This document shows, piece by piece, positions 1-64,000 of a DNA stretch of 64,000 nucleotides (the first letter of the stretch is position 1; every line of letters starts with the position of its first letter). The notes beneath the pieces are model-generated. The model saw only the letters and a list, made by a program, of their open reading frames with translations. It had not been told where the DNA came from and did not search any database. The DNA lies in the NCBI GenBank assembly GCA_028293765.1, contig JAQGOG010000097.1, positions 1-64,000 of the forward strand. The letters run 5' to 3'. This stretch comes from Gammaproteobacteria bacterium (GTDB lineage: Bacteria; Pseudomonadota; Gammaproteobacteria; Steroidobacterales; Steroidobacteraceae). The translations under genes and the position numbers were made by a program.

Positions 1-253
1 GAAAACGCCATTCGCTCGATGGACGACGGCGGCCGAACCAGCGGCCGTCGAAGTGCACGAGCGGAATCTCGTCGGGTTCAAGGGCTTCGTAGGCAGTGCC
101 GGTCGGACTAACGAAGAAACTTAACTCATCGCGACGCACACTGACGTTACCTGTAGTGCCGGGGGTCAAGCCGCGGCGCGTCAGGTCGCGGCATGCCGCA
201 ATCAATGCCTCGCGACGACCCGCATCCGCGCCTGTCCCTGTGGAACCAGTCAT
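1..253 (-). CDS. Class II aldolase/adducin-family protein, N-terminal part (runs off the window)
   Basis: Reading leftward from the ATG at 253, the first 84 codons give a class II aldolase N-terminus, with the family motif TPGTTGNVSVR followed by SPTG and then a DE-IPLV stretch. The C-terminal zinc-binding part lies beyond base 1. The start codon overlaps the stop of mtnA (ATGA), so the two are translationally coupled. Zinc-dependent class II aldolases next to mtnA act on 5-methylthioribulose-1-phosphate (or 5-deoxyribulose-1-phosphate), giving DHAP and an aldehyde in the DHAP shunt. The alternative is MtnB dehydratase, which belongs to the same fold; without the active-site half these cannot be told apart. 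Confidence 0.85.
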   Translation of the reverse strand, partial: MTGSTGTGADAGRREALIAACRDLTRRGLTPGTTGNVSVRRDELSFFVSPTGTAYEALEPDEIPLVHFDGRWFGRRRPSSEWRF

Positions 254-1341
254 TTTGCCTTCTGCCAATCCGGATAGAGACCCCGCAAACCGTCGCGAGT
301 TGCGGGACAGACGCCGCGCTCCGTGATCAGCCCCGTTACCAAGCGCGCGGGGGTGACATCGAAGGCGAGATTTAGCGCGGGGCTCGCCTCGGGCACTACC
401 CTCACCGTCTCTATAACACCGGAGGAGGTTCGCCCGGCGACATGGGTGACTTCCAGCGGCGATCGCTCCTCGATCACGATCGCGCGGCCGTCATCGAGGG
501 CCCAATCAATAGTGCTGATCGGCAGCGCCGCGTAGAACGGTACGTCGTTATCCCTGGCGGCCAGCGCCTTGAGGTAGGTGCCGACTTTGTTGCATACGTC
601 CCCTGAGGCCGTGGTCCGGTCACTGCCGACGATGACCATGTCCACTTCACCCCGCTGCATGAGATGGCCACCGAGATTGTCGGCGATTACCGTATGAGGC
701 ACACCGTGGCCGCCAAGCTCGAAAGCCGTGAGCGCGGCGCCCTGGTTGCGCGGGCGAGTTTCGTCCACCCAGACATGGACCGGAATTCCGGCGTCGTGAG
801 CCATATAAATAGGCGCAAGCGCCGTGCCCCAATCGACGCAGGCGAGCCAACCGGCATTGCAATGGGTCAGGATGTTCACCCGACCGCCGGCGGTTTCGGC
901 AAGGCGGCGGATGATCTCGAGGCCATTGATCCCGATGGAGCGGCACTGTTCGACGTCAGCGTCGCAGATCAATCCAGCCTCCCGAAATGCCGCGTCGACA
1001 CGTTCGCTCGGAGCGACTTCCGCAACCGTGCTGCGCATTCTTGCCAACGCCCACGCAAGGTTGACAGCCGTCGGACGCGTCGCCTGCAACGCCTGCGTCG
1101 CCTCGTCGAGATGCCGGTCCGATGCGTCCTCGCGTAAGGCCAGCGCGAGACCGTAAGCAGCCGTCACGCCGATCAGCGGCGCGCCGCGCACCACCATGGT
1201 CCGGATTGCGTGTGCGGCGTCGTCGAGGGTTTTGAGATCGAGCGTGGTGAATTCAAACGGCAGTCGTGACTGATCGATGACCCGGATTACCCCGGCTGCG
1301 GTGGGCCAGATGGTGCGATAGGGTGTACCTGAGATTTTCAT
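250..1341 (-). CDS. mtnA: S-methyl-5-thioribose-1-phosphate isomerase
   Basis: The 363-residue protein has the usual MtnA length and starts with the family's N-terminal pattern (IDQSRLP, then VVRGAPLIGVTAAYG at about 51-64). The catalytic cysteine sits at residue 161 in ILTHCNAGWLA, and the catalytic aspartate in VGSDRTTASGDVCNKVGTY near 243. It converts 5-methylthioribose-1-phosphate (and 5-deoxyribose-1-phosphate) to the ribulose form in the cytosol. Its stop overlaps the aldolase start by four bases. The other salvage genes (mtnP, mtnK, mtnC, mtnD) are not in view, which favours a DHAP-shunt role over full methionine salvage, although they could be elsewhere in the genome. Confidence 0.95.
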   Translation of the reverse strand: MKISGTPYRTIWPTAAGVIRVIDQSRLPFEFTTLDLKTLDDAAHAIRTMVVRGAPLIGVTAAYGLALALREDASDRHLDEATQALQATRPTAVNLAWALARMRSTVAEVAPSERVDAAFREAGLICDADVEQCRSIGINGLEIIRRLAETAGGRVNILTHCNAGWLACVDWGTALAPIYMAHDAGIPVHVWVDETRPRNQGAALTAFELGGHGVPHTVIADNLGGHLMQRGEVDMVIVGSDRTTASGDVCNKVGTYLKALAARDNDVPFYAALPISTIDWALDDGRAIVIEERSPLEVTHVAGRTSSGVIETVRVVPEASPALNLAFDVTPARLVTGLITERGVCPATRDGLRGLYPDWQKAK

Positions 1342-2006
1342 GGGTCAATTACGTCAGCAAGACAGCAATGGCGGGCTCGATATCCTTGCCCATGTGCGCC
1401 CGACCGTAGCCGCTGGTTGCAAACTCCGGGCGGCAAAAAGAGAGCGAGGGATTATACGCGAGCGGCTTCCCCCCGCTACCGATAAAGCGGGCGATTAAAG
1501 GGCTTTTTAACGGGAATGCCGTGGTGACACATCCTTCGCTCAGCGTGATTTTCTCGCGCGAAACGAAACCGACGTGCTCTCGCGATGTGGCGCGGGTACC
1601 CGGAGTTGCGCCGCGAAAATGCTCTTGCCCCGCTTCGGGCGCAGGTACGAATCACGAGCGTTCGCTCCAGCGTTCGAGCACCGGCCTCCCCGGCAGCGAT
1701 CTCGTCGTCCCGCGACGGCGCCTGCCTGACCTGCAGGTTGTATGTGCACACCTCCGCGCATAACCACACGTCTGCGGAAGCGTTGGCATTTGACGTCTTC
1801 TGACACATCCCCATGCACCCAAAAAAAACGACGCTCTCTCCGCGCTCCCGGACATTGTTGGGTACGGCGCGGCGGTCATGTTTCGCGGGAGGCGCTGTTG
1901 CAGCGCAGATTTCCTCCAGATTGTTATTTTTCGCTTTTGGCAGCTCAATTCCTTGTAGTACTATGTACCGCAGATTCGAAGGGCCCCGCGGCCAGGATTT
2001 GAACTC
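1342..2006. other. Non-coding interval upstream of mtnA, nothing recognised
   Basis: About 665 bases lie between the start of mtnA and the coiled-coil gene. Short open frames exist on both strands but none has a convincing start, ribosome site or recognisable protein pattern. No tRNA, SAM riboswitch or strong terminator was seen. The interval must hold the divergent promoters of mtnA and of the gene at 2007, but I could not place them with confidence. Confidence 0.5.
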
Positions 2007-2561
2007 ATGGCGATGCCAGCTTTAATGTTTGAATTGGAGACCCCTGTGGAAGAGCGTGTTGCGAGACTCGAGGCAAACGTTGAACACATCCGGTCGGACA
2101 TCTCCGACATAAAAATAGATGTTCGACGGTTAGGCGATAAGATCGACACCGTGGATCGGAACCTGACAACCAAGATCGATGCGGTCGATCGGAACCTGAC
2201 AGCCAAGATCGATACCGCGGATCAGAAGCTGACAGCCAAGATCGATTCAGTCGATCAAAAACTGACAGACAAGATCGACACCGCGGATCAGAAGCTGACA
2301 GCCAAGATCGATGGGCTGGATCAAAAACTGACAACCAAGATCGATGCGATTGATCTGAAACTGACAGACAAGATCGATGCAGCGGATCAAAGACTGTCCG
2401 GGAGAATCGATGGCCTCAAAGACTCGGTGATGAGCCTGGCGCTCACAATGGAAAAATCGTTCGCAGCATTAAAGATCGGCCGCGCACTCGACAGGGTTTG
2501 GTGGTTGCTGATGTCCGGCGCGCTGCTCGGAGTCATGGCTCGGGCATTTAAATGGATCTGA
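2007..2561 (+). CDS. Small membrane-anchored coiled-coil protein with nine hendecad repeats
   Basis: The protein (184 residues) has no recognised catalytic domain. An N-terminal helix (VEERVARLEANVEHIRSD) is followed by nine consecutive 11-residue units of the type KID-x-x-D-x-x-LT-x, residues 45-143. A conserved stretch (SVMSLALTMEKSFAALKI) follows, and then one C-terminal membrane segment (VWWLLMSGALLGVMARAF). An 11-residue period gives a right-handed, slightly unwound coiled coil. An alternative GTG start at 2046 has a better ribosome site (GGAG 6 bases upstream) and would remove 13 residues. A tail-anchored rod or multimer at the inner membrane is likely. The function is unknown. Confidence 0.75.
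   Translation: MAMPALMFELETPVEERVARLEANVEHIRSDISDIKIDVRRLGDKIDTVDRNLTTKIDAVDRNLTAKIDTADQKLTAKIDSVDQKLTDKIDTADQKLTAKIDGLDQKLTTKIDAIDLKLTDKIDAADQRLSGRIDGLKDSVMSLALTMEKSFAALKIGRALDRVWWLLMSGALLGVMARAFKWI
2139..2435 (+). repeat. Nine tandem 33-bp coding repeats
   Basis: Nine head-to-tail 33-bp units encode the KID-x-x-D-x-x-LT-x hendecads. Units share AAGATCGA and the CTGACA element, with most changes in the D/T/S and A/V/L positions. The near-identity of some units at the DNA level points to expansion by slippage or unequal exchange, so copy number may vary between strains. Confidence 0.9.
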
Positions 2562-2730
2562 GGCTGACATCCTGATTTTCGTGAAAGCGGCCCAGTTCGA
2601 GAGCATCAGCCGGAAAGTGCTTCACAGTGTGGCACGCTGGGACGCCAGCGAGGGAGCGCAACTAGTCGCGCGCGGATCATCCCGGCCGAGGTGGAGCGCG
2701 CCCGAGCGGCGCACACACTTGGCGTGGACG

Positions 2731-3492
2731 CTATTGCGCCGTCCAGCCGCCGTCGATCGCGATGGCCTGCGCAGTGATGTTGCGGGCGGAATCGCTCATC
2801 AGGTACTCGGCGAGGGCCGCGATTTCCTCGATGGCGATGAAGGCCTGCTTGGGCATCGGCTTCAACATGATCTCCTTGATCACGCGCTCCTCCGTCAGGC
2901 CGTGCTCGCGGGCCTGGGCTGCGATCTGCTTGTCGACGAGGGGCGTGCGCACGTAGGCGGGGCAGATCGTGTTGATGGTAATGTCGACGTCGCCGGTTTC
3001 GAGCGCAACGGTCTTCGCCAATCCGATGAGGCCGTGCTTCGCGGCCACGTAGGCACTCTTGAACGGGGACGCGACGAGGCCGTGGATCGAGCCGATGTTG
3101 ATGATCCGGCCAAAGCCGGCTCGGCGCATGCCCGGCAGTACGGCGCGAGTCATCTCCGCCGCCCCCGTGAGCAGGACGGCTACGATGAGCCGCCACTTGT
3201 CGAGTGGAAACTCCTCGAGCCGCGCGACGTGCTGCAGGCCGGCGTTGTTGATGAGCACGTCGACCGGCCCGGCGTCGCGGATCACAGCTTCGATCTGCGC
3301 AGACTGGACAATGTCGAGGCGCAGGCTCGTAGCCTGCCCGCCGGCGCGCCCGATTTCATCGGCCACACGCTTCGCTGCGGCGGCGTCGAGATCCGTCACG
3401 ATGGCATGATGCCCTGCCCGGGCCAGATGCACCGCTAGCCCCGCTCCGATGCCGCTGCCTGCGCCAGTAATCAGGATACGTCGAGATTGCAT
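2731..3492 (-). CDS. bdhA: D-beta-hydroxybutyrate dehydrogenase (SDR family)
   Basis: The protein is 253 residues from the ATG at 3492, which has a GGAAGGG ribosome site; a longer frame upstream is not needed. It has the Rossmann motif TGAGSGIG near the N-terminus, NNAG, the catalytic serine and YVAAK, and the long C-terminal pattern typical of bacterial 3-hydroxybutyrate dehydrogenase (DKQIAAQAREHGL, EIMLKPMPK, AFIAIEEIA, ending IDGGWTAQ). It oxidises (R)-3-hydroxybutyrate to acetoacetate with NAD in the cytosol. It is transcribed divergently from the 3HB-oligomer hydrolase 134 bases away, so the two genes handle successive steps of PHB breakdown. Confidence 0.93.
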   Translation of the reverse strand: MQSRRILITGAGSGIGAGLAVHLARAGHHAIVTDLDAAAAKRVADEIGRAGGQATSLRLDIVQSAQIEAVIRDAGPVDVLINNAGLQHVARLEEFPLDKWRLIVAVLLTGAAEMTRAVLPGMRRAGFGRIINIGSIHGLVASPFKSAYVAAKHGLIGLAKTVALETGDVDITINTICPAYVRTPLVDKQIAAQAREHGLTEERVIKEIMLKPMPKQAFIAIEEIAALAEYLMSDSARNITAQAIAIDGGWTAQ

Positions 3493-3626
3493 GCGACTGC
3501 CCTTCCGTCCGCGACCGCCAATGATACCGAGGCGCGCCAGGAACACCCTGCTACGTAAGTACAATACCTCCAAACCCGCAGCACACGATCAACTGCGGGA
3601 TCTTGGTAACAAGGCGAAAGGCAGGC

Positions 3627-5720
3627 ATGAGCATGCAGTCACGGCGGCAGGGCGATCTGGGCGCGCTGGGTACCCTGGGCACTCTCATGCTCCTCGCCGG
3701 CACTCTCGCCGCTTGTGCTACGAAGACAGAGGTGCGGGACATGAGTAATCCGAGAGCGCAAATCCTAGGAACCCCCATCCGCTACGACCTGGATGGCGTA
3801 ACGGACGATCTGGTCACGGCCGGACTTGGCGCGGAAGGCCTGCGTGGCAGCCCACCCAGCTTCGCGGATCCCCTCCGCCCAACGGCCCGCGAGCTGCGCC
3901 GGCGGGCGATCTACATGAACTATCGCGGCCTCGTGGACGTCAGTGCGGACGGGGGTTTTGGCACTCTTTTCGGCGCCACCGGACATGCGCTCGTGGCCGG
4001 CGTCGAATTTTTGTTTGCCATCCGTACGCCCGACGGAAGCGCGACGACGACGGGGCTCCTGCAGATTCCGAGAGGTTTCGATCCGCGGAATCCCTGTCTC
4101 GTCGCAGTGGCCTCCTCCGGCTCTCGCGGAATCTATGGTGCGCTACCTACCGCCGGCGAATGGGGCTTACGGCATGACTGCGCGGTCGTTCATTCGGACA
4201 AGGGCACGGGCATGGGGCTCTTTGACGCGGATCGAGGGCGCGGGGTCCGCATCGACGGAATCCTGACCGATGATGTGGACGATCCACTCGTTGCATTCGC
4301 CCCACCCCGCACGACAATCGAACGACTAAAGGAGAATCGGCCGCACAGCGTGCTCTTCAAACACGCAAGCTCCGGCCTCAACGTCGAGGCGCACTGGGGC
4401 GAATACCTCTTGCAGGCTATCGACGCGGCGTTTCAGTTGCTGAATCAAGAATACCCGCACGCCGGTCAGCCGCTGACACCGCAGAACACAATGGTCATCG
4501 CGTCCGGCATCTCGAATGGAGGCGGAGCCGTTTTGCGTGCGCTCGAGCGTGACCGGGGGGGATGGATCGATGGCGCGGTCGTATCCGAACCCAACGTTAT
4601 GGTCACGGAGCAGGCCCGGGGACTCGTCGTCGAAGCGGGCGGACGCACGTACGATCGCGTCGGCGCCTCCCTCTACGACTACACGACGGAGCACCTCCTG
4701 CTGCAACCGTGTGCATTGCTTGCGGAAGCGGAGGTGTCCGTCCCCGTCCGAACCGCGGTGGGTGCTGCGCGAGGAAACCTGGAGCAATGGTGCAGAGACC
4801 TCGGCGCACTGGGAGTGCTGCATCAGACGCAGCTCGCCGAACAAGCGCAGGAGGCGCGCCGCACTCTGCTGGAAAGCGGCATTCTGCCGGATGCTCTGCA
4901 GATCGGGCATATCAACGTCATGGCATCGGTGTGGACCGCGATCGCGGCGGGTTATGCCTCTGCCTACGCGCGGCTCGCTCCAGACGAGTTGCCGTGCGGC
5001 GTCAGCTTCTCGGCGACGGACCCGAGCGGCGCCCCGCGAATGCTCACCGACGAAGAACTCGCGCGCGCGTTTTCGGACGGCAGCGGTGTTGCACCCACTG
5101 CGGGTGTCAGTCTGATCGCTCCCGATGCCACTGGCCGTCCACGGGTAGCGAATCAGGGCAACGCGGCACTAGCGGCCTGCCTTCGTTCGTTGCACACCGG
5201 ACTCCCCACAGGCTCCGGCCGAACTCCTGATAGCTCGTTCACAGCCGACTCTGCATCCATCGCGCAGCGCGTTGCCGCCGGCGAGCGTGAGATGGCGATG
5301 ACCGCCCGCCTCCCAGGCCGCCCAGTGATCATTGTCCAAGGCCGGGCGGACGCCCTTATCCCGGTCAACCACGGCTCACGAGCCTACTATGCTGTCACTC
5401 AGCGCAATGACAGCTCGCATGCGGAGGTCCGGTACTACGAAGTCGAGCACGGCCAGCACTTCGATGCGTTCCTTGGATTGCCCGATCTGGCGCAGCGATA
5501 CGTCCCACTGCAGCCGCATCTCCTGCACGCAATGGATCTGATGGCAGCGCGCCTGCGCTCCGGAACCGAACTTCCGCCAAGTCAGGTCGTGCGCTCCCGA
5601 CCTCGGGGCACTAGCGCTGGGAAGATCGCACCGCTTTCGCCTCAGAATATCGGAGCGGTGCTGGATCGGCCGGACACGGATGCCATTACATTCGAGGGAC
5701 ACACGCTGCACGTACCTTGA
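3627..5720 (+). CDS. 3-hydroxybutyrate oligomer hydrolase, probable lipoprotein
   Basis: The 697-residue protein matches the D-(-)-3-hydroxybutyrate oligomer hydrolase family (PF10605 type), which cleaves soluble 3HB oligomers to monomers. It shows RRAIYMNYRGLVDVS, FDPRNPC, and the nucleophile context SGISNGGG with the serine at about 296. The C-terminal His region is VEHGQHFDAF. The N-terminus carries a lipobox (LAGTLAAC), suggesting export and lipid anchoring. The ATG at 3627 with AAAGGCAGG upstream is preferred over an in-frame TTG at 3603. The divergent 3HB dehydrogenase and the nearby GntP permease fit uptake and use of extracellular 3HB oligomers. Confidence 0.9.
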   Translation: MSMQSRRQGDLGALGTLGTLMLLAGTLAACATKTEVRDMSNPRAQILGTPIRYDLDGVTDDLVTAGLGAEGLRGSPPSFADPLRPTARELRRRAIYMNYRGLVDVSADGGFGTLFGATGHALVAGVEFLFAIRTPDGSATTTGLLQIPRGFDPRNPCLVAVASSGSRGIYGALPTAGEWGLRHDCAVVHSDKGTGMGLFDADRGRGVRIDGILTDDVDDPLVAFAPPRTTIERLKENRPHSVLFKHASSGLNVEAHWGEYLLQAIDAAFQLLNQEYPHAGQPLTPQNTMVIASGISNGGGAVLRALERDRGGWIDGAVVSEPNVMVTEQARGLVVEAGGRTYDRVGASLYDYTTEHLLLQPCALLAEAEVSVPVRTAVGAARGNLEQWCRDLGALGVLHQTQLAEQAQEARRTLLESGILPDALQIGHINVMASVWTAIAAGYASAYARLAPDELPCGVSFSATDPSGAPRMLTDEELARAFSDGSGVAPTAGVSLIAPDATGRPRVANQGNAALAACLRSLHTGLPTGSGRTPDSSFTADSASIAQRVAAGEREMAMTARLPGRPVIIVQGRADALIPVNHGSRAYYAVTQRNDSSHAEVRYYEVEHGQHFDAFLGLPDLAQRYVPLQPHLLHAMDLMAARLRSGTELPPSQVVRSRPRGTSAGKIAPLSPQNIGAVLDRPDTDAITFEGHTLHVP

Positions 5721-5745
5721 TTGAGCGTTCGAACCCCCGGGGAAG

Positions 5746-7980
5746 CTACGGACGCCAGGTCGCGCTGAGCGTGTAGGTTCGCGGTGGGCCGTAGTACGCC
5801 GTCACCGAGTTGCCATACACGGCCCCCGGGAAGTTATAGCCGCCCACTCGATAGCGCACATCGCCGAGGTTCCTGCCGTATAAGCCGACCTCGTAGTGAT
5901 CGTTCGCCGACTGCCACGTGAGGCCCGCGTCGACGAGCGTGAATGCCTTCTGGTCGAGGGCCGGTACGGGAGTCTCGTAGATCTGGTAGCGACTGCGGTA
6001 CGACAGCGCCGGCACGAGCGTCAGGTTGCCATTGCCGCCCAGGTCCTGCCGATACGTGAACGCCACGGAACCCGTGTACTTGGAGGTGTACTGGAACTGG
6101 CGTTGACCCGCCACATCATGCCGTGTACCCGTTGCGGGATCGTAGGTCACGAACTCCTTGTACTGCGCATCGGTGTAGCCTACCTCCAACGTGGTCGAGA
6201 ATGCCTTCGTGAACCCGATGGTGCTCTCGAGCTCCGCGCCTTTGATGTCAGAGCTCGCCACGTTGTCGACGAAGCTGATGATCGTCGGGGGCGCCGTGGG
6301 AAGCGCGAACTGCGAGGTCACTTGCTGGTCTTTGTACTTCGAATAGAACACGTCCGCCGCAAAAGTAACATGCCGGTCCAGCAGCGAGCCTTTCGCACCG
6401 AGCTCGTAGGTGTCGACGACCTCCGGATTGTAGCCGTTCGCGGTGGACGGATACGCGAACGCATCGCCACGCATGTCGAATCCACCCGACTTGAAACCGC
6501 GCCCGTACGACGAATAGAGGGACAACTCGCTCACCGGCTTGTAAGTCAGACTCACCCGCGGCGTGAACTCCGAAAAGCTCCTGGAATTGGTGTAATTGGT
6601 GCGCAGCAGGCCAGCGATGGCCGCCGCGTTGCCGAACAGCGGGCTGCGCAGGCCTGTGAAATTCTGCCGATAGACTGTCCCCGTCTTGTCGTCCTTGGTG
6701 TAGCGGCCGCCCACTGATGCGGACCAGTGGTCCGCGATGTCGAAGCTGACGTCCGCGAATCCCGCGTAGCTTTTGGTCTTCACCTTGCCCGAGGTGGCGA
6801 TCGTCAGGTTCGCGATTCCGACCACGGTGTCGAACGCGCCCGAGGCATCGGAGTCGAGATAGTACAAGCCCGCGACCGCCTGAACATGCTGCGCCTGGTA
6901 GAGCAGCTGTAGCTCCTGAGTGAACTGGTCGTCCGCGTATCGGGCGGGGATATCCAGAGCCGGCGCCGGACTGGTGTCGAAGTCGATCAGCGTTTCCGTC
7001 GCACCATTGCGGTATGCGGTGATCGACTTGAACGTCAGAAGATCATTCAGCTCCCACTGCCCGAGGATTGAGGCGCCCCGTGTCTGTACGTGATTAGTGT
7101 CCCCGGCACCTGCGCGCGTGTCGTAGACATCGGACAGCACCTGCTCGCCGGCGGTGAGCCCGGCGCCGGGCACCTCACGATGACCATGCCGTGCATTGGA
7201 CTTGTCGTCCAGGTAATCGCCCGCCAGACGGAAAAAGACACTCTCCGCAGGGGTCCACTCCGCGGTTGCGCGAAACGCGTTCTCGTTCTTGTTGTACTCC
7301 TGGTGCCCGGTAAAACGATTCTCGCCGTATCCCGCGTGCCGATAAGCGGCAAGCGTGGCGCCGATCGCGAGCGTGCTGCTCACCGGGGTGGAACCGGAGA
7401 CGATCAGGTCCGTCTGCGCATAGTTCCCCAGGTTCACTCGTGCCTTGAACGTGGGCTCCTTGTCGTCCAGCCGCGCCGTGACGTATTTCACTGCTCCGCC
7501 TATCGTGTTGCGCCCGTAGAGCGTGCCCTGCGGGCCGCGTAATACTTCGACCCGGTCGATGTTATAGATGTCCAGCACTGCCCCCTGCGGGCGCGCTACG
7601 TAGACGTCATCGATATATAGGCCCACACCGGGCTCGAAACCCCACAGCGGGTCCTGCTGGCCCACGCCGCGGATGAATGCGATGAGCGTGGAGTTGGTGC
7701 CACGCGCCGGCTGCAGCGTCAGGTTCGGCGTGCTCTGCTGAAGCGCGGTGATGTCCGAGGCGCCGATCCGATCGAGCTGCTCTCCCGAGAAGGCGCTCAC
7801 CGAAATCGGCACGTCCTGCAGCTTTTCCTCGCGCCGGCGGGCGGTGACCGTCACCTCCTCGATAGTGCCCGCGGCACTCGCTACCGGCTCGTCCGCAGCC
7901 CTGGCATCCTTCATCCCGCTGGTAGTGGCCGCCGCCATGGCTATGGCTACTGCCGTCGACACAGAAACCCTGGTCTTCAT
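5746..7980 (-). CDS. TonB-dependent outer-membrane receptor
   Basis: The protein is 744 residues with a signal peptide ending near ARA. A TonB-box-like segment (IEEVTVTARRREEKLQDVP) follows, then a plug domain (FIRGVGQQDP, VGLYIDDVYVARPQGA, DRVEVLRGPQGTLYGRNT, IGGAVKYVT), then a 22-strand-type barrel ending in TLSATWRP. Such receptors import large or scarce ligands across the outer membrane at the expense of the proton-motive force. It converges with the 3HB-oligomer hydrolase and is divergent from the GntP permease 180 bases away. A role in 3HB-oligomer or other organic acid uptake is suggested by position only. Confidence 0.9.
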   Translation of the reverse strand: MKTRVSVSTAVAIAMAAATTSGMKDARAADEPVASAAGTIEEVTVTARRREEKLQDVPISVSAFSGEQLDRIGASDITALQQSTPNLTLQPARGTNSTLIAFIRGVGQQDPLWGFEPGVGLYIDDVYVARPQGAVLDIYNIDRVEVLRGPQGTLYGRNTIGGAVKYVTARLDDKEPTFKARVNLGNYAQTDLIVSGSTPVSSTLAIGATLAAYRHAGYGENRFTGHQEYNKNENAFRATAEWTPAESVFFRLAGDYLDDKSNARHGHREVPGAGLTAGEQVLSDVYDTRAGAGDTNHVQTRGASILGQWELNDLLTFKSITAYRNGATETLIDFDTSPAPALDIPARYADDQFTQELQLLYQAQHVQAVAGLYYLDSDASGAFDTVVGIANLTIATSGKVKTKSYAGFADVSFDIADHWSASVGGRYTKDDKTGTVYRQNFTGLRSPLFGNAAAIAGLLRTNYTNSRSFSEFTPRVSLTYKPVSELSLYSSYGRGFKSGGFDMRGDAFAYPSTANGYNPEVVDTYELGAKGSLLDRHVTFAADVFYSKYKDQQVTSQFALPTAPPTIISFVDNVASSDIKGAELESTIGFTKAFSTTLEVGYTDAQYKEFVTYDPATGTRHDVAGQRQFQYTSKYTGSVAFTYRQDLGGNGNLTLVPALSYRSRYQIYETPVPALDQKAFTLVDAGLTWQSANDHYEVGLYGRNLGDVRYRVGGYNFPGAVYGNSVTAYYGPPRTYTLSATWRP

Positions 7981-8159
7981 TTACGCCCCCTGTTGAGGCC
8001 CGAAAGGGCGCAACCGCGCACCGGGCCCGAAACCGTTCCCGCGGGACGCTACGCCGGCCCAGGACGCCCCGCACTGCTACGTTGGTACTATGGATCTGGA
8101 CAGGCGGCACGCTTCAACCTGACTCTGACGCAGCTGGCGTCGGGGAGAAGCGCACCAAC

Positions 8160-9458
8160 ATGTTGAGCCTGCTGGGTCTGCTCCTGGGTCTGGGATTGCT
8201 CGTCTACCTCACGCTGCGGGGGGCGGAACTGCTGGTCGCGGCGCCCCTTTGCGCGTTGCTCGTGGCGCTAAGCGCCGGGTTCGCGATATTTCCGCAGCTC
8301 GGGGAGCCCAGCTTCACGGCAAGCTACATGACAGGATTCAGCGGTTTCGTGCAGAGCTGGTTCTTCATGTTTCTGCTCGGCTCCGTCTTCGGCAAGGTCA
8401 TGGAGTCGACGGGAGCGGCCGACGGGGTCTCGCGCTGGATCGTGAGCCGGCTCGGGGCCAGGCACGCTCCCGGCGCGGTGGTCCTGGCGTGTGCCGTACT
8501 GACGTACGGCGGGGTCAGCCTGTTCATCGTGGCGTTCACCGTCTATCCGATGGCGGTGGGCCTCTTCAAGCTTGCCGACCTGCCCCGCCGGTTCATAGCC
8601 GGCTCGCTGGGGCTGGGCTCCATCACGTTCACGATGACTTCGGCAGGCTCCCCCGAAATCCAGAATTGGATTCCAATGAAGTACCTGGGCACGACACCGT
8701 ACGCCGGCTGGCAAGTGAGTCTGGTCGTTGCCGTATTCATGGCCGGGCTCGGCTACTGGTGGCTGTCACACATGATCCGGGCGGCAGTGGCCGCGGGAGA
8801 GCGATTCCAAGCGCGACCGGACGACCCGCCGGCCAACGAGCGTGAGGTGCCGGCCGCGTGGCGCGGCGTCGTACCGCTGGTTGTCGTGCTGGTGGTGTCT
8901 TTCTTCATCCACAAGCGCCTGGCCGAGGCGGGACTCATCGTTGCCCTCGCCGCGGGGGTGCTGGCAGCCTTGGCTCTCAATGGTCGATTTGCTCATCAAC
9001 TGGCTGCATCGGTGGCCGCGGGCGCGCTGGGCGCACTGGTGGCGATCGCCAACACAGCCGCGGTGGTGGGCTTCGGCGGCGTGGCAAAGTTAACGGAGGG
9101 ATTTCAGTTTGCCGTTGGCGTGATAACCCACCTGCCCGGGAGCCCCCTCATTGGTGCGGCCGTCGCCGTGAGCACGATAGCAGGACTGACGGGTTCGGCC
9201 TCTGGCGGGCAGACGATCGCCCTGCCCTTGCTCGCGCCACACTATCTGCACCAGGGCGTGGACCCGCAGGCACTCCACCGGATCGTGGCGATCTCCTCGG
9301 GCGGCCTCGATGCGCTTCCACATAACGGCTACGTCGTAACGACGATCCGTGCGATCTGCAAGGATACTTTCCGCGACGCCTACCCTGGGGTCGCGGCACT
9401 AACGGTGATCGTGCCCGCCCTCGGGACGATACTGGCCGTGGCGCTGTTCGCGTTATGA
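8160..9458 (+). CDS. GntP-family permease, possible 3-hydroxybutyrate transporter
   Basis: The protein has 432 residues with about 12 hydrophobic segments. The family patterns are LLGLLLGLGLLVYLTLRGAE at the N-terminus, SWFFMFLLGSVFGKVMESTG, the TMTSAGSPEIQN loop, and SGGLDALPHNG near the C-terminus. GntP-family members carry gluconate and related hydroxy acids; some are annotated as D-beta-hydroxybutyrate permeases, and the flanking bdhA and oligomer-hydrolase genes favour that here. The ATG at 8160 with GGGGAGAAG upstream is the likely start, not the longer in-frame extension. The substrate is inferred from context. Confidence 0.85.
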   Translation: MLSLLGLLLGLGLLVYLTLRGAELLVAAPLCALLVALSAGFAIFPQLGEPSFTASYMTGFSGFVQSWFFMFLLGSVFGKVMESTGAADGVSRWIVSRLGARHAPGAVVLACAVLTYGGVSLFIVAFTVYPMAVGLFKLADLPRRFIAGSLGLGSITFTMTSAGSPEIQNWIPMKYLGTTPYAGWQVSLVVAVFMAGLGYWWLSHMIRAAVAAGERFQARPDDPPANEREVPAAWRGVVPLVVVLVVSFFIHKRLAEAGLIVALAAGVLAALALNGRFAHQLAASVAAGALGALVAIANTAAVVGFGGVAKLTEGFQFAVGVITHLPGSPLIGAAVAVSTIAGLTGSASGGQTIALPLLAPHYLHQGVDPQALHRIVAISSGGLDALPHNGYVVTTIRAICKDTFRDAYPGVAALTVIVPALGTILAVALFAL

Positions 9459-9527
9459 AGCTCAGCGCTCAAACGGGCTCCTGAACGGTAGCCACGCCAT
9501 GCCCGTCACGCGCACAATCTGCGGGCC

Positions 9528-12500
9528 ATGCTGATGCCCTGGTTGCTCGCCCTGCTCGGCTTTGCCTACGCCGGGCTTCTATTCCTCGTGGCTCACGCAG
9601 GCGACCGGCTCGCGGCCCAGGGGCGATATCCTATTTCACGGCCGGTCGTCTATAGCCTGTCGCTCGCCGTGTATTGCACCTCCTGGGCGTTCTACGGCAC
9701 GGTCGGCCAGTCGGCCGAGGTTGGCTGGTGGCTGCCGCCCACCTATGTCGGCACGATCCTGCTGTTCCTGCTCGGCAGCCCCTTCCTCGACAAGATCATC
9801 CGGCTCAGCCGGCGGCAGAACATCACCTCGATAGCGGACTTCATCGCCGCCCGCTACGGACGCGATCCACGCGTTGCGGTGTTCGTTACGGTGATCGCGG
9901 TGTTCGGCCTCATCCCCTACATCGCCTTACAGCTGAAAGCCGTGGATGTCGGCTTCAATGCAGTCGCGGGTGTCACTCTTGCGAGCGACTCGCCGCAGGA
10001 TTTCTTTGCCGACACGGCATTGTATGTTGCGGTGGCTCTGGCGGCGTTCGCGATCCTGTTCGGCACCCGGCACGTCGACGCCACCGAGCATCATCCCGGC
10101 ATGATGCTCGCTCTCGCGTTCGAGGCGCTGGTGAAGCTCTTCGCGTTCGTCGCGGTAGGCGCGTTCATCACGTTCGGCCTTTTTGACGGCCCTTTGACGC
10201 TCGCCGCGAGAATTGCCGCCGATCCCGCGGTCAGCGAGCTGCGCGCCGCGCAACGGCCGCTCGGACACTTTCTGGCCCTCACGGTGCTCGGATTCTTCGC
10301 CATCTTCTGCCTGCCCTGGCAGACCCACGTCGCCGTGGTCGAGAACTCCGGGCCTGCGGACCTGCGCCACGCACGCTGGCTGTTTCCCGCTTATCTGATC
10401 GCCATCGGAATTTTCGTTCTCCCCATCGCCAATGCCGGGCTGCTCACGTTCGGCGCCGCAGCGCCCAACACCGATTTGTTCACGCTCAGCCTGCCGCTCG
10501 CCGCGCATCAGCCGGGCCTGGTACTGCTGACGTTCATCGGCGGATTGTCGGCCGCTACGGGCATGGTAATCGTCGCCTCCGTGGCGTTGTCGACGATGAT
10601 CTGCAATGAAATCGTGATGCCCGCGCTGCTGCACGTGTTCCCAGGCCTGCGCCATCAACAGGATCTGACGTCCATGCTGCTCCGGGTCCGGCGCACGGCG
10701 ATTCTGCTTCTGCTCGCGGCGGCATACGCGTACTACAGATTGATCGCCCGCTCGGGCGCGCTGGCCGCCATAGGCGAGATCGCCATGTCGGCAGCGGCTC
10801 TGTTCGGTCCGCCCGTATTGGCCGGTGCTTACTGGAAACGCGCCAGCCGTAACGGCGCGTTGATCGGGCTGGCCGCGGGATTTGCGGTGTGGATCTACAC
10901 CCTGCTGTTGCCTCAGCTGGCTGCGGCAGATTTCCTGCCGCGCTCGCTCATCGCAACGGGTCCGGGCGGCATCGAGTGGTTGAAGCCCACCGAGCTATTC
11001 GGTTTCTCCGGCTTCGATCCGCTGGCAAATGGACTGTTCTGGAGCCTTTTCGCCACCACCGCAGGACTCGTGCTCGGCTCCCTCGCGTCGCAACGCTCGC
11101 TGGTTGAGCGAATCCAGGCAGCGGTATTCGTCGACGCATCGGACCGCACCGGCGCGGAGCAGTACCGGGAGCACACCGGAGCGCTCACACTGAAAGAGCT
11201 CCATGCGCTCGCGGAGCCTTTCGTCGGCCGTGATCGCGCCGATACGCACTTCGCGCAATTCAGCGGAACCGTCGCGAGCACCGGACCCGCGAGCTCGGAG
11301 CACCTCGAATCGGTACAACGCCTGCTGGGCTCCACGATCGGAGCGTCCTCGGCGCGGCGCGTAATCGACGCCGCGATATCGGGAAAAGCGCTGGGGTTCG
11401 AGGACGTCGTGTCGATCGTCGACGGTGCATCCCAGGCAATCCGCTTCAGCCGCGAGCTCCTGCATGCCACGCTCGAAAACGTAAGCCAGGGTATCAGCGT
11501 CGTCGACGCAGACCTGAAGCTCGTTGCCTGGAATCGTCGCTACGTCGAGCTGTTGCGTCTGCCACCCGACTTTGTCGGTATCGGCAAACCCGTCGAGGAC
11601 GTCCTGCGCTACAACGCGACGCGTGGGGAGATGGGGCCCGGCGATGCCGGCGAGCTCGTCTCGCGACGCATCGCACATCTGAAGCGGCGCACGGCGTATG
11701 TCTATCAGCGAGTACGCCTGGATGGCACGGTCTTGGAAATCCGTGGCAATCCCATGCCGGCCGGCGGCTTCGTCACCACCTACGCCGACGTCACGGAATA
11801 CAAGCATACGGAACAAGCGCTCAAGGAGAGCAACGAGACCCTCGAGCGGCGCGTGCAAGAGCGCACCGGCGCCCTGTCAGCGATGAACGTGGAGCTGTCG
11901 GCCGCGAAGGCACAGGCGGAGAACGCTAACCAGAGCAAAACCCGCTTCCTGGCTGCGGCCAGTCATGACGTGCTGCAGCCCTTGAACGCCGCTGGCCTGT
12001 TCGCCGCGGCACTTACCCCGAAAGTGAGCGGCTTCGAGCAAAAGGCATTGGTGAACGACATAGAGCAGTGTCTGCGCACGGCGGAAGGGATGCTGACGGA
12101 CCTGCTCGACATTTCCAAGCTCGACGCCGGCGCCGTACGCACCGCGCCCGCCGACTTCGCCCTCCAGGAACTGTTGAGCGCACTGGACGCGGAGTTCCAG
12201 CTGCAGGCGCGCGAGCGCGGGCTGCGGTTGCAGGTTAAGCGCACGACAGCGCTCGCCCGCAGCGATGCCAAGCTGCTGCGGCGGATCTTGCAGAACTTCG
12301 TGGCCAATGCAGTCCGGTACACCGTGCGCGGCCGCGTCGTCATCGGCTGCCGCCGCAGCGGCGCTGCGTTGCGGATCGAAGTCTGGGACACCGGAATGGG
12401 TATTCCAGTAGAACAGCGCGGCCGAATATTCGAGGAGTTCTATCGGGCTCAACCGGCGGACGCCGCCGGGGCCCCAGCGGGCAAAGGATTCGGGCTCGGT

Positions 12501-13058
12501 CTTGCCATCGCCGACCGAATCGCACGGCGCCTCGACCACCGAATCACCGTCCGTTCGTGGCCCGGACGCGGCTCTGTGTTCGCAGTGGAAGTGCCGCGCA
12601 GTCCCGCGACGGCCGTGCTCGTGCACAGACCGTACAAGGCACTCGCGGTCGGCTCGCTTCGAGGCGTCCGCGCGCTAATCGTAGATAACGATGCGTCCGT
12701 CTTGCGGGGGATGGCCGCACTTCTGACCTCGTGGCAATGTGAAGTACGCGTAGCAAGCGGACGGAACGATCTGCCGAACGTTGGGGAATGGACGCCGGAT
12801 GTGTTGATCGTCGACTACCATCTCGATCGGGGCGAGACCGGGGTGGCGTTGGCTGAAGAGCTGCGGACGCTTACACGCGCTCACCTACCATTGGTTGTGG
12901 TTACCGCGGATGCGGCTGAGGCTGTGTGCGAAGAAGTCGAGGCTGCTGACGGCGTGTATCTGCGCAAACCTGTGAAACCGCTCGCGCTACGCAGCGTTCT
13001 GCGCAGGGTGGTTCTCCACGATGCTCAACGATCGAACGAAAGCGGGTCGGCCTCGTGA
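9528..13058 (+). CDS. Sodium/solute symporter-like hybrid sensor histidine kinase with PAS and receiver domains (CrbS/MxtR type)
   Basis: The protein is 1176 residues. Residues 1 to about 510 form a 13-helix SSS/SLC5 transporter-like module (YSLSLAVYCTSWAFYGTVG, RYGRDPRVA). A PAS domain lies at about 645-770 (NVSQGISVVDADLKLVAWNRRY), then a coiled coil, HisKA with the phospho-accepting His at 813 (ASHDVLQPLNA), HATPase with NFVANAVRYT and GKGFGLGLAI, and a C-terminal receiver with Asp 1096 (LIVDYHLDRGETG). This order is that of CrbS (Vibrio) and MxtR (Pseudomonas), which control the acetate switch and acs. The gene ends 34 bases inside the convergent response-regulator gene, the expected CrbR/ErdR partner. 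The ligand is unknown. Confidence 0.9.
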   Translation: MLMPWLLALLGFAYAGLLFLVAHAGDRLAAQGRYPISRPVVYSLSLAVYCTSWAFYGTVGQSAEVGWWLPPTYVGTILLFLLGSPFLDKIIRLSRRQNITSIADFIAARYGRDPRVAVFVTVIAVFGLIPYIALQLKAVDVGFNAVAGVTLASDSPQDFFADTALYVAVALAAFAILFGTRHVDATEHHPGMMLALAFEALVKLFAFVAVGAFITFGLFDGPLTLAARIAADPAVSELRAAQRPLGHFLALTVLGFFAIFCLPWQTHVAVVENSGPADLRHARWLFPAYLIAIGIFVLPIANAGLLTFGAAAPNTDLFTLSLPLAAHQPGLVLLTFIGGLSAATGMVIVASVALSTMICNEIVMPALLHVFPGLRHQQDLTSMLLRVRRTAILLLLAAAYAYYRLIARSGALAAIGEIAMSAAALFGPPVLAGAYWKRASRNGALIGLAAGFAVWIYTLLLPQLAAADFLPRSLIATGPGGIEWLKPTELFGFSGFDPLANGLFWSLFATTAGLVLGSLASQRSLVERIQAAVFVDASDRTGAEQYREHTGALTLKELHALAEPFVGRDRADTHFAQFSGTVASTGPASSEHLESVQRLLGSTIGASSARRVIDAAISGKALGFEDVVSIVDGASQAIRFSRELLHATLENVSQGISVVDADLKLVAWNRRYVELLRLPPDFVGIGKPVEDVLRYNATRGEMGPGDAGELVSRRIAHLKRRTAYVYQRVRLDGTVLEIRGNPMPAGGFVTTYADVTEYKHTEQALKESNETLERRVQERTGALSAMNVELSAAKAQAENANQSKTRFLAAASHDVLQPLNAAGLFAAALTPKVSGFEQKALVNDIEQCLRTAEGMLTDLLDISKLDAGAVRTAPADFALQELLSALDAEFQLQARERGLRLQVKRTTALARSDAKLLRRILQNFVANAVRYTVRGRVVIGCRRSGAALRIEVWDTGMGIPVEQRGRIFEEFYRAQPADAAGAPAGKGFGLGLAIADRIARRLDHRITVRSWPGRGSVFAVEVPRSPATAVLVHRPYKALAVGSLRGVRALIVDNDASVLRGMAALLTSWQCEVRVASGRNDLPNVGEWTPDVLIVDYHLDRGETGVALAEELRTLTRAHLPLVVVTADAAEAVCEEVEAADGVYLRKPVKPLALRSVLRRVVLHDAQRSNESGSAS

Positions 13059-13699
13059 ATCTCGAGTTCCTTGAACAACAGCACCGCCTGGGTCCGGTTG
13101 CGGGCGCCGAGCTTCGCGAGTGCCGCCGACACGTGCGCTTTGGCCGTCTGCTCGATGATGCCGAGCTCAGCCGCGATCTGCTTGTTGAGCTTGCCCTGCG
13201 CGAGCAACTCGAGCACGCGGAACTGCTGGGACGTGAGGCTCGCAACCCTCGCCGCAAGCGGCGATCGCTCGGCATCCGACGGGTCCTCGACCAGGGCCTC
13301 GGGCGGAAACGACTGACCGCAGTCGATCACCGCACGGATGGCCGCCACTAGATCCGGAAGCGATGCCGACTTAGGCACGTAACCCGCGGCGCCGAAGGCC
13401 ATTGCGCGGCGCATGACCGCCACGCGCTCGCTTGCGGAAACGACGACCACGGCCATCGCTGGAAACTGACTGCGCAGCCAGACCAGCGTGCCAAATCCCC
13501 GGCTCCCGGGCATCATCAGGTCGAGCAGTACCAGGTCCGTATCGGGATGCGCCTCCGCGGCGCTGCGCAGCGTGGCATCGTCGGAAGCTTCGATACACGA
13601 CCACTCAGGTAGGGTTTCGCGTACTGCCTGGCGCAGGGCGGCGCGAAACATCGGGTGATCATCCGCAAGGAGAACTGTTGGGCGCGCGGGAATCTCCAT
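13025..13699 (-). CDS. NarL/FixJ-family response regulator (CrbR/ErdR type)
   Basis: The 224-residue protein has a receiver domain (VLLADDHPMFR, phospho-acceptor Asp 60 in LVLLDLMMPGSRGF, switch and PKSASLPDL lysine) and a LuxR-type HTH from about residue 155 (LTSQQFRVLELLAQGKLNKQIAAEL and KAHVSAALAKLGARNRTQAV, read as separate pieces). It converges with and overlaps the hybrid kinase by 34 bases, so the pair is probably a cognate two-component system. By family analogy it would activate acetate/acetyl-CoA scavenging genes. Nearby targets could be the 3HB genes, but no binding site was recognised. Confidence 0.92.
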   Translation of the reverse strand: MEIPARPTVLLADDHPMFRAALRQAVRETLPEWSCIEASDDATLRSAAEAHPDTDLVLLDLMMPGSRGFGTLVWLRSQFPAMAVVVVSASERVAVMRRAMAFGAAGYVPKSASLPDLVAAIRAVIDCGQSFPPEALVEDPSDAERSPLAARVASLTSQQFRVLELLAQGKLNKQIAAELGIIEQTAKAHVSAALAKLGARNRTQAVLLFKELEIHEADPLSFDR

Positions 13700-13861
13700 G
13701 AAGTGAAGTATGCATCATGAGCTTTGCCCCCGGGCGCGTTTGGAGGGCCACGATGCCGAAGGCCACACGTGAGGCGGAACATCGGCGGTAGAGACCCGTG
13801 CATCCCCGGGCAGCCGCCGTACACTGTCGGTCGACGCTCGTGGCGACTCGAGGGGGCGTAC

Positions 13862-14002
13862 ATGGTCAGTCGTCGGGAACTGCTTCAAACGGGTGCCGCA
13901 ATGACGGCGCTGCCTCTCGTCCCAGCCGCCGCGGCAACGGGGACAGCCGGCGCCTCCGACAGCCGCCGCCCTGGTCCAGGTGGTGCTGCTGGCCTTAAGT
14001 AG
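13862..14002 (+). pseudogene. Relic of a Tat-exported small subunit (gluconate 2-dehydrogenase subunit 3-like N-terminus)
   Basis: From an ATG with a good AGGGGG ribosome site, the frame reads a twin-arginine-type signal (MVSRRELLQTGAAMTALPL, then VPAAAATG). It stops after 46 codons, with the last 20 out of any family pattern. Such signals head the small subunit of membrane dehydrogenases made of a small Tat subunit, a GMC flavoprotein and a cytochrome c. Here the rest of the small subunit and the entire GMC gene are missing and a damaged cytochrome c follows at once. I read this as a deletion scar. The assignment to that subunit family is an inference from the signal and the neighbour. Confidence 0.55.
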
Positions 14003-14311
14003 CGCACGCGCACTCGCCACCAACGAGCCACCTGCGGTTCAGCAGGGACACGCAGTGTTTCAGAAATGGTGCGCGCCATGTCACGGCCCGGGAGCGGATA
14101 AGCCGGGGACGATGGCTTTAGGTGCGCTCCAGGTGCGCTCTACAAGGGTGCGAAGCCCGCCTTACTCGAGGACCGTACCGATCTTGCTCCCGATGTGGTC
14201 AAACACTCTGTGCGGCATGGGGTCTCGGTGATGCCGTTCTTGCGCAAGACCGAACTCAGCGACGCGGATCTCGACGCGCTGGCGGCATATCTGACACGTA
14301 ACCAACGCTGA
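13959..14311 (+). pseudogene. Frameshifted c-type cytochrome
   Basis: One frame carries a signal segment (ALVQVVLLALSSARALA), then VQQGHAVFQKWCAPCHGPG with the CXXCH haem motif and KPGTMAL. The rest of the domain continues in another frame: LYKGAKPALLEDRTDLAPD, then HGVSVMPF with the axial Met, then SDADLDALAAYL, ending at 14311. The break is an 11-bp imperfect tandem duplication at 14121-14142. Removing one copy restores a continuous cytochrome of normal sequence. Its relatives are electron acceptors of GMC-type membrane dehydrogenases. No intact start upstream was found, so it is probably inactive unless the duplication is a sequencing artefact. Confidence 0.85.
14121..14142 (+). repeat. 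11-bp tandem duplication causing the cytochrome frameshift
   Basis: GGTGCGCTCCA (14121-14131) is followed directly by GGTGCGCTCTA (14132-14142). Deleting one 11-bp unit joins the CAPCH-containing frame to the MPF-containing frame and reads ALGALYKGAKPALLEDRTD, as expected for the family. Confidence 0.85.
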
Positions 14312-14598
14312 CGCACCACTCTGCGTGCAAAGGCCCCAAGCTACCGCCCCTCCCTGCTGGTTTGGCGCAGGGCAAAAAAAGCGCACTTTCAGCCGCTACC
14401 CATTGCAGCGACAGACGCGCGTACCGGGCGCGTCCTTTGCTACTCTGCCGGTGCGTTTTCGCAACGTCCGGGTCGGCCTGCTGATAAGAAGAGCTCAAAA
14501 CGCGCTGGCGAATACTATATCCACCGGCGCGGTGGCGGAGACTGCATAGTTCGAGTGTGAACCGCGTTGAAGTTGTGATGGTCATTTTAGGGGAAACC

Positions 14599-17211
14599 AT
14601 GACGACGATTGTTGATGCGACCGGAATGGTCGGCCGACGGGGAGTCCCGACGCGACGCCTGGCTCGTTGCGCGTGGATCGCACTACTTGGGAGCGGGGCT
14701 GCTGCGCAGGCGCAACAGACTCAGGAGACCGGCGGCCTGCAGGAGGTCGTGGTCACCGCCGAGCGACGCGCGGAAAACATCCAGAGCGTGCCCATTGCGG
14801 TGACGGCGTTCACCGCGGAAACGCTCCAGTCCCGCAATCTCTTTGACGTTCACTCCCTGGGCAACCTCACTCCGGGGGTAAACCTGGATGCCGGAGCTCC
14901 GTTCTCCGGTGATCGCTCAGTACTATCGGCCTCCATTCGCGGTATCGGCCAGGACGACTTCGCGTTCAACCTGAACCCTGGCGTCGGCGTCTACCTGGAT
15001 GGCGTCTATCTCGCGCGCACCATCGGTGCGAACCAGAATCTATTGGACGTCGAGCGGATCGAGATCCTCAAGGGTCCGCAAGGCACGCTGTTCGGTGCCA
15101 ACACCATCGGCGGCGCGATCAGCATCGTCACCCACACTCCGGGCACGGAGGCGAAGTTTACAGGCCAGGCCACCGGGGGCAGTCTGCATCGCCGCGACTT
15201 CGGCTTCACGGCGGACCTGCCAATCATCCCGGACAAGCTGCTGTCCTCGATTACCGTCTCCTCGCAGGTTCGCGATGGCTTTGTAAAAGTAATCCCTTAT
15301 CCGACGGACTCGGTATTCGGCCAGACGCCGTTCGTCGTCGATCCGCAGACGGTCTACCCGAAATCGGCGTACCAGACCTCCGACAATTACGGCGGCTACA
15401 ACGTACAGACCGTCCGCGGAAAAGTGCTGTGGAACGCATCGGACAAGCTGAACGTGACCTTTACGGCCGACTGGTCGCATGAAGATCAGACCGCCCTGCC
15501 TTACACGGTGGTCAACACCTACACGGGCAATCTCAACACGTCCACGTTCTCGACCCTGTACAACCTCTGCATCAGCAACAATGCCGCGACCCTGCCCGCA
15601 GCGATCGCCAACGCCGGCGGGCCGCCCGTCTTCATTCCCGTGAATGCCCTGTTTGCCGCGAATTGCAGCAGAGCTCGTGCTCGCGTTCCGGGACTGTCGA
15701 TCGGAGGCGCCCCGCTGCTTGGCGCCGGGTACGTCGGCGGCCCGCCCGGACCGTTCAATGCCGCCAATGTCGCGGCCGGCCTGCCGTACCTGGGCTCGAG
15801 TCAGCCGCGCATCTACGACAGCTTCGCTGCGTCCAACACCGGCAATATCGACACCAGTTACGCGACCGGTCCGAATTTTGCCCGCTCCGATGGCTTCGGC
15901 GGCTCGATCACGGGTGTCTATGATCTCAGCGACAAGCTGCAGCTGAAGTCGATCACGGGGTATCGCCAGATCGACTGGAAAATCGGTACCGACCTCGATG
16001 GCACGCCGGAGACGCTTCAGGAAGTCAGCGATCATCAGCACCAGTGGCAGGTGTCGGAAGAGCTGCAACTCCTCGGGAAGGAGTTTGACAACAAGCTCAA
16101 CTACGTTACCGGACTCTACTTCTTCAAAGAGGCCGGCTTCGTGCACGACTACGTCCCGTTCGAAGGCTTGTTGTACGTGTACGATTTCGCCAACGATGTG
16201 GAAAACAGGAACTACGCCGCTTTCGTCCATGCGGATTACCGGCTGAATGATCAATGGGGCTTCACCGCCGGGGGCCGCTACACGGATGTGCACGAGAACT
16301 TCATCGGTGGTCAGGGAGATCTCAACGGATTTCCCGTGGGCGGCGTCCTGCGATACTTTCCGCCGGGCACCAACACCCAATCCTGGCACATCTTCGACCC
16401 CACACTGGGCGTGCAGTTTCACGTTACGAACGACGTGATGGCTTATGCGAGCTTCTCGAAGGGGTTCAAGGCCGGGGGCTGGACCACGCGGCTGTCCCAG
16501 GTTATCGCCAGTGGCACGCAGGCAGAGTTCTCGCCCGAATACTCCAAGACCTTTGAGCTGGGACTCAAGTCCGACTGGTTCGATCACCATCTGAGGGCCA
16601 ATGCAGCGCTCTTCTACACCGATTACAAGGGCATCCAGCTCAACATCCAGCAAGGTCCGTCGCCGGTCTACCAGAACGCCGGCAATGCGAAGATCAACGG
16701 CGGCGAGCTCGAGCTCCAGACGGTGCTCGGCCACGGCCTGTCCATCAACTTCTCCGGCTCGTACATCCACGCGTACTACACGTATGTGAACCCGGACTCG
16801 CGCATTCCGCAGACGGCACTTCCCGACGGCACGGTCGTCCCCGGAGTGCCCCTCGATGCGAAGCTGCCCAAGACCCCGAAATACAAGCTGGCCCTGTTTC
16901 CGGAATACGACTACTCGCTGCCGAACGACGCCGTCCTGCGACTGTTCGCGGACTTCACGTACACGGCCGAAATGTTCAACGACTCTCTCAACACGCCGCT
17001 CCTGCGGCGGCCGCCCTCGCGTATGGTCAACGCGTCGATCCATTACGTGTCGCCGACGAGCAATTACGAGGTCGCGTTCGGCGGGACAAACCTGACCAAC
17101 GATCGGTACATCACGACGGGATCGCCGAACTACGCCGCGGGCGAAGTGGGTGGCAGCTACAACGAGCCGCGTGAGTGGTACCTGCAAGTGACGGCGCGCT
17201 TAGGCAAGTAA
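14599..17211 (+). CDS. TonB-dependent outer-membrane receptor
   Basis: The protein is 870 residues from the ATG at 14599, which has a strong AGGGGA site five bases upstream; an upstream GTG is less likely. It has a signal peptide ending AAQA, a TonB-box region (LQEVVVTAERRAENIQSVP), plug motifs (SIRGIGQDDF, PGVGVYLDGVYLARTIG, VERIEILKGPQGTLFGANT, IGGAISIVT) and a long barrel with SKGFKAGGW. The terminal segment YLQVTARLGK gives a less typical final strand. A large insertion with paired cysteines (LYNLCISNNA ... AANCSRARA) lies in an extracellular loop near 330-370. The ligand is unknown. It converges with the SGNH hydrolase operon. Confidence 0.92.
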   Translation: MTTIVDATGMVGRRGVPTRRLARCAWIALLGSGAAAQAQQTQETGGLQEVVVTAERRAENIQSVPIAVTAFTAETLQSRNLFDVHSLGNLTPGVNLDAGAPFSGDRSVLSASIRGIGQDDFAFNLNPGVGVYLDGVYLARTIGANQNLLDVERIEILKGPQGTLFGANTIGGAISIVTHTPGTEAKFTGQATGGSLHRRDFGFTADLPIIPDKLLSSITVSSQVRDGFVKVIPYPTDSVFGQTPFVVDPQTVYPKSAYQTSDNYGGYNVQTVRGKVLWNASDKLNVTFTADWSHEDQTALPYTVVNTYTGNLNTSTFSTLYNLCISNNAATLPAAIANAGGPPVFIPVNALFAANCSRARARVPGLSIGGAPLLGAGYVGGPPGPFNAANVAAGLPYLGSSQPRIYDSFAASNTGNIDTSYATGPNFARSDGFGGSITGVYDLSDKLQLKSITGYRQIDWKIGTDLDGTPETLQEVSDHQHQWQVSEELQLLGKEFDNKLNYVTGLYFFKEAGFVHDYVPFEGLLYVYDFANDVENRNYAAFVHADYRLNDQWGFTAGGRYTDVHENFIGGQGDLNGFPVGGVLRYFPPGTNTQSWHIFDPTLGVQFHVTNDVMAYASFSKGFKAGGWTTRLSQVIASGTQAEFSPEYSKTFELGLKSDWFDHHLRANAALFYTDYKGIQLNIQQGPSPVYQNAGNAKINGGELELQTVLGHGLSINFSGSYIHAYYTYVNPDSRIPQTALPDGTVVPGVPLDAKLPKTPKYKLALFPEYDYSLPNDAVLRLFADFTYTAEMFNDSLNTPLLRRPPSRMVNASIHYVSPTSNYEVAFGGTNLTNDRYITTGSPNYAAGEVGGSYNEPREWYLQVTARLGK

Positions 17212-17340
17212 GCGCGTCTGGAGAACCCCGGGTATCCCTGCAGGAGGTGGCCGGAGGTCGGCCGACGAATCATGTGCGACGATCAGCCCCTTGCCAGCGC
17301 GCAGTTGGTACACGAAAATGAACCGCGCAGGACTCCTTAC

Positions 17341-18585
17341 CTATTTGAAAAGCGCGAGCTCAATTGACTTCGCGATGGCGGCGTACCCCGCATCGCTTCC
17401 GTGCAGATGGTCGCCCGCGTGTAACGCGTCAGCTATCTGTGTCGGCTGACGCGGATCGCGCAGCACGGCGTCGAAGTCGAGTACGCCATCGAAAGCCCCA
17501 CCGGTGCGGATCCATGAGTTGATTGCTTGACGCTGTGCCTCGCCTTCTTCCGAGTAATACGCGGAGCCAGCGTAGGGTGCAATTGTGGCTCCGAGTACCT
17601 TCAGCCCCTTGGAATGCGCGCGCTCAATCAGTTGCCGATACCCCGCAATCATTTCAACCGCGGTGGCTTTTCTTGCCGGGGCAAGACTCTTGAAGCGCTC
17701 GGCAAGTGGCCCCGAAAAATTACCGAACGAAATTCCGAGATCATTCACACCCTCGAAGATGATCACGTACGCGGCTCCCGGTACCGACAGCACGTCGCGA
17801 TCGAACCGGGCCAGGGCGTTCTGCCCCGCGCCATCGTTCAACACCCGATTGCCGCTGATGCCCATGTTCACCACGCCCCAGGATTTACGCCGATCGCGTG
17901 CCGCGAGCCGCTCGGCGAGGAGATCGGGCCAACGGCGATTCGCATCCGGCGTGGAGCCCACACCGTCGGTGATCGAATCACCGAACGCGATCACGGCCTT
18001 CGCGGGCAGCGAGGTCTCGAGTTCCACGCCCGTGATGAACGAACGTGTCTGGATCGTCTGGTTGGGAGCAAACGGTGCGTCCGTAAAGTCGCCAGCGGCG
18101 GAGACGTAAGCCGTCTGCATTCCGACCGGATGGCAGGTACAAGGGCCCGTGTCCTCAGGAAGATAGAGGCTTACAGACAGCGTCGAAAGCGACTTCACCG
18201 GGAGATCGACCGGGTCGCTGACTAACGGCGAGCCGGCCGGAATCGACGCGGACGGTTTGCCAGCGAAAAGGACCTGGCGTGCCGAATTCTCTTGGATGGC
18301 GCCGGTGGGATCCGCGACAGCCAGGCGCGCGGCTCCGATGAGCAGCGGTCGGCCGCCGTACTCGTTGGTGAAACGGATACGGATGCGATCGCCTCCGGCG
18401 CTGATCCGCACGAGCTGGCGGATCGTCTGATTCGAGAACGTCGCAGTGCCTGGCGTCGGCCCCATCGCCGGCCCCGGTGGTACCGGTGCAGCCCCCCAGG
18501 CGCCAACCCACCCTTTGGCCTGGCTTGCGGGCGCATTCGCCAACAGGGCAGCCAGACTCGCCATGGCGAGCCAATACTTCGTCAT
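17341..18585 (-). CDS. Secreted SGNH/GDSL-family esterase
   Basis: The 414-residue protein starts at the ATG at 18585, preceded by AGGGGGAGAC. It has a signal peptide ending APASQA, a beta-rich N-terminal module (WVGAWGAAPVPPGP, SNQTIRQLVRISAGGDRIRI), and an SGNH hydrolase domain with block I AFGDSITDGVGS, block III EGVNDLG, and block V ALHAGDHLHGSDAGYAA carrying the catalytic Asp/His. Relatives deacylate sugars or other esters outside the cytoplasm. It is the last gene of the leftward operon, 70 bases after the preceding SDR. An extracellular esterase releasing a substrate for the operon's dehydrogenases is a plausible role. Confidence 0.85.
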   Translation of the reverse strand: MTKYWLAMASLAALLANAPASQAKGWVGAWGAAPVPPGPAMGPTPGTATFSNQTIRQLVRISAGGDRIRIRFTNEYGGRPLLIGAARLAVADPTGAIQENSARQVLFAGKPSASIPAGSPLVSDPVDLPVKSLSTLSVSLYLPEDTGPCTCHPVGMQTAYVSAAGDFTDAPFAPNQTIQTRSFITGVELETSLPAKAVIAFGDSITDGVGSTPDANRRWPDLLAERLAARDRRKSWGVVNMGISGNRVLNDGAGQNALARFDRDVLSVPGAAYVIIFEGVNDLGISFGNFSGPLAERFKSLAPARKATAVEMIAGYRQLIERAHSKGLKVLGATIAPYAGSAYYSEEGEAQRQAINSWIRTGGAFDGVLDFDAVLRDPRQPTQIADALHAGDHLHGSDAGYAAIAKSIELALFK

Positions 18586-18655
18586 CCGTCTCCCCCTCTT
18601 CAGTTGGTCGCTCCGGTCAGTGCCTTTCTTGTTGCTTGCGAACAGCGCCACCGCC

Positions 18656-19486
18656 TCAATCCGCCTCCCCCAGTCCCCAGCCGCCGTCGATCACGATCTG
18701 TTGGCCGGTGATATAGCCAGACGCGGGCGAAGCCAGGAACAGCGCCAGCCCAGCGATGTCTGCCGGAAAGCCAACGCGGTGCATCGGGACGCTCTTCGCC
18801 ACGAGCCGCTGCAATTCGGGCTCGTGCGCGTGGCCCCCGCCGATATTGGTGACGAAGAAGCCCGGCGCAATGGCATTGACCGTTATATTGTCAGCAGCAA
18901 GCTCCAGGGCGATGTTACGCATCAGATGCGCGGCGCCTGCTTTCGCCGCCATGTAGGCTGCGCCCACGACGGCTTCGCATTTGAGCGCGGCGAGTGAAGT
19001 CGTAACGATCAGCCGACCGGACTTCCGGGGTCGCATGTGACGCGCCGCCGCTCGGAGGGTCGCAAACACGCCGGTGAGATTGATCTCGATCACTTTGTTC
19101 CAGCGCTCATCCGTGTAGTGCTCGAGAGCGCCTGCCAGGTTCCTGGGGCGCCCGGCCCCGACCCACCCGCTCACGAAACCGGGACCCGAGTCGATGCCGG
19201 CGTTGGCAAAAACCACATCGAGGCGACCGTAGAGCGCTGCTGCCGCGGCGATCGCATCATCCAAAGCAGCGTGATCGCTCACGTCGACGACCGCGCCGCG
19301 AACATCCCAGCCTTCGGCGAGCAAACGCTCGGTCTCGACCGTGAGCCGCTGCGAAGCAACGTCGAGCAGCGTGACGCGGGCACCGTTCGTGGCCAGCGCT
19401 TCGGCGAAAGCCAGGCCGAGACCGCTCGCGCCGCCGGTGACGACGACACCATATCCGTCGACGGTGAACAGGCTGGAGATTTTCAC
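18656..19486 (-). CDS. Short-chain dehydrogenase/reductase
   Basis: The 276-residue classical SDR has TGGASGLGLAFAEAL for cofactor binding, Asp in LLDVAS (NAD preference), FANAG in place of NNAG, catalytic Ser in TTSLAAL and YMAAK, and a C-terminal IDGGW. It begins with GTG at 19486 behind GAGGAA. It lies 21 bases after the preceding SDR in the operon. The substrate is unknown; pairing with another SDR suggests successive oxidation steps or a stereochemical inversion. Confidence 0.88.
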   Translation of the reverse strand: MKISSLFTVDGYGVVVTGGASGLGLAFAEALATNGARVTLLDVASQRLTVETERLLAEGWDVRGAVVDVSDHAALDDAIAAAAALYGRLDVVFANAGIDSGPGFVSGWVGAGRPRNLAGALEHYTDERWNKVIEINLTGVFATLRAAARHMRPRKSGRLIVTTSLAALKCEAVVGAAYMAAKAGAAHLMRNIALELAADNITVNAIAPGFFVTNIGGGHAHEPELQRLVAKSVPMHRVGFPADIAGLALFLASPASGYITGQQIVIDGGWGLGEAD

Positions 19487-19507
19487 CGTCGCATTCCTCG
19501 ATGCTCG

Positions 19508-20281
19508 CTAGAACGGGACGTGCTGCATGAATCCGCCGTCGATGTGCAGGTTTTGTCCGACCGTAAATCCGGAACGGGGGCTGGCGAGAAACACCACAGC
19601 ATCAGCTATGTCTTCCGGCCTCCCAAGCCGGCCGATCACGCAGGCGTCTTTCGCCGCCGAATACATCTCGGGGGCTCGGGCTTTGACCCGGTCCCACGGG
19701 CCGCCCTCGAAATAGATAGGGCCGGGCGACACCATGTTGACGCGAATGCCGCGCTTGGCGAGGTCCTTGCTGATCTGTGCCCCATAGGAGATGAGAGCCG
19801 CTTTGCAAGCTCCGTAAGCGTACGCGCCCGGGGCCGGCAGCACCTTCGACATCACCCCTGAGATACTCGCAACAAAGACGATCGCGGCACCGGGGGATCT
19901 GGCAAGGTGCTCGACGACGCGCTCGACTCCGCGCACCGCCGCCAGAATATCGGTCTGATAGCCCAGCTCCCAACCGCGCATGCCGGGCGTTGCCGGCGAG
20001 GCAGTGACGTTATGAACGAAGATGTCCAATCCGCCGAGCCGCTCGACAGCAGAGTCGAGCCAACGCTGATACTGGTCCGCGTCGACCACGTCGACTGAGT
20101 CGCCGATGGCGCGCACGTTCTTCGCGGCGAGCTCGGCTACGGTTCGCACGATGTCGGCGGAAGTACGTGCGCAAATACCGACGTCGACACCCTCTTCCGC
20201 CAGGGCCAGGGCGATATGGCGGCCAATGCCCTTGCCGGCACCCGTGACGATGGCCTTACGCCCTTTGAGCTGCAGATCCAT
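19508..20281 (-). CDS. Short-chain dehydrogenase/reductase
   Basis: The 257-residue SDR has TGAGKGIGRHIALALAEEG, VHNVTASPA replacing the usual NNAG, Ser in VASISGVM, the YAYGACKAA tyrosine/lysine pair (AYGACK), and IDGGF near the end. The start at 20281 is four bases after the lipoyl-protein stop, indicating tight coupling. The altered NNAG motif resembles that of SDRs acting on bulky or branched acyl substrates, but no substrate can be named. Confidence 0.88.
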   Translation of the reverse strand: MDLQLKGRKAIVTGAGKGIGRHIALALAEEGVDVGICARTSADIVRTVAELAAKNVRAIGDSVDVVDADQYQRWLDSAVERLGGLDIFVHNVTASPATPGMRGWELGYQTDILAAVRGVERVVEHLARSPGAAIVFVASISGVMSKVLPAPGAYAYGACKAALISYGAQISKDLAKRGIRVNMVSPGPIYFEGGPWDRVKARAPEMYSAAKDACVIGRLGRPEDIADAVVFLASPRSGFTVGQNLHIDGGFMQHVPF

Positions 20282-20285
20282 GGTG

Positions 20286-20525
20286 TCAGGCAAACTCCAC
20301 TGCGCAGACGACGGCGCCCACTTCGGCAATTTCGCCGGCAGGAACCATGATTTCCAACAGCTTCCCGTCGGCCGTCGCCAACACGTCCTGTGTCACTTTA
20401 TCGGTCTCGATGGCGTAGAGCACATCGCCCGCCTTGAAGGCATCCCCGGGCTGGCGCTCCCACTTGGCGATAGTGGCCTCTGCCATGTTCATACCCACAC
20501 GCACGAGCTTGAGATTGACTTTCAT
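20286..20525 (-). CDS. Free-standing lipoyl-domain protein
   Basis: The whole protein is a single 79-residue biotinyl/lipoyl domain with the lipoylated lysine at 43 in AIETDKVTQDV. It has none of the linker, peripheral-subunit-binding or acyltransferase domains of a full E2. It lies between E1 beta and an SDR gene. A lipoyl carrier without a catalytic acyltransferase would accept the acyl group from E1 but need another enzyme to offload it. In this operon the candidates are not obvious. The reading frame looks intact and there is no following E2 remnant in the 40-base or 4-base gaps. The start is ATG at 20525 with only a weak ribosome site. Confidence 0.85.
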   Translation of the reverse strand: MKVNLKLVRVGMNMAEATIAKWERQPGDAFKAGDVLYAIETDKVTQDVLATADGKLLEIMVPAGEIAEVGAVVCAVEFA

Positions 20526-20565
20526 GGTCGCGATCTCGCGCGCGCGTGCTGAAGCGGGCGTTGCA

Positions 20566-21543
20566 TCAGGCAGCCACGGGCCGCAACAGGGCCAACGCGG
20601 CGTTGGCGATGCCTTCCTCGTTCGGAAACACACGGGCCTCGGCGTTCGGCGCGTACGGCATGGCGACGTCCGGGACAGTTACCCGTTTCACGGGCCCCTT
20701 GAGTGCGGAGAATGCCTTGTCCGCCACAATCGCCGCGATGTGGCTGGCGGCGCTACAGCGGTCCCGTGCCTCATCCACGATAATCGCATGCCCGGTTTTG
20801 CGTACCGAGCGCAGTATGCTTGCCTCGTCGAGCGGAACCAGAGTGCGCGGGTCGATGACTTCGGCGTCGATGCCGAGCGCCTCCAGTCGCTTCGCCGCTG
20901 CGAGCGTGGGCTTCAACATCGTGCCAATGGCGATGAGGGTCACGTCACGACCTTCCCGACGCACCGCCGCCTTGCCGAACGGAACCGTGTAATCGTCTTC
21001 CGGAACGTCGCCGCTGTCACCACCGCGGCCGCTGGCCTCCAGAAAGAATGTCGGATTTCGCCCCCGGATGGCGGTCTTCAGCAGACCCTTGGCATCCGCC
21101 GGGGTTGCAGGCATCGCGACATTGACCCCACCCAGATTCATCAGCAGCGGATGAGGCGAGTCGGAGTGTTGCGCGGCATTGGAGCGTCCGCCGCCGTATC
21201 CGGCCAGGATCGTGATCGGCAATTCGAGTTGTCCGCCGGTCATGAGACGCAGTTTCGCCATCTGGTTGGCGATAGCGTCGAATCCCGTATACAGGAAGTT
21301 CGAGAACATCATGTGCAGCACGACGTGATAGCCGGCCGAAGTGGCTCCCACCGCCATGCCGGTGAGTGTGGCCTCACAGATCGGGGTATTGCGGATCCGG
21401 TTGGCGCCGAAGCGCTCGTAGAGGCCCCGCGTGTCGCCAAAGATCGCGAGCTCGACGTCTTCGCCGAACAGGATCACGTTCGGATCACGCTCCATCTCTT
21501 CAAACAGCGCCTCGTTGATGGCCTGTGTGTATCGCTTGCGCAT
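20566..21543 (-). CDS. Thiamine-diphosphate-dependent 2-oxoacid/acetoin-type dehydrogenase, E1 beta subunit
   Basis: The 325-residue protein is a standard E1 beta (transketolase-like pyrimidine domain plus C-terminal domain). It has RYTQAINEALFEEMERD, VILFGEDVE, PICEATLTGMAVG, HSDSPHPLL and ALGIDAEVIDPRTLVPLD. It forms the alpha2beta2 E1 with the gene 29 bases upstream. Sequence features are shared with acetoin dehydrogenase and branched-chain or pyruvate E1; the substrate cannot be fixed from sequence. The gene follows E1 alpha and precedes the lipoyl protein. Confidence 0.92.
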   Translation of the reverse strand: MRKRYTQAINEALFEEMERDPNVILFGEDVELAIFGDTRGLYERFGANRIRNTPICEATLTGMAVGATSAGYHVVLHMMFSNFLYTGFDAIANQMAKLRLMTGGQLELPITILAGYGGGRSNAAQHSDSPHPLLMNLGGVNVAMPATPADAKGLLKTAIRGRNPTFFLEASGRGGDSGDVPEDDYTVPFGKAAVRREGRDVTLIAIGTMLKPTLAAAKRLEALGIDAEVIDPRTLVPLDEASILRSVRKTGHAIIVDEARDRCSAASHIAAIVADKAFSALKGPVKRVTVPDVAMPYAPNAEARVFPNEEGIANAALALLRPVAA

Positions 21544-21572
21544 CGCGTTCGAACCCCCTCGAGGACGTCGTA

Positions 21573-22592
21573 TCAGGGCGTCTGCCCGGCAAACATCAAG
21601 TCGAACACCAGTTCCGGATCGGCCGGCGCGCTGGCGTGAGAAAATGCCACTGCATCGTTTACGGCTCGCAGCACGCGTGCCTCGACTTCGTCCAGTTTGC
21701 CCTGGGACGCCACGCCGGACCCTAGAAGTGACCGCGCCCAGCGCTCAATCGGGTCCCGTGCGCGCCAGCTCGCGATCTCCTCGAGCTCGCGATACTTGCC
21801 ACCGGCCAACAGCTCCTTCTCGAATTCCATGTGACCCTGGATGCGATAGGTCTGCGCCTCTATGAAGCACGGGCCAGCGCCGGAGCGCGCCACGGCAATT
21901 GCCTCACCGGTCGCCTGCCACACCGCCGCCACATCGTTCCCATCGACGACAGCGGTGTGAATGCCGAAAGCCCGCGCGCGGTCCACGATCTGCCCCGCAG
22001 TCACCTGTTCGGCGCGCGTGAACTCGCTGAATTGATTGTGCTCGCAGACGAACAGGATCGGCAGCTTCCACAGGGTGCTGACATTGAGGCACTCCATGAA
22101 AACGCCCTGATTCGAGGCTCCATCGCCGAAGAAACACACGACGACGCGTCCATCGCCGCGCAGTTGCGCGCCAAAGGCCGCACCGTTGGCGATGGCGAGT
22201 CCCGCCCCAACGATGCCGTTGGCGCCCAGGATCCCCTTGGAGAGATCGGCAACGTGCATCGAGCCCCCCATGCCTTTACAGATGCCCGTACGCTTGCCCC
22301 AGATCTCGGCCATCATCGAGTTGGGATCGCCGCCTTTGGCCAGATAGTGGCCGTGTCCCCGATGGGTGCTCGTGATCCAGTCCTTTGCCTCGAGCTGCAT
22401 ACACACGCCCGTGGCAACCGCCTCCTGTCCGATATACAGGTGCACCGCCCCAGGCAACACTCCGGCGGCGGAATCGATGCTCAACTTCTCTTCCATGCGT
22501 CGAATGAGCAGCATGCGTTCGTAGAGGGCCATGGATTGCGCCTGCGATGGCGGCGCTCCCGGTCGTGCCGCCGCTCCGGTCTGTGCTGTCAC
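21573..22592 (-). CDS. Thiamine-diphosphate-dependent dehydrogenase, E1 alpha subunit
   Basis: The 339-residue protein starts at a GTG preceded by GGAGG. It shows the E1 alpha hallmarks: ERMLLIRRMEEKL, LYIGQEAVATG, STHRGHGHYLAKG, GMGGSMH, and the ThDP/Mg motif FFGDGASNQG ... CEHNQFSEFT. The pattern is close to AcoA-type (acetoin dehydrogenase) E1 alpha. No E3 (dihydrolipoamide dehydrogenase) or E2 acyltransferase gene is nearby, so reoxidation of the lipoyl protein must use an enzyme encoded elsewhere. Confidence 0.92.
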   Translation of the reverse strand: MTAQTGAAARPGAPPSQAQSMALYERMLLIRRMEEKLSIDSAAGVLPGAVHLYIGQEAVATGVCMQLEAKDWITSTHRGHGHYLAKGGDPNSMMAEIWGKRTGICKGMGGSMHVADLSKGILGANGIVGAGLAIANGAAFGAQLRGDGRVVVCFFGDGASNQGVFMECLNVSTLWKLPILFVCEHNQFSEFTRAEQVTAGQIVDRARAFGIHTAVVDGNDVAAVWQATGEAIAVARSGAGPCFIEAQTYRIQGHMEFEKELLAGGKYRELEEIASWRARDPIERWARSLLGSGVASQGKLDEVEARVLRAVNDAVAFSHASAPADPELVFDLMFAGQTP

Positions 22593-22625
22593 GGTCTGCC
22601 TCCGCGTCGTCGTTGCTAAGGACGC

Positions 22626-23486
22626 TTAAGGGGGGAATTGAGCCATGGTGGTCTGGAACGCGGTCTGTGCGGTCGTCTCGAGGTCCCACGTGCGCAGCTC
22701 CTCGGACAATACCTCGATACCGATCGGACCTTTATAGTCCGACGCCGGCAGCTTGGCCAGGAATCCCTTGATGTCGAATTCACCGCGACCGCAAAACTTG
22801 CGATGCGCCGTCGTCTCGGTGACGATGTCCATGCCAGGGGGCGTGTTGCGATAGCCGTCGTTGATCTCGAGTCCCTTGAAGTACTGTCCCGGGAAACTCA
22901 TGACATCATCGTACGGAATACCGAGTTTCACGATGTGCCACAGATCGAAGATGACGCCGCCGTTTTTCTGCGCGGCGCCTTCCACCAGCGCGCGCGCGGC
23001 CGCGAGCGACTCGATGACCGAAAATGGCATCAGCTCGTAGGCAATGACGACATTGCGGTGTGCCGCTTGCCGGCAGAGCTTGCCGAACTCGTCTATGAGC
23101 CTCGGCATGCTGCACGGGGTCCTGGTGAAATCGCCCACCTTGATGTGTCGCGCGCCCAGCTCCTCAGCGGCATCCAGCAGCAGCGTTCTGCGCGCATCGG
23201 AGGCCACCCGCCGCCCGTCGCCGGGTTCGACGAACCAATCCGTCAGAAACTCGATCTCGATGTACTTCATCCCGTTGGCGTCGAGAATCCGCTTCATCTC
23301 GGCATACGAATAGCGCAATAACACGTATTCCAGGTCCGCATGCCAGAGACCCACGCCGCGGAAGCCGGCGCGTGCGGCCGCCTCGATACGCGCCCTGAAG
23401 TCGAACGTGCTGAACTCGAGCGCCGTATGAGGCAGCGCGCCCCCGGCCAACGTCCAGTAAGACGCGAGCAGCTCGACGTTCGTCAC
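22626..23486 (-). CDS. Sugar phosphate isomerase/epimerase-type TIM-barrel protein
   Basis: The 286-residue COG1082-type xylose isomerase-like TIM barrel has likely metal ligands in AYELMPFS, VIFDLWHIVKLG, KGLEINDGY and GIEVLSEEL. The GTG at 23486 with GGGGAC upstream is preferred; another GTG at 23510 adds eight residues. It heads the E1/lipoyl/SDR operon, 33 bases before E1 alpha. Members include IolE, hydroxypyruvate isomerase and dehydroshikimate dehydratase, so isomerisation or dehydration of a hydroxy-keto compound upstream of the dehydrogenase is plausible. A 30-codon relic of a close relative lies at 47392-47481. Confidence 0.85.
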   Translation of the reverse strand: MTNVELLASYWTLAGGALPHTALEFSTFDFRARIEAAARAGFRGVGLWHADLEYVLLRYSYAEMKRILDANGMKYIEIEFLTDWFVEPGDGRRVASDARRTLLLDAAEELGARHIKVGDFTRTPCSMPRLIDEFGKLCRQAAHRNVVIAYELMPFSVIESLAAARALVEGAAQKNGGVIFDLWHIVKLGIPYDDVMSFPGQYFKGLEINDGYRNTPPGMDIVTETTAHRKFCGRGEFDIKGFLAKLPASDYKGPIGIEVLSEELRTWDLETTAQTAFQTTMAQFPP

Positions 23487-23529
23487 GAAAGCGTCCCCGG
23501 TCCAGCGCACCTCATGCGAAATACACCCT

Positions 23530-23557
23530 TTTCGATTCGAAATACGGGTCCGGACCC
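23530..23557 (-). promoter_or_regulatory. Two adjacent palindromes upstream of the isomerase operon
   Basis: TTTCG-ATT-CGAAA (23530-23542) and the perfect 12-bp palindrome GGGTCCGGACCC (23546-23557) lie 44-71 bases upstream of the operon's first start codon. Either could be an operator. No matching copy was seen at other promoters in the window. Confidence 0.4.
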
Positions 23558-23685
23558 TCCCACCTTCGCGATGCGACCGTCGTCTCGACGGCGCTCCTCG
23601 ATGAGGGGGTATTTTTGCGGTGCCTTCAAGAGGATGTCGGGGTGTTGCATCCGGCGCCTTCTATACTGCGTATTCCCAACCGTGA

Positions 23686-24405
23686 TCAGCGCTTTACCAA
23701 CCTGACGGCAGTGGGCGGCGCCGTCATGGGCTTGCGATGCTCAATCATGTTGATGCTTTTTTTGACCGTGTTGACGTGCTCGCGCAGGAGGAACTCGACG
23801 CGCGCGCTCTGTCCCGCCTCGAGCGCTTCGCAGACCGCATGATGCTGCTGATGCGCGAAATACAGGGCATCGAACATCGTCTCCAATTCGGTCGCATCGA
23901 ACGCGATCGCTTCGGCGCTGGCAAAGGGGATGCTGGCATTACGCCCCAGGGCGCCAGCAATGATGGAGCTCCCCGCCTCGGCGACAATCAAGGCGTGAAA
24001 GCGTCCGTTCATCTCGCCGTACGCGGCTTCATCCGTGTCGAGCAGATGCTTCTTTTTGAAGATCTCATCCCCGACTTCGAGGCATCCGCGCAGTTCCCGG
24101 AAAAACTCACGCCCGGCGCCCCGCTCGGCTATACGCCGTGCGGCGAGTCCTTCGAGCACGCCTCGCAGGTCGATCGCGTCGAGAATTTCGCTTTGCGTGA
24201 AGGTGCGAACGATGTAGCCGCGCGTCCCGGACTCAACCAGGAGCCCCTCTTTGGCGAGCACAGGCAGAGCCTGCCGGACGGGCGTGCGCGACATATTCAA
24301 CAGCTCCGCGAGCGTGGCCTCGGCAACCCGCTGCCCCGGCTTCAGGCGACCCCTGAGTATCATTTCCCGAATGCTGACGGTCGCGCGGGCCAGTTGTGTA
24401 TCCAT
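23686..24405 (-). CDS. GntR/FCD-family transcriptional regulator (VanR-like candidate)
   Basis: The 239-residue protein has an N-terminal winged HTH (VSIREMILRGRLKPGQRVAE and LAELLNMSRTPVRQALPVL) and a C-terminal FCD ligand domain with the metal-binding pattern Asp-x3-His near GEMNGRFHALIV and HQQHHAVCEAL. The ATG at 24405 fits the HTH; a longer frame is unlikely. Its promoter holds two GGATCC boxes in the same geometry as the promoters of the LigM-like and DesB-like genes, so it probably represses itself and those genes. VanR, an FCD regulator of vanillate genes in Caulobacter, binds a TTGGATCCAA palindrome. It could also control the adjacent E1/lipoyl operon, but no such box lies there. Confidence 0.88.
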   Translation of the reverse strand: MDTQLARATVSIREMILRGRLKPGQRVAEATLAELLNMSRTPVRQALPVLAKEGLLVESGTRGYIVRTFTQSEILDAIDLRGVLEGLAARRIAERGAGREFFRELRGCLEVGDEIFKKKHLLDTDEAAYGEMNGRFHALIVAEAGSSIIAGALGRNASIPFASAEAIAFDATELETMFDALYFAHQQHHAVCEALEAGQSARVEFLLREHVNTVKKSINMIEHRKPMTAPPTAVRLVKR

Positions 24406-24448
24406 GGTGCTCGATCGGAGCGGATGAGGCTGCCGATCGTGCATCACG

Positions 24449-24474
24449 GGATCCGCTACGTCAATATGGGATCC
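24449..24474 (-). promoter_or_regulatory. Promoter of gntR with paired GGATCC operators
   Basis: Read leftward: GGATCC (24474-24469), four bases, TTGACG as -35 (24464-24459), four bases, GGATCC (24454-24449), and a weak -10 (CACGAT) 17 bases after the -35. The upstream box is the fuller palindrome TGGGATCCCA. The site overlaps the end of the neighbouring secreted-protein gene. Confidence 0.65.
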
Positions 24475-25144
24475 CAGTCGCCGCGGTCTGCTTGTCCGAA
24501 CAGACCTGCTCCGGAATCTCATAGCCCGGGCGCCTCACGTAGTCGGCCTGAAAGTCCCAGGGGTGAGTAAACATTTTCGCATCAGCGATGGTGAAACGGG
24601 CATGCAGTGCCCGGCCCGCCGCGTCGAGTTGATAGCGTTCCGTCAGATGCAGAACGTCGGAGTGCGGCAGGCCGGAATCATCCAGCAGCGTGCCTGCGCG
24701 AAAGCCCGCGGACTCGATGATCAGCGTCGCGCCTTCCCACCGTGCTATTGAAAACCCCAGGTAAAGCGGGTCCGGGTCATCGGGAAGCTGCTCGCCGAAG
24801 TATGCCCTGCGCGGCAGGCGATTCAGCTGGTGAATGAAGTACACGGCCTTGTCCCGTTGCAGAATCTCAAAGGGCTGATTCACCAGCATGAGCCGCGGCA
24901 AGCCCGGGGGCAGACACTTGCTCGTCTCATCGAACGACCGGTCGCCGCGAGCAGCGGCTGCCCGACGCTGCGCATAGATGGCGCGACCCGCCGCGTTCAA
25001 AGGTGGAGCGGCTCCCGCGATGGTGGTCAACCTCGACGGGGAGCGGACAATAGACCAGACGCCGCTGAAGTCCTGCGGTGCCCCCACGGCGAACACCGGC
25101 GCCCCTAAGAGCCAAGTCAACAATAACAGAGTGCTGGCGCGCAT
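24461..25144 (-). CDS. Secreted protein of unknown function (paralogue of next gene)
   Basis: The 227-residue protein starts at the ATG at 25144, which overlaps the preceding stop (TGATG). It has a signal peptide ending VFAVGA. Its body shares with the upstream gene the sequence of motifs CLPPGLPRLM, a central PFEILQ-type strand, GFSIARWEGATLIIES, a hydrophobic-Asp-SGLPHSD motif and a Glu-Arg-Tyr strand. No enzymatic family is recognised. Similar secreted proteins are common in Proteobacteria and Acidobacteria as unnamed families. Co-transcription of two paralogues suggests a heteromer or related ligands. Confidence 0.8.
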   Translation of the reverse strand: MRASTLLLLTWLLGAPVFAVGAPQDFSGVWSIVRSPSRLTTIAGAAPPLNAAGRAIYAQRRAAAARGDRSFDETSKCLPPGLPRLMLVNQPFEILQRDKAVYFIHQLNRLPRRAYFGEQLPDDPDPLYLGFSIARWEGATLIIESAGFRAGTLLDDSGLPHSDVLHLTERYQLDAAGRALHARFTIADAKMFTHPWDFQADYVRRPGYEIPEQVCSDKQTAATGIPY

Positions 25145-25971
25145 CACTTGGCCACCGTCACGCCGTCAACAGGCGCGTTGCGGTTATTTTCTTCGCAGAT
25201 GTATTCCTGCGGACGGATATCAGGGCGCCAGTGATACACACGCCGATAACTATACGGATGCTCCAGGGTGACAGGATCTTCGACGGTCATGCTGAGCTCG
25301 AGCTGCGCGCCGCCGTCGATCTTCCGATAACGCTCGACCGTGCGCAGCTGCGTCGAGTGGCTACTGCCCTCATCGTCGATGAAGGTGCGGTCGTTCAAGC
25401 CGATCGTGTCCACCACGAGCGTCTCGCCTTCCCAGTGGCCGACCGAATCGCCCAGAAAAGTGGGCCGCAGGACGGCAGGATGGGCCCGATTCAGCCAGAT
25501 GCGCCGCACGTTGTGCGCTACCTCGTGCAGGAAGGTGAGTCGATCCGGCGTCTGCACGATTTCGATCGGATAGGGACTCTCCATCAATCGGGGCATGCCA
25601 TGGGGCAGGCACTGGGTGGGGGCGTCCGCTTCCGGAGTGCCGCGATTCTTGGCGCGGATACGACGCTCCAGGATTTTCATATATTCGGGCTTCAGCGGCG
25701 GCGGCACTCCCGGCTCGGGACCGAGCAGGTACTCGTATCCCTGCAGATACCAGACACCCTCCAGATCGTGCGGATCGGGATTGGGCGGCGCCGAGCCCGG
25801 CGGGGCCGCGGTCGCGCCGCGCAGGGGCGGTGTCAGGGCAAGCGTGGCATCACCGCTATCAAGAAGAGTTCGAGGCGCGGGGGCCGCGGCTACGCCGTCC
25901 GGAATTGACAGGACAGTCGTCAACGCTATGGCGCCCATCCAGGCCCAGCGCTCATTGTGTGTCAAGTACAT
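25144..25971 (-). CDS. Secreted protein of unknown function (first of a paralogous pair)
   Basis: The 275-residue protein has an N-terminal signal/membrane segment (WMGAIALTTVLSIPDGVAAA) and the motifs QCLPHGMPRLMESPYPIEI, FLGDSVGHWEGETLVVDT, NDRTFIDDEG-SSHS and VERYRKIDGG. The sequence aligns along its length with the next gene, 24461-25144. No cofactor or catalytic motif is evident. The gene lies downstream, in the same direction, of the LigM-like gene but is separated from it by 177 bases holding a strong stem-loop, so it probably has its own promoter. Confidence 0.8.
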   Translation of the reverse strand: MYLTHNERWAWMGAIALTTVLSIPDGVAAAPAPRTLLDSGDATLALTPPLRGATAAPPGSAPPNPDPHDLEGVWYLQGYEYLLGPEPGVPPPLKPEYMKILERRIRAKNRGTPEADAPTQCLPHGMPRLMESPYPIEIVQTPDRLTFLHEVAHNVRRIWLNRAHPAVLRPTFLGDSVGHWEGETLVVDTIGLNDRTFIDDEGSSHSTQLRTVERYRKIDGGAQLELSMTVEDPVTLEHPYSYRRVYHWRPDIRPQEYICEENNRNAPVDGVTVAK

Positions 25972-26061
25972 CACAGTACACCCGTAGGTGCCGTTCTCCT
26001 GTATGCGGACGTCGCTTACTTACACAGGGCAGTGACACAGCCAACGTGTGCGCGAGTCCGT

Positions 26062-26102
26062 AAGCTTTGCCGACAGGCGTCGTGCCGCCTGCCGCAAAGC
26101 TT
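26062..26102 (-). terminator. Strong intergenic stem-loop after the LigM-like gene
   Basis: AAGCTTTGC (26062-26070) pairs with GCAAAGCTT (26094-26102), and CAGGCG (26074-26079) with CGCCTG (26086-26091), around a six-base loop, with a small internal loop between the two helices. It begins 47 bases beyond the LigM-like stop codon. No U-tract follows on the transcribed strand, so it may be an mRNA-stabilising hairpin rather than an intrinsic terminator. Confidence 0.5.
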
Positions 26103-26148
26103 GCCGAACCCGTCCATGAGCCGCAGGAGCAGCCGAAATACCGTTGCT

Positions 26149-27555
26149 TCAGAGCTTACCCGTCGCGCGCCAGCCGCCGTCGGCATACTGGGTGCGCACG
26201 GCCGCCACATACGGCACCGGGCAGACGATCGCGCGTATTTCGACCTGCTTGTGACTCTCGACGGTCGGCTTCTTCGAGCCGCCATTCTCCTCGCCCCAGA
26301 CGAAGGTCACTTCCGTGCCGGGCTTCGCGTACTCGGGATCCAACATCGCGAGTGTCAGCATCTTGCGCTCGTTGGAGCTGTAGCCTACCCACGTGGACAG
26401 GCCCGCCAGCTTGCCGTCCTTCATGACGCGGTCGAAGGGATACATGGAGTATACGGCCGACGGGAAGTCGATGTACTTCGCGCGCTCGTGCTCCTTCCCG
26501 AACTGCGACGCGATGGTCTTCGCGACGTCCGCGTCGTTGAGCTCGAGGGTGACTTTCACTCTGTGGGGCCTGGTGGCGATCTTTTCCAGCGCCTCGCGGC
26601 CAATGAAGTCGTGGTCGAACTTCACGAACGCGCCGTAGCCCAGGTCGTAAGGCGTCAGATAATAGTCTTCGATGTCGTTCGAGTAGTAGCTGCCGCCGAG
26701 GGAGGCGTTGCCTTCGAAGCTGTTGGCCGCGAGCCACGCGCGGTACTTTTTCATGCGCTCGTCACCTGAGTAGATCGCGGGCATGGGCGACGGGATCCAG
26801 CCGGATTCCAGCGTATTCGACGAATAAGCGCGGGCGCCCACGAGATGCAGGCCAAACTGCCTACCCGCCTCGAACAGCGCATCCTTCACGGCATCCCCGT
26901 CGGCCGCGGGTCCAAAGAGCTCGAAGCCCGGCTGGCCGGCCATGCCATGGCGCAACGCCCGCACCTGCTTGCCGGCGATGGTGAGCTCGCACATGTTGAA
27001 GAACTTGAGCTCGGGGGGCGCCTTGCCCAACACCTTCTCCATGACCTGCATCGCGTTCGGTCCCTGGACCTGGAAGCGATACGTCTTGCGGGCGATGGGA
27101 TTGACACGCGCCGCCGAGCGCTCGTCACGCTCGCACTTCACGTTGTAGCCGCCGGTCTCGGCGTGGTACTGGACCCAGTTATGCACAGCCGGACGGCCGA
27201 TCAGGTTGAAGAGATCCTTGTCGAGGTAGCACAACACGACGTCGCCGACGACATAGCCGTCCCACGTGACGGGCACATACTGCTTGGCCTTATTGACCTC
27301 AAATCCCTTGAAGCTGTTGATTCCCAGCTTGTTCAACAGCCGGAACGCATCCGGGCCGGATACGTACATGTCGGTCATGTGGTACGACTGGTTGAACAAT
27401 ACCGCCGTCTGTTGCCACGCGCGCTGCTCGTCGCGCCAATTCGTGTACTCCGACTGCACGACCGGATAGGGATTCGGGCCGCTCGGTGAATTGCGCAGAT
27501 GGTTGACGGGGCCGCCATTGGCGTGCAGCAGCTCTTCGAGGTTCTTGTGACTCAT
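26149..27555 (-). CDS. Tetrahydrofolate-dependent aromatic O-demethylase (LigM/DesA family)
   Basis: The 468-residue protein matches the length of LigM/DesA (about 460-470) and shares long signature pieces: YPVVQSEYTNWRDEQRAW, HMTDMYVSG, NKAKQYVPVT, NWVQYHAETGGYNV, RALRHGMAGQPG, SNTLESGWIPSP, AIYSGDERMKKYR, GYGAFVKFDHDFIGREALE and WGEENGGSKKPTVE. These are GcvT-fold enzymes that move the methyl of vanillate, 3-O-methylgallate or syringate to tetrahydrofolate in the cytosol. It is divergent from a gallate dioxygenase gene, which makes 3-O-methylgallate or syringate a good guess. The exact substrate cannot be told. Expression is probably controlled by the paired GGATCC operators at 27776-27803. 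Confidence 0.92.
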   Translation of the reverse strand: MSHKNLEELLHANGGPVNHLRNSPSGPNPYPVVQSEYTNWRDEQRAWQQTAVLFNQSYHMTDMYVSGPDAFRLLNKLGINSFKGFEVNKAKQYVPVTWDGYVVGDVVLCYLDKDLFNLIGRPAVHNWVQYHAETGGYNVKCERDERSAARVNPIARKTYRFQVQGPNAMQVMEKVLGKAPPELKFFNMCELTIAGKQVRALRHGMAGQPGFELFGPAADGDAVKDALFEAGRQFGLHLVGARAYSSNTLESGWIPSPMPAIYSGDERMKKYRAWLAANSFEGNASLGGSYYSNDIEDYYLTPYDLGYGAFVKFDHDFIGREALEKIATRPHRVKVTLELNDADVAKTIASQFGKEHERAKYIDFPSAVYSMYPFDRVMKDGKLAGLSTWVGYSSNERKMLTLAMLDPEYAKPGTEVTFVWGEENGGSKKPTVESHKQVEIRAIVCPVPYVAAVRTQYADGGWRATGKL

Positions 27556-27775
27556 CGGATCTCCAAAGTGTGAATCAATGCCGCCTGCTCCTGTCGAGGC
27601 GCGCGTGAGACGGGCTGACGGAATGGCCGGAGCTCAGCGGCAGCACGGCCACGGCGATGCTTTCTGTCGCGTTAGTCGGCGTGTGCGCGCGCACCAGCGC
27701 GCTGCACGATTCCCGCGGCATCAGGAAGTGGAAACGCTCGCGCAGACGTATCGATGCGGCGGGAGTTTGCCGACC

Positions 27776-27803
27776 GGATCCCCAGCCTGTCAAATTGGGA
27801 TCC
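27776..27803 (-). promoter_or_regulatory. Promoter of the LigM-like gene with paired GGATCC operators
   Basis: Read leftward: GGATCC (27803-27798, within ATTCGGGATCCCAAT), four bases, consensus -35 TTGACA (27793-27788), six bases, GGATCC (27781-27776). The -10 is weak (CAAACT, 18 bases after the -35). The geometry matches the gntR and desB-like promoters. Confidence 0.65.
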
Positions 27804-27948
27804 CGAATACCAGCCAGACAAATATTGAATTGCACCACCTGCGGATGATGCAGGAGCGCACGTTGCGGCTGGAGGCCAATAAATCGGCACGTCCACGCGC
27901 GGTCGCCCGGCGCGGCGGCTACTGTACGGACGGTCCAAACGGCATATC

Positions 27949-27988
27949 GGATCCAGCGTTGACAGCTTTGGATCCCGAGGATAAGAAT
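27949..27988 (+). promoter_or_regulatory. Promoter of the gallate dioxygenase gene with paired GGATCC operators
   Basis: GGATCC (27949-27954), four bases, consensus -35 TTGACA (27959-27964), five bases, GGATCC (27970-27975), then -10 TAAGAA (27982-27987) at the ideal 17-base spacing. One box abuts the -35 and the other fills the spacer, so a bound repressor would block RNA polymerase. Confidence 0.75.
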
Positions 27989-28049
27989 CTACAGCCTACC
28001 CCTTGCTACCCGATGCGCGCCTGCCCGCGCACTCACAGGAATTGCTCGC

Positions 28050-29315
28050 ATGGCAACCATCGTTGGTGGAATCGCCACTTCTCACACTCCGACGATCGGC
28101 TTCGCTCTGGACGCCAACAAGCAGCTGGATCCAGTCTGGGCGCCGATATTCGCCGGCTACGAGCCGGTACGGCAGTGGCTGGCGGACCAGCAGCCCGACG
28201 TGCTGTTCTATATCTATAACGATCACGCCACTTCGTTTTTCTTCGATCATTACTCACATTTTGCCCTTGGGGTGGGCGAGCGCTACTGGCCTGCCGATGA
28301 GGGCGGCGGCCCCCGCAAGCTGCCGCCGATCAAAGGCCACCCGGGACTGGCGCGCCACGTCGCTACGGGACTGGTCGCCGACGAATTCGACCTCGCCTTT
28401 TTTCAGGCCAAGGGACTGGATCACGGCTGCTTCTCGCCGTTGTCGCTGCTGTGGCCCCATGAGCGCGACTGGCCCGGCGCAATCGTGCCGCTCCAGGTTG
28501 GAGTGCTGCAGTTTCCGATTCCCTCCGCACGGCGTTGCTTCAAGCTGGGACGCGCGCTGCGCAAAGCGATTGAGAGTTATCCCGAAGACCTCAAGGTCGC
28601 CATCGTCGGCACCGGCGGCCTTTCGCATCAGATCCACGGGGAGCGGGCCGGCTTCAATAACACTGCCTGGGACCTGGAGTTTCTCGATCTGCTGGAAAAG
28701 GATCCCGAAAAGCTCACGGACCTCACCATTGCAGACTACGCCGAGCGCGGCGGCTGTGAGGGCTCGGAAGTGATCATGTGGCTGGTCATGCGCGGCGCGT
28801 TGTCGGTCAAGGTGAAGAAGCTCCATCAGGCCTACTACCTGCCCTCGATGACGCCGATCGCCACCGTGATCTATGAAAACGCCTCAGACGAAGCAAGCGA
28901 CGAATCCGTGGCCGACTACCGGGCACGCATCGAACGGCAGTGGGTCGGCCTCGAGAAGCTGCCCGGCACCTATCCGTTCACCCTGGATCGCAGCGTCAAA
29001 GCCTTCCGCCTCAACAGCTTCCTGCATCGGCTCATCGAGCCTGCGCAGCGGCGGCGCTTCCTCAGCGAACCCGAGCCCATGTTCACCGAGGCGGGACTCA
29101 CAGACGAGGAACGTAACATGGTGCGCGCCCGGGACTGGCAGGCGTTGATCCACTATGGCGTAATCTTCTTTCTGCTGGAGAAACTCGGAGCCGTCATTGG
29201 CACGACGAACCTGCACATCTACGCGGCCATGCGGGGGCAGTCCCTGGAAGAATTCCAGCAGACGCGCAACTCCCAGATCCTCTACTCGGTCGCTGGAGAC
29301 GCGGGGAGCCGCTGA
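28050..29315 (+). CDS. Gallate dioxygenase (DesB/GalA-type LigAB fusion)
   Basis: The 421-residue protein has the length and order of gallate dioxygenases (about 420): an N-terminal LigB-type catalytic domain to about 285 and a C-terminal LigA-like helical domain. Iron ligands are at His12 (IATSHTP), His59 (YNDHATSF) and a Glu in GGCEGSEVIMW (237 or 240). His of LSHQIHGER is the expected catalytic histidine region. It opens the ring of gallate to 4-oxalomesaconate without a separate alpha subunit. The start ATG has CAGGAA upstream. With the divergent O-demethylase it fits a syringate or 3-O-methylgallate route. Downstream oxalomesaconate hydratase/aldolase genes are not in the window. Confidence 0.92.
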   Translation: MATIVGGIATSHTPTIGFALDANKQLDPVWAPIFAGYEPVRQWLADQQPDVLFYIYNDHATSFFFDHYSHFALGVGERYWPADEGGGPRKLPPIKGHPGLARHVATGLVADEFDLAFFQAKGLDHGCFSPLSLLWPHERDWPGAIVPLQVGVLQFPIPSARRCFKLGRALRKAIESYPEDLKVAIVGTGGLSHQIHGERAGFNNTAWDLEFLDLLEKDPEKLTDLTIADYAERGGCEGSEVIMWLVMRGALSVKVKKLHQAYYLPSMTPIATVIYENASDEASDESVADYRARIERQWVGLEKLPGTYPFTLDRSVKAFRLNSFLHRLIEPAQRRRFLSEPEPMFTEAGLTDEERNMVRARDWQALIHYGVIFFLLEKLGAVIGTTNLHIYAAMRGQSLEEFQQTRNSQILYSVAGDAGSR

Positions 29316-29708
29316 GTTACTCGTGGTCGTTGCGAGCTTTGCCTCGCTGCGGAGGCAGCCGTAAGACGGCGCTTGCTCTCTGCGTTTGAGTCTTTGCATC
29401 GAAGCGGTCATTGCGGCGCCGGGAAACGGTGTGGAACGTGACATCCATGCGCCGGACTTCAGCCATCCCAAGCGCAAATGCTCGCCACCGCTTCCGTTAT
29501 CGTCGTCCACCACCTGCGGATCAGAGTGCAACGAGGCGCGGCTGTAAGTGCAGGCACTTGGGATGCAAGGCCCCGGTTGAGTCATCCACGCCGCGTCCGT
29601 GCACAAGACTCGAAGAGAAGGTGTAATGTTCGCGGTTGGACGGGAGAGGTCGCGGACGCCGATCCGCGCGTCTCGCCAACACTACAACTCCCGCGGAAGG
29701 AGACCGGC
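29316..29708. other. Intergenic stretch, no gene recognised
   Basis: About 390 bases between the gallate dioxygenase and the MetE-like gene. An open frame extends upstream from the latter but has no family pattern before the ATG at 29709, which has a near-perfect AAGGAGA ribosome site. No terminator-like stem with a T-tract was seen. Confidence 0.5.
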
Positions 29709-30806
29709 ATGACTGCGAAGAGTGCGTCGGTACTGATGGTAGGCAGCGTACCCGCCGATACCGCGGAAGAAGTTTTTCGGCGCCTCGGCCCGGCGCTGGG
29801 CGAGCGGTTGCAGGGTCTCTCGGATGGCGAGCCGGGCTACCGCAACAAATGGATCGTCTTCAATGCCCCGCATGTCTTCGAGCCCCATCCGGCTCTCGAA
29901 ATCGTCAACAAACCCAAGCCCGATCGCGACAAGAGCGTTTACAAACATCTGGAGGCCTGGGTTCCCACGAGTTGGGAGGAGATGTGGCGCTTCCGGGTTC
30001 GGGACGGGGTGGACAGCGTTGCGTTTGAGAACCTGCACTACGCGGAGTTTGCTGCGCAGTCCTATCGTACATTTTGCGACCTGCGGCGGGACGGCGTCAT
30101 TCCGGCGGGTACGCGGTTCCAGGTGTCTTTGCCCCTGCCCGAGGACTTTACGCGCTGGTGCACCGGGACGGATCGCGATTTCTCGATCATGTCCCGAGGG
30201 GTCGCTGACGCCCTCGAGGTCGAGGTCCAGCGGCTGCTGGCTGTCGTTCCGCATGACGATCTGATCATTCAATGGGATGTCTGCTGGGAGGTGTTCGCCT
30301 GCGATGCGAACGATTTCCTCGGTCGCGAGCCTTTGGCGTGGCGTGCGTCTCGCGACCCGTTCGAGCGCTTTGGCGGCTACATCGAGCGCCTGTCAGCGCG
30401 AATTCCCGAAACGGTCCTGCTCGGCATGCACCTGTGCTACGGCGATCTGGAGCATACCCATCTCATTCAGCCGCGCGACCTCGGCATCGTCACTCGCATG
30501 GCGAATCTTGCCGTCGCCCGAGCAGGCCGCCGCTTCGACTTCGTCCATATGCCGGTCCCCCGTGAACGCTCGGACGACGCCTATTTCGAGCCGCTTTCCG
30601 ACTTACGCATAGGTTCCGCAAAGCTCTTCATCGGCCTCGTGCATCTAACGGACGGTACGGCGGGGTCGCTGCACCGTCTGGCGGCATTCCGGCGCCATTA
30701 CGCCGGACCCCACGGTATCGCCACGGAATGCGGCTGGGGCCGACGCAAGATCGAGACCCTCGACGCCCTGTTGCAAGTGCATCGGGAAGTCGCGGCTGCC
30801 CTATAA
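29709..30806 (+). CDS. MetE/UROD-superfamily barrel protein with methyltransferase-type zinc ligands
   Basis: The 365-residue protein resembles the C-terminal catalytic barrel of cobalamin-independent methionine synthase without the N-terminal half. Motifs are SVPADTAEEVFRRLG, LSDGEPGYRNKWIVF, His241-Leu-Cys243 in GMHLCYGDLEH, GLVHLTDG and Cys341 in ATECGWGRRKIETL. The H-x-C and later Cys match the MetE zinc ligands. Related proteins of unknown function occur in aromatic-catabolic clusters. Next to a THF-dependent O-demethylase it could take part in methyl transfer, but that is an inference; its substrate is unknown. Confidence 0.7.
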   Translation: MTAKSASVLMVGSVPADTAEEVFRRLGPALGERLQGLSDGEPGYRNKWIVFNAPHVFEPHPALEIVNKPKPDRDKSVYKHLEAWVPTSWEEMWRFRVRDGVDSVAFENLHYAEFAAQSYRTFCDLRRDGVIPAGTRFQVSLPLPEDFTRWCTGTDRDFSIMSRGVADALEVEVQRLLAVVPHDDLIIQWDVCWEVFACDANDFLGREPLAWRASRDPFERFGGYIERLSARIPETVLLGMHLCYGDLEHTHLIQPRDLGIVTRMANLAVARAGRRFDFVHMPVPRERSDDAYFEPLSDLRIGSAKLFIGLVHLTDGTAGSLHRLAAFRRHYAGPHGIATECGWGRRKIETLDALLQVHREVAAAL

Positions 30807-30895
30807 GACACCTTCCCAATAGCCGACGCCACTTCGCTCAACGAGCGGTGTACGCGGCCGCAAGCAGACGCTTCTCGATGCCCTCTTGCGCCTCC

Positions 30896-31897
30896 TCAGT
30901 GCGCGATGTTGGTGCCCTGCCTACCTAGTCCGGCACGATAAGCGGCAGGAGCGGAACCGTAGCACTCGCGAAAGCAACGCGCGAAATGGCTCGCCTCCGC
31001 GAAACCGCAGCATGAGGCAATTTCCCCGATCGACATGCCGGAAAAGCGCCGCTCGCTCAGTAAGTCCCGCGCGCGGCCGAGCCGCGCTCGAGTGAGTTGC
31101 CGTCCGAACGTGGTAGCGTTACTCGCAAACAGGTAGTGCAAATAGCGTGGCGAAATCCCTAGCTCGGTGGCAACTTCCGTGGGGCTCAGGCCCGCCTCAT
31201 GATAGCGATCCTGCAGGACGCGAAGCAGGCGGCGGTAGAGATCGTCGCGACGCGAAACCGGAGGGCGTGGCCAGCCCGCCGACAGCGTAAGCAGAGCCGC
31301 AATCTGTTCGGCTACCACGCCGCCGGGCAACGCAAGTGTGTCGAGCTCCCCTGGCCGCAAGGCACTGATGACAGCCGCGAGAGCCGCCGGCCAGCCGTTC
31401 TGGGCACGCAACACGCGGCCAACGAGACTCTGCGGATCCAGCACCCAGGCGCGCAGCCAATCTCGAGGCAACTGCAGGATCACGCAGCGCGTCGGCTGCG
31501 GACACCGGGCACTGTGCGGCTCGCTGCTGTCGATGAGGACGCTGTCGCCGCTGTAGACTTGTGTCGAACGCCCCAGGCAATCGAGCTGAAATTCCCCGGC
31601 CGCAAGATACAGAAGATGAAACTCCGTCTTGTCGCTGCGCGCGATGGCGCCACGGGAGCGCGTCACCTGCTGCGACGTAGCGCCCAGGAAATTGAGCGTG
31701 ACAGGACCCAACTGGCACTGCTCGAGCCGGGCGCTGAAGCCGGACCCGGCTGCCGCCTCGATTTCGAGCTCCAACATCGAATCACAGATGGACTCTCGCC
31801 AGTAGGACAAGGCGTTGTGCGGCTCGACATCCTCCGTCGACCAACACCGTATGGCCCGTGCTCTACCTGCAGCTTCGGCGGAATCGACGGTACCCAT
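30896..31897 (-). CDS. AraC-family transcriptional regulator
   Basis: The 333-residue protein has an N-terminal cupin-like AraC-binding domain (LSYWRESICDSMLELEIE, YSGDSVLIDSSEPHS) and a C-terminal double HTH from about residue 230 (LSPTEVATELGISPRYLHYLF and SIGEIASCCGFAEASHFARCF, then GSAPAAYR). Proteins of this layout often respond to aromatic acids. It lies leftward between the MetE-like gene and an MFS permease gene transcribed the same way, either of which could be a target. Confidence 0.9.
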   Translation of the reverse strand: MGTVDSAEAAGRARAIRCWSTEDVEPHNALSYWRESICDSMLELEIEAAAGSGFSARLEQCQLGPVTLNFLGATSQQVTRSRGAIARSDKTEFHLLYLAAGEFQLDCLGRSTQVYSGDSVLIDSSEPHSARCPQPTRCVILQLPRDWLRAWVLDPQSLVGRVLRAQNGWPAALAAVISALRPGELDTLALPGGVVAEQIAALLTLSAGWPRPPVSRRDDLYRRLLRVLQDRYHEAGLSPTEVATELGISPRYLHYLFASNATTFGRQLTRARLGRARDLLSERRFSGMSIGEIASCCGFAEASHFARCFRECYGSAPAAYRAGLGRQGTNIAH

Positions 31898-32083
31898 ACT
31901 CGCCCCCCAGGATGTCTACCGCTACAACGATATGACAGGGACGAACAAATGGAAAGCAGCAAGCGGACCGCGCGTCCGGGTTTGCTGGTCCCGCGGCCCT
32001 GACCGGCGGCGCCCGGCGGACCAAGTCAGGACTGCCGGTGCCAGGCAAATCAACATGCCGCACTCATCGCGCCGCCGACGGCT

Positions 32084-33349
32084 TCAGTCCGCGGCGACGC
32101 CCAAACCCCGGAGTTTTCTGCGGGCCAGGACTCTCGGCGCCGTTTCACGCAGGCCGCAGGCCAGCAGCCCCGCGACCACCGTCAGGCCGAGCATCATCCA
32201 AAGCGGCGCCTGCAATCCCCACGCGTCCGCGGCGAAGCCTGCTATCGACGGTGACAACACACCGCCCAATATCTCGCCGGTACCCATGCAGATTCCCATA
32301 ACGGTGGCGGTGTGCCTGGGATCGACGCTCTCCGACGGAACCGTGGCCATCAGGAGCGGCAGGGTTCCATTGAAGCCCCAGCCCACGAAGAAAATGGCGG
32401 CGAGCCCCCAGACGGAGCCAGAGAAGAACATCGCGCCAAGCGGCAGAATGACTCCCACCAGCGGCATCGCGATCATCAGTGGCCGGCGGCCGATTCGATC
32501 GGACCAGGCGGAGATCGCCACCGAGCCTACGGTGGCCGAGATGCCCAGCGCTCCCATGAGCCAACCCATTGTCTGCGGGTCGAACCTGCGCACCTGTGTC
32601 AGATATAACGGCATGAACGCCCAGCACACCACGAGGTACGATACGAGTAGCACCCCGAGCAGCGCGCAGATGAGGACGTTGCGCTCCCCGAACGCCTGCC
32701 GCAAGCTCATTTTGGCTGCCGCCCGAGAGCCCGATCCCGGGAGCGACTCGATGCCGCGCGGCTCGCGCACCAGACGCCACATCAGAAACGCCGCGACGAG
32801 CCCAGGCACAGCGGCGAGAAAAAAAGCACGACGCCATCCATACGCGGTCGCGAACGCCACGAGCAGCACGGGCGCCGCGAACGAGCCCAGGAGATTGGAG
32901 CCGAAATTCTGCGTCACGCCCATGGCGAGACCCCGTTGCCGCGGCTCGATCTCCGCGACGATCAGGGTCTGGCTGATCGGCATGATGCCCCCCTCCGCCG
33001 CCCCCATCAGCAGACGCGCGCCCAGCATCATCGCAAACGAGCCGGCGATTCCGGAAACGAATGAGCAGACGGAGAATGCGAGCGTCGCGAGAATCAACAG
33101 CCCCTTGCGACTGCCGGTCTTGTCGGAGACGAGCCCGATCCCAAACGCCGCCAGGGCCCACGTAAACGACAGCGCGCTCGCCAGGATGCCGACCTGCGTA
33201 TTGCTCACGCCCAGGTCCGGTTGCACGAAGGGCATCAGGAAGTTCAACGAATTGCGGTCGAAGAATACGATTCCGAAATTGACACTGAGCAGCGCCACCA
33301 ACATGATCTGGTAGGCCGCGCTCTTGCGTTGCTGCGTGGGGATGCTCAA
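32084..33349 (-). CDS. Major facilitator superfamily permease (ACS-like)
   Basis: The 421-residue protein has 12 predicted membrane segments. It has the ACS-type start FFDRNSLNFLMPFVQPDLGVS, the loop 2-3 motif GLVSDKTGSRKG and RLLMGAAEGGIMPISQTL. A TTG at 33349 with GAGGA upstream is the best start, since no ATG precedes the first helix. The permease probably imports an organic or aromatic acid. A C-terminal relic of a similar transporter lies at 58790-58981. It is divergent from the MBL-fold gene at 33471. Confidence 0.88.
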   Translation of the reverse strand: MSIPTQQRKSAAYQIMLVALLSVNFGIVFFDRNSLNFLMPFVQPDLGVSNTQVGILASALSFTWALAAFGIGLVSDKTGSRKGLLILATLAFSVCSFVSGIAGSFAMMLGARLLMGAAEGGIMPISQTLIVAEIEPRQRGLAMGVTQNFGSNLLGSFAAPVLLVAFATAYGWRRAFFLAAVPGLVAAFLMWRLVREPRGIESLPGSGSRAAAKMSLRQAFGERNVLICALLGVLLVSYLVVCWAFMPLYLTQVRRFDPQTMGWLMGALGISATVGSVAISAWSDRIGRRPLMIAMPLVGVILPLGAMFFSGSVWGLAAIFFVGWGFNGTLPLLMATVPSESVDPRHTATVMGICMGTGEILGGVLSPSIAGFAADAWGLQAPLWMMLGLTVVAGLLACGLRETAPRVLARRKLRGLGVAAD

Positions 33350-33470
33350 GTGAGGTCCTCTGGGGTCGCAAATGAAGTTCCGACACTTGCGTGCCTGTGG
33401 CCAGACTTCTAGCACAGCTACGGCACGAACGCAGGACACCGTCACGTCCGCACACCCGAGATTTTCGTAA

Positions 33471-34415
33471 ATGGCCCCACTCTCCCGCAGATGTTTTCTC
33501 GACCACACGCTATGCACGGCCGCCGTTGCAACGGTGGCCGGCCTGCCGCTCGGCCTGCTGGCCGGACCCGCGGCGGCGCGCTCGAGCGCGGCGACGCTCA
33601 GCTCCAGGGAACTCACGCCGAGTCTGCGACTGATCGCGGCTTCCGGCTGTAATGTCGTCGCGCTCGGCTCCGGCACCGATGTACTGCTCATCGACGGGGG
33701 CACGGAGAAGGAAGCGCCGGCCGTGCTGGAGCGCGTGTTGCGAGACTCAGGCGCACGTCACGCCCGCGTCCTCATCAATACTCACTGGCACCCCGAGCAG
33801 ACCGGCCTGAACCAACGTCTGGGCAAGGCCGGGACGACGCTGATCGCGCACGAGAACACGAAGTTGTGGCTGAGCCGGCCGATCCGCACGTCCTGGCTGC
33901 CGCAAACCTTCGGCCCGCTGCCGCCGCAGGCTCGGCCCACGAAGACGACGTACACCACGGCAACTCTCGATTTCGGGGCCGAGACGATCGAATACGGCTA
34001 TCTCCAGCAGGCCCACACGGATGGCGACCTGTACGCGTATTTTCGAGGCGCCAACGTATTGGCAGCCGGCGGCGTAGTGTCATCCGACCGCTGGCCACTC
34101 CTGGATTGGGAGACTGGCGGCTGGATCGCAGGGTTGGTGGCCGGCTACGATAAATTGCTGCGCATCGCGAATGACTCCACGCAGATCGTTCCTGCCAACG
34201 GCCCGGTACTCGCACGCCCCGCCCTGGTCGCGCACCGGGAAATGTACTTCACGATCTACGAGCGTCTGGTCGCCTGCCTGAATAAGGGGATGGGGCCCGA
34301 TGAGGCGGTGGCGACCCAACCCGCCAGGGAATTCGCAGCGCCCTGGGGGAGCCCGGACCACTTCATCGACAGCGCCTTCCGCAGCCTGTGGGGACATTTC
34401 GCCGCCGACGCGTGA
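33471..34415 (+). CDS. Exported metallo-beta-lactamase-fold protein with altered metal motif
   Basis: The 314-residue protein has a Tat-like signal (SRRCFLDHTLCTAAVATVAG) and an MBL fold (GTDVLLIDGGT, INTHWHPEQTGLN, QQAHTDGDLYAYF, NVLAAGGVVSSD). The usual H-x-H-x-D-H is changed to H-W-H-P-E-Q, so one Asp and one His ligand are replaced by Glu and Gln. This variant is found in a group of exported MBL-fold proteins of unknown activity; metal content may differ or be single-site. It is divergent from the MFS permease gene. Confidence 0.8.
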   Translation: MAPLSRRCFLDHTLCTAAVATVAGLPLGLLAGPAAARSSAATLSSRELTPSLRLIAASGCNVVALGSGTDVLLIDGGTEKEAPAVLERVLRDSGARHARVLINTHWHPEQTGLNQRLGKAGTTLIAHENTKLWLSRPIRTSWLPQTFGPLPPQARPTKTTYTTATLDFGAETIEYGYLQQAHTDGDLYAYFRGANVLAAGGVVSSDRWPLLDWETGGWIAGLVAGYDKLLRIANDSTQIVPANGPVLARPALVAHREMYFTIYERLVACLNKGMGPDEAVATQPAREFAAPWGSPDHFIDSAFRSLWGHFAADA

Positions 34416-34664
34416 CTGCGGCTCTCGGCCGCGATTGGCGCCCAAATGCTCGCGGCGATATTCGGTGGGCGTGACGCCATAACGCTGGCGAAACGCTTTG
34501 CCAAAATTCGTGCTGCTTGCAAAGCCGTGCTCGGACGCAATGCCGCTCACGGGGCGAGCTCTGCGCGACGCCGCGCCCAGCAGCCGCGCACTTTCCGGGA
34601 GCCGGCGCCGCAGGATGTACCGGGCGACCGTCTCATCGCCGCGGGTAAAAATGCTACTACCCAC
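34412..34664 (-). pseudogene. Relic of an AraC-type regulator (C-terminal HTH)
   Basis: Leftward translation gives the second half of an AraC DNA-binding domain: GDETVARYILRRRLPESARL, VSGIASEHGFASSTNFGKAF, RQRYGVTPTEYRREH. There is no ligand-binding domain, no usable start, and no stop where the domain should end; the frame runs on antisense through the MBL gene. It is a truncated leftover next to the TfdA-like gene, perhaps its former regulator. Confidence 0.7.
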
Positions 34665-34667
34665 CAA

Positions 34668-34710
34668 TTGCAACGGGCGGCCGGGGGCGCCTAGAATGGA
34701 AGCATGCTTT
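34668..34710 (+). promoter_or_regulatory. Promoter of the TfdA-like/AAHS operon with AAGCATGCTT operator
   Basis: TTGCAA (34668-34673), 18 bases, TAGAAT (34692-34697), then GAAGCATGCTTT (34699-34710) over the expected transcription start. The layout is the same as at 41827-41869. The transcript would have a leader of only about 20 bases before the ATG at 34727. Confidence 0.75.
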
Positions 34711-34726
34711 GCATATGGGCGCGGGC

Positions 34727-35596
34727 ATGGAACTGAAGTTTTCGACCCTGGCACCCGAGTTCATCGCGGAAGTGTCGGGGGTCGACTTTTCACGACCCGT
34801 CGATCGAGCGACGGTGGGGAAGATCGTCGCTGCGATGGATCGATACGCGGTTTGCGTATATCGGGCAACGGCGCTCGACGATGCCTCTCACATCGCCTTC
34901 AGCCGGCTCCTCGGGCGGCTCGAAGTGGCACCGGCGCTGTTCGGCAAGGGCAACAGACGCCTGGGGCATGCGGAGCTGTTCGATGCCGGCAATCTGGATG
35001 CCGGCGGGAATATCCTGGTCGATGCGCGGCGTCGCCTCTACAACAAGGGTAACGCGCTGTGGCACACGGACTCCTCGTTCAATCCGCAGCGCTCAGCATA
35101 CTCCCTGCTGCTTGCCCACGAAGTACCCCCTGCCGGGGGCGACACGGAATTCGCGGACATGCGCGCCGCGTACGCCGCGCTCCCGGCGGCGTTGAAGGAG
35201 GAAATCGAGGATCTGGTGGTGGAGCATTGGCTGTGGCATTCGCGCATGCTGGCGGGCTATCCGCAGCCCACGGCGGAAGAACGGCTCGCCAAACCTCCCG
35301 CACGCCACAAGCTCGTGCAGATTCACCCCGGCTCAGGACGCAAGACGTTGTATCTCGCAGCGCATGCCGCCAACGTCGTCGGCTGGCCGGCCGCCAGGGG
35401 CCGGCAGCTACTCGATACGCTCATGGAATTCGCAACCCAACCGCAATTCTACCGGGCGGTCGCCTGGCGGCAGCGCGGTGACCTCGTAATCTGGGACAAT
35501 CGGTGCACCATGCATCGTGCGACCCCTTTTGAGGACACAGTACACCGCCGCGATATGCGGCGGACCACCGTCTACGAGGACGTCGCGCGGGTTTGA
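34727..35596 (+). CDS. TfdA-like 2-oxoglutarate/Fe(II)-dependent dioxygenase
   Basis: From the ATG at 34727 the 289-residue protein places iron ligands at His113 and Asp115 (LWHTDSSF) and His263 (DNRCTMHRATPF), almost exactly the TfdA positions. PPAGGDTEFADMRAAYAALP, HPGSGRKTLYLAAHA and the RRDMRRTT 2-oxoglutarate arginine also match TfdA and RdpA. This numbering favours 34727 over the ATG at 34715. TfdA cleaves the ether bond of aryloxyacetates such as 2,4-D; relatives act on other ethers, so the natural substrate here may be a plant or lignin ether. The AAHS permease follows ten bases later, as TfdK accompanies TfdA elsewhere. Confidence 0.85.
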   Translation: MELKFSTLAPEFIAEVSGVDFSRPVDRATVGKIVAAMDRYAVCVYRATALDDASHIAFSRLLGRLEVAPALFGKGNRRLGHAELFDAGNLDAGGNILVDARRRLYNKGNALWHTDSSFNPQRSAYSLLLAHEVPPAGGDTEFADMRAAYAALPAALKEEIEDLVVEHWLWHSRMLAGYPQPTAEERLAKPPARHKLVQIHPGSGRKTLYLAAHAANVVGWPAARGRQLLDTLMEFATQPQFYRAVAWRQRGDLVIWDNRCTMHRATPFEDTVHRRDMRRTTVYEDVARV

Positions 35597-35606
35597 TACC
35601 GCTGCA

Positions 35607-36911
35607 ATGAGATCAACGTTCACCAGGTCAAACGCTCGAGTGAACGCCGATCCCACAGTTGAATCTGAGCCACAGGCGCTGGATGTGGCCAGCCCACTCG
35701 AGAGCCACGGGGCGGGGTGGCTCGTCGTGCGCCTCGTGCTGGTCGCCTGGCTCGTGACGTTCTTCGACGGTTTCGATCTGAACGTCATTGCGTTCGCTGC
35801 CCCTTATCTCGTCGAGTCCTACCATCTCGACACGCACGCTCTGGCAAACGTGTTCACAACTGGAATTGCCGGAACGTTGCTCGGCGCGGTCCTGTTCGGC
35901 GTCCTGGGCGATCGTATCGGGCGCCGTAGCGCCATCATCGCAGCGACCGCGCTGTTCGGAATTCTCACCCTGACGCTCGCATTCGCCGCCAGTTACTGGG
36001 AGCTGTTGTTGCTGCGATTTGTCAGCGGCATGGCGCTTGGAGGCGCGATCCCGCTCATCTGGGCATTGAGCGTCGAATACGCGCCGCGCCGTTATCAGGC
36101 TACGCTCGTTACCGTGATCATGCTGGGCTACGGGCTCGGCATAGCGGTAGCCGGACCGATCTCCCTGGCACTGATCCCCCGCTTCGGCTGGCAGGCGGTG
36201 TTCTTCTTCGGCGGTATTGCCTCCCTGCTCACGGCGGTGCTGCTCTACCGTGCGCTGCCGGAGTCGCCGCGATTTCTGGCCGCCCGCGCAGCCGGAAGCG
36301 CGCATTTCAGCAGCGGACCGGCGGTGTTGTTCGAAGGCCGGCTGCGTTGGATCACTCCGCTTCTGTGGCTCGCGTACGCGGCCAGTTCACTCAATACGTT
36401 CTTTCTCGCGACGTGGGGACCCCTGCTGTTCGAGGGCATGGGGCTGAGCCGGCACGACGCGGCGTGGTCGTCTTCAATGAATTCCGTGGCAGGCGCACTC
36501 GGCGCGCTGCTGCTCATGCGCTTTACCGACCGGGTCGGCGCGATCTGCGTAGCCCTGCTGCCCGCAGTGGCCGTCCCGTTTCTGCTGACAATCGGCTTCG
36601 TCCCGGTGAGCCACACCACCTTCCTTTGCATGATGTGCGTGTTGTATGTGTTTCTCGGCGGCAGCCACTACGGCGTCATCAGCGTCGCAGGCCTATATTA
36701 TCCAACTACGCGGCGCGGTTTGGGAACGGGCTGGGCCGCCGGCATCGGCAAACTCGGCTCAATGGCCGGACCCTGGCTCGGCGGTTGGCTCATGGCCGCC
36801 AACACGCCGGCACCGCGCACTTTCGCGGTGCTGGCGATTTTTCCGGCCGTCTTCTGCGTATGTATGCTCGCCATCGGCCTGCTGGAGCGCAAGCCGCCCC
36901 ACGCCGCTTGA
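35607..36911 (+). CDS. Aromatic acid:H+ symporter (AAHS family MFS permease)
   Basis: The 434-residue 12-helix MFS protein has the AAHS signature FFDGFDLNVIAFAAPYL in helix 1, GVLGDRIGRRSAIIAATALFG and LLLRFVSGMALGGAIPL. The family includes PcaK, BenK and the 2,4-D permease TfdK. The start ATG at 35607 follows the dioxygenase stop by ten bases, so the two form one transcript under the AAGCATGCTT operator. The large central loop expected of AAHS proteins is short here. Confidence 0.9.
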   Translation: MRSTFTRSNARVNADPTVESEPQALDVASPLESHGAGWLVVRLVLVAWLVTFFDGFDLNVIAFAAPYLVESYHLDTHALANVFTTGIAGTLLGAVLFGVLGDRIGRRSAIIAATALFGILTLTLAFAASYWELLLLRFVSGMALGGAIPLIWALSVEYAPRRYQATLVTVIMLGYGLGIAVAGPISLALIPRFGWQAVFFFGGIASLLTAVLLYRALPESPRFLAARAAGSAHFSSGPAVLFEGRLRWITPLLWLAYAASSLNTFFLATWGPLLFEGMGLSRHDAAWSSSMNSVAGALGALLLMRFTDRVGAICVALLPAVAVPFLLTIGFVPVSHTTFLCMMCVLYVFLGGSHYGVISVAGLYYPTTRRGLGTGWAAGIGKLGSMAGPWLGGWLMAANTPAPRTFAVLAIFPAVFCVCMLAIGLLERKPPHAA

Positions 36912-36949
36912 CATTCCTCAAAGCTCGCGAGCAAGCTGCCGCCAAATAG

Positions 36950-36961
36950 AAAGCATGCTTT
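36950..36961 (+). promoter_or_regulatory. AAAGCATGCTTT operator upstream of TonB receptor
   Basis: A perfect 12-bp palindrome 31 bases before the receptor start. It is identical to the one at 41858-41869 and differs in one base from that at 34699-34710. The -35/-10 here is weaker (CAAATA directly upstream). Confidence 0.75.
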
Positions 36962-36992
36962 GCTTTTTGATACGAAAGGGGGAGTCGAGTAC

Positions 36993-39908
36993 ATGTCAGC
37001 CAACGGGAGACGGCGCCTGCTGCGCGCCGTTCTCAGCCTGAGTCTGCTCGGGTTGAGAGCAATTGCCAGCGCACAGAACACCACTTCGACCACGGACGCA
37101 CAATTGCAGGGCGCGAGTCAGCCTGCCCTGCAGGAGGTCGTCGTCACCGGATCACGCATTTCGCGTAATGGATTCACGGCCCCGACGCCAGTCACCGTCA
37201 TAGGTGCCGAGCGCTTCGAGCAGCGTGCAATCCCCAACGTCGGCGATGCGCTCAACGAATTGCCGGCATTTCGGGCGTCCGCCACCCCAGCGACACAGCA
37301 GCTTGCGGGCGGAAATGTCGGCGCGCGCCTCCTGGACCTGCGCGGCCTCGGTCCCGTCCGCACTCTCGTGCTGGTGGACGGCAGGCGCTTCGTCGCCTCG
37401 ACTCCACAAGGATCGATCGATACGAACCTCATTCCATCCGCGCTCATAGAGCGGGTGGAAGTAGTAACGGGCGGCGCCTCCGCTGCATACGGCTCGGACG
37501 CCGTGGCGGGCGTCGTCAACTTCATCATGAATCGCAAGCTCGAGGGGGTTAAGGCTTCCGCCTCTTACGGCTCCTCGGAGCGTAGCGACAATGAGAGCTA
37601 CACGAGCTCGCTGGCGGGCGGCACCGGGTTCCTGGGCGATCGCGGCCACATCGTGGGCGCGGTGGAATTCGAGAACGACAAGGGAATGGGCGATTGTTAC
37701 ACGCGCTCGTGGTGCGGCCAGGAGTGGCTCAACCTCGGCAACAGCCCTGCCGGGACCGCGGGCCGGCCGGCGAACAACATCCAGTCGAACGTGCACACGG
37801 CCACGTTCTCGCAGGACGGCGTGATCAATTCCCCGGCGGCGGCGTTTCCGCTGCGCGGGATCACGTTCAACCACGATGGCAGCACCCGCCCCTTTCAATA
37901 CGGTGAGATCTACGGCACTACCCTCAACCCGCTCTTCATGAAGGGCGGCGAGGGCCAGGGCGAGAATGCGTTCATCCAGGGATTCCGGATCAGTGTCCCG
38001 GTCAAGCGCACGACCCTGTATACCCACACGGATTTCAACTTCACCGGCAGCACTCACGGCGGCCTCGATCTGTCCTACGGCCGGGTCGAAGGCAACGTGC
38101 TGTCCTCCGAGTATCGCGACAACGCGGGCAGCGTCTCGAATCCCAATAGTTTCGGGGCGATCAAGACCGGCAACCCGTACCTGCCGGCGTCACTGCAGGC
38201 GCAGATGACCGCCGCCAACATCAAATCGTTCAATCTCGGCCGCTCGTTCGGGGATATCGGCAACGCAGACGCGAACGCGGTGAACAAGACCTTCCGGGTC
38301 GTCGCCTCGCTGAAGGGAAACGTCAACGACAACTGGTCGTGGGACGGCTACTACGAATACGGCAACAACAACTTCCGGCAGGACGATACGAACAATGTAG
38401 ACGTCCTGCGCATCCGCAACGCCATCGACGCCGTGCGCAACTCGTCGGGACAGATCGTCTGCGCGATCAATGCGGACGCCAGCACGGCGAACGACGATCC
38501 GGGCTGCGCGCCCTTCAATCCCTTCGGCCGCAATAACTTCTCGGCGGCGGCGCGCGCCTACGTGACCCCGCTGGGCTTCCAGACCACCGTGAGCAAACAG
38601 AACGTGCTGTCGGCCAACATTCAGGGTGACCTGTTCAAGACCTGGGCCGGGCCCGTCTCGCTGGCCGCGGGACTCGAAGGCCGGCGCGACGAGATCAGGG
38701 GCGACGCCGACCCCATCTCCAAGGCCAATGGGTTCTTCGTGCTCAATGGACAGGCGGTGGCTGGCCGGGTCGACGTGCGCGAGGGATACGTCGAGACGAA
38801 CATACCGCTCGCCACGATGGCACCGTTCGCCAGGACGATCGAGCTCAACGGGGCGGTCCGCCGTACGCATTACTCCCGCAGCAGCCCGGGCGTGGCCGAT
38901 ACTTCCGTGAGCGTCACTACCTGGAAGGCCGGCGCGGTATGGGAGCCGGTCGAGGCGGTCCGCTTCCGGGCGACCCGCTCGCGGGACATCCGCGCACCGA
39001 ACCTGTTCGAGCTCTTCGGGCCGCGTTCGACGGGCCTCGCCTCACTCACGGACCCCACCAATGGGCGCCAGTCCAACCCGGCAACAGTCTCCGGCTCCAA
39101 CTCCACTCTCGTCCCGGAGATCGCCGACAGCTGGACTGCGGGAGTCGTGCTGCGGCCCACCTGGAGCTGGCTGGAAAACCTGCAGATGTCGGTCGATTAC
39201 TACGACATCAAGATCGGCCAGGCCATCGGTACATTGGGAGCGCAGACGATCGTCAACCGCTGTTTTCAGGGCGCGACGGAATTCTGCTCGCTGATCGATC
39301 GCGATCCGGTCTCGAATGAGGTGGTCAACGTGCGTGACGTGCTCCTGAACGTCAACGCACAGATCACCCGCGGGGTGGATTTCGAGGCCGACTATAAGGT
39401 GGCCCTCGGGGAACGCAGCGGGCAGCTCGACTTTCGACTGCTCACCACCTATGTGAAGGACCTCATCACGATCGACACCGCGGGCTCGACCCAGCGCGCC
39501 GGCCTCACCGGCTGGCGGGCCGGAACCCAGCCGGGGCTGCCCAAATACCTCATCGATACGCTCACCACCTGGAGCAAAGGGCCGCTGTCGCTCAGCATGC
39601 ACAACCGCTACGTTCCGCCGGGGAAATACAACACCGCCTTCGTCGGGCCGGAAGACCCGGGGTACAGCATCTATCTCACGAACAGCTCGAACATAAACCA
39701 CGTCGCCGGTCGGGCCTACACCGACCTCAGCGGTCAATGGGCGCTGCGCAAGCTTGCCGCCAACGGCGCGGTGGTGGTCTTCGCCTCCGTCAACAACCTG
39801 TTCAATGCCGAGCCGCCGCTGGCGCCGAGCGGCAGCGGCAATGGGAACTTCATTCTGTTCGATCCGGTAGGCCGCGCGTACCGGCTGGGAGTCAGAGTGG
39901 CGTTCTGA
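36993..39908 (+). CDS. TonB-dependent receptor (large, TGSRI type)
   Basis: The 971-residue protein starts at the ATG at 36993 after GGGGGAG. It has a signal peptide ending ASAQ, a TonB-box region (LQEVVVTGSRISRNG), plug motifs (TPVTVIGAERFEQRAIPNVG, LDLRGLGPVRTLVLVDGRR, LIERVEVVTGGASAAYGSDA, VAGVVNFIM), and a barrel ending GRAYRLGVRVAF with a terminal Phe as required for outer-membrane insertion. It carries the AAAGCATGCTTT operator, so it probably imports the substrate of the TfdA-like/AAHS pair or of the DUF1592 system. It ends before a 13-bp inverted repeat. Confidence 0.93.
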   Translation: MSANGRRRLLRAVLSLSLLGLRAIASAQNTTSTTDAQLQGASQPALQEVVVTGSRISRNGFTAPTPVTVIGAERFEQRAIPNVGDALNELPAFRASATPATQQLAGGNVGARLLDLRGLGPVRTLVLVDGRRFVASTPQGSIDTNLIPSALIERVEVVTGGASAAYGSDAVAGVVNFIMNRKLEGVKASASYGSSERSDNESYTSSLAGGTGFLGDRGHIVGAVEFENDKGMGDCYTRSWCGQEWLNLGNSPAGTAGRPANNIQSNVHTATFSQDGVINSPAAAFPLRGITFNHDGSTRPFQYGEIYGTTLNPLFMKGGEGQGENAFIQGFRISVPVKRTTLYTHTDFNFTGSTHGGLDLSYGRVEGNVLSSEYRDNAGSVSNPNSFGAIKTGNPYLPASLQAQMTAANIKSFNLGRSFGDIGNADANAVNKTFRVVASLKGNVNDNWSWDGYYEYGNNNFRQDDTNNVDVLRIRNAIDAVRNSSGQIVCAINADASTANDDPGCAPFNPFGRNNFSAAARAYVTPLGFQTTVSKQNVLSANIQGDLFKTWAGPVSLAAGLEGRRDEIRGDADPISKANGFFVLNGQAVAGRVDVREGYVETNIPLATMAPFARTIELNGAVRRTHYSRSSPGVADTSVSVTTWKAGAVWEPVEAVRFRATRSRDIRAPNLFELFGPRSTGLASLTDPTNGRQSNPATVSGSNSTLVPEIADSWTAGVVLRPTWSWLENLQMSVDYYDIKIGQAIGTLGAQTIVNRCFQGATEFCSLIDRDPVSNEVVNVRDVLLNVNAQITRGVDFEADYKVALGERSGQLDFRLLTTYVKDLITIDTAGSTQRAGLTGWRAGTQPGLPKYLIDTLTTWSKGPLSLSMHNRYVPPGKYNTAFVGPEDPGYSIYLTNSSNINHVAGRAYTDLSGQWALRKLAANGAVVVFASVNNLFNAEPPLAPSGSGNGNFILFDPVGRAYRLGVRVAF

Positions 39909-39921
39909 CGGGCAGGCCCGC

Positions 39922-39960
39922 GGATCGCAGCTGAGCGGCGCGGCCGGTCAGCTGCGATCC
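39922..39960. terminator. 13-bp perfect inverted repeat between convergent genes
   Basis: GGATCGCAGCTGA (39922-39934) and TCAGCTGCGATCC (39948-39960) form a perfect 13-bp stem with a 13-base loop. The right arm includes the marR stop codon. It lies where transcripts of the receptor and marR converge and may end both, though there is no T-tract. Confidence 0.55.
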
Positions 39961-40529
39961 AGGTTCGAAAGAATCTTCGCAAACACGGCCATACACACCG
40001 CCAGGTCCTTCGGCGCAATGCCATCCAGCAGCTGCGCCCGGACGCGCTCCTGAATGCTGTTGATCTGCCGCATCAGGGGCTTTGCCGCAGCGGTGAAGCG
40101 GATCACCTTGGCGCGCCGGTCGCCACTCCCGGAGGAGCGGGTGATGAGCCCTTCGGCCTCCAGGTCACGCAGCACGCGCCCAAGAGTCGGCTGCTCGACG
40201 CCAATGCGATCGGCGAGCTCGGTTTGATTGACGGTGTCGCCGAAAACGGTGATCCAATAGAGCACTCCCCAGCGCGCCTGGCTCTGGTTGACCGCGCGCA
40301 GCTCCTCGTTCATGAGGTTGCGCCAGCGTCGCGCCACGAAGGTCAGTCCCTGCGAGAAAGGATATCTCATGTCCTCCACGGCGCCCGTCTCGGGTTGGTC
40401 CGTGCGGCGCAAGAACAGCTCCCCGCTCTGCGAAACATCGGGCATCCATCGTATCGACGCAACCTTCTTCGACGCCGCACCGGGTACCCTGGCGGTCCTT
40501 CTGGCTGGTTGTCTCTTCCGCTCGGCCAT
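39948..40529 (-). CDS. MarR-family transcriptional regulator
   Basis: The protein is 193 residues from the ATG at 40529; the MarR fold itself is the last 140 or so (from MRYPFSQGLTFVARRWRN). The winged HTH reads VNQTELADRIGVEQPTLGRV and LEAEGLITRSSGSGDRRAKVIRFT. The first 50 residues are basic and low-complexity and may be a start-site overcall or a real extension. Its position amid three promoters with the palindrome AAAGCATGCTTT, a size and symmetry typical of MarR dimers, makes it the best candidate to bind them. It converges with the TonB receptor gene. Confidence 0.88.
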   Translation of the reverse strand: MAERKRQPARRTARVPGAASKKVASIRWMPDVSQSGELFLRRTDQPETGAVEDMRYPFSQGLTFVARRWRNLMNEELRAVNQSQARWGVLYWITVFGDTVNQTELADRIGVEQPTLGRVLRDLEAEGLITRSSGSGDRRAKVIRFTAAAKPLMRQINSIQERVRAQLLDGIAPKDLAVCMAVFAKILSNLDRS

Positions 40530-40615
40530 GCCTGCGTCCCGTTCCGTTCTTGAATCCTCGACACGCGTTAGTATCGCACGCGCCCGCCTGGCGAACACTC
40601 CTTACGCAAAGCGCG

Positions 40616-41767
40616 TCAGAGCGCCGCGCCAATCGCGATGTCCGAGAGGCGCTGGAAACGCTCTATGTTCGCGTTGCTTTCCATCACGCCAGCGGACAGA
40701 CAAACAAACGTGACATCGCGCTCGGGGTCGACCCAGTAGAGGGTGCTTCCGGCGCCGTAATTGCCGAACGTGCCGGACGAGGTCAGCGTGCCGAACATGT
40801 GATGACACAGAGCCGTGCCGCGCAACGAAAAGCCAAGACCAATGTATCCCGGTACGGGGTCCCAGCCGCGCTCTCTGCCGCGCTGTGCGTAGAGCTCATT
40901 GGGTTTCTCACCCGTCCAGTTACGGCGGGCCTGCGCAATTATCGCCGGTGAGAGCACTCGCGCGCCGTCGAGCGTGCCGCCGCGGCGCAGCATCTCTGCC
41001 AAGCGGTACATATCCGGTACCGTAGAGGCGATGCCCACCCACGGCATTTCGGCGTGCTCCTCTTCAAAAGCGCCGTTGGGCCCGAGGTCGCTGTGTCCCT
41101 TGTGGCCGATAGGGTAATTGCCACGGAAGTCCGGCACGACGTGGCGCGGCTTGAGGTCCGCTCGCAGCCCGACCGACGTGTCTTTCATCTGCAGCGGTTG
41201 GAGCAGATCCTCATCTACCATCGTGCGGTACGCCCGATGCTTCGGGTCAGTTCGACGCAAAGCTTCAGCCATCAACACGTGATTCACGAAAGGCGAATAG
41301 GCCAGGCGCTCGCCAGGCGGCTCGGCTGGCTGCACCACCTCGCAGACCGCCGCCAGGACCTCGTCAAACCGGTCGATGTACATCCCGGGTTTAGCCTCGA
41401 ACAGGATCGGCAGCCCGGAAGTATGGGTCAGCAAATGGAACAGGGTGATCTTCTCGCGGGCACCGCCGGAAAATCCGGGCACGAGCTCGCAGATACGGGT
41501 CGTCAAGGCAAACTGCCCGCGCTCGATGGCCCGCAGCACCAAAACGTTGGTAAACGCCTTGGTGATCGAAAAGATGCTGAAGACGGAATCCGACCGCAAC
41601 GGCACGCAACCCCGCGCGTCGGCCGTCCCGATTGCCGCATGCAGTCCCACCCGTCCGCCACGGGCTACGGTAATGACCGCTCCGTGGTAGCGACCCGCGG
41701 AGATATCGCCCCTGACGGTATCCTGCAGGTGATCGAGGCTCGCCTGATTCAGACCGGCATCGCCCAT
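40616..41767 (-). CDS. Beta-lactamase-related serine hydrolase
   Basis: The 383-residue protein starts at the ATG at 41767 with GGGAG upstream; the frame continues further but only antisense to the DUF1592 gene. It has the class C-type SxxK motif in IFSITKAF, a Tyr motif at LAYSPFVNH, HLLTHTSGLP, and a C-terminal FGNYGAGSTLYW. It has no signal peptide, so it is an intracellular esterase/amidase-type enzyme (EstB-like) rather than a beta-lactamase. It is divergent from the DUF1592 gene and shares the control region holding the AAAGCATGCTTT operator. Confidence 0.87.
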   Translation of the reverse strand: MGDAGLNQASLDHLQDTVRGDISAGRYHGAVITVARGGRVGLHAAIGTADARGCVPLRSDSVFSIFSITKAFTNVLVLRAIERGQFALTTRICELVPGFSGGAREKITLFHLLTHTSGLPILFEAKPGMYIDRFDEVLAAVCEVVQPAEPPGERLAYSPFVNHVLMAEALRRTDPKHRAYRTMVDEDLLQPLQMKDTSVGLRADLKPRHVVPDFRGNYPIGHKGHSDLGPNGAFEEEHAEMPWVGIASTVPDMYRLAEMLRRGGTLDGARVLSPAIIAQARRNWTGEKPNELYAQRGRERGWDPVPGYIGLGFSLRGTALCHHMFGTLTSSGTFGNYGAGSTLYWVDPERDVTFVCLSAGVMESNANIERFQRLSDIAIGAAL

Positions 41768-41826
41768 GGCGCAAACTCCCAGAAAGTGGGTAAGAAAACG
41801 TGATCGTGGCCGAGCCGGGCCGACGA

Positions 41827-41869
41827 TTGCAACCCTAAGCCGCTGGCGCCTAAAATGAAAGCATGCTTT
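41827..41869 (+). promoter_or_regulatory. Promoter of the DUF1592-DUF1552-ankyrin operon with AAAGCATGCTTT operator
   Basis: TTGCAA (41827-41832), 18 bases, TAAAAT (41851-41856), then the perfect palindrome AAAGCATGCTTT (41858-41869) over the likely transcription start, 22 bases before the ATG. The flanking GGCGCCTA before the -10 is also shared with the TfdA-like promoter. Confidence 0.8.
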
Positions 41870-41890
41870 GTATTTTAATGCGCTGCTGAG

Positions 41891-44395
41891 ATGGCCCGTC
41901 AGAGCGGTTGCGCGGACGCGATCATGATAGCGATGGTCTTCCTCGCCCCCGCGCTTACCGCCGCCCCGGCTGCTCATCCGGTCTCCACGGCGACGGCCAC
42001 GCCTGCGGCGACCGCGGTTACGGCCACGCCGGGAGCCAGCTCGGATGCTGTGGCGAGTCAGAAGTGGGCCTTCCTCAACCAGTATTGCAGCAAGTGCCAC
42101 AACGCGGAGGACTGGGCCGGCGGAGTCGCATTCGACTCCATGTCGCCGCAAGACATCCCGGACGATGCCAAGACGTGGGAGAAGGCGATCCGCAAGCTGC
42201 GCGGCCGCCTGATGCCGCCAGCGGGAAATCCACAGCCGGATTCCGGCTCCATTCGTTCCTTCGTGACCTTCATGGAGGAGACCATCGATCGGACCGCGGC
42301 GACGCACCCGGATCCCGGTCAGATCGGCCTGCACCGCTTGAACCGCAAGGAATATGCGAATGCGGTTCGCGACCTGTTGGCTGTGCAGGTCGATCCGACC
42401 GAGCTGCTGCCGCGCGATGACGCGCGTGACGGATTCGACAACGTCGCGAGCGCGTTGCAGGTTTCGCCCTCCTTCCTCGATCAGTACCTCGCGGCGGCGC
42501 GCAGAGTTGCCATCGAGGCACTCGGGGATTCCCACGCCCGGCCGGTCGGGACGACTTATTTCGCGGAGAGCAACGGCACGCAGCACTTTCGTGAGCAGGG
42601 ACTGCCGCTCGGGACGCGCGGGGGACTGGTCGTCGAGCATGATTTTCCGGCCGACGGCGAGTACGTCGTGAATGTCGCTAACATGGCGCAGGCTCTATGG
42701 GTCTACAACATGGAGTTCGAGAACCGGCTGATCGTGACGGTGGACCGCAAACCCGTCTATCAGACCTCCCTCGGCGGCGAGCAGGACCAGAAGGCGATCG
42801 ATCAGCAGCAGTCGCCGGCCGTGGACGCGATCAATGGGCGACTGAAGGGCATTCGTTTCAGCACGACCGCCGGGCCGCATCAGGTTGGCGTCACTTTCCT
42901 GCAGCGATCGCATGCGGAATCGGACGAGCGGCTGCAGGCGCACGTGCCTGGGGGCGGACAGGATCGGGTGCTGCGCGTGACGTCATTCGAGATCCGCGGT
43001 CCATTGAGCGCGTCGGGGGTGAGTGATACTCCCAGCCGGCAGCGTATTTTCGTGTGCTACCCGCGAACTGCTCCGGAGGAGTCCCCTTGCGCCCGCCAGA
43101 TCGTCACGCGCCTCGCCGAACGAGCCTATCGCCATCCCCCGAGCGCCCGGGACACCGCCGACCTGATGGCGTTCTACCAGACAGGTTATGAGAGTGGCGG
43201 TTTCGAGTCAGGCATTCGTCATGCGGTGACTGCACTACTTGCCGATCCGGAATTTCTTTATCGAGTGGAGCGACCCGAGACAGGCGCGCCGCCGGGTACG
43301 ATCACCCGGATCAGCGCTCTCGAGTTGGCCTCACGCCTGTCGTTCTTCCTCTGGAGCAGTTTGCCGGACGAGGAGCTGTTGCGAGTGGCCGGGAGCGGGG
43401 AGTTGCTTACGAGCGCAACCCTGGAAGCCCAGGTCCGGCGGATGCTCGCCGACCCCCGCTCGCAGGCGCTCGCTTCGAATTTCGCCTTTCAGTGGCTCAA
43501 CATGGCGAAGCTGGCCGAAATCCGGCCCGATGTGGCGTTGTTTCCGAATCTCAACGGCGACATCCGCACCGACTTCCGGGAGGAGCTGCGGCTCTTCGTC
43601 GACAGCGTATTCCGCGAGAACCGCAGTGTCCTCGATCTGCTGAGCGCGGACTATACTTTCGTGAATGAGCGGCTGGCATTGCACTATGGCATTCGGGACG
43701 TACGCGGCAGCCGCTTTCGGCGCGTGACCCTGACGGACTCGAAGCGGTTCGGTCTCTTGGGCAAAGGCGCGGTGCTGATGGTGACGTCCTATCCCAACCG
43801 CACCGCTCCCGTGTTGCGCGGAGCTTTCATTCTCGACCGACTTCTCGGCACGCCGCCCGCGGCGCCTCCGCCCAATGTCGGCGCCCTGAAAGAGAATCAG
43901 GAGGGCAAGAAGGCACTCAGCATGCGCGAGATGATGGCCGCGCACCGCAGCAACCCGAGCTGCCGGGGCTGTCACGGAATCATGGATCCACTGGGATTCG
44001 CCCTGGAGAACTTCGACGCTGTCGGGCAGTACCGGACGCGCGATCGATTCGCGGGCACACCCATCGATGCCAGCGGGGAGTTGCCGGACGGTACCGCACT
44101 GAATGGGCCCGATGACCTGCGCAAAGCTCTGCTGCGCAACCCCGATCAGTTCGCGCAGACGCTCACCGAGAAGCTGATGACCTACGCCCTTGGCCGGAGC
44201 CTCGAATACACGGACATGACTGCTGTGCGCGCGATCGCGCGACGCACCGCCTCCCAAGACTATCGCTTCACGGCGCTCGTCATGAATATCGTCGACAGCG
44301 CTGCATTCCAGCTGCATCGCCCAGAAGTGCCCCAGACGCTGACGACAGCGAATGCGCCAGTAGAGGCCTCCCGACAAGTCGCGAATAGCCCGTAG
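41891..44395 (+). CDS. DUF1592-type exported cytochrome-like protein (DUF1587/1592/1588/1585 array)
   Basis: The 834-residue exported protein has a signal peptide, then a low-complexity Thr/Ala linker, a haem-type C-S-K-C-H motif near residue 65 and RGRLMPPAGNPQP. The central part gives IGLHRLNRKEYANAVRDLL, SFLDQYLAAARRVAIEAL and YRVERPETG. The C-terminus has LLMVTSYPNRTAPVLRG (as VLMVTSYPNRTAPVLRG) and a second C-R-G-C-H with GIMDPLGFALENFDAVG. These domains, first named in Planctomycetes, occur with DUF1552 proteins. A periplasmic electron-transfer or oxidative role is likely but unproven. It starts the three-gene operon under the AAAGCATGCTTT operator. Confidence 0.88.
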   Translation: MARQSGCADAIMIAMVFLAPALTAAPAAHPVSTATATPAATAVTATPGASSDAVASQKWAFLNQYCSKCHNAEDWAGGVAFDSMSPQDIPDDAKTWEKAIRKLRGRLMPPAGNPQPDSGSIRSFVTFMEETIDRTAATHPDPGQIGLHRLNRKEYANAVRDLLAVQVDPTELLPRDDARDGFDNVASALQVSPSFLDQYLAAARRVAIEALGDSHARPVGTTYFAESNGTQHFREQGLPLGTRGGLVVEHDFPADGEYVVNVANMAQALWVYNMEFENRLIVTVDRKPVYQTSLGGEQDQKAIDQQQSPAVDAINGRLKGIRFSTTAGPHQVGVTFLQRSHAESDERLQAHVPGGGQDRVLRVTSFEIRGPLSASGVSDTPSRQRIFVCYPRTAPEESPCARQIVTRLAERAYRHPPSARDTADLMAFYQTGYESGGFESGIRHAVTALLADPEFLYRVERPETGAPPGTITRISALELASRLSFFLWSSLPDEELLRVAGSGELLTSATLEAQVRRMLADPRSQALASNFAFQWLNMAKLAEIRPDVALFPNLNGDIRTDFREELRLFVDSVFRENRSVLDLLSADYTFVNERLALHYGIRDVRGSRFRRVTLTDSKRFGLLGKGAVLMVTSYPNRTAPVLRGAFILDRLLGTPPAAPPPNVGALKENQEGKKALSMREMMAAHRSNPSCRGCHGIMDPLGFALENFDAVGQYRTRDRFAGTPIDASGELPDGTALNGPDDLRKALLRNPDQFAQTLTEKLMTYALGRSLEYTDMTAVRAIARRTASQDYRFTALVMNIVDSAAFQLHRPEVPQTLTTANAPVEASRQVANSP

Positions 44396-44427
44396 TCCGG
44401 AAGACAGTGTCCGCAAGGAAACCGCTC

Positions 44428-45747
44428 ATGTTCATCACTCGCAAGCATCTCTCGCGTCGCACTGTGCTCCGGGGCGTCGGCGCGGCAGTTGCGCTACCGC
44501 TGCTCGACGCGATGATTCCAGCCGCGACCGCCCTGGCCGCAACCGCGGCAGCGCCCAAACCCAAGCTGGGATTCATTTATTTCCCGCATGGCGCAGTCAT
44601 GGATCGCTGGCAACCGGCGGCCGCTGGACAGGCCTTCGAATTTCCGCAGATTCTCGCGCCCCTGGAGCCGTACAAGTCTCACACCACGGTTGTCTCCGGC
44701 CTGCGCAACAAAGGAGCGGAGAGTCCCGACCCGCACGGCATCATTCCCGGGACCTGGCTGTCGTGCGTGGGACCCAAAAACCGCGAGACAACCGGGGAGC
44801 GCGGGGTCACGGCAGACCAGTTGGCAGCGCTTCACATGGGGCAGGACACTCCGTTGCCTTCTTTGGAGCTCTCTGGCGAAAGCAGCGGCGGAGTCGCCTG
44901 CGCCCCGGGTGTTGGCTGCGGATTCGCGGATACAGTTGCGTTTCGCACACCGACACAGCCGCTGCCCATGGAGCACAACCCGCGTAAGGTCTTTTACCAG
45001 CTGTTTGGACAAGGCGATACGCAGGAAGAGCGCGTCGAGATTGCGAAGGAAACCGGAAGCATCCTCGACAGCGTGATGGAGAAGGCAAAGCGACTGAGCG
45101 CCGACCTCGGACCGGGCGACAAGGCCATGCTGGCGGACTACCTGGATTCGGTGCGCGAGATCGAGCGCCGCGTCGCGAAGTTGAATGAAGCGGCAGCCAC
45201 CCATATCCAGCTCCCCGACGCCCCGCTGGGGGTACAGGAGGACTTCGGCGAGCAACTCAAGGTGATGTTCGAGCTCATGGCGCTCGCCTGGCAGGCCGAC
45301 AAGACACGCGTCGTCTCGTTCATGATGGCCAAGGAAGTGAGCATGCGCACCTACAATCAGATTGGCATATCCGACGCCTTCCACCCTCTGTCCCATCATC
45401 AGAACGATCCCTCCAAGCTGGATCGTCTGGCGAAGATCCAGACGTATCACACGACGATATTCGCGGCTTTCCTCAAGCGCCTCACGCAGACGCCGGACGG
45501 GGCCGGCAGCCTCCTCGATCATGCCGTCATCTTGTACGGTAGCAATATGAGCAACAGCGACAAGCACAACAACGATCCGTTGCCTTCCGCGCTGCTAGGG
45601 CGGGCCTGCGGCCGCGTCAAAGGCGGGCAGCATCTTCACTATCCGCAGGATACGCCGCACGCGAATCTGCTGTTGACCGTGCTGAATCGCGCCGGCATTC
45701 CGCTCCCCAGCCTCGGCAACAGTACCGGTTTGCTAGCGGACATCTGA
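44428..45747 (+). CDS. DUF1552-family exported protein
   Basis: The 439-residue protein starts at the ATG at 44428 with AAGGAAA upstream. It has a Tat signal (RKHLSRRTVLRGVGAAVALP), then FIYFPHGAVMDRW, VVSGLRNKG, SCVGPKNRETTGERGVTADQ, LADYLDSVREIERRV, FHPLSHHQND and LYGSNMSNSDKHNNDPLP. These are the DUF1552 hallmarks, including the conserved His-rich and Asp/Asn motifs of an alkaline-phosphatase-like fold. It is nearly always encoded beside a DUF1592 protein. Its substrate is unknown. The stop overlaps the next start (TGATG). Confidence 0.9.
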   Translation: MFITRKHLSRRTVLRGVGAAVALPLLDAMIPAATALAATAAAPKPKLGFIYFPHGAVMDRWQPAAAGQAFEFPQILAPLEPYKSHTTVVSGLRNKGAESPDPHGIIPGTWLSCVGPKNRETTGERGVTADQLAALHMGQDTPLPSLELSGESSGGVACAPGVGCGFADTVAFRTPTQPLPMEHNPRKVFYQLFGQGDTQEERVEIAKETGSILDSVMEKAKRLSADLGPGDKAMLADYLDSVREIERRVAKLNEAAATHIQLPDAPLGVQEDFGEQLKVMFELMALAWQADKTRVVSFMMAKEVSMRTYNQIGISDAFHPLSHHQNDPSKLDRLAKIQTYHTTIFAAFLKRLTQTPDGAGSLLDHAVILYGSNMSNSDKHNNDPLPSALLGRACGRVKGGQHLHYPQDTPHANLLLTVLNRAGIPLPSLGNSTGLLADI

Positions 45748-47384
45748 TGCGGCGGGTCGGCAACCTCAGCCCGCTGTTCGCGATCGCGCTCTGCTGCGAG
45801 CTGTTGTCGCATGGGGTGTCGGCCGCAGGGCCGGACTCGGCGACGAGCGGCCCTCCCGCAGCCGCATCGACGGCCGAAGAGGTCGCGCTGATACGACGGA
45901 TTGAACGGGGCGAGCGGCTTCGCGCTCTGGAAGCCATCCGCAAGGGCGCTTCCGCTCGCATGCATGACGCGGACGGCTCCACAGCGCTGCACTGGGCGGC
46001 AAGCCAGGGAGACACAGAGCTGGCACGCGCACTCATTGCCGCCGGCGCCGATGCGCGCGCCAAGAACGAGTTTGGCGCCACGCCTATGTCCGCCGCGGCG
46101 GAGATCGGCAATGCGCACGCAATAGAGATGCTGTTAAAGGCCGGAGCCGACGTCGAGTCGCCCAACGCCGAGGGCGAAACAGCGCTCATGGCCGTCGCTC
46201 GAACGGGCCGGGTCGATGCGGCACGCCCGTTGCTGAAGCATGGCGCAAACCCCAATACCCGGGAGCACTGGGGCGGTCAGACCGCCCTCATGTGGTCGGC
46301 AGCTCAATGTCAGCCTGAGATGATTCGCCTGCTTCTCGACCATGGAGCAAGCCCCGATCTGCGTGGCATGGCGAGAGATTGGCAGCGGCGCGTGACCGCC
46401 GAGCCGCGCCCGAAGGACATGAGCCATGGCGGCTTCACCGCCCTGCTCTACGCCGCCCGTGAGGGCTGTGTGGCCGGAGCGCGTGAACTGATACGGCGCA
46501 AGGCCGACCTGGACCTTGCAGATCCCGACGGCGTGACACCGTTGATTCTCGCTTTGATGAACAGCCACTGGGATTTCGCGCGCTTCCTGATCGAAGCGGG
46601 CGCCGATGTGAATCTCTGGGACTTTTACGGCAGAACACCGCTGTACGCCGCTGTCGACATGAATACGCTGCCCAAGGGGCGCCATGTCGAGCTGCCAGCG
46701 CTCGACGACACGACCGGCCTAGAGGTCATCAGGATGCTGCTCGAGCGCGGCGCCAATCCGAACGCACAACTGAAGCTGCGGGTACCCCATCGCCAGATCC
46801 CTTTCGACCGCTATACCGAGCCGATGCTCAATATCGGCGCCACGCCGCTGCTGAGGGCCGCCAAGGCCGGCGACATAGAGGTCGTGAAGCTCCTTCTGGC
46901 GCACGGAGCGCTCCCCGACCTGCCCAATTTCAACGGCGACACGCCGCTGATGGCAGCGGTAGGCAAGGGTTGGATCAACGCCCCAACCCGGGGAGCGTTC
47001 TACTCGGAAGAACAGGCTATCGAGACCTATTCGCTGCTGCGCGCCGCCGGAGCCAACGTCAACGCTCGCACTCACTTCAACGAAACGCCACTCCACAGCG
47101 CAGCGCTGCGCGGGTGGAATGTAATCGTAAAGCGTCTGGTGGCTGACGGAGCGGAACTGGACGCGAGCGACCGCAACGGCCTCACTCCGCTGGATTTCGC
47201 CATGGGGCGTATACCCAAGGAATTTAACGCCGTGGTGCCTACAGTCCGGAGCGACACGGCGGAACTGCTCGAGTCGCTCGGCGCAAAAGTGGAACACCCG
47301 AATCTACCGCCCTGGCCCGCCGCGTCCACTCCGCGCATCACCGCATGGGTCCCGAACGACACGGCGCTTCTGCCGCCGCAATAG
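45747..47384 (+). CDS. Exported ankyrin-repeat protein
   Basis: The 545-residue protein has a signal peptide (LSPLFAIALCCELLSHGVSA) and about ten ankyrin units, for example DGSTALHWAASQGDTELARA, GATPMSAAAEIGNAHAIEML, GGQTALMWSAAQCQPEMIRL and NETPLHSAALRGWNVIVKRL. It is coupled to the DUF1552 gene by a TGATG overlap. The DUF1592-DUF1552-ankyrin order recurs in several Proteobacteria, which suggests a periplasmic complex scaffolded by the ankyrin solenoid. Confidence 0.92.
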   Translation: MRRVGNLSPLFAIALCCELLSHGVSAAGPDSATSGPPAAASTAEEVALIRRIERGERLRALEAIRKGASARMHDADGSTALHWAASQGDTELARALIAAGADARAKNEFGATPMSAAAEIGNAHAIEMLLKAGADVESPNAEGETALMAVARTGRVDAARPLLKHGANPNTREHWGGQTALMWSAAQCQPEMIRLLLDHGASPDLRGMARDWQRRVTAEPRPKDMSHGGFTALLYAAREGCVAGARELIRRKADLDLADPDGVTPLILALMNSHWDFARFLIEAGADVNLWDFYGRTPLYAAVDMNTLPKGRHVELPALDDTTGLEVIRMLLERGANPNAQLKLRVPHRQIPFDRYTEPMLNIGATPLLRAAKAGDIEVVKLLLAHGALPDLPNFNGDTPLMAAVGKGWINAPTRGAFYSEEQAIETYSLLRAAGANVNARTHFNETPLHSAALRGWNVIVKRLVADGAELDASDRNGLTPLDFAMGRIPKEFNAVVPTVRSDTAELLESLGAKVEHPNLPPWPAASTPRITAWVPNDTALLPPQ

Positions 47385-47391
47385 AAGCTGG

Positions 47392-47481
47392 AAATGTCCG
47401 ATGCGCGGTCGTCTCGGTGACAATGTCCAGGCCGGAAGGCGTCAGCAGGTAACAGTTGTTAATCTCTGCTCCCTTGAAGCA
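47392..47481 (-). pseudogene. 30-codon relic of a TIM-barrel isomerase
   Basis: Leftward, CFKGAEINNCYLLTPSGL then DIVTETTAHRTF matches 21 of 30 residues of the intact isomerase at 22626-23486 (YFKGLEINDGYRNTPPGM, DIVTETTAHRKF). Sequence on either side shows no similarity. It is an internal fragment left after deletion or rearrangement of a paralogue between the ankyrin and lactonase genes. Confidence 0.8.
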
Positions 47482-47535
47482 AGCACGTGCGCTGACCCAG
47501 TTGGCGCACACAACCGACCGATCGAAGGAAATGAC

Positions 47536-48414
47536 ATGAATAAACTGGCTCGCGGGTGGCTGCGCGGTGTCCGTACAGTAGCCGTCGGCATGGCGCTGGC
47601 TTGGGCGACCAGCGGCCCAAACGTTGCGGGCGCGGCCCCCGCTGGCAATCTGAGGCTGTACATCCTGGATTGCGGCACGATCGCGCCGATGGACCCAGCG
47701 CTCTTCAACGTGAAGCCCACGGAAATCAAGGGCGACGTCCACTTCGTGACACCCTGTTACCTGATCGTTCATCCGCGCGGGACGCTGATCTGGGATGTCG
47801 GACAGGTACCGGACAGGGATATTCCGGATGACGGGACCGAGGTCGTTCAGCAACGCATTCTCAAGGCAACGCGGCGGCTGGCGCCGCAGCTGGCGGCTCT
47901 GGGCTACCGGCCCAAGGACATCACGTATCTGGCGATGTCGCACTATCATGCGGATCACACCGCGAACGCCAACATGTTTGCCGCTTCGACCTGGATCGTG
48001 CAGCAGGCCGAGTACGACGCCATGTTCAGCGAGGCGCCGGTCGGCATCCGCATGCCCGATTCATACCGTGACCTGAAGAATGCCAGGCGCATCACTTTGA
48101 ACAATGAGGATCACGATGTGTTCGGCGACGGGACCGTCGTCATCAAGACGGCGCCCGGACACACCCCGGGGCACCAGATGCTGTTCCTGAAGCTCAAGAA
48201 GTTCGGCCCCCTGCTGCTCGCGGGCGATCTGTATCACCTGCCGGAGGAGCGGACGCTCGATCGGGTGCCGACCTTCGACTTCGACGCGGCCATGACGCGG
48301 GCCACCCGCAAAAAGGTGGCGGAATTCGTCAGGCAGTCCGGCGCAACGGTCTGGATCCAACACGATCCGGCGACCAACGCGCCGTTGAAAAAGGCGCCGC
48401 AGTATTACGAATGA
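47536..48414 (+). CDS. Exported metallo-beta-lactamase-fold hydrolase (AHL lactonase-like)
   Basis: The 292-residue protein starts at the ATG at 47536 behind AAGGA. It has a signal peptide ending AGAA and the MBL motif MSHYHADHTANANMF (H-x-H-x-D-H), APGHTPGHQM and the metal-bridging Asp in LLAGDLYHL. The pattern LDCGTIAPMD ... VTPCYLIVHPRG resembles the N-acyl-homoserine-lactonase family of AttM/AiiA. With an export signal it could hydrolyse an extracellular or periplasmic lactone; no quorum-sensing gene is near, so a catabolic lactone is as likely. Confidence 0.85.
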   Translation: MNKLARGWLRGVRTVAVGMALAWATSGPNVAGAAPAGNLRLYILDCGTIAPMDPALFNVKPTEIKGDVHFVTPCYLIVHPRGTLIWDVGQVPDRDIPDDGTEVVQQRILKATRRLAPQLAALGYRPKDITYLAMSHYHADHTANANMFAASTWIVQQAEYDAMFSEAPVGIRMPDSYRDLKNARRITLNNEDHDVFGDGTVVIKTAPGHTPGHQMLFLKLKKFGPLLLAGDLYHLPEERTLDRVPTFDFDAAMTRATRKKVAEFVRQSGATVWIQHDPATNAPLKKAPQYYE

Positions 48415-48458
48415 GCCGCAGCGGGCCGCGCTTGCGCCCACACACGGCAGTGGGCGGA

Positions 48459-49643
48459 TCAGGCCGCGGCGGTGAACGTAACAGGCAGCTTTGCGGGGCC
48501 GTGCCCAATCGTCGTCATCCAGGGCTCCGGCTCTCCCGCAGGCGCAAAACTCTCAATGTGCTCGACTATGGCCCCCAAAAGAGCGTCGGCCTCCAACCCG
48601 GCCAGGATTCGGCCAACGCACGCATGCACGCCATAACCCCAACCCAAGTGCCCACGGTGGTCCCGCTCGACGTCGAATCGTTCGGGTTCGGACCACTTGC
48701 GCGGATCACGGTTTGCAGCGGCGAACATCAAGCCGCAGCGCTCGCCCTGGGGAATGACGACCCCCTCGATCTCGACGTCGCGCATGGCGATCCGACCGGC
48801 CATGCGGGAAGGCGAGTCCCAGCGCAAGCTCTCTTCGAAGGCCGACCGTAGCAACGAGCGGTTCGCACGCACGAGCCGGTACTGCTCCGGAAACAATGCA
48901 AATGCCCGAATTGCGTTCGCCAGCGTGATTACGGTCGTATCGGCTGCTGCCGACAGCAGGATGCCAATGAGCAGTTGCGCCTCATCCGGTGTGATGTCGC
49001 CACGATCCGCGGCGAGAAACATCTGCATACCGAGACTGCCCGGCGCCAGATTCGTCCGCTCCACGCAGGAGCCGGCCCATTCGATCACGGGACCCGTGCC
49101 CCGCATCGCCTCCTCATACAGCTCGTTCATGGGCCCCATGGTCGCCCAGACCATGTTGCCGAATGCGTACAGGTGTTCGCGACCGGCAGCGGGAATTCCC
49201 AGCAGATCCGGCAGCACTTTGTAGACGAAGGCCTGGGTGATCTGCGCCACGGCATCTATAGTGGCACCGCTCTTTTCCTTCATTGCGATCACTAACGCGT
49301 CCGCGTCGACGCGAAAGTCGGCCGCCAGCTTACCGAGCACCTGGGGTGAGAGTGCGGCTGAAATTGCAGCGCGTACGCGTGTGTGCTTGGGCGGGTCATC
49401 GGTCAGCAACAGTTCCGGTCGGACCGATTTCGGATCGTGCCACGGCCGGGAAGTGGAGGAAAACGTCCTCCAGTCGCGTAAGCCCGCCGCGACGTGCTCG
49501 TAACGCCCGAGCACCGTGATATTTTCGCGCGCGAGCTTCACTACGGGAGCGAGCTCCCGTATTTTGTCATCGACGGCACGAGCGTCGCGCACCGACGCGG
49601 CATTGAAGAGATCGTCGTGACTTACATAGACTGCCGTGCTCAT
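48459..49643 (-). CDS. Cytochrome P450 (CYP199-like)
   Basis: The 394-residue soluble bacterial P450 starts at the ATG at 49643 behind GAGGAGG. It has LRDWRTFSS, LLTDDPPKHTRVRAAISAAL, the I-helix SAAADTTVITLAN, the ExxR motif FEESLRW, and the haem loop GWGYGVHACVGRILAG with the thiolate Cys at about 342. The usual Phe seven residues before the Cys is Trp, and the I-helix Gly is Ala. Overall similarity is to CYP199-type aromatic hydroxylases/O-demethylases. It ends the leftward operon, and no ferredoxin or reductase is nearby. Confidence 0.9.
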   Translation of the reverse strand: MSTAVYVSHDDLFNAASVRDARAVDDKIRELAPVVKLARENITVLGRYEHVAAGLRDWRTFSSTSRPWHDPKSVRPELLLTDDPPKHTRVRAAISAALSPQVLGKLAADFRVDADALVIAMKEKSGATIDAVAQITQAFVYKVLPDLLGIPAAGREHLYAFGNMVWATMGPMNELYEEAMRGTGPVIEWAGSCVERTNLAPGSLGMQMFLAADRGDITPDEAQLLIGILLSAAADTTVITLANAIRAFALFPEQYRLVRANRSLLRSAFEESLRWDSPSRMAGRIAMRDVEIEGVVIPQGERCGLMFAAANRDPRKWSEPERFDVERDHRGHLGWGYGVHACVGRILAGLEADALLGAIVEHIESFAPAGEPEPWMTTIGHGPAKLPVTFTAAA

Positions 49644-49665
49644 GGTGCCCTCCTCCTCGCGCGCC

Positions 49666-50544
49666 TCATTCCGTCCTGAGCTTCCAACTCTGCCCGTCAC
49701 GCACGATCCATCCGGACGTCGGATCGCAGAAGTGACTGCCGATGATCAGGACTCGAGAATTTTCGAAGCGTTCGACGAATGCCCTGCGGGTAAGCGCTCC
49801 CTGTGGCTTATCCATGTCGAAGTTGGCATGGCGCTCAGGGTCTGTGAGTTGGATCGGATGATGCATCATGTCGCCCGTGATCACCGCTTCCTCACCTCGT
49901 GACCGGATATGCACGCTCACGTGCCCGGGCGTGTGTCCCGGCGTCGGAAACAGCGAGACCTCATCGGTGACCCTGAATTCCGCCGGGATGAAGTCCGCAA
50001 GCCCCGCGGCGATGACTGGATCGATGGCGTCGTGCAGGTGCTCCAGATCATGGTATCCGCCGGTATTGCGCAGATGCACCCAATGGTCGAATTCAGCCTT
50101 GCCAAACAGGTAGCGCGCTTGCGGAAAGGTCGGCACCCAGCGCCCATCCACCAGCATCGTATTCCACCCGACATGGTCGAAATGCAGGTGCGTGCACAGC
50201 ACGGTGTCTATTTTCGCCGGCGGAAACCCTGCCGCGGCCAGATCGGCCAGAAAAGTGGTCCGCAGGTTGCAGAACACGTCGAACTCCCGCTTGCGATCGG
50301 CTCCGATGCAGGTGTCGATCATCATGCTCCTGCCCCGCGAGCGCAGTGCAAAGCACTGGAAGGAGAGTTTCATCAACCCTTCCGGGGTCGCGAAGTGCGG
50401 CTGCAGCCACTTGAACTGCCGCACGAACTGCGCCGTCTCGTCCTTCAGCAACATCGCTATGTTGTCTTCAAATGCGTTGACCTCGACGATTCGTGCCACC
50501 TCGACGTCGCCGATCTTCCAATGTTTGATGTGCTCAACAGCCAT
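49666..50544 (-). CDS. Cytosolic metallo-beta-lactamase-fold hydrolase
   Basis: The 292-residue protein has the full binuclear motif CTHLHFDHVGWNT, FPTPGHTPGHVS, VITGDMMHHP and GSHFCDPTSG. There is no signal peptide. The start has GGGGGAAATC upstream and overlaps the GMC stop by 11 bases; the P450 gene begins 22 bases after its stop. Lactonase or thioesterase activity on an operon intermediate is plausible. Confidence 0.87.
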   Translation of the reverse strand: MAVEHIKHWKIGDVEVARIVEVNAFEDNIAMLLKDETAQFVRQFKWLQPHFATPEGLMKLSFQCFALRSRGRSMMIDTCIGADRKREFDVFCNLRTTFLADLAAAGFPPAKIDTVLCTHLHFDHVGWNTMLVDGRWVPTFPQARYLFGKAEFDHWVHLRNTGGYHDLEHLHDAIDPVIAAGLADFIPAEFRVTDEVSLFPTPGHTPGHVSVHIRSRGEEAVITGDMMHHPIQLTDPERHANFDMDKPQGALTRRAFVERFENSRVLIIGSHFCDPTSGWIVRDGQSWKLRTE

Positions 50545-52216
50545 GAGATTTCCCCCTACCGGTTGCGATCAGGTCAACGCACGGACGCAGGTCCACGGCT
50601 CGCGGCGGTGCTATCCCGCGAATCAGGTCCGCCGCTTTTTCTGCGATCATCACCACCGCGGCATTCGTATTCCCGCCCACCAGGCTCGGGAAGATGGCAG
50701 CGTCCACCACTCGCAGCCCAGTGACGCCATGCACTCGCAATTGGTCGTCTACGACGCAATCCGGGCCCGGCCCCATGCGGCAAGTACCGCACGGATGATG
50801 TACTGTCGATGCAGTACGCCGGATGTAGTCCAGCAACGGCCCGTCATCACGAACAATGTCGCCCGGCTGCACCTCGCTAGCACGATAGCGCGCGAAAGCA
50901 GGGGCGTGTGCAACACGGCGTCCGATCTTCAAACCTCGCAACAATGTCTGTACGTCGTCGGGATGGCTGAAGAGGTTTGCATCCACTGCGGGCGCTGCGC
51001 ACGGATCGTTGCTCGAGAGTAGAATTCGGCCGCGGCTCTTGGGATACAGTCCGACAATATTGATCGCGAAGCCGTGACCCAGTGGGAGCGGGAAGGCGTT
51101 GGTATTGCGGCGCGCGGCCTGAAAGACGATCTGAATGTCGGGACGCACGAGCTCCGGCAAGGTGCGCACGAATCCCGTGGCCTCGAACACATTGCTCGAC
51201 AGCGGTCCCGAGCGAAACAAGGCATATTCCGCCAGATTCATGATTCCCCGTGGCAACGTGCGCCACGAGACCCCATACGACTGCGTATTGCGCATCTCCA
51301 TCAGCACCCCGGTGGCGAGATGGTCCTGATAGTTCGCGCCGACGCCCGGCAGGTGGTGCTTGACCGCTATTCCATGCGGCCGCAGGGTCTCCTGGTCGCC
51401 GATGCCGGAAAGCAGCAGAAGCTGCGGGGACAGTAGCGCGCCGCCTGAACAAATGACTTCCCGCCGGGCCGCGAGGCGGCGCGTGCCGCCAGCGTGCAAA
51501 AGATCGACTGCCACGGCCCGGCGACCTTCCATCACGATACGAGTGGCTCGAGAGTCTGTCAGTACGGACAGATTGTCGCGTTTGCGTGCCGGCCGCAGGT
51601 AGGCCGTGGCGGTGGAGACGCGCCGCCCGTTTCGAATCGTCGCCTGTCGGGGTCCAAAGCCCTCGGAGACCGCTCCATTGAAGTCATCGGTGCGTTGGAA
51701 GCCCAACGACTCCATCGCGCCGAGAAAGGCGGGTGTCATCGGATTGGGTCGTTTGATATGAACGACCTTCATCGGACCCTCATGGCCGTGATACGCAGAG
51801 TCATGATAAGACTCGTTATCTTCCGAGCGGATGAAATACGGGAGCACCTCGCGGTAGCTCCAGCCCGGATTGCCGGCGGCGGCCCAGTCATCGAAATCGG
51901 TTGGATGGCCGCGGAAGTACGCCATGCCGTTGATCGAGCCGGAACCCCCGACGACATGCCCGCGTGGAATCGGAATACGGCGGTTCGCAAGCTGCGCCTG
52001 CGGGAGCGTCGCGAAGCCCCAATTGATCCTTGGCGTGCCGATCGCTGCCCCGACCAATGCGGGGATGTGGATAAATGGATGGCTATCGACCGGCCCGGCT
52101 TCGATGAGCGCAACGCGCACCTGCCGTTGTTCGGACAGGCGGTTCGCGAGCACGCAGCCCGCTGTGCCCGCGCCAACGATGACGTAGTCGAATACGTCTT
52201 CATTGCGCTCAGTCAT
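50534..52216 (-). CDS. GMC-family FAD-dependent alcohol oxidoreductase
   Basis: The 560-residue protein starts at the ATG at 52216 behind GGAAGG. It has the FAD motif DYVIVGAGTAGCVLANRL, GMC signature 1 in GHVVGGSGSINGMAYFRGHP, signature 2 in SGGALLSPQLLLLSGIG, and the C-terminal catalytic His in TVHHPCGTCRMGPG with an Asn in VGGNTNAAV. Choline-dehydrogenase-type members oxidise primary or secondary alcohols. A second GMC gene lies upstream in the same operon; the two share the same layout and may act on related substrates. Confidence 0.93.
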   Translation of the reverse strand: MTERNEDVFDYVIVGAGTAGCVLANRLSEQRQVRVALIEAGPVDSHPFIHIPALVGAAIGTPRINWGFATLPQAQLANRRIPIPRGHVVGGSGSINGMAYFRGHPTDFDDWAAAGNPGWSYREVLPYFIRSEDNESYHDSAYHGHEGPMKVVHIKRPNPMTPAFLGAMESLGFQRTDDFNGAVSEGFGPRQATIRNGRRVSTATAYLRPARKRDNLSVLTDSRATRIVMEGRRAVAVDLLHAGGTRRLAARREVICSGGALLSPQLLLLSGIGDQETLRPHGIAVKHHLPGVGANYQDHLATGVLMEMRNTQSYGVSWRTLPRGIMNLAEYALFRSGPLSSNVFEATGFVRTLPELVRPDIQIVFQAARRNTNAFPLPLGHGFAINIVGLYPKSRGRILLSSNDPCAAPAVDANLFSHPDDVQTLLRGLKIGRRVAHAPAFARYRASEVQPGDIVRDDGPLLDYIRRTASTVHHPCGTCRMGPGPDCVVDDQLRVHGVTGLRVVDAAIFPSLVGGNTNAAVVMIAEKAADLIRGIAPPRAVDLRPCVDLIATGRGKSHGC

Positions 52217-52245
52217 TGGAACCTTCCGGACACCGTGCCTCGCAG

Positions 52246-52716
52246 TCAGCCTGGGCTGCCGACGGCGCCGGAGAATTTCAGCTGGATCGAGCCCCGACGC
52301 TCGGAGAATTTCCAGGTTCCACCCTCGCGTACGAAGCGGTCCTTGAACTCGCCGCAATAGATCGGGCCCGGCGACAGGTGTGGAGCTGTCGCGCCAGCGG
52401 GAGGCGTCGTCGCAATCATGGTCAGATACGAAATACCGCTCGCGGTATCCCGAGTTTCAACGTCGATGAGCACGTTTGTCGCGAGGTGCTTGGTCAGCAG
52501 TGTTTTAGGCCGCGTCAGCAGCGATGCGCGAATCGACTCCCGGCCCTGAATCACCTGGGCCGGTGCCATGGGGCGCGCCATCGAGCCGTTCTCAGCAAAG
52601 AAGTCCGCGGCCGCGCTCATGTCGCCCAGATCCAGCGCCCGCGAATAGAGATAGACGATGCGCTCACAGGCCCGTTCGATCTCGACTCGCTCGCTGACGC
52701 TCAGTGTTTCCGACAT
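52246..52716 (-). CDS. NTF2-like (SnoaL) fold protein
   Basis: The 156-residue protein has ERACERIVYLYSRALDLGD, FFAENGSM and CGEFKDRFVREGGTWKFSER, the pattern of SnoaL-type NTF2-like proteins, which include dehydratases, isomerases and ring-hydroxylating dioxygenase small subunits. It starts behind AAGGAG and sits between two GMC genes, 29 and 23 bases from them. It may be an isomerase or dehydratase of the pathway; the catalytic Asp/His pair is not clear. Confidence 0.8.
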   Translation of the reverse strand: MSETLSVSERVEIERACERIVYLYSRALDLGDMSAAADFFAENGSMARPMAPAQVIQGRESIRASLLTRPKTLLTKHLATNVLIDVETRDTASGISYLTMIATTPPAGATAPHLSPGPIYCGEFKDRFVREGGTWKFSERRGSIQLKFSGAVGSPG

Positions 52717-52739
52717 GCAGTTCTCCTTGGGATGGCGGC

Positions 52740-54425
52740 TCAGTTTACGTTAGCTCGGACCCCGGTCAGCGCCACGGGGCTGCCGAGTACTCGTTCGGTT
52801 GCGGCCGGGGCCAGGGGTGGCCGGCCCATGATCATGTCCGCCGCCTTTTCGGCGATCATGACGACCGCCGCGTGGGTGTTGCCGCCGATGATTGCGGGGA
52901 AAACGGCAGCATCCGCCACGCGCAGCGCGTCTATCCCGTAGACACGCAGTTGCGGATCGACGACGGCCAGGGAATCTTGCCCCATCCGGCATGAGCTCAC
53001 GGGATGATGCACGGTATAGGCCTCGGCACGGATGTACGCGGCGAGATCTCCGACGCTCTGGACTGCATCACCCGGAGCGGTTTCGATGGCCCCATACTTT
53101 TTGAACGCGCGCGCACTGAACACCCGGCGAATCAGCTGGATCGCGCGGATCAGCGGCTCGAGATCCTCGGGTGCGGACAGGAGATTCGGATCGATCAATG
53201 GCGCCGCGTATGGATCGGCGCTCGCCAGCGTTATGCGACCACGGCTGCGCGGATACAGCGCCACGGGACTGATGGCAAAGCCATGGCCGAGGGGAAAAGG
53301 AAACGACGGCACGGGCCGTTTGGCCGGCTGGAATACCAGCTGGACGTCCGGCTTGTCCAATCCCGGCACGGTCTTCACGAACGCCGCCGATTCGAAGATG
53401 TTGTTGGCCAGTGGCCCGCGCCTGAGCAAGGCGTACTCGGCCAGATTCATCAGATTGCGCGGCATGGAGCGCAGCGAGATCCCGTAGGAAGCGGGGTCGC
53501 TCATGCTCATGTGAACCGGACTTGCCAGGTGATCGTGAAGATTTTGACCGACGCCCGGAAGATGATGGCGCACGGCGATGCCCAATCCTGCCAGGTGCGC
53601 GCCGTCACCAATTCCGGACAGTAACAGCAATTGCGGTGATTGGAGGGCTCCCGCGCATAGAATCACTTCACGATGCGCTCGCACCTCGACCGTCGCCTGC
53701 CCTAACCGCACTTCAACGGCTGCGGCCCGGCGGCCGTCAAGAACTACGCGCGTGGCGTGGGCACGTGTCAGCACGGTTAGATTCGGACGTCGCATCGCGG
53801 GACGCAAAAAGGCCGACGCTGTGGTTTCTCGCGTGCCGCCGCGGATGGAGAGCTGGCGCATTGCGATCCCTTCCGAGTCCGCGCCATTCAAATCGGCGCG
53901 CATTTTGAAGCCGAGTTCCTCCAGCGCCGCGATGAACGCGAAATTCAGTGGATTCGGCCGTGAGACACTCCGAACGCGCATGGGACCGCCGCGCGCGTGA
54001 AATGCCGAAGGCGCAAAATCCTCGTTGTCCTCGCTCTTGAGGAAATACGGCAACACTTCGCGGTAGCTCCAGCCCTCGGCACCCGCTTGCGCCCAGGCAT
54101 CGTAGTCGCGCGGATGTCCCCTGAAATAAACCATGCCATTGATGAGAGCCGAGCCGCCCAGGCCACGGCCCCGGGGCAACGATATCCGACGCCCGTTCAA
54201 GTGCGTTTGCGGTGCCGACTGAAAGCGCCAGTTCAGCTCGCGCGAGCGTTGGGCAAGCACGATTGCGCCAGGGACATTGACGAATGCGCTTTTGCCGGAT
54301 CCGCCGGCTTCAAGGAGGCAAACCCGAACACGAGGGTCCTCCGAAAGTCGCGCGGCCAACACACATCCGGCCGAGCCGCCGCCCACCACGACAAAATCGA
54401 AGTCTCTATTTGTACAACGACGCAT
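52740..54425 (-). CDS. GMC-family FAD-dependent alcohol oxidoreductase
   Basis: The 561-residue protein starts at the ATG at 54425, overlapping the end of the SDR gene by 20 bases. It shows FDFVVVGGGSAGCVLAARLS, GRGLGGSALINGMVYFRGHP, CAGALQSPQLLLLSGIG, and TVHHPVSSCRMGQD with IGGNTHAAV. Here the second catalytic position reads His instead of the Asn of its neighbour. It is a clear paralogue of the gene at 50534-52216. Confidence 0.93.
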   Translation of the reverse strand: MRRCTNRDFDFVVVGGGSAGCVLAARLSEDPRVRVCLLEAGGSGKSAFVNVPGAIVLAQRSRELNWRFQSAPQTHLNGRRISLPRGRGLGGSALINGMVYFRGHPRDYDAWAQAGAEGWSYREVLPYFLKSEDNEDFAPSAFHARGGPMRVRSVSRPNPLNFAFIAALEELGFKMRADLNGADSEGIAMRQLSIRGGTRETTASAFLRPAMRRPNLTVLTRAHATRVVLDGRRAAAVEVRLGQATVEVRAHREVILCAGALQSPQLLLLSGIGDGAHLAGLGIAVRHHLPGVGQNLHDHLASPVHMSMSDPASYGISLRSMPRNLMNLAEYALLRRGPLANNIFESAAFVKTVPGLDKPDVQLVFQPAKRPVPSFPFPLGHGFAISPVALYPRSRGRITLASADPYAAPLIDPNLLSAPEDLEPLIRAIQLIRRVFSARAFKKYGAIETAPGDAVQSVGDLAAYIRAEAYTVHHPVSSCRMGQDSLAVVDPQLRVYGIDALRVADAAVFPAIIGGNTHAAVVMIAEKAADMIMGRPPLAPAATERVLGSPVALTGVRANVN

Positions 54426-55290
54426 CGAGGAGTCCCGCGGAGGCGTCCACTCTTCCCCGCTCAACCGGCTCGTCGGGCAGTGCAGCGAGCAACGCTGCCG
54501 ACCGTGCCTCCAGTACCGGACGAATCTCCGGATGCGTCATGATATAAAAAGCATTGCGTCGAACACCTTCGATGACCCGCCTGCCGGTCTCTTCGCCCGT
54601 CGGTGCCGTTATGTAGATAGGCGTTGATTCCCGAGCAGTTCCGGCGGGCACGATGGGCACCGAACCCGTCTCTTTCAGTCGGGACGGACGCACAGCAGCG
54701 GTGCTCTCAAAGAGTTGGGATTTCACCGGTCCGGGACAGACGACGGACACGCCGATCTCGTGCCGTCGCAGGTCAGCTCGCAAGGACTCCGCGAGTCCCA
54801 CAAGTGCAAATTTCGACGTGACATACACGCCGGCTCCGCCGTTCGTGAACAGTCCACTGACCGAAGAAGTAATGACGACGTGGCCACGAATCTTGCGCGC
54901 AACCATGCGTGGCACGAACGTGCGCACTGCATTGATCGCCCCTCCCACGTTCACACCGAGTGCAAAGTCCCAATCCTCGTAAGTGGCCTCGTGAGTAGCC
55001 CCCACGAAATTCACTCCGGCGTTGCTGCAGAGAAGGTCCACCTCGCCGACTTCAGCGCAGATCCGCTCTGCTGCCGAAGCCCAAGCCTTACGGTCAGACA
55101 CATCGAGCTGCGTAGCCAGGACGTCGGCACCACTCGCCCGTAGAGCGGATGCGGCCTCCCGGAGAATCGGCTCGCGAACGTCGGTCATGACGACCCTCAT
55201 GCCCGCATCCACGCAGGCCCTGGCAATGCCAAGGCCTATGCCGCTCGCGGCGCCCGTAATCAGCGCAATTTTTCCGCGAAGATCCCGCAT
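54406..55290 (-). CDS. Short-chain dehydrogenase/reductase, first gene of the leftward operon
   Basis: The 294-residue SDR starts at the ATG at 55290 behind AGGAGG. It has ITGAASGIGLGIARACVDAG, Asp in MTDVRE for NAD, CSNAGVN, Ser in ITSSVSGLF and YVTSK. It has a C-terminal extension of about 40 residues beyond the usual SDR core (TGEETGRRVIEGVRRNAFYI and a predicted helix). It is divergent from the hydrolase at 55390, with a GTATAC operator in between. Confidence 0.9.
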   Translation of the reverse strand: MRDLRGKIALITGAASGIGLGIARACVDAGMRVVMTDVREPILREAASALRASGADVLATQLDVSDRKAWASAAERICAEVGEVDLLCSNAGVNFVGATHEATYEDWDFALGVNVGGAINAVRTFVPRMVARKIRGHVVITSSVSGLFTNGGAGVYVTSKFALVGLAESLRADLRRHEIGVSVVCPGPVKSQLFESTAAVRPSRLKETGSVPIVPAGTARESTPIYITAPTGEETGRRVIEGVRRNAFYIMTHPEIRPVLEARSAALLAALPDEPVERGRVDASAGLLDASLYK

Positions 55291-55330
55291 ACCCCCTCCT
55301 ACTTGCGCGTTGACCTTATCAGTTTTCCTT

Positions 55331-55343
55331 TTTGGTATACAAT
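55331..55343. promoter_or_regulatory. GntR-type operator in divergent promoter region
   Basis: TTTGGTATACAAT, a near-palindrome centred on GTATAC, lies in the 99-base gap between two divergent transcripts and is followed by AT-rich sequence. FCD-type GntR regulators commonly bind T-G-GTATAC-style palindromes. The gntR gene at 56609 is the natural partner. Confidence 0.65.
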
Positions 55344-55389
55344 AATATCGTCTTACGAAACTGAAGCGGAGCGCTAGCGGCCTCAAGCC

Positions 55390-56577
55390 ATGATCAAACT
55401 CAATGAGATTTTCGAGGCCGACGGCAGGTCCATACCCCTCAACGGGGAATTCGATTCCCGCTACGAAGCCGTCGTCGAGGCATTCATAGAGAACTACCGG
55501 CGCGAGGACGAAGTAGGCTCCGCCGTGAGTGCCGTCGTCGACGGCGAGACCGTCGTCGACGTCTGGGGCGGCTGGAAAGATGGCGCTCGTCTGCATGAGT
55601 GGCAACGCGACACTCTCGTTTGCATGATGTCGGTGTCGAAAGGCATCACCGGATTGGCCTTCAACCTTCTCATCGACCGTGGCCTGATCGATGTGGACGC
55701 GCCAGTGGCCAGGTACTGGCCTGAGTTCGGCGTCAACGGCAAGGAGCATCTGCCCGTCCGTTATATCCTGGACCACCGTGCCGGTTTGCCGGTCCTGGAA
55801 AAGCCGCTCTGGCCGGGCGCAATGTTCGATCGGGAGGCCATGTGCAACGCTCTCGCGGAGCAGGCTCCGCTTTGGACGCCTGGCACGGTCGCTGCCTACC
55901 ATGTTCACACGCAGGGTTTTTTGCTCGGCGAGATCATGCGCCGAGTCACCGGAAAGACCATCGGTCCGTTTCTGCGAGATGAAATCGCGCGACCGTTGAA
56001 TGCCGATTACATGATCGGAGCGATGTCCGAGCGGGATCAGGCGCGTTGTGCCGAAGTCATGCCCAACATGAACGCAAAACTGTTCGCGGCGCGCGAAGCC
56101 GAGCGCGACACGTTGCGCGCCAGGGCCTTCGTACAGAATCCGGCGGAACCGTGGCCGACCACTCTGAACTCGGGCCGCTGGCGCGAATGCGAGCTGGCAA
56201 GTGGTAATGGTCACGGCAACGCTCGCAGCGTGGCGCGCATTTATGGGACCTTTGCTCGCGGCGGCGAACTGGGAGGCGTGCGGATCGCCTCGCCGGCCAC
56301 GATCGAGGCGATGATCACGGAACAGCACAACATGACCGAGTTACTGCAGGACCGGCCGTACCATCAGGCGCTGGGGATCCTGTTGAACACCCCGGAGGCC
56401 GTCTACATGGGGCCGAACCCTCGCGCCTACGGCCACCATGGAATCGGCGGCTCCATCGGATTTGCCGATCCGGACGCCCGGGTAGGCTTCGGGTATTCGA
56501 TCAACAAGATGCATTCCGTGGGAACGAACGGCCCGCGGGCAGCGCGGCTCATTGCCGCCTTGTATTCGTCACTGTGA
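55390..56577 (+). CDS. Beta-lactamase-related serine hydrolase/esterase
   Basis: The 395-residue protein has SxxK at Ser81-Lys84 (MMSVSKGITGLAF), a Tyr motif at AAYHVHTQGFLLGE, LDHRAGLPVL and HHGIGGSIGFADPDA. It has no signal peptide. The EstB/LACTB-like group hydrolyses esters or amides. It heads the rightward operon and is followed by gntR and another SDR. It may release the alcohol or acid handled by the GMC and SDR enzymes. Confidence 0.9.
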   Translation: MIKLNEIFEADGRSIPLNGEFDSRYEAVVEAFIENYRREDEVGSAVSAVVDGETVVDVWGGWKDGARLHEWQRDTLVCMMSVSKGITGLAFNLLIDRGLIDVDAPVARYWPEFGVNGKEHLPVRYILDHRAGLPVLEKPLWPGAMFDREAMCNALAEQAPLWTPGTVAAYHVHTQGFLLGEIMRRVTGKTIGPFLRDEIARPLNADYMIGAMSERDQARCAEVMPNMNAKLFAAREAERDTLRARAFVQNPAEPWPTTLNSGRWRECELASGNGHGNARSVARIYGTFARGGELGGVRIASPATIEAMITEQHNMTELLQDRPYHQALGILLNTPEAVYMGPNPRAYGHHGIGGSIGFADPDARVGFGYSINKMHSVGTNGPRAARLIAALYSSL

Positions 56578-56608
56578 GTTACCCCGGCTGCCCTGGCAAG
56601 GGACTGAT

Positions 56609-57310
56609 GTGAACCCGACGACTCCGGAAGACTCGCTCAGGGTTGCCAGTCAGCCCAAACTCAGAACCCTGGTGGCCGACCGGCTTCGTGAGGCTATCGC
56701 GCGCAATCGCTTTCCGCCCGGAGCGCGCCTGAAGGAGCGCGAGCTGTGTGAATTACTGGGGGTCTCGCGCACTTCGATACGTGAAGCGCTGCGGGAGCTC
56801 GAAGGCGAAGGCCTGGTTTCGACCCAGGCCGGGCACCCCACGGTCACCGTGTTGAGTACCAAGCAAGTCAATGAGATCTATCAGGTTCGCGTGGCGCTCG
56901 AGGGCCTGGCGGCGCGCCTGTTTGCCCGACAGGCAACCGATGCGCACCTTGCCGAGCTCGAGCATGCAACCCGCGCCCTGGAGGCGGTGGTCGCGAATTT
57001 CGCAGTGGGCCCGTTCTTGAGCGCGAAGACGCGGTTCTACGATGCGCTGTTCGAAGGCGCCGGCAACGCAGTCGCTGCATCGATGCTGCGGGCAATCCAC
57101 ACGAAAGTATCACTGCTGCGCGCGACGTCGCTCGCAAGCGCGACTCGCTCGGAACAGTCGATTAAAGAGATCCGGGCGTTCGTTGCCGCACTTGCGGCCC
57201 GTGATGAGGAAGCTGCGTATCGTCTTTGCGTGGAACACATTGAGAACGCGTCTAGCGCGGCAATGGCGGTGTTGGCGCAAGCGGACGAGAAGCAAGCACA
57301 CCGCGCGTAG
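56609..57310 (+). CDS. GntR/FCD-family transcriptional regulator
   Basis: The 233-residue protein starts with GTG at 56609 behind AAGGGA. It has a winged HTH (VADRLREAIARNRFPPGARL, RELCELLGVSRTSIREALRE, LEGEGLVSTQAG) and an FCD domain (QVRVALEGLAARLFARQATD). The usual FCD metal-binding histidines are poorly conserved, with Lys-Thr-Arg-Phe-Tyr where Asp-x3-His is common. It is the probable repressor acting at the GTATAC operator at 55331-55343 and controlling both divergent operons. Confidence 0.9.
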   Translation: MNPTTPEDSLRVASQPKLRTLVADRLREAIARNRFPPGARLKERELCELLGVSRTSIREALRELEGEGLVSTQAGHPTVTVLSTKQVNEIYQVRVALEGLAARLFARQATDAHLAELEHATRALEAVVANFAVGPFLSAKTRFYDALFEGAGNAVAASMLRAIHTKVSLLRATSLASATRSEQSIKEIRAFVAALAARDEEAAYRLCVEHIENASSAAMAVLAQADEKQAHRA

Positions 57311-57326
57311 GTTCGAGGGGGGAGCG

Positions 57327-58082
57327 ATGGAGTTCGATCTGCGTGACAAGACCATACTGATCACGGGTGCCGGTAGGGGAATAGGCAGGGCGCTCGCAAT
57401 CGGGGCTGCCGCTTGCGGCGCGACCGTTGGGGCGTTGGATGTGGACCCTTCCCTGCTGCAGGAGCTCATGTCGCAGCCCAGCGGGGAGTCAGGTCGCATC
57501 GTGCCGTTGATTGCAGACGTTACCGATCGATCGGCCGTCATGGCAGCCGCAGCCAAACTTGCAGGTGGCAGCGGACGCCTGGATGCCGTAGTGAATAACG
57601 CCGCGGTGATCTATTACCAGCCGATTAACGAGGTCACCGAGGCCACGCTCGATCGCATGCTCGCGGTCGGGATCAAAGGCGCCGTGTGGGGTGTGCAGGC
57701 ATTGATAGCCCATATGGATCCGTCACGGGGCGCGGTCCTGATCAACATGTCCTCGCCGGTGGCCGAACGCGGCTTTCGGGGTACGGGTGTCTATGCGATG
57801 ACAAAGGCCGCGATGGGCTCGTTGACACGAACGATGGCCGCGGAGCTCGGCCCAAAAGGAATCCGCGCGAATGCTCTTGCACCCGGTTCCGTGCCTACTC
57901 CGGGTGCCATAGCGATGACTACGCCCGAAGAATATCAGCGTCGTGCGGCGACCATACCGCTGCGCCGACTCGGCCAGGAGCAGGACTGCACGAATGCCCT
58001 GCTGTTCTTGTTGAGCGATGCAAGCTCTTTCGTCAATGGGGCCATCCTGCACGTCGATGGGGGCAGCGTCGCAGCCGGATGA
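57327..58082 (+). CDS. Short-chain dehydrogenase/reductase
   Basis: The 251-residue SDR starts at the ATG at 57327 with GGGGGGAG upstream. It has ITGAGRGIGRALAIGAAACG, VVNNAAVIYY, Ser in INMSSPVAERG, YAMTKAA and VDGGS at the end. It lies 16 bases after gntR in the rightward operon. The substrate is unknown. Confidence 0.9.
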   Translation: MEFDLRDKTILITGAGRGIGRALAIGAAACGATVGALDVDPSLLQELMSQPSGESGRIVPLIADVTDRSAVMAAAAKLAGGSGRLDAVVNNAAVIYYQPINEVTEATLDRMLAVGIKGAVWGVQALIAHMDPSRGAVLINMSSPVAERGFRGTGVYAMTKAAMGSLTRTMAAELGPKGIRANALAPGSVPTPGAIAMTTPEEYQRRAATIPLRRLGQEQDCTNALLFLLSDASSFVNGAILHVDGGSVAAG

Positions 58083-58149
58083 TGCGACGACTGCAGCAGC
58101 AGAACAGCGCCTTCACCCCTGCAGGGCGCCAACCCGGAAGCAGCATTGA

Positions 58150-58341
58150 GGCGAACTCAAAGATGACCAACGGGAAGCGCAGGCACTGGGAGTCTCGCCA
58201 GAAGTGGGCGCCGTAGTACTCGATCTGCCGAAGCGCGCGGCGGCCCGGTACGGTCCTGACTCGGACTTTACCGTCATGACCAAAATCGTCGCGGCTGCCG
58301 CCGGCCTGGATCCGGAACGCGCCAGTCAACCCTCAAACTAA
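58150..58341 (+). pseudogene. C-terminal relic of a 3-hydroxyisobutyrate dehydrogenase-like protein
   Basis: Sixty-three codons, open directly after an in-frame TGA, read LKDDQREAQALGVSPEVGAV then YGPDSDFTVMTKIVAAAAGL. This resembles the last helix pair of beta-hydroxyacid dehydrogenases (KD-L-x-A ... G-V-x-x-P ... D). There is no Rossmann domain or start. It ends 11 bases before the CMD-family start, so the original gene probably belonged to this operon. The family call is tentative. Confidence 0.5.
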
Positions 58342-58352
58342 GGAGAGCCAAC

Positions 58353-58772
58353 TTGTCCAACGAGCTGTACGCCAAGGGTCTGGAGATTCGCACCCAGGTA
58401 CTCGGTGAGGAATATGTGCGCAAGGCGTTGAACAACGTCAACGACTTCAACCGGCCGCTGCAGGAACTGGTCACCGAGTATTGCTGGGGCAAAGTCTGGG
58501 GCCGCGAGGGTCTCGAGCGCAAACAACGCAGCATGATCAACCTCGCGATGATCAGCGTGCTGAACCGGCCACACGAGCTGAAGGCGCATGTACGAGGAGC
58601 GATCACCAATGGAGTGACACCGGCGGAGATCGCGGAAGTGCTTTTGCAGGTCGCGATCTACGCGGGCGTGCCCGCAGCCGTGGACAGCTTCCGGATCGCC
58701 AATGAGGTCCTGTCTGAATTGGGTCTGACCGGGAAGCCGCTGGCCCCCCCGCCCGAGCCCGGCGCGGCATAG
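58353..58772 (+). CDS. Carboxymuconolactone decarboxylase family protein (PcaC-like)
   Basis: The 139-residue protein begins with TTG behind an excellent AAGGAGA site; no ATG fits. It has YCWGKVWGREGLERKQRSMI, HELKAHVRGAITNGVTPAEI and LLQVAIYAGVPAAVDSFR, matching 4-carboxymuconolactone decarboxylases. The CxxC peroxidase motif of AhpD is absent, favouring the decarboxylase-like branch. Whether it acts on 4-carboxymuconolactone is uncertain, as no protocatechuate ortho-cleavage genes lie nearby. Confidence 0.87.
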   Translation: MSNELYAKGLEIRTQVLGEEYVRKALNNVNDFNRPLQELVTEYCWGKVWGREGLERKQRSMINLAMISVLNRPHELKAHVRGAITNGVTPAEIAEVLLQVAIYAGVPAAVDSFRIANEVLSELGLTGKPLAPPPEPGAA

Positions 58773-58789
58773 GCGCCTGCAGTGAGTGA

Positions 58790-58981
58790 GGGGTCTTCGG
58801 ACCGATGGCCGGCGGCTTGGTCGCCGATCGTTTCGGCCTGTCATCCACCTTGTGGATACTCGTCGGGCTGACGCTGGCGGCGGCCTGCTTCTCTCTCCTA
58901 CTCAGCGAAACCGCGCCGCGCGTTACGATTCGCCGTGCACGAGCTTCTTCCCCATCTGCGCCCTCAACAGCGCGTAACTGA
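58790..58981 (+). pseudogene. C-terminal relic of an MFS permease
   Basis: After an in-frame TGA, the frame reads GPMAGGLVADRFGLSSTLWI, a hydrophobic helix and SETAPRVTIRRA. It aligns with the C-terminus of the intact permease at 32084-33349 (GFAADAWGLQAPLWMMLGLT ... RETAPRVLARR). The rest of the transporter is missing and the end runs into the convergent MATE gene, so both relics and the CMD gene mark the deletion-prone end of this operon. Confidence 0.75.
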
Positions 58982-60278
58982 TGAAAGCTTGCACGAGCAC
59001 GGTCACGACGGATACCCGCCAGAGCTGGTCGAGGTGGAAGTTGGGCTGCCGCGCTAACCACAGGGCGGGAATTGCAAACATCACCAACCGGCTGATGCCG
59101 CTCAGCAATGCGGGCCAGGTATTACCCATGGCCTGGAACAGGCCCGAGCAGGTGAAAATGATCCCCATGCCGACGAAGTTCCACGAAATGATTCGCAGGA
59201 AATCGGTGCCGACTGCGACCACCCGCGTATCCTTCGTGAAGGCCGCGATGAGGGAGCCCGGCGCGATCTGACAGAGCGCGGTGATGACCACCATGATGCC
59301 GGTCTCCAGCCGCACCGCCGCGCGGAAGGTTTCACGCACGCGCTGCGAGCGCCCTGCGCCGAAGTTCTGTCCGGCAACCGGCGCCGCGGAGAACGCCACT
59401 GCCATCGCTGGCAGGAAGATGGCCTGCATGACGCGTGAGCCAATCCCGTAGCCGGCCTGCGCATCGGAACCAAAAGCCCGGATTAGCCAGTACATGAGCA
59501 CCATCGTCAGGAACATGACGAAGTATTCGCCGCCTGCCGGCAGACCGATGCTCAGGATGCGTTTCCAGCAGTCGAAGTTTGGCCGCCACTGCGCGGGATG
59601 GAACGCCACGTACTTCTCGAGCCGCTCGAAGTACCAGGTGAGCGCCACCACGCCGACCACAATAGCCAACGTGCTGGCGAGTCCTGCGCCGGCCACGCCC
59701 AGCGGATGTCCGGTCACCCAGCCCGCGATCAGCACCGGCGCGAGAATTATGTTGAGCCCCACGGTCAGTAACTGCACCGTCATAGTCGGCTTCACGATAC
59801 CTGTGCCGCGCAATGCAGAGCCCATCGATACCATTCCGAACTGCAGAGCGAGACCGGGAAGAAACCAATAGAGGTAGACCGCACCCGCATTCTGCATCCC
59901 GGCATCCGCACCTACGCCGCGCATGTAGGGGGCTGTCAGGAGATAGCCCGCGATCAGCACGAATACGCCACTGACCACGGAAAGCGCGAGCGACTGGTTG
60001 AACACCATATTCGCGTCGTGCTGATCCTTACGGCCCGCGGCGTGCGCGATGAGTGCGACCGTGCCAACGCCCAGAATCTGCGTGAGCGCCAGCACCACGA
60101 ACGCGATATTTCCCGCGGCTCCAACCCCGGCAATGGCGGCGGGCCCCAGGCCCGAGACGAAATAGAGGTCGACGAGGTAGTACAGGGTCTGCCCGATCAT
60201 GCCAATGACGGTGACCGCCGCCATCTGCAGAATGTGCCCCGAAACCGAACCTTGGGTCAGATCTTTCATCGACATCAT
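58923..60278 (-). CDS. MATE-family multidrug/toxin exporter
   Basis: The 451-residue protein has 12 membrane segments in two homologous halves. Patterns are GQTLYYLVDLYFVSGLGPAA, GSALRGTGIVKPTMTVQLL, YGIGSRVMQAIFLPAMAVAF and AAPVAGQNFGAGR, as in NorM/MATE exporters that use Na+ or H+. The start is at the double ATG near 60275-60278. It is convergent with, and slightly overlaps, the MFS relic. It may export toxic aromatic intermediates; that is inference from position. Confidence 0.9.
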   Translation of the reverse strand: MMSMKDLTQGSVSGHILQMAAVTVIGMIGQTLYYLVDLYFVSGLGPAAIAGVGAAGNIAFVVLALTQILGVGTVALIAHAAGRKDQHDANMVFNQSLALSVVSGVFVLIAGYLLTAPYMRGVGADAGMQNAGAVYLYWFLPGLALQFGMVSMGSALRGTGIVKPTMTVQLLTVGLNIILAPVLIAGWVTGHPLGVAGAGLASTLAIVVGVVALTWYFERLEKYVAFHPAQWRPNFDCWKRILSIGLPAGGEYFVMFLTMVLMYWLIRAFGSDAQAGYGIGSRVMQAIFLPAMAVAFSAAPVAGQNFGAGRSQRVRETFRAAVRLETGIMVVITALCQIAPGSLIAAFTKDTRVVAVGTDFLRIISWNFVGMGIIFTCSGLFQAMGNTWPALLSGISRLVMFAIPALWLARQPNFHLDQLWRVSVVTVLVQAFISYALLRAQMGKKLVHGES

Positions 60279-60503
60279 TCCAGCCGCGGCTGGTTGCGCC
60301 AGAGCCGCACGTAAAGTCAATATTCGAAGCGAATTCCGCGCGTCAACCGGTGCGCCAGGCTGTGTGCCCGCCTGCAGATTACGTGACATCGTACACAGAT
60401 GAGCGCCGACACGCTGACGTTGGCGATGGGACCTTCCATGTGACCAGACAGACGACCGCGAGCGCTGCCTCCACGAGGACGGCACATCGGTTGCTTCGAT
60501 GTC

Positions 60504-60528
60504 AAGTGTCCGATACGACTCGACACTT
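60504..60528 (+). promoter_or_regulatory. Inverted repeat upstream of the small conserved gene
   Basis: AAGTGTC (60504-60510) and GACACTT (60522-60528) are a perfect 7-bp inverted repeat with an 11-base centre, 17 bases before the ATG at 60546. It could be an operator or a leader hairpin that affects translation. Confidence 0.45.
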
Positions 60529-60545
60529 TGCGGCAGAGGAATGTC

Positions 60546-60851
60546 ATGGCAACCAAGGCTGAGGAGCGCACCCTGACCGATCACGACGAGATCCGGAAAT
60601 GGGCGGACGCGCGCGACGCGGAGCCCACCTGTGTGAAGGGGACTGAAAGCGACGACGGCACCTGCCTGCTACGGCTGGATTTCCCGGGCTACAGCGGCGA
60701 GGATTCGCTGCAGCCCATCTCGTGGGAGCAGTGGTTCCAAGTGTTCGACAAGCGCAAGCTCGCGCTCATCGTCGAAGACAGAACTGCGGACGGTAAGCCC
60801 AGCAATTTCAACAAGCTGGTCAGCCGCGAGACGGTCAAAGCGAAAGCCTGA
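60546..60851 (+). CDS. Small conserved cytosolic protein of unknown function
   Basis: The 101-residue acidic protein has LTDHDEIRKWADARDAEPTC, RLDFPGYSGEDSLQPISWEQ, WFQVFDKRKLALIVEDRT and NFNKLVSRETV. Homologues are widespread and often carry the misleading label of 1,4-alpha-glucan branching enzyme, with which the sequence has no evident relation. The W-x-x-W-F and F-N-K-L segments look like a compact alpha/beta domain. It starts behind GAGGAA. No operon partner is seen. Confidence 0.75.
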   Translation: MATKAEERTLTDHDEIRKWADARDAEPTCVKGTESDDGTCLLRLDFPGYSGEDSLQPISWEQWFQVFDKRKLALIVEDRTADGKPSNFNKLVSRETVKAKA

Positions 60852-60937
60852 TCGTCACGCCGCCGGCCCGCTCCCGGGCGGATTTGCGACGCCAGCGATT
60901 CGCACCGCGCCGGCATGTTGATGGCACCCGGCGATCT

Positions 60938-60968
60938 TGGGGCAGCGGCCACGGTACGGCCGCCCCAG
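60938..60968. terminator. Bidirectional terminator-like stem-loop between convergent genes
   Basis: TGGGG-CA-GCGGCC (60938-60950) pairs with GGCCGC-CCCA (60958-60967), with a two-base bulge and a seven-base loop. It is flanked by TCT and ATTCTT, and lies between the small conserved gene and the GH5 gene, whose transcripts converge. Confidence 0.65.
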
Positions 60969-60996
60969 GATTCTTCACGGCGCGCTTACCGATCCC

Positions 60997-62622
60997 TCAC
61001 TGGCAGCTGGTGCCGCCCGCTGCCAGACAGGTGAGGTGCTGGTGGAAATAGACGCCGTAGCCATCGGACGGCGTACCGGCCTTGTCCTTGATGAGTACAT
61101 TGTCGTTATCACCCCAGACATCCCAGGTCCACCCGAGATAGGAGGCGCCCGCCTTGTCAGCCCAGGGTAACAGGGCGGAGACGAAGGGTGAGCCCACGGT
61201 GCCGGGGGCGTTGTGATCGCCGGTCTCGGTAATCACCAGCGGCACACCGGCGGCCAGTACGTTGGCGGCCCAAGTGTAGGCATCCTTACCGAGCTTGGGG
61301 ACGCTGGCATCAGCCGAGCCGACGACTCCGGAGTTCGGATAGGCATGCCAGACGGCGGCGAGTTGCTCGAGTGGATCGGTCGGCTTGAAGGCAACCCATT
61401 GGCTGAGGTCCTGACTCCAGGTCGGCGCACCCACCAGCACCACGTTGCTGGCGCCCGCGGCCCGCACCGCATCCAACATCTGCTGCATGCCTGCCGATTT
61501 CCAGGTGTAGTTGGTCGTATACGGACTGGGGCTACCTGTGACGTATTGAGTGAAGGTGCCCCCATCGCGCAGCGTCTTCCAGGGGTCTGCTCCGGAGGGC
61601 ATCCAATAGAAGAACGGCTCGTTGAACAATTCGAACAACACATTCGGCTGGCCTTTGAAGGTGGCGGCGATTGAGGTCCAGAAGCCAATGGAGTGGTCCG
61701 CATCGGCCATCGGATTCTGCCCCAGCGGACAGAAATTCCCCGGCGCTGTCCAATGCAGATCCACGATGACATACAGGCCGGCCGCCGTCGCACTCGCCAC
61801 CGCCGCTTTCACGGTCGCCTGGTAGTTGTGCCCAGGGTCCGGATCGCGCAGCGCTCCAGTGGCGTCGCTGCACTGATAACCCAGCCAGGAGGCTTCGTTC
61901 AGTGGAATACGTACGGTGTTTACGTTCCAGGTCTTGATCGTATTCCAGTTGGGCGTGGCATCCCCGGTCTGTCCGCCCCACGGATTTGCCGCGCTCCACC
62001 CCTGCGCGGCAATGAACTCCAGCCCGCTTACGTTCACTCCGCGCAGCTGCACTGTCTTGCCGCTTCCATCCACAAGATGGTTACCCGACACGCTGATCGA
62101 CAGCGCACCGCCGCCTCCGGAACTGGCACTCGGAGCGATTGTGACGGTCGCCGTGCTGGGACTGCCCAGCGTAGCCCCGCTGACACTCGAAAGTGCCACA
62201 GTGAAACTCTTGTTGGTTGCAGTTGCGCCCGATGCTGACCCCGCATTCGTGATCGGAATGGAGACGGTCTTGGCCGCCGCGTCGCCATCCGCCCAGCTCA
62301 CCGTGCCACTCCCCTTGGTGTAGTCGGTTCCCGCCAGCGCGCTGCCATCTGCACTGGCATAACCCACACTCGCCGCTCCAGCGCTCCCGCCGCTGCGAGA
62401 AACCGTCAGTTTCACTGTGCCGTCACTCGCCTTCACTCCATAAGTCGATGCCGACAGCGCAAGCGTTGTGCTCGAGCCAGTCGCCCCGGACGGGGTGCCC
62501 TTTGAGGACGGACTGTCGGCGGCAGTGGCGGTACTGGAAGAAGAGGCGCTACCCCCTCCGCAGGACGCAATCAAAAACAAAAACACGCCCGCGGACGCAT
62601 GACGTAGCGTCATCAACAGCAT
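60997..62622 (-). CDS. Glycoside hydrolase family 5 lipoprotein with Calx-beta domain
   Basis: The 541-residue protein has a lipoprotein signal (FLFLIASCGGG), a Ser/Thr-rich linker, a Calx-beta-type domain at about 52-165 (VSRSGGSAGAASVGYASADG, GTDYTKGSGTVSWADGD) and a GH5 (cellulase-like) catalytic barrel at about 175-535. Catalytic residues are the proton donor in LFELFNEPF and the nucleophile in PLVITETGDHNA. LHWTAPG, HAYPNSG and TWDVWG also match GH5 subsites. It probably cleaves beta-glucan or a related polysaccharide at the cell surface. It is next to a glycosyltransferase gene. Confidence 0.9.
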   Translation of the reverse strand: MLLMTLRHASAGVFLFLIASCGGGSASSSSTATAADSPSSKGTPSGATGSSTTLALSASTYGVKASDGTVKLTVSRSGGSAGAASVGYASADGSALAGTDYTKGSGTVSWADGDAAAKTVSIPITNAGSASGATATNKSFTVALSSVSGATLGSPSTATVTIAPSASSGGGGALSISVSGNHLVDGSGKTVQLRGVNVSGLEFIAAQGWSAANPWGGQTGDATPNWNTIKTWNVNTVRIPLNEASWLGYQCSDATGALRDPDPGHNYQATVKAAVASATAAGLYVIVDLHWTAPGNFCPLGQNPMADADHSIGFWTSIAATFKGQPNVLFELFNEPFFYWMPSGADPWKTLRDGGTFTQYVTGSPSPYTTNYTWKSAGMQQMLDAVRAAGASNVVLVGAPTWSQDLSQWVAFKPTDPLEQLAAVWHAYPNSGVVGSADASVPKLGKDAYTWAANVLAAGVPLVITETGDHNAPGTVGSPFVSALLPWADKAGASYLGWTWDVWGDNDNVLIKDKAGTPSDGYGVYFHQHLTCLAAGGTSCQ

Positions 62623-62758
62623 TTCGAAGCCCCGTCTGGTTCAAATTCGCGACGGCGGCCAGCTTAGGGAAAATGATTTCCAATGCAACTGTCTGTCAGC
62701 AGCGACGAGCGCACGCCGTCGGTCGACGGCGACGCATTGGTATCACGTGGGGCCCAAC

Positions 62759-63970
62759 TCAGTCCCGCTTGGGCATGCCAAGATAGATTTGAACTAATTC
62801 TGCGGTGAGTTGTCGCCAGTCATGCGATCTTTGAACGTAGGCGCGCGCCGAATCGCCCAGCGCCGCAAGCCTGCCGGCATCCGGCAGCAGCTCTGTCACG
62901 CGTGCAGCCAACTCCTCTGCCGTACGCCCCTCGCGATATTCGCGACCGTCCCGCACGCTCAGACCCGAAACACCCTCGGGCGTGCTCACGACCGCCAGTC
63001 CCGCCGCCATCGCCTCCAGCACTTTCAACTTCGAGCCGCCACCGGCGTTCAACGGCGCGAGCAGTATGGCGGAGTTGCGCTGCTCGCCCGCCAGATCCGC
63101 GACGAAGCCCCGCCATTCGATCCGCGGGTCTCGCCAGCGTGCGCGCCACGCCGGCGGCATTGCGTGGCCGCAGATCGCAATACGGGTCATGGGAATCCGC
63201 TCCCAGATCAGAGGCATGATCTCCTCAATCGCCCACTCCACCGCAGCGGCGTTGGGCGGATATTCAAAATTTCCAACAAACAGCAGGCGCCCGCTGCCGA
63301 AGTTCGGTTTGACATCTGCGAAGCAGCGCGGATCGACGCCATTCGCGATCACGTCCACCGAGCGGCCCGCGATAGCGGAAAGCCGCCGCGCATCCTCCGG
63401 CGTGACCGCTATCAAGCGCGTGGGCGCCCTGAGAGCGCGACGCTCCCAGCGGCGATATCGCCAACCGTCATACCGCCGCAGGTGAGGTAACAGCATTACG
63501 GGAAGGCGCGGATGATAGGTTGTGCTCGCGGTCAGAGACGACTCGACGTTATGTTCCGTCAGCGCAAACGGCTGGCGTCTGCTTTGCAGTATCCCGAGCA
63601 GCGATTGAAGACCGTAGCTGTGCTCGACGTGAACGGCGTCCCACGGCTCGGCAAGCAGTTGCGTCATCGCGGCACGCAGCGCGCGCGACAACCCGTTTAC
63701 ACTGACGACCACCGGATACGGCGCAAGCAGCGCAGCGGCTAGTGTGAGCAAATGCTTACGTGGCCGCCGATTCAGCACGATGAGCCGCTCAACCAGCGGG
63801 GCGAGCGCCGCCTGTGAGGATTCCTCCAGCGGTGTCTTGCTTTGAACCAGCAGCGTGACGCGATGGCCCTGCTCCGCGAGTCCGCGCAGCAGCTGATACT
63901 GCCGAACCTTGTTGCCACCCACCGTGGGCCATGGCAAGTAGGGAGACGTCCAGAGAATCTTCAGGCCCAT
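62759..63970 (-). CDS. GT4-family glycosyltransferase
   Basis: The 403-residue GT-B enzyme has an N-terminal LPWPTVGGNKVRQYQLLRGL, VHVEHSYGLQSL, then VDVIANGVDPRCF, LLFVGNFEYPPN, and the donor-binding LAPLNAGGGSKLKVLEAMAAG with the E-x7-E motif. It has no membrane segment. GT4 enzymes of this kind build exopolysaccharide or other glycans; partners would lie beyond 64000. The start ATG is at 63970, followed upstream by 30 bases with no feature. Confidence 0.92.
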   Translation of the reverse strand: MGLKILWTSPYLPWPTVGGNKVRQYQLLRGLAEQGHRVTLLVQSKTPLEESSQAALAPLVERLIVLNRRPRKHLLTLAAALLAPYPVVVSVNGLSRALRAAMTQLLAEPWDAVHVEHSYGLQSLLGILQSRRQPFALTEHNVESSLTASTTYHPRLPVMLLPHLRRYDGWRYRRWERRALRAPTRLIAVTPEDARRLSAIAGRSVDVIANGVDPRCFADVKPNFGSGRLLFVGNFEYPPNAAAVEWAIEEIMPLIWERIPMTRIAICGHAMPPAWRARWRDPRIEWRGFVADLAGEQRNSAILLAPLNAGGGSKLKVLEAMAAGLAVVSTPEGVSGLSVRDGREYREGRTAEELAARVTELLPDAGRLAALGDSARAYVQRSHDWRQLTAELVQIYLGMPKRD

Positions 63971-64000
63971 GCACTGTGCGCCGTCATGCCGGCGCCGGCA

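Follow-up and report, generated by a model that had tools for sequence, protein, structure and literature searches.

A short palindrome stands in front of three sets of genes in a cluster of a Steroidobacteraceae genome, and the locus raises the question whether this palindrome is one common operator and which regulator binds it. The whole stretch of DNA analysed (64,000 nucleotides, the window) encodes on the plus strand of the cluster a TauD/TfdA-family Fe(II)/2-oxoglutarate dioxygenase (34715–35596, start ATG 34715 or 34727; Pfam TauD), an MFS permease with similarity to the aromatic acid/H+ symporter family (ORF 35517–36911, start uncertain, searched from 35571; 276.2 bits against TIGR00895, under the cut-off of 418.55), a TonB-dependent receptor (36993–39908, ATG 36993 from the sequence), a DUF1587/1595/1592/1588/1585 protein (41891–44395; two CxxCH motifs read from the translation), a DUF1552 (HXXSHH) protein (44407–45747), an ankyrin-repeat protein (45747–47384) and a metallo-beta-lactamase-fold protein (47401–48414), possibly the final gene of the DUF1592 unit. 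The minus strand carries a gene for a SlyA-like MarR-family regulator, the putative binder of the operator (39948–40529), and upstream of it a serine hydrolase gene (40616–41767; Pfam Beta-lactamase) that was absent from the earlier note on this DNA. The products from the receptor onwards were assigned by profile search and, for the MarR protein, also by PDB matches. The marR gene had been described as the sole regulator in the span; it is the only complete one found, but an AraC-type HTH fragment, apparently a remnant, is present at about 34452–34643 (minus strand) and is regulator-like.

Operator sites were located by pattern scan of the 64-kb window and lie just before start codons in all three cases. 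The 12-bp palindrome reported previously for three promoters, AAAGCATGCTTT, was exact at 36950–36961 (site 2, plus strand) and at 41858–41869 (site 3, plus strand, flanked by divergent genes, with the hydrolase gene and then marR leading away from it on the same strand); 34699–34710 (site 1, plus strand) reads GAAGCATGCTTT, with one mismatch to AAAGCATGCTTT, so that the palindrome common to the three sites is 10 bp long, AAGCATGCTT. The outer bases of the sites are AAAN6TTT or GAAN6TTT. An extra site with an AGC-NN-GCT core, CGAGCAAGCTGC, is present at 36928–36939 (plus strand), 22 bp before site 2. The TTGCAA-N18-TARAAT arrangement claimed for two promoters was recovered by promoter comparison as TTGCAA-N18-TAGAAT before tfdA (34668–34697) and as TTGCAA-N18-TAAAAT before the DUF1592 gene (41827–41856), both on the plus strand and with the operator one base past the -10. 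An N18 core is present also in the tfdA promoters of three relatives (G004, G007 and G022), and in this comparison the receptor promoter was without it.

A search of the whole genome, as the earlier note had advised, found the 10-mer at 4 places in 6.64 Mb, 3 of them being the cluster promoters and the fourth (C190) lying inside a 343-aa ORF; given 4 places, the probability of 3 falling within 7.2 kb is about 1.5e-5. A dispersed repeat was rejected because the 10-mer has only these 4 copies. With one mismatch, 9 places were found (3 being the cluster promoters) against 4 for the reversed control, so the motif is near background outside the cluster. A genome-wide regulon was rejected on these 1-mismatch counts, which are near the control outside the cluster both here and in the relatives. 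That the palindrome is short and arose by chance would fit the genome-wide counts beyond the cluster and the shuffles of the window alone, in which the result is weak (3 found with two mismatches, mean 1.26; 12/100 shuffles reach 3); the clustering, the placement just before start codons and the conservation before orthologous genes speak against it. Chance was rejected as scarcely credible; that three other genera keep the site upstream of tfdA is strong counter-evidence.

This conservation was seen in three of the five relatives examined: the operator precedes the tfdA orthologs of G004, G007 and G164 within one mismatch, and also a receptor gene of G007, while at the same threshold the tfdA loci of G022 and G167 were without it. 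The claim that one operator is common to three units is well supported by its genome-wide rarity and, for tfdA and one receptor promoter, by its conservation in sister genera. In G004, neither the best receptor relative (64%) nor the best DUF1592 relative (71%, the nearest ortholog examined) has the site. In 217 family genomes the pattern TRRAATGRAAGCATG was found 8 times, against 2 for the reversed control, namely at 4 tfdA promoters, the DUF1592 promoter of the cluster and 3 others, of which 1 is inside an ORF and 2 are at gene starts and lack the right half of the palindrome. The exact 13-mer AAAGCATGCTTTG was found in six genomes besides the own genome (200 family genomes searched), in five of them inside ORFs; the sixth copy (G129) is flanked by the 3' ends of two convergent genes, one of them a gallate dioxygenase relative, and is therefore not a promoter site. 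Counts of AAGCATGCTTTG with one mismatch were 5 and 5 against 5 and 2 for the reversed control in G004, 0 and 2 against 2 and 2 in G007, and 3 and 3 against 11 and 5 in G164; since these are not clearly enriched, they point to no wider regulon in the three genomes. Additional G004 sites were inside ORFs (C245, C285, C81) or intergenic and without evident link (C121, downstream of a presumably GroEL-like gene). Six of 15 weaker TfdA places were examined and had no site, and no further close TfdA relatives were found beyond the family in samples of 396 order genomes (1e-100) and 369 class genomes (1e-95). Among 30 DUF1592 loci examined (of 43 places), an upstream site within two mismatches was present only in the cluster itself and at G004 C85; a further weak match at locus L130 is downstream. 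At G004 C85, the region separating a DUF1592 operon from a divergently oriented MBL gene contains two copies of GAGCATGCTTTG and a weaker one, an arrangement that is suggestive only.

The promoters were compared over the 34 bp left of the palindrome, with 20,000 shuffles as control. The left flank of the DUF1592 promoter was identical to that of the G004 tfdA promoter at 29/34 positions and to that of the own tfdA promoter at 25/34, values reached by 0/20,000 shuffles. A copied promoter of the tfdA type seems to have brought the DUF1592 unit into the regulon. The same values would suit duplication as the whole explanation, with such a promoter copied to the front of DUF1592 and a palindrome to which nothing binds. 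This is improbable: the palindrome stands in unrelated flanks at the receptor promoters of the cluster and of G007, and it is retained upstream of tfdA in other genera, with TfdA proteins 67–73% identical to that of the cluster. The left flank of the receptor promoter matches the own tfdA promoter at 11/34 positions, which is chance level, and only the operator is common to both, so that a copied promoter does not explain the operator there; the left flank of the G007 receptor matches at 8/34 (own tfdA) and 9/34 (own receptor).

As to the regulator, the MarR protein has a winged-helix domain (Pfam MarR 45.5 bits, cut-off 24.6). Its best NCBIfam match is SlyA at 101.2 bits, and because this misses the equivalog cut-off of 120 the protein is named SlyA-like and not filed as SlyA; the best PDB matches are PA3341 and SlyA/RovA chains, the latter (E. 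coli and Salmonella SlyA) being among its closest solved relatives. In PMC5797941 the SlyA consensus operator is TTAGCAAGCTAA, a dyad that has the AGC-NN-GCT core in common with the cluster operator and differs from it in the outer bases (TT..AA in SlyA, AA..TT in the cluster). For SlyA a TTAN6TAA form has been reported, which the cluster operator does not match. In G007 marR adjoins tfdA, and in G022 it adjoins the permease of the tfdA unit; a contig profile scan with the MarR alignment gave 3 relatives, apparently those of G004, G022 and G007. Upstream of family marR homologs WWAGCNNGCTWW was found in 5/30 cases (0.055 expected by mononucleotide shuffling); three of these five share a genus and cannot count as independent. 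A paralogous receptor-marR pair in the own genome has three AGC-NN-GCT sites upstream of the receptor, two of them 22 bp apart, which is the spacing at site 2. The marR gene of the cluster has no AGC-NN-GCT site within 400 bp upstream, so autoregulation would require transcripts that start near site 3 and read through the hydrolase gene. Binding of the operator by this MarR protein is supported indirectly, by the SlyA-like protein, the SlyA-type core, the linkage in G007 and G022, and the sites before the paralogous receptor and family marR genes. It is weakened by G164, where the tfdA operator is present and the best MarR match is 32% identical (16/40 candidate stretches scored), and by G022, where a MarR protein 63% identical is encoded beside the tfdA unit and the 15.6-kb locus has no site within two mismatches.

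We give a probability of about 0.7 to the reading that AAAGCATGCTTT is the operator of the local SlyA-type MarR repressor (gene 39948–40529) governing the three units; one SlyA-like repressor would then probably control the dioxygenase, the outer-membrane receptor and the uncharacterised proteins together. The operator could instead be real and belong to another regulator, for example the AraC protein (30896–31897) or the GntR/FCD protein (23686–24522) of the window or an unlinked SlyA-like protein. This is unlikely, although in G164 the tfdA site is retained, an AraC relative (41%) is encoded no more than 4 kb from tfdA and no close MarR was found, and the own genome has a second SlyA-like MarR (39% identical): the palindrome is short, perfectly symmetrical and placed over the start region, its core is of the SlyA type, and in G007 marR adjoins tfdA, on a contig of only 6.8 kb that yielded no AraC relative. 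Direct repeats are the usual binding sites of AraC proteins.

With the local MarR protein as the repressor, a dimer would occupy the palindrome, which at two promoters immediately follows the -10 hexamer, in the DNA that RNA polymerase has to melt. The promoters of the tfdA-permease, TonB receptor and DUF1592-DUF1552-ankyrin units, whose genes we infer to be co-transcribed, would thereby be blocked. The divergent hydrolase-marR unit may also be repressed, which would amount to autoregulation, and MarR would come off the DNA on binding a small molecule, probably an aromatic acid or an aryloxy acid.

The best PDB match of the dioxygenase is the 2,4-D dioxygenase 5bke. Their alignment includes the HxD, H and R regions, which we take to contain the catalytic residues. 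Plasmid copies annotated tfdA or 2,4-D dioxygenase are 40.6–43.7% identical to it, and the plasmid search gave no TfdA match at an identity of at least 60%. By domain and HxD/H/R positions the protein belongs to the TauD/TfdA family, with aryloxyacetate cleavage as a candidate function. A link to aromatic catabolism had been claimed, and it stands for the setting, given the gallate dioxygenase and DesA/LigM-type demethylase encoded in the window (profile search) and related genes next to the tfdA ortholog in G022 and in G164. It does not extend to the operator, which with up to two mismatches is nowhere in the window besides the three promoters, so that these aromatic-route genes are without a site.

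The nearest regulators described elsewhere differ in several respects. E. coli SlyA is described as an H-NS antagonist (PMC5797941), unlike the cluster regulator with its apparently small local catabolic regulon. DesR of Sphingobium sp. SYK-6 is likewise a MarR-type repressor, acting on the vanillate/syringate catabolism genes desB, ligM and desR (PMC6888825). Neither its inverted repeats GTTTGTGTCACATAC and GTTTGTGTAACATAC nor the DesR operator GTTTGTGTNACATAC matched the window anywhere at up to three mismatches, and a regulator of the DesR type was rejected; the demethylase and gallate dioxygenase genes of the window are without AAGCATGCTT. According to PMC13273656, loss of PheR in Sphingobium sp. 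SHPJ-2 raises TonB receptors as well as genes of aromatic catabolism, which resembles the proposed MarR in that one repressor is set over both; as described there, PheR is of the IclR family and has a 44-bp GC-rich operator.

For the DUF1592 and DUF1552 proteins an aryl ether or aromatic acid substrate class may be inferred, and it stays conjectural because the nearest DUF1592 ortholog examined is without a site. It is possible, though rather doubtful, that the DUF1592-DUF1552-ankyrin unit forms the envelope part of aromatic/aryl-ether catabolism within a SlyA-type regulon, in which the receptor would import and the haem-motif DUF1592 protein would first oxidise a larger phenolic. In the open-licence literature searched, no paper with both DUF1592 and DUF1552 was found and two with DUF1592. 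DUF1592-type proteins are multi-copy in some family genomes, with 8 matches in the own genome and 13 in G004, fragments included. The cluster suggests that a regulon can grow through promoter copying, and its rare, common and partly conserved operator offers a testable handle: an inducer of the MarR protein would supply a known expression condition for one DUF1592 operon.

The 12-bp palindrome that the earlier note had assigned to three promoters was found at all three positions, 34699–34710 ahead of tfdA (site 1), 36950–36961 ahead of the receptor gene (site 2) and 41858–41869 ahead of the DUF1592 gene (site 3); two copies are exact, and site 1 begins with G where the others have A. Likely starts, read from the sequence, lie 4 or 16 bp (tfdA, ATG 34715 or 34727), 31 bp (receptor, ATG 36993) and 21 bp (DUF1592, ATG 41891) from the palindrome. 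The arrangement TTGCAA-N18-TARAAT with the operator right behind the -10, also noted earlier for two promoters, was borne out, with one base between -10 and palindrome. A whole-genome search placed the 10-bp core AAGCATGCTT at four sites in the 6.64-Mb genome, namely the three window promoters and one position on a different contig, where it falls in a 343-aa reading frame; given four places, the probability of three falling inside 7.2 kb is ~1.5e-5. With one mismatch allowed, nine places were counted versus four for the reversed motif used as background. In the open-licence literature, AAAGCATGCTTT turned up in a single paper, on Campylobacter jejuni ggt.

The span encodes a TauD/TfdA dioxygenase (tfdA), an MFS permease near aromatic acid symporters, a TonB receptor, a SlyA-like MarR protein (marR, 39948–40529, minus strand), a serine hydrolase (start 41767, minus strand) and a DUF1592 protein with PSD/PSCyt domains, beside which lie genes for DUF1552, ankyrin and metallo-beta-lactamase (MBL)-fold proteins. 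Because the hydrolase gene and, downstream of it, marR run on the minus strand, site 3 lies between two divergent units. A lone AraC-type HTH fragment just ahead of tfdA (34452–34643, minus strand) is apparently a gene remnant. Outside the span, the window holds P450 and GMC oxidoreductase genes, a DesA/LigM-type demethylase gene (26149–27555; LigM 614.1 bits, cut-off 580; DesA 797.6 bits, cut-off 800) and a gallate dioxygenase gene (28050–29315; 751 bits, cut-off 412), the latter two probably constituting a syringate/vanillate–gallate route. We take the window to be an aromatic-catabolism neighbourhood.

Conservation was examined in 217 Steroidobacteraceae genomes; apart from the window's own genome, five (G004, G007, G022, G164 and G167) contain TfdA relatives at 67–73% identity. 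The operator, with at most one mismatch, stands directly ahead of tfdA in G004, G007 and G164; no operator within two mismatches was found at the tfdA loci of G022 and G167, and six remoter TfdA loci (51–55%) are without a site. The N18 promoter core is retained at tfdA of G004, G007 and G022, G164 has TGGCAA, a 17-bp spacer and TAGAAT, and the G167 promoter showed no match to the core. By eye, another near-palindrome, TCGAAGATCTGCGA, replaces the palindrome behind the retained core in G022 (L055, ~12896–12940, minus strand). In G007, the operator also precedes a receptor gene truncated by the contig end (39% identity to the window receptor over 185 aligned residues), and marR sits between the tfdA and receptor units. 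TRRAATGRAAGCATG occurred eight times in the 217 genomes (reversed control, two): at four tfdA promoters, at the DUF1592 promoter of the window and at three other places, of which one is within an ORF and the remaining two are at starts of genes but lack the right half of the palindrome. Two further counts added nothing to the support: AAGCATGCTTTG with one mismatch was not clearly commoner in the relatives than its reversed control, and of the six exact 13-mer copies found elsewhere in the family, five fall within ORFs. At the sixth, in G129, exact AAAGCATGCTTT was seen ~45 bp past the stop of a gene for a gallate dioxygenase relative (C14, L201:6152–6163; product 80% identical to that of the window); as it is placed between the ends of convergent genes, this copy, perhaps a coincidence, was left out of the support.

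The 34 bp left of each palindrome were compared using 20,000 shuffles. The DUF1592 promoter matched the tfdA promoter of G004 at 29/34 positions and that of its own genome at 25/34, scores reached by 0/20,000 shuffles in both cases; from its flank, it thus appears to have been copied from a promoter of the tfdA type. The receptor promoter agreed with the window tfdA promoter at 11/34 positions (0.27 of shuffles) and with the G007 receptor promoter at 9/34 (0.51), so that receptor promoters have only the operator in common. In G004, neither the best receptor relative (64%) nor the best DUF1592 relative (71%) has an operator site, and regulon membership of both genes is therefore not general.

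In the PDB, the MarR protein matched PA3341 and SlyA/RovA chains best. The SlyA consensus TTAGCAAGCTAA, as quoted in a passage of PMC5797941, has the AGC-NN-GCT core in common with the window site but differs in the outer bases. A marR match was present in 49/200 genomes, and 30 loci, one per genome, were scanned upstream; WWAGCNNGCTWW was found within 400 bp of the matched stretch at five (0.055 expected from mononucleotide shuffling), three of which come from one genus and hence are not independent. These three share AGAATCATAGCTTGCTA, and the distance from their -10-like AGAAT to AGC equals that at site 1. Elsewhere in the window's own genome (C81, L058:6920–6981), three AGC-NN-GCT sites, AAAGCCTGCTTG, TTAGCAGGCTAA and ATAGCGTGCTAT, lie upstream of a second TonB receptor gene (55%) adjoining a second SlyA-like marR (39%); the last two are 22 bp apart, and CGAGCAAGCTGC lies at the same distance at site 2. 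This pair suggests a second regulon of the same design, tuned separately. In G007, marR is the neighbour of tfdA, and in G022 it lies next to the permease gene of the tfdA unit; in G004, marR and tfdA lie at the ends of different contigs and are uninformative on linkage. G164 has the tfdA site with a best MarR identity of 32% (16/40 candidates scored), and G022 has the MarR protein and no operator site. Since these two genomes break the rule, we place the probability that the window MarR protein regulates via the operator at about 0.7 and no higher.

A protein bound directly behind the -10 would occlude the start region, and the operator's position is consistent with repression relieved by a ligand. 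MarR binding, the sign of control, the ligand and co-transcription are all predicted here; judging from the dioxygenase, the permease and the neighbouring genes, the inducer may be an aromatic or aryloxy acid. The weakest step concerns what the DUF1592 proteins do. Five of 24 receptor places, spread over four loci (own C195, own C72 twice, G004 C223 and G164 C15), have a DUF1592 place no more than 10 kb away, a link independent of the operator. On another G004 contig (C85, L127:4152–4205), two GAGCATGCTTTGCAATGC copies and a weaker site were observed between a DUF1592–DUF1552 operon and an MBL-fold gene that diverges from it and has a relative at window 33471–34415. In the open-licence literature, two papers mentioned DUF1592 and none mentioned it together with DUF1552; judging from titles, none of six candidate papers, one of them on PheR, deals with a MarR operator shared by TfdA-type aromatic catabolism and a TonB-dependent receptor. 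The operator, which does not reveal the function of the proteins concerned, would put one DUF1592 operon under a common switch.
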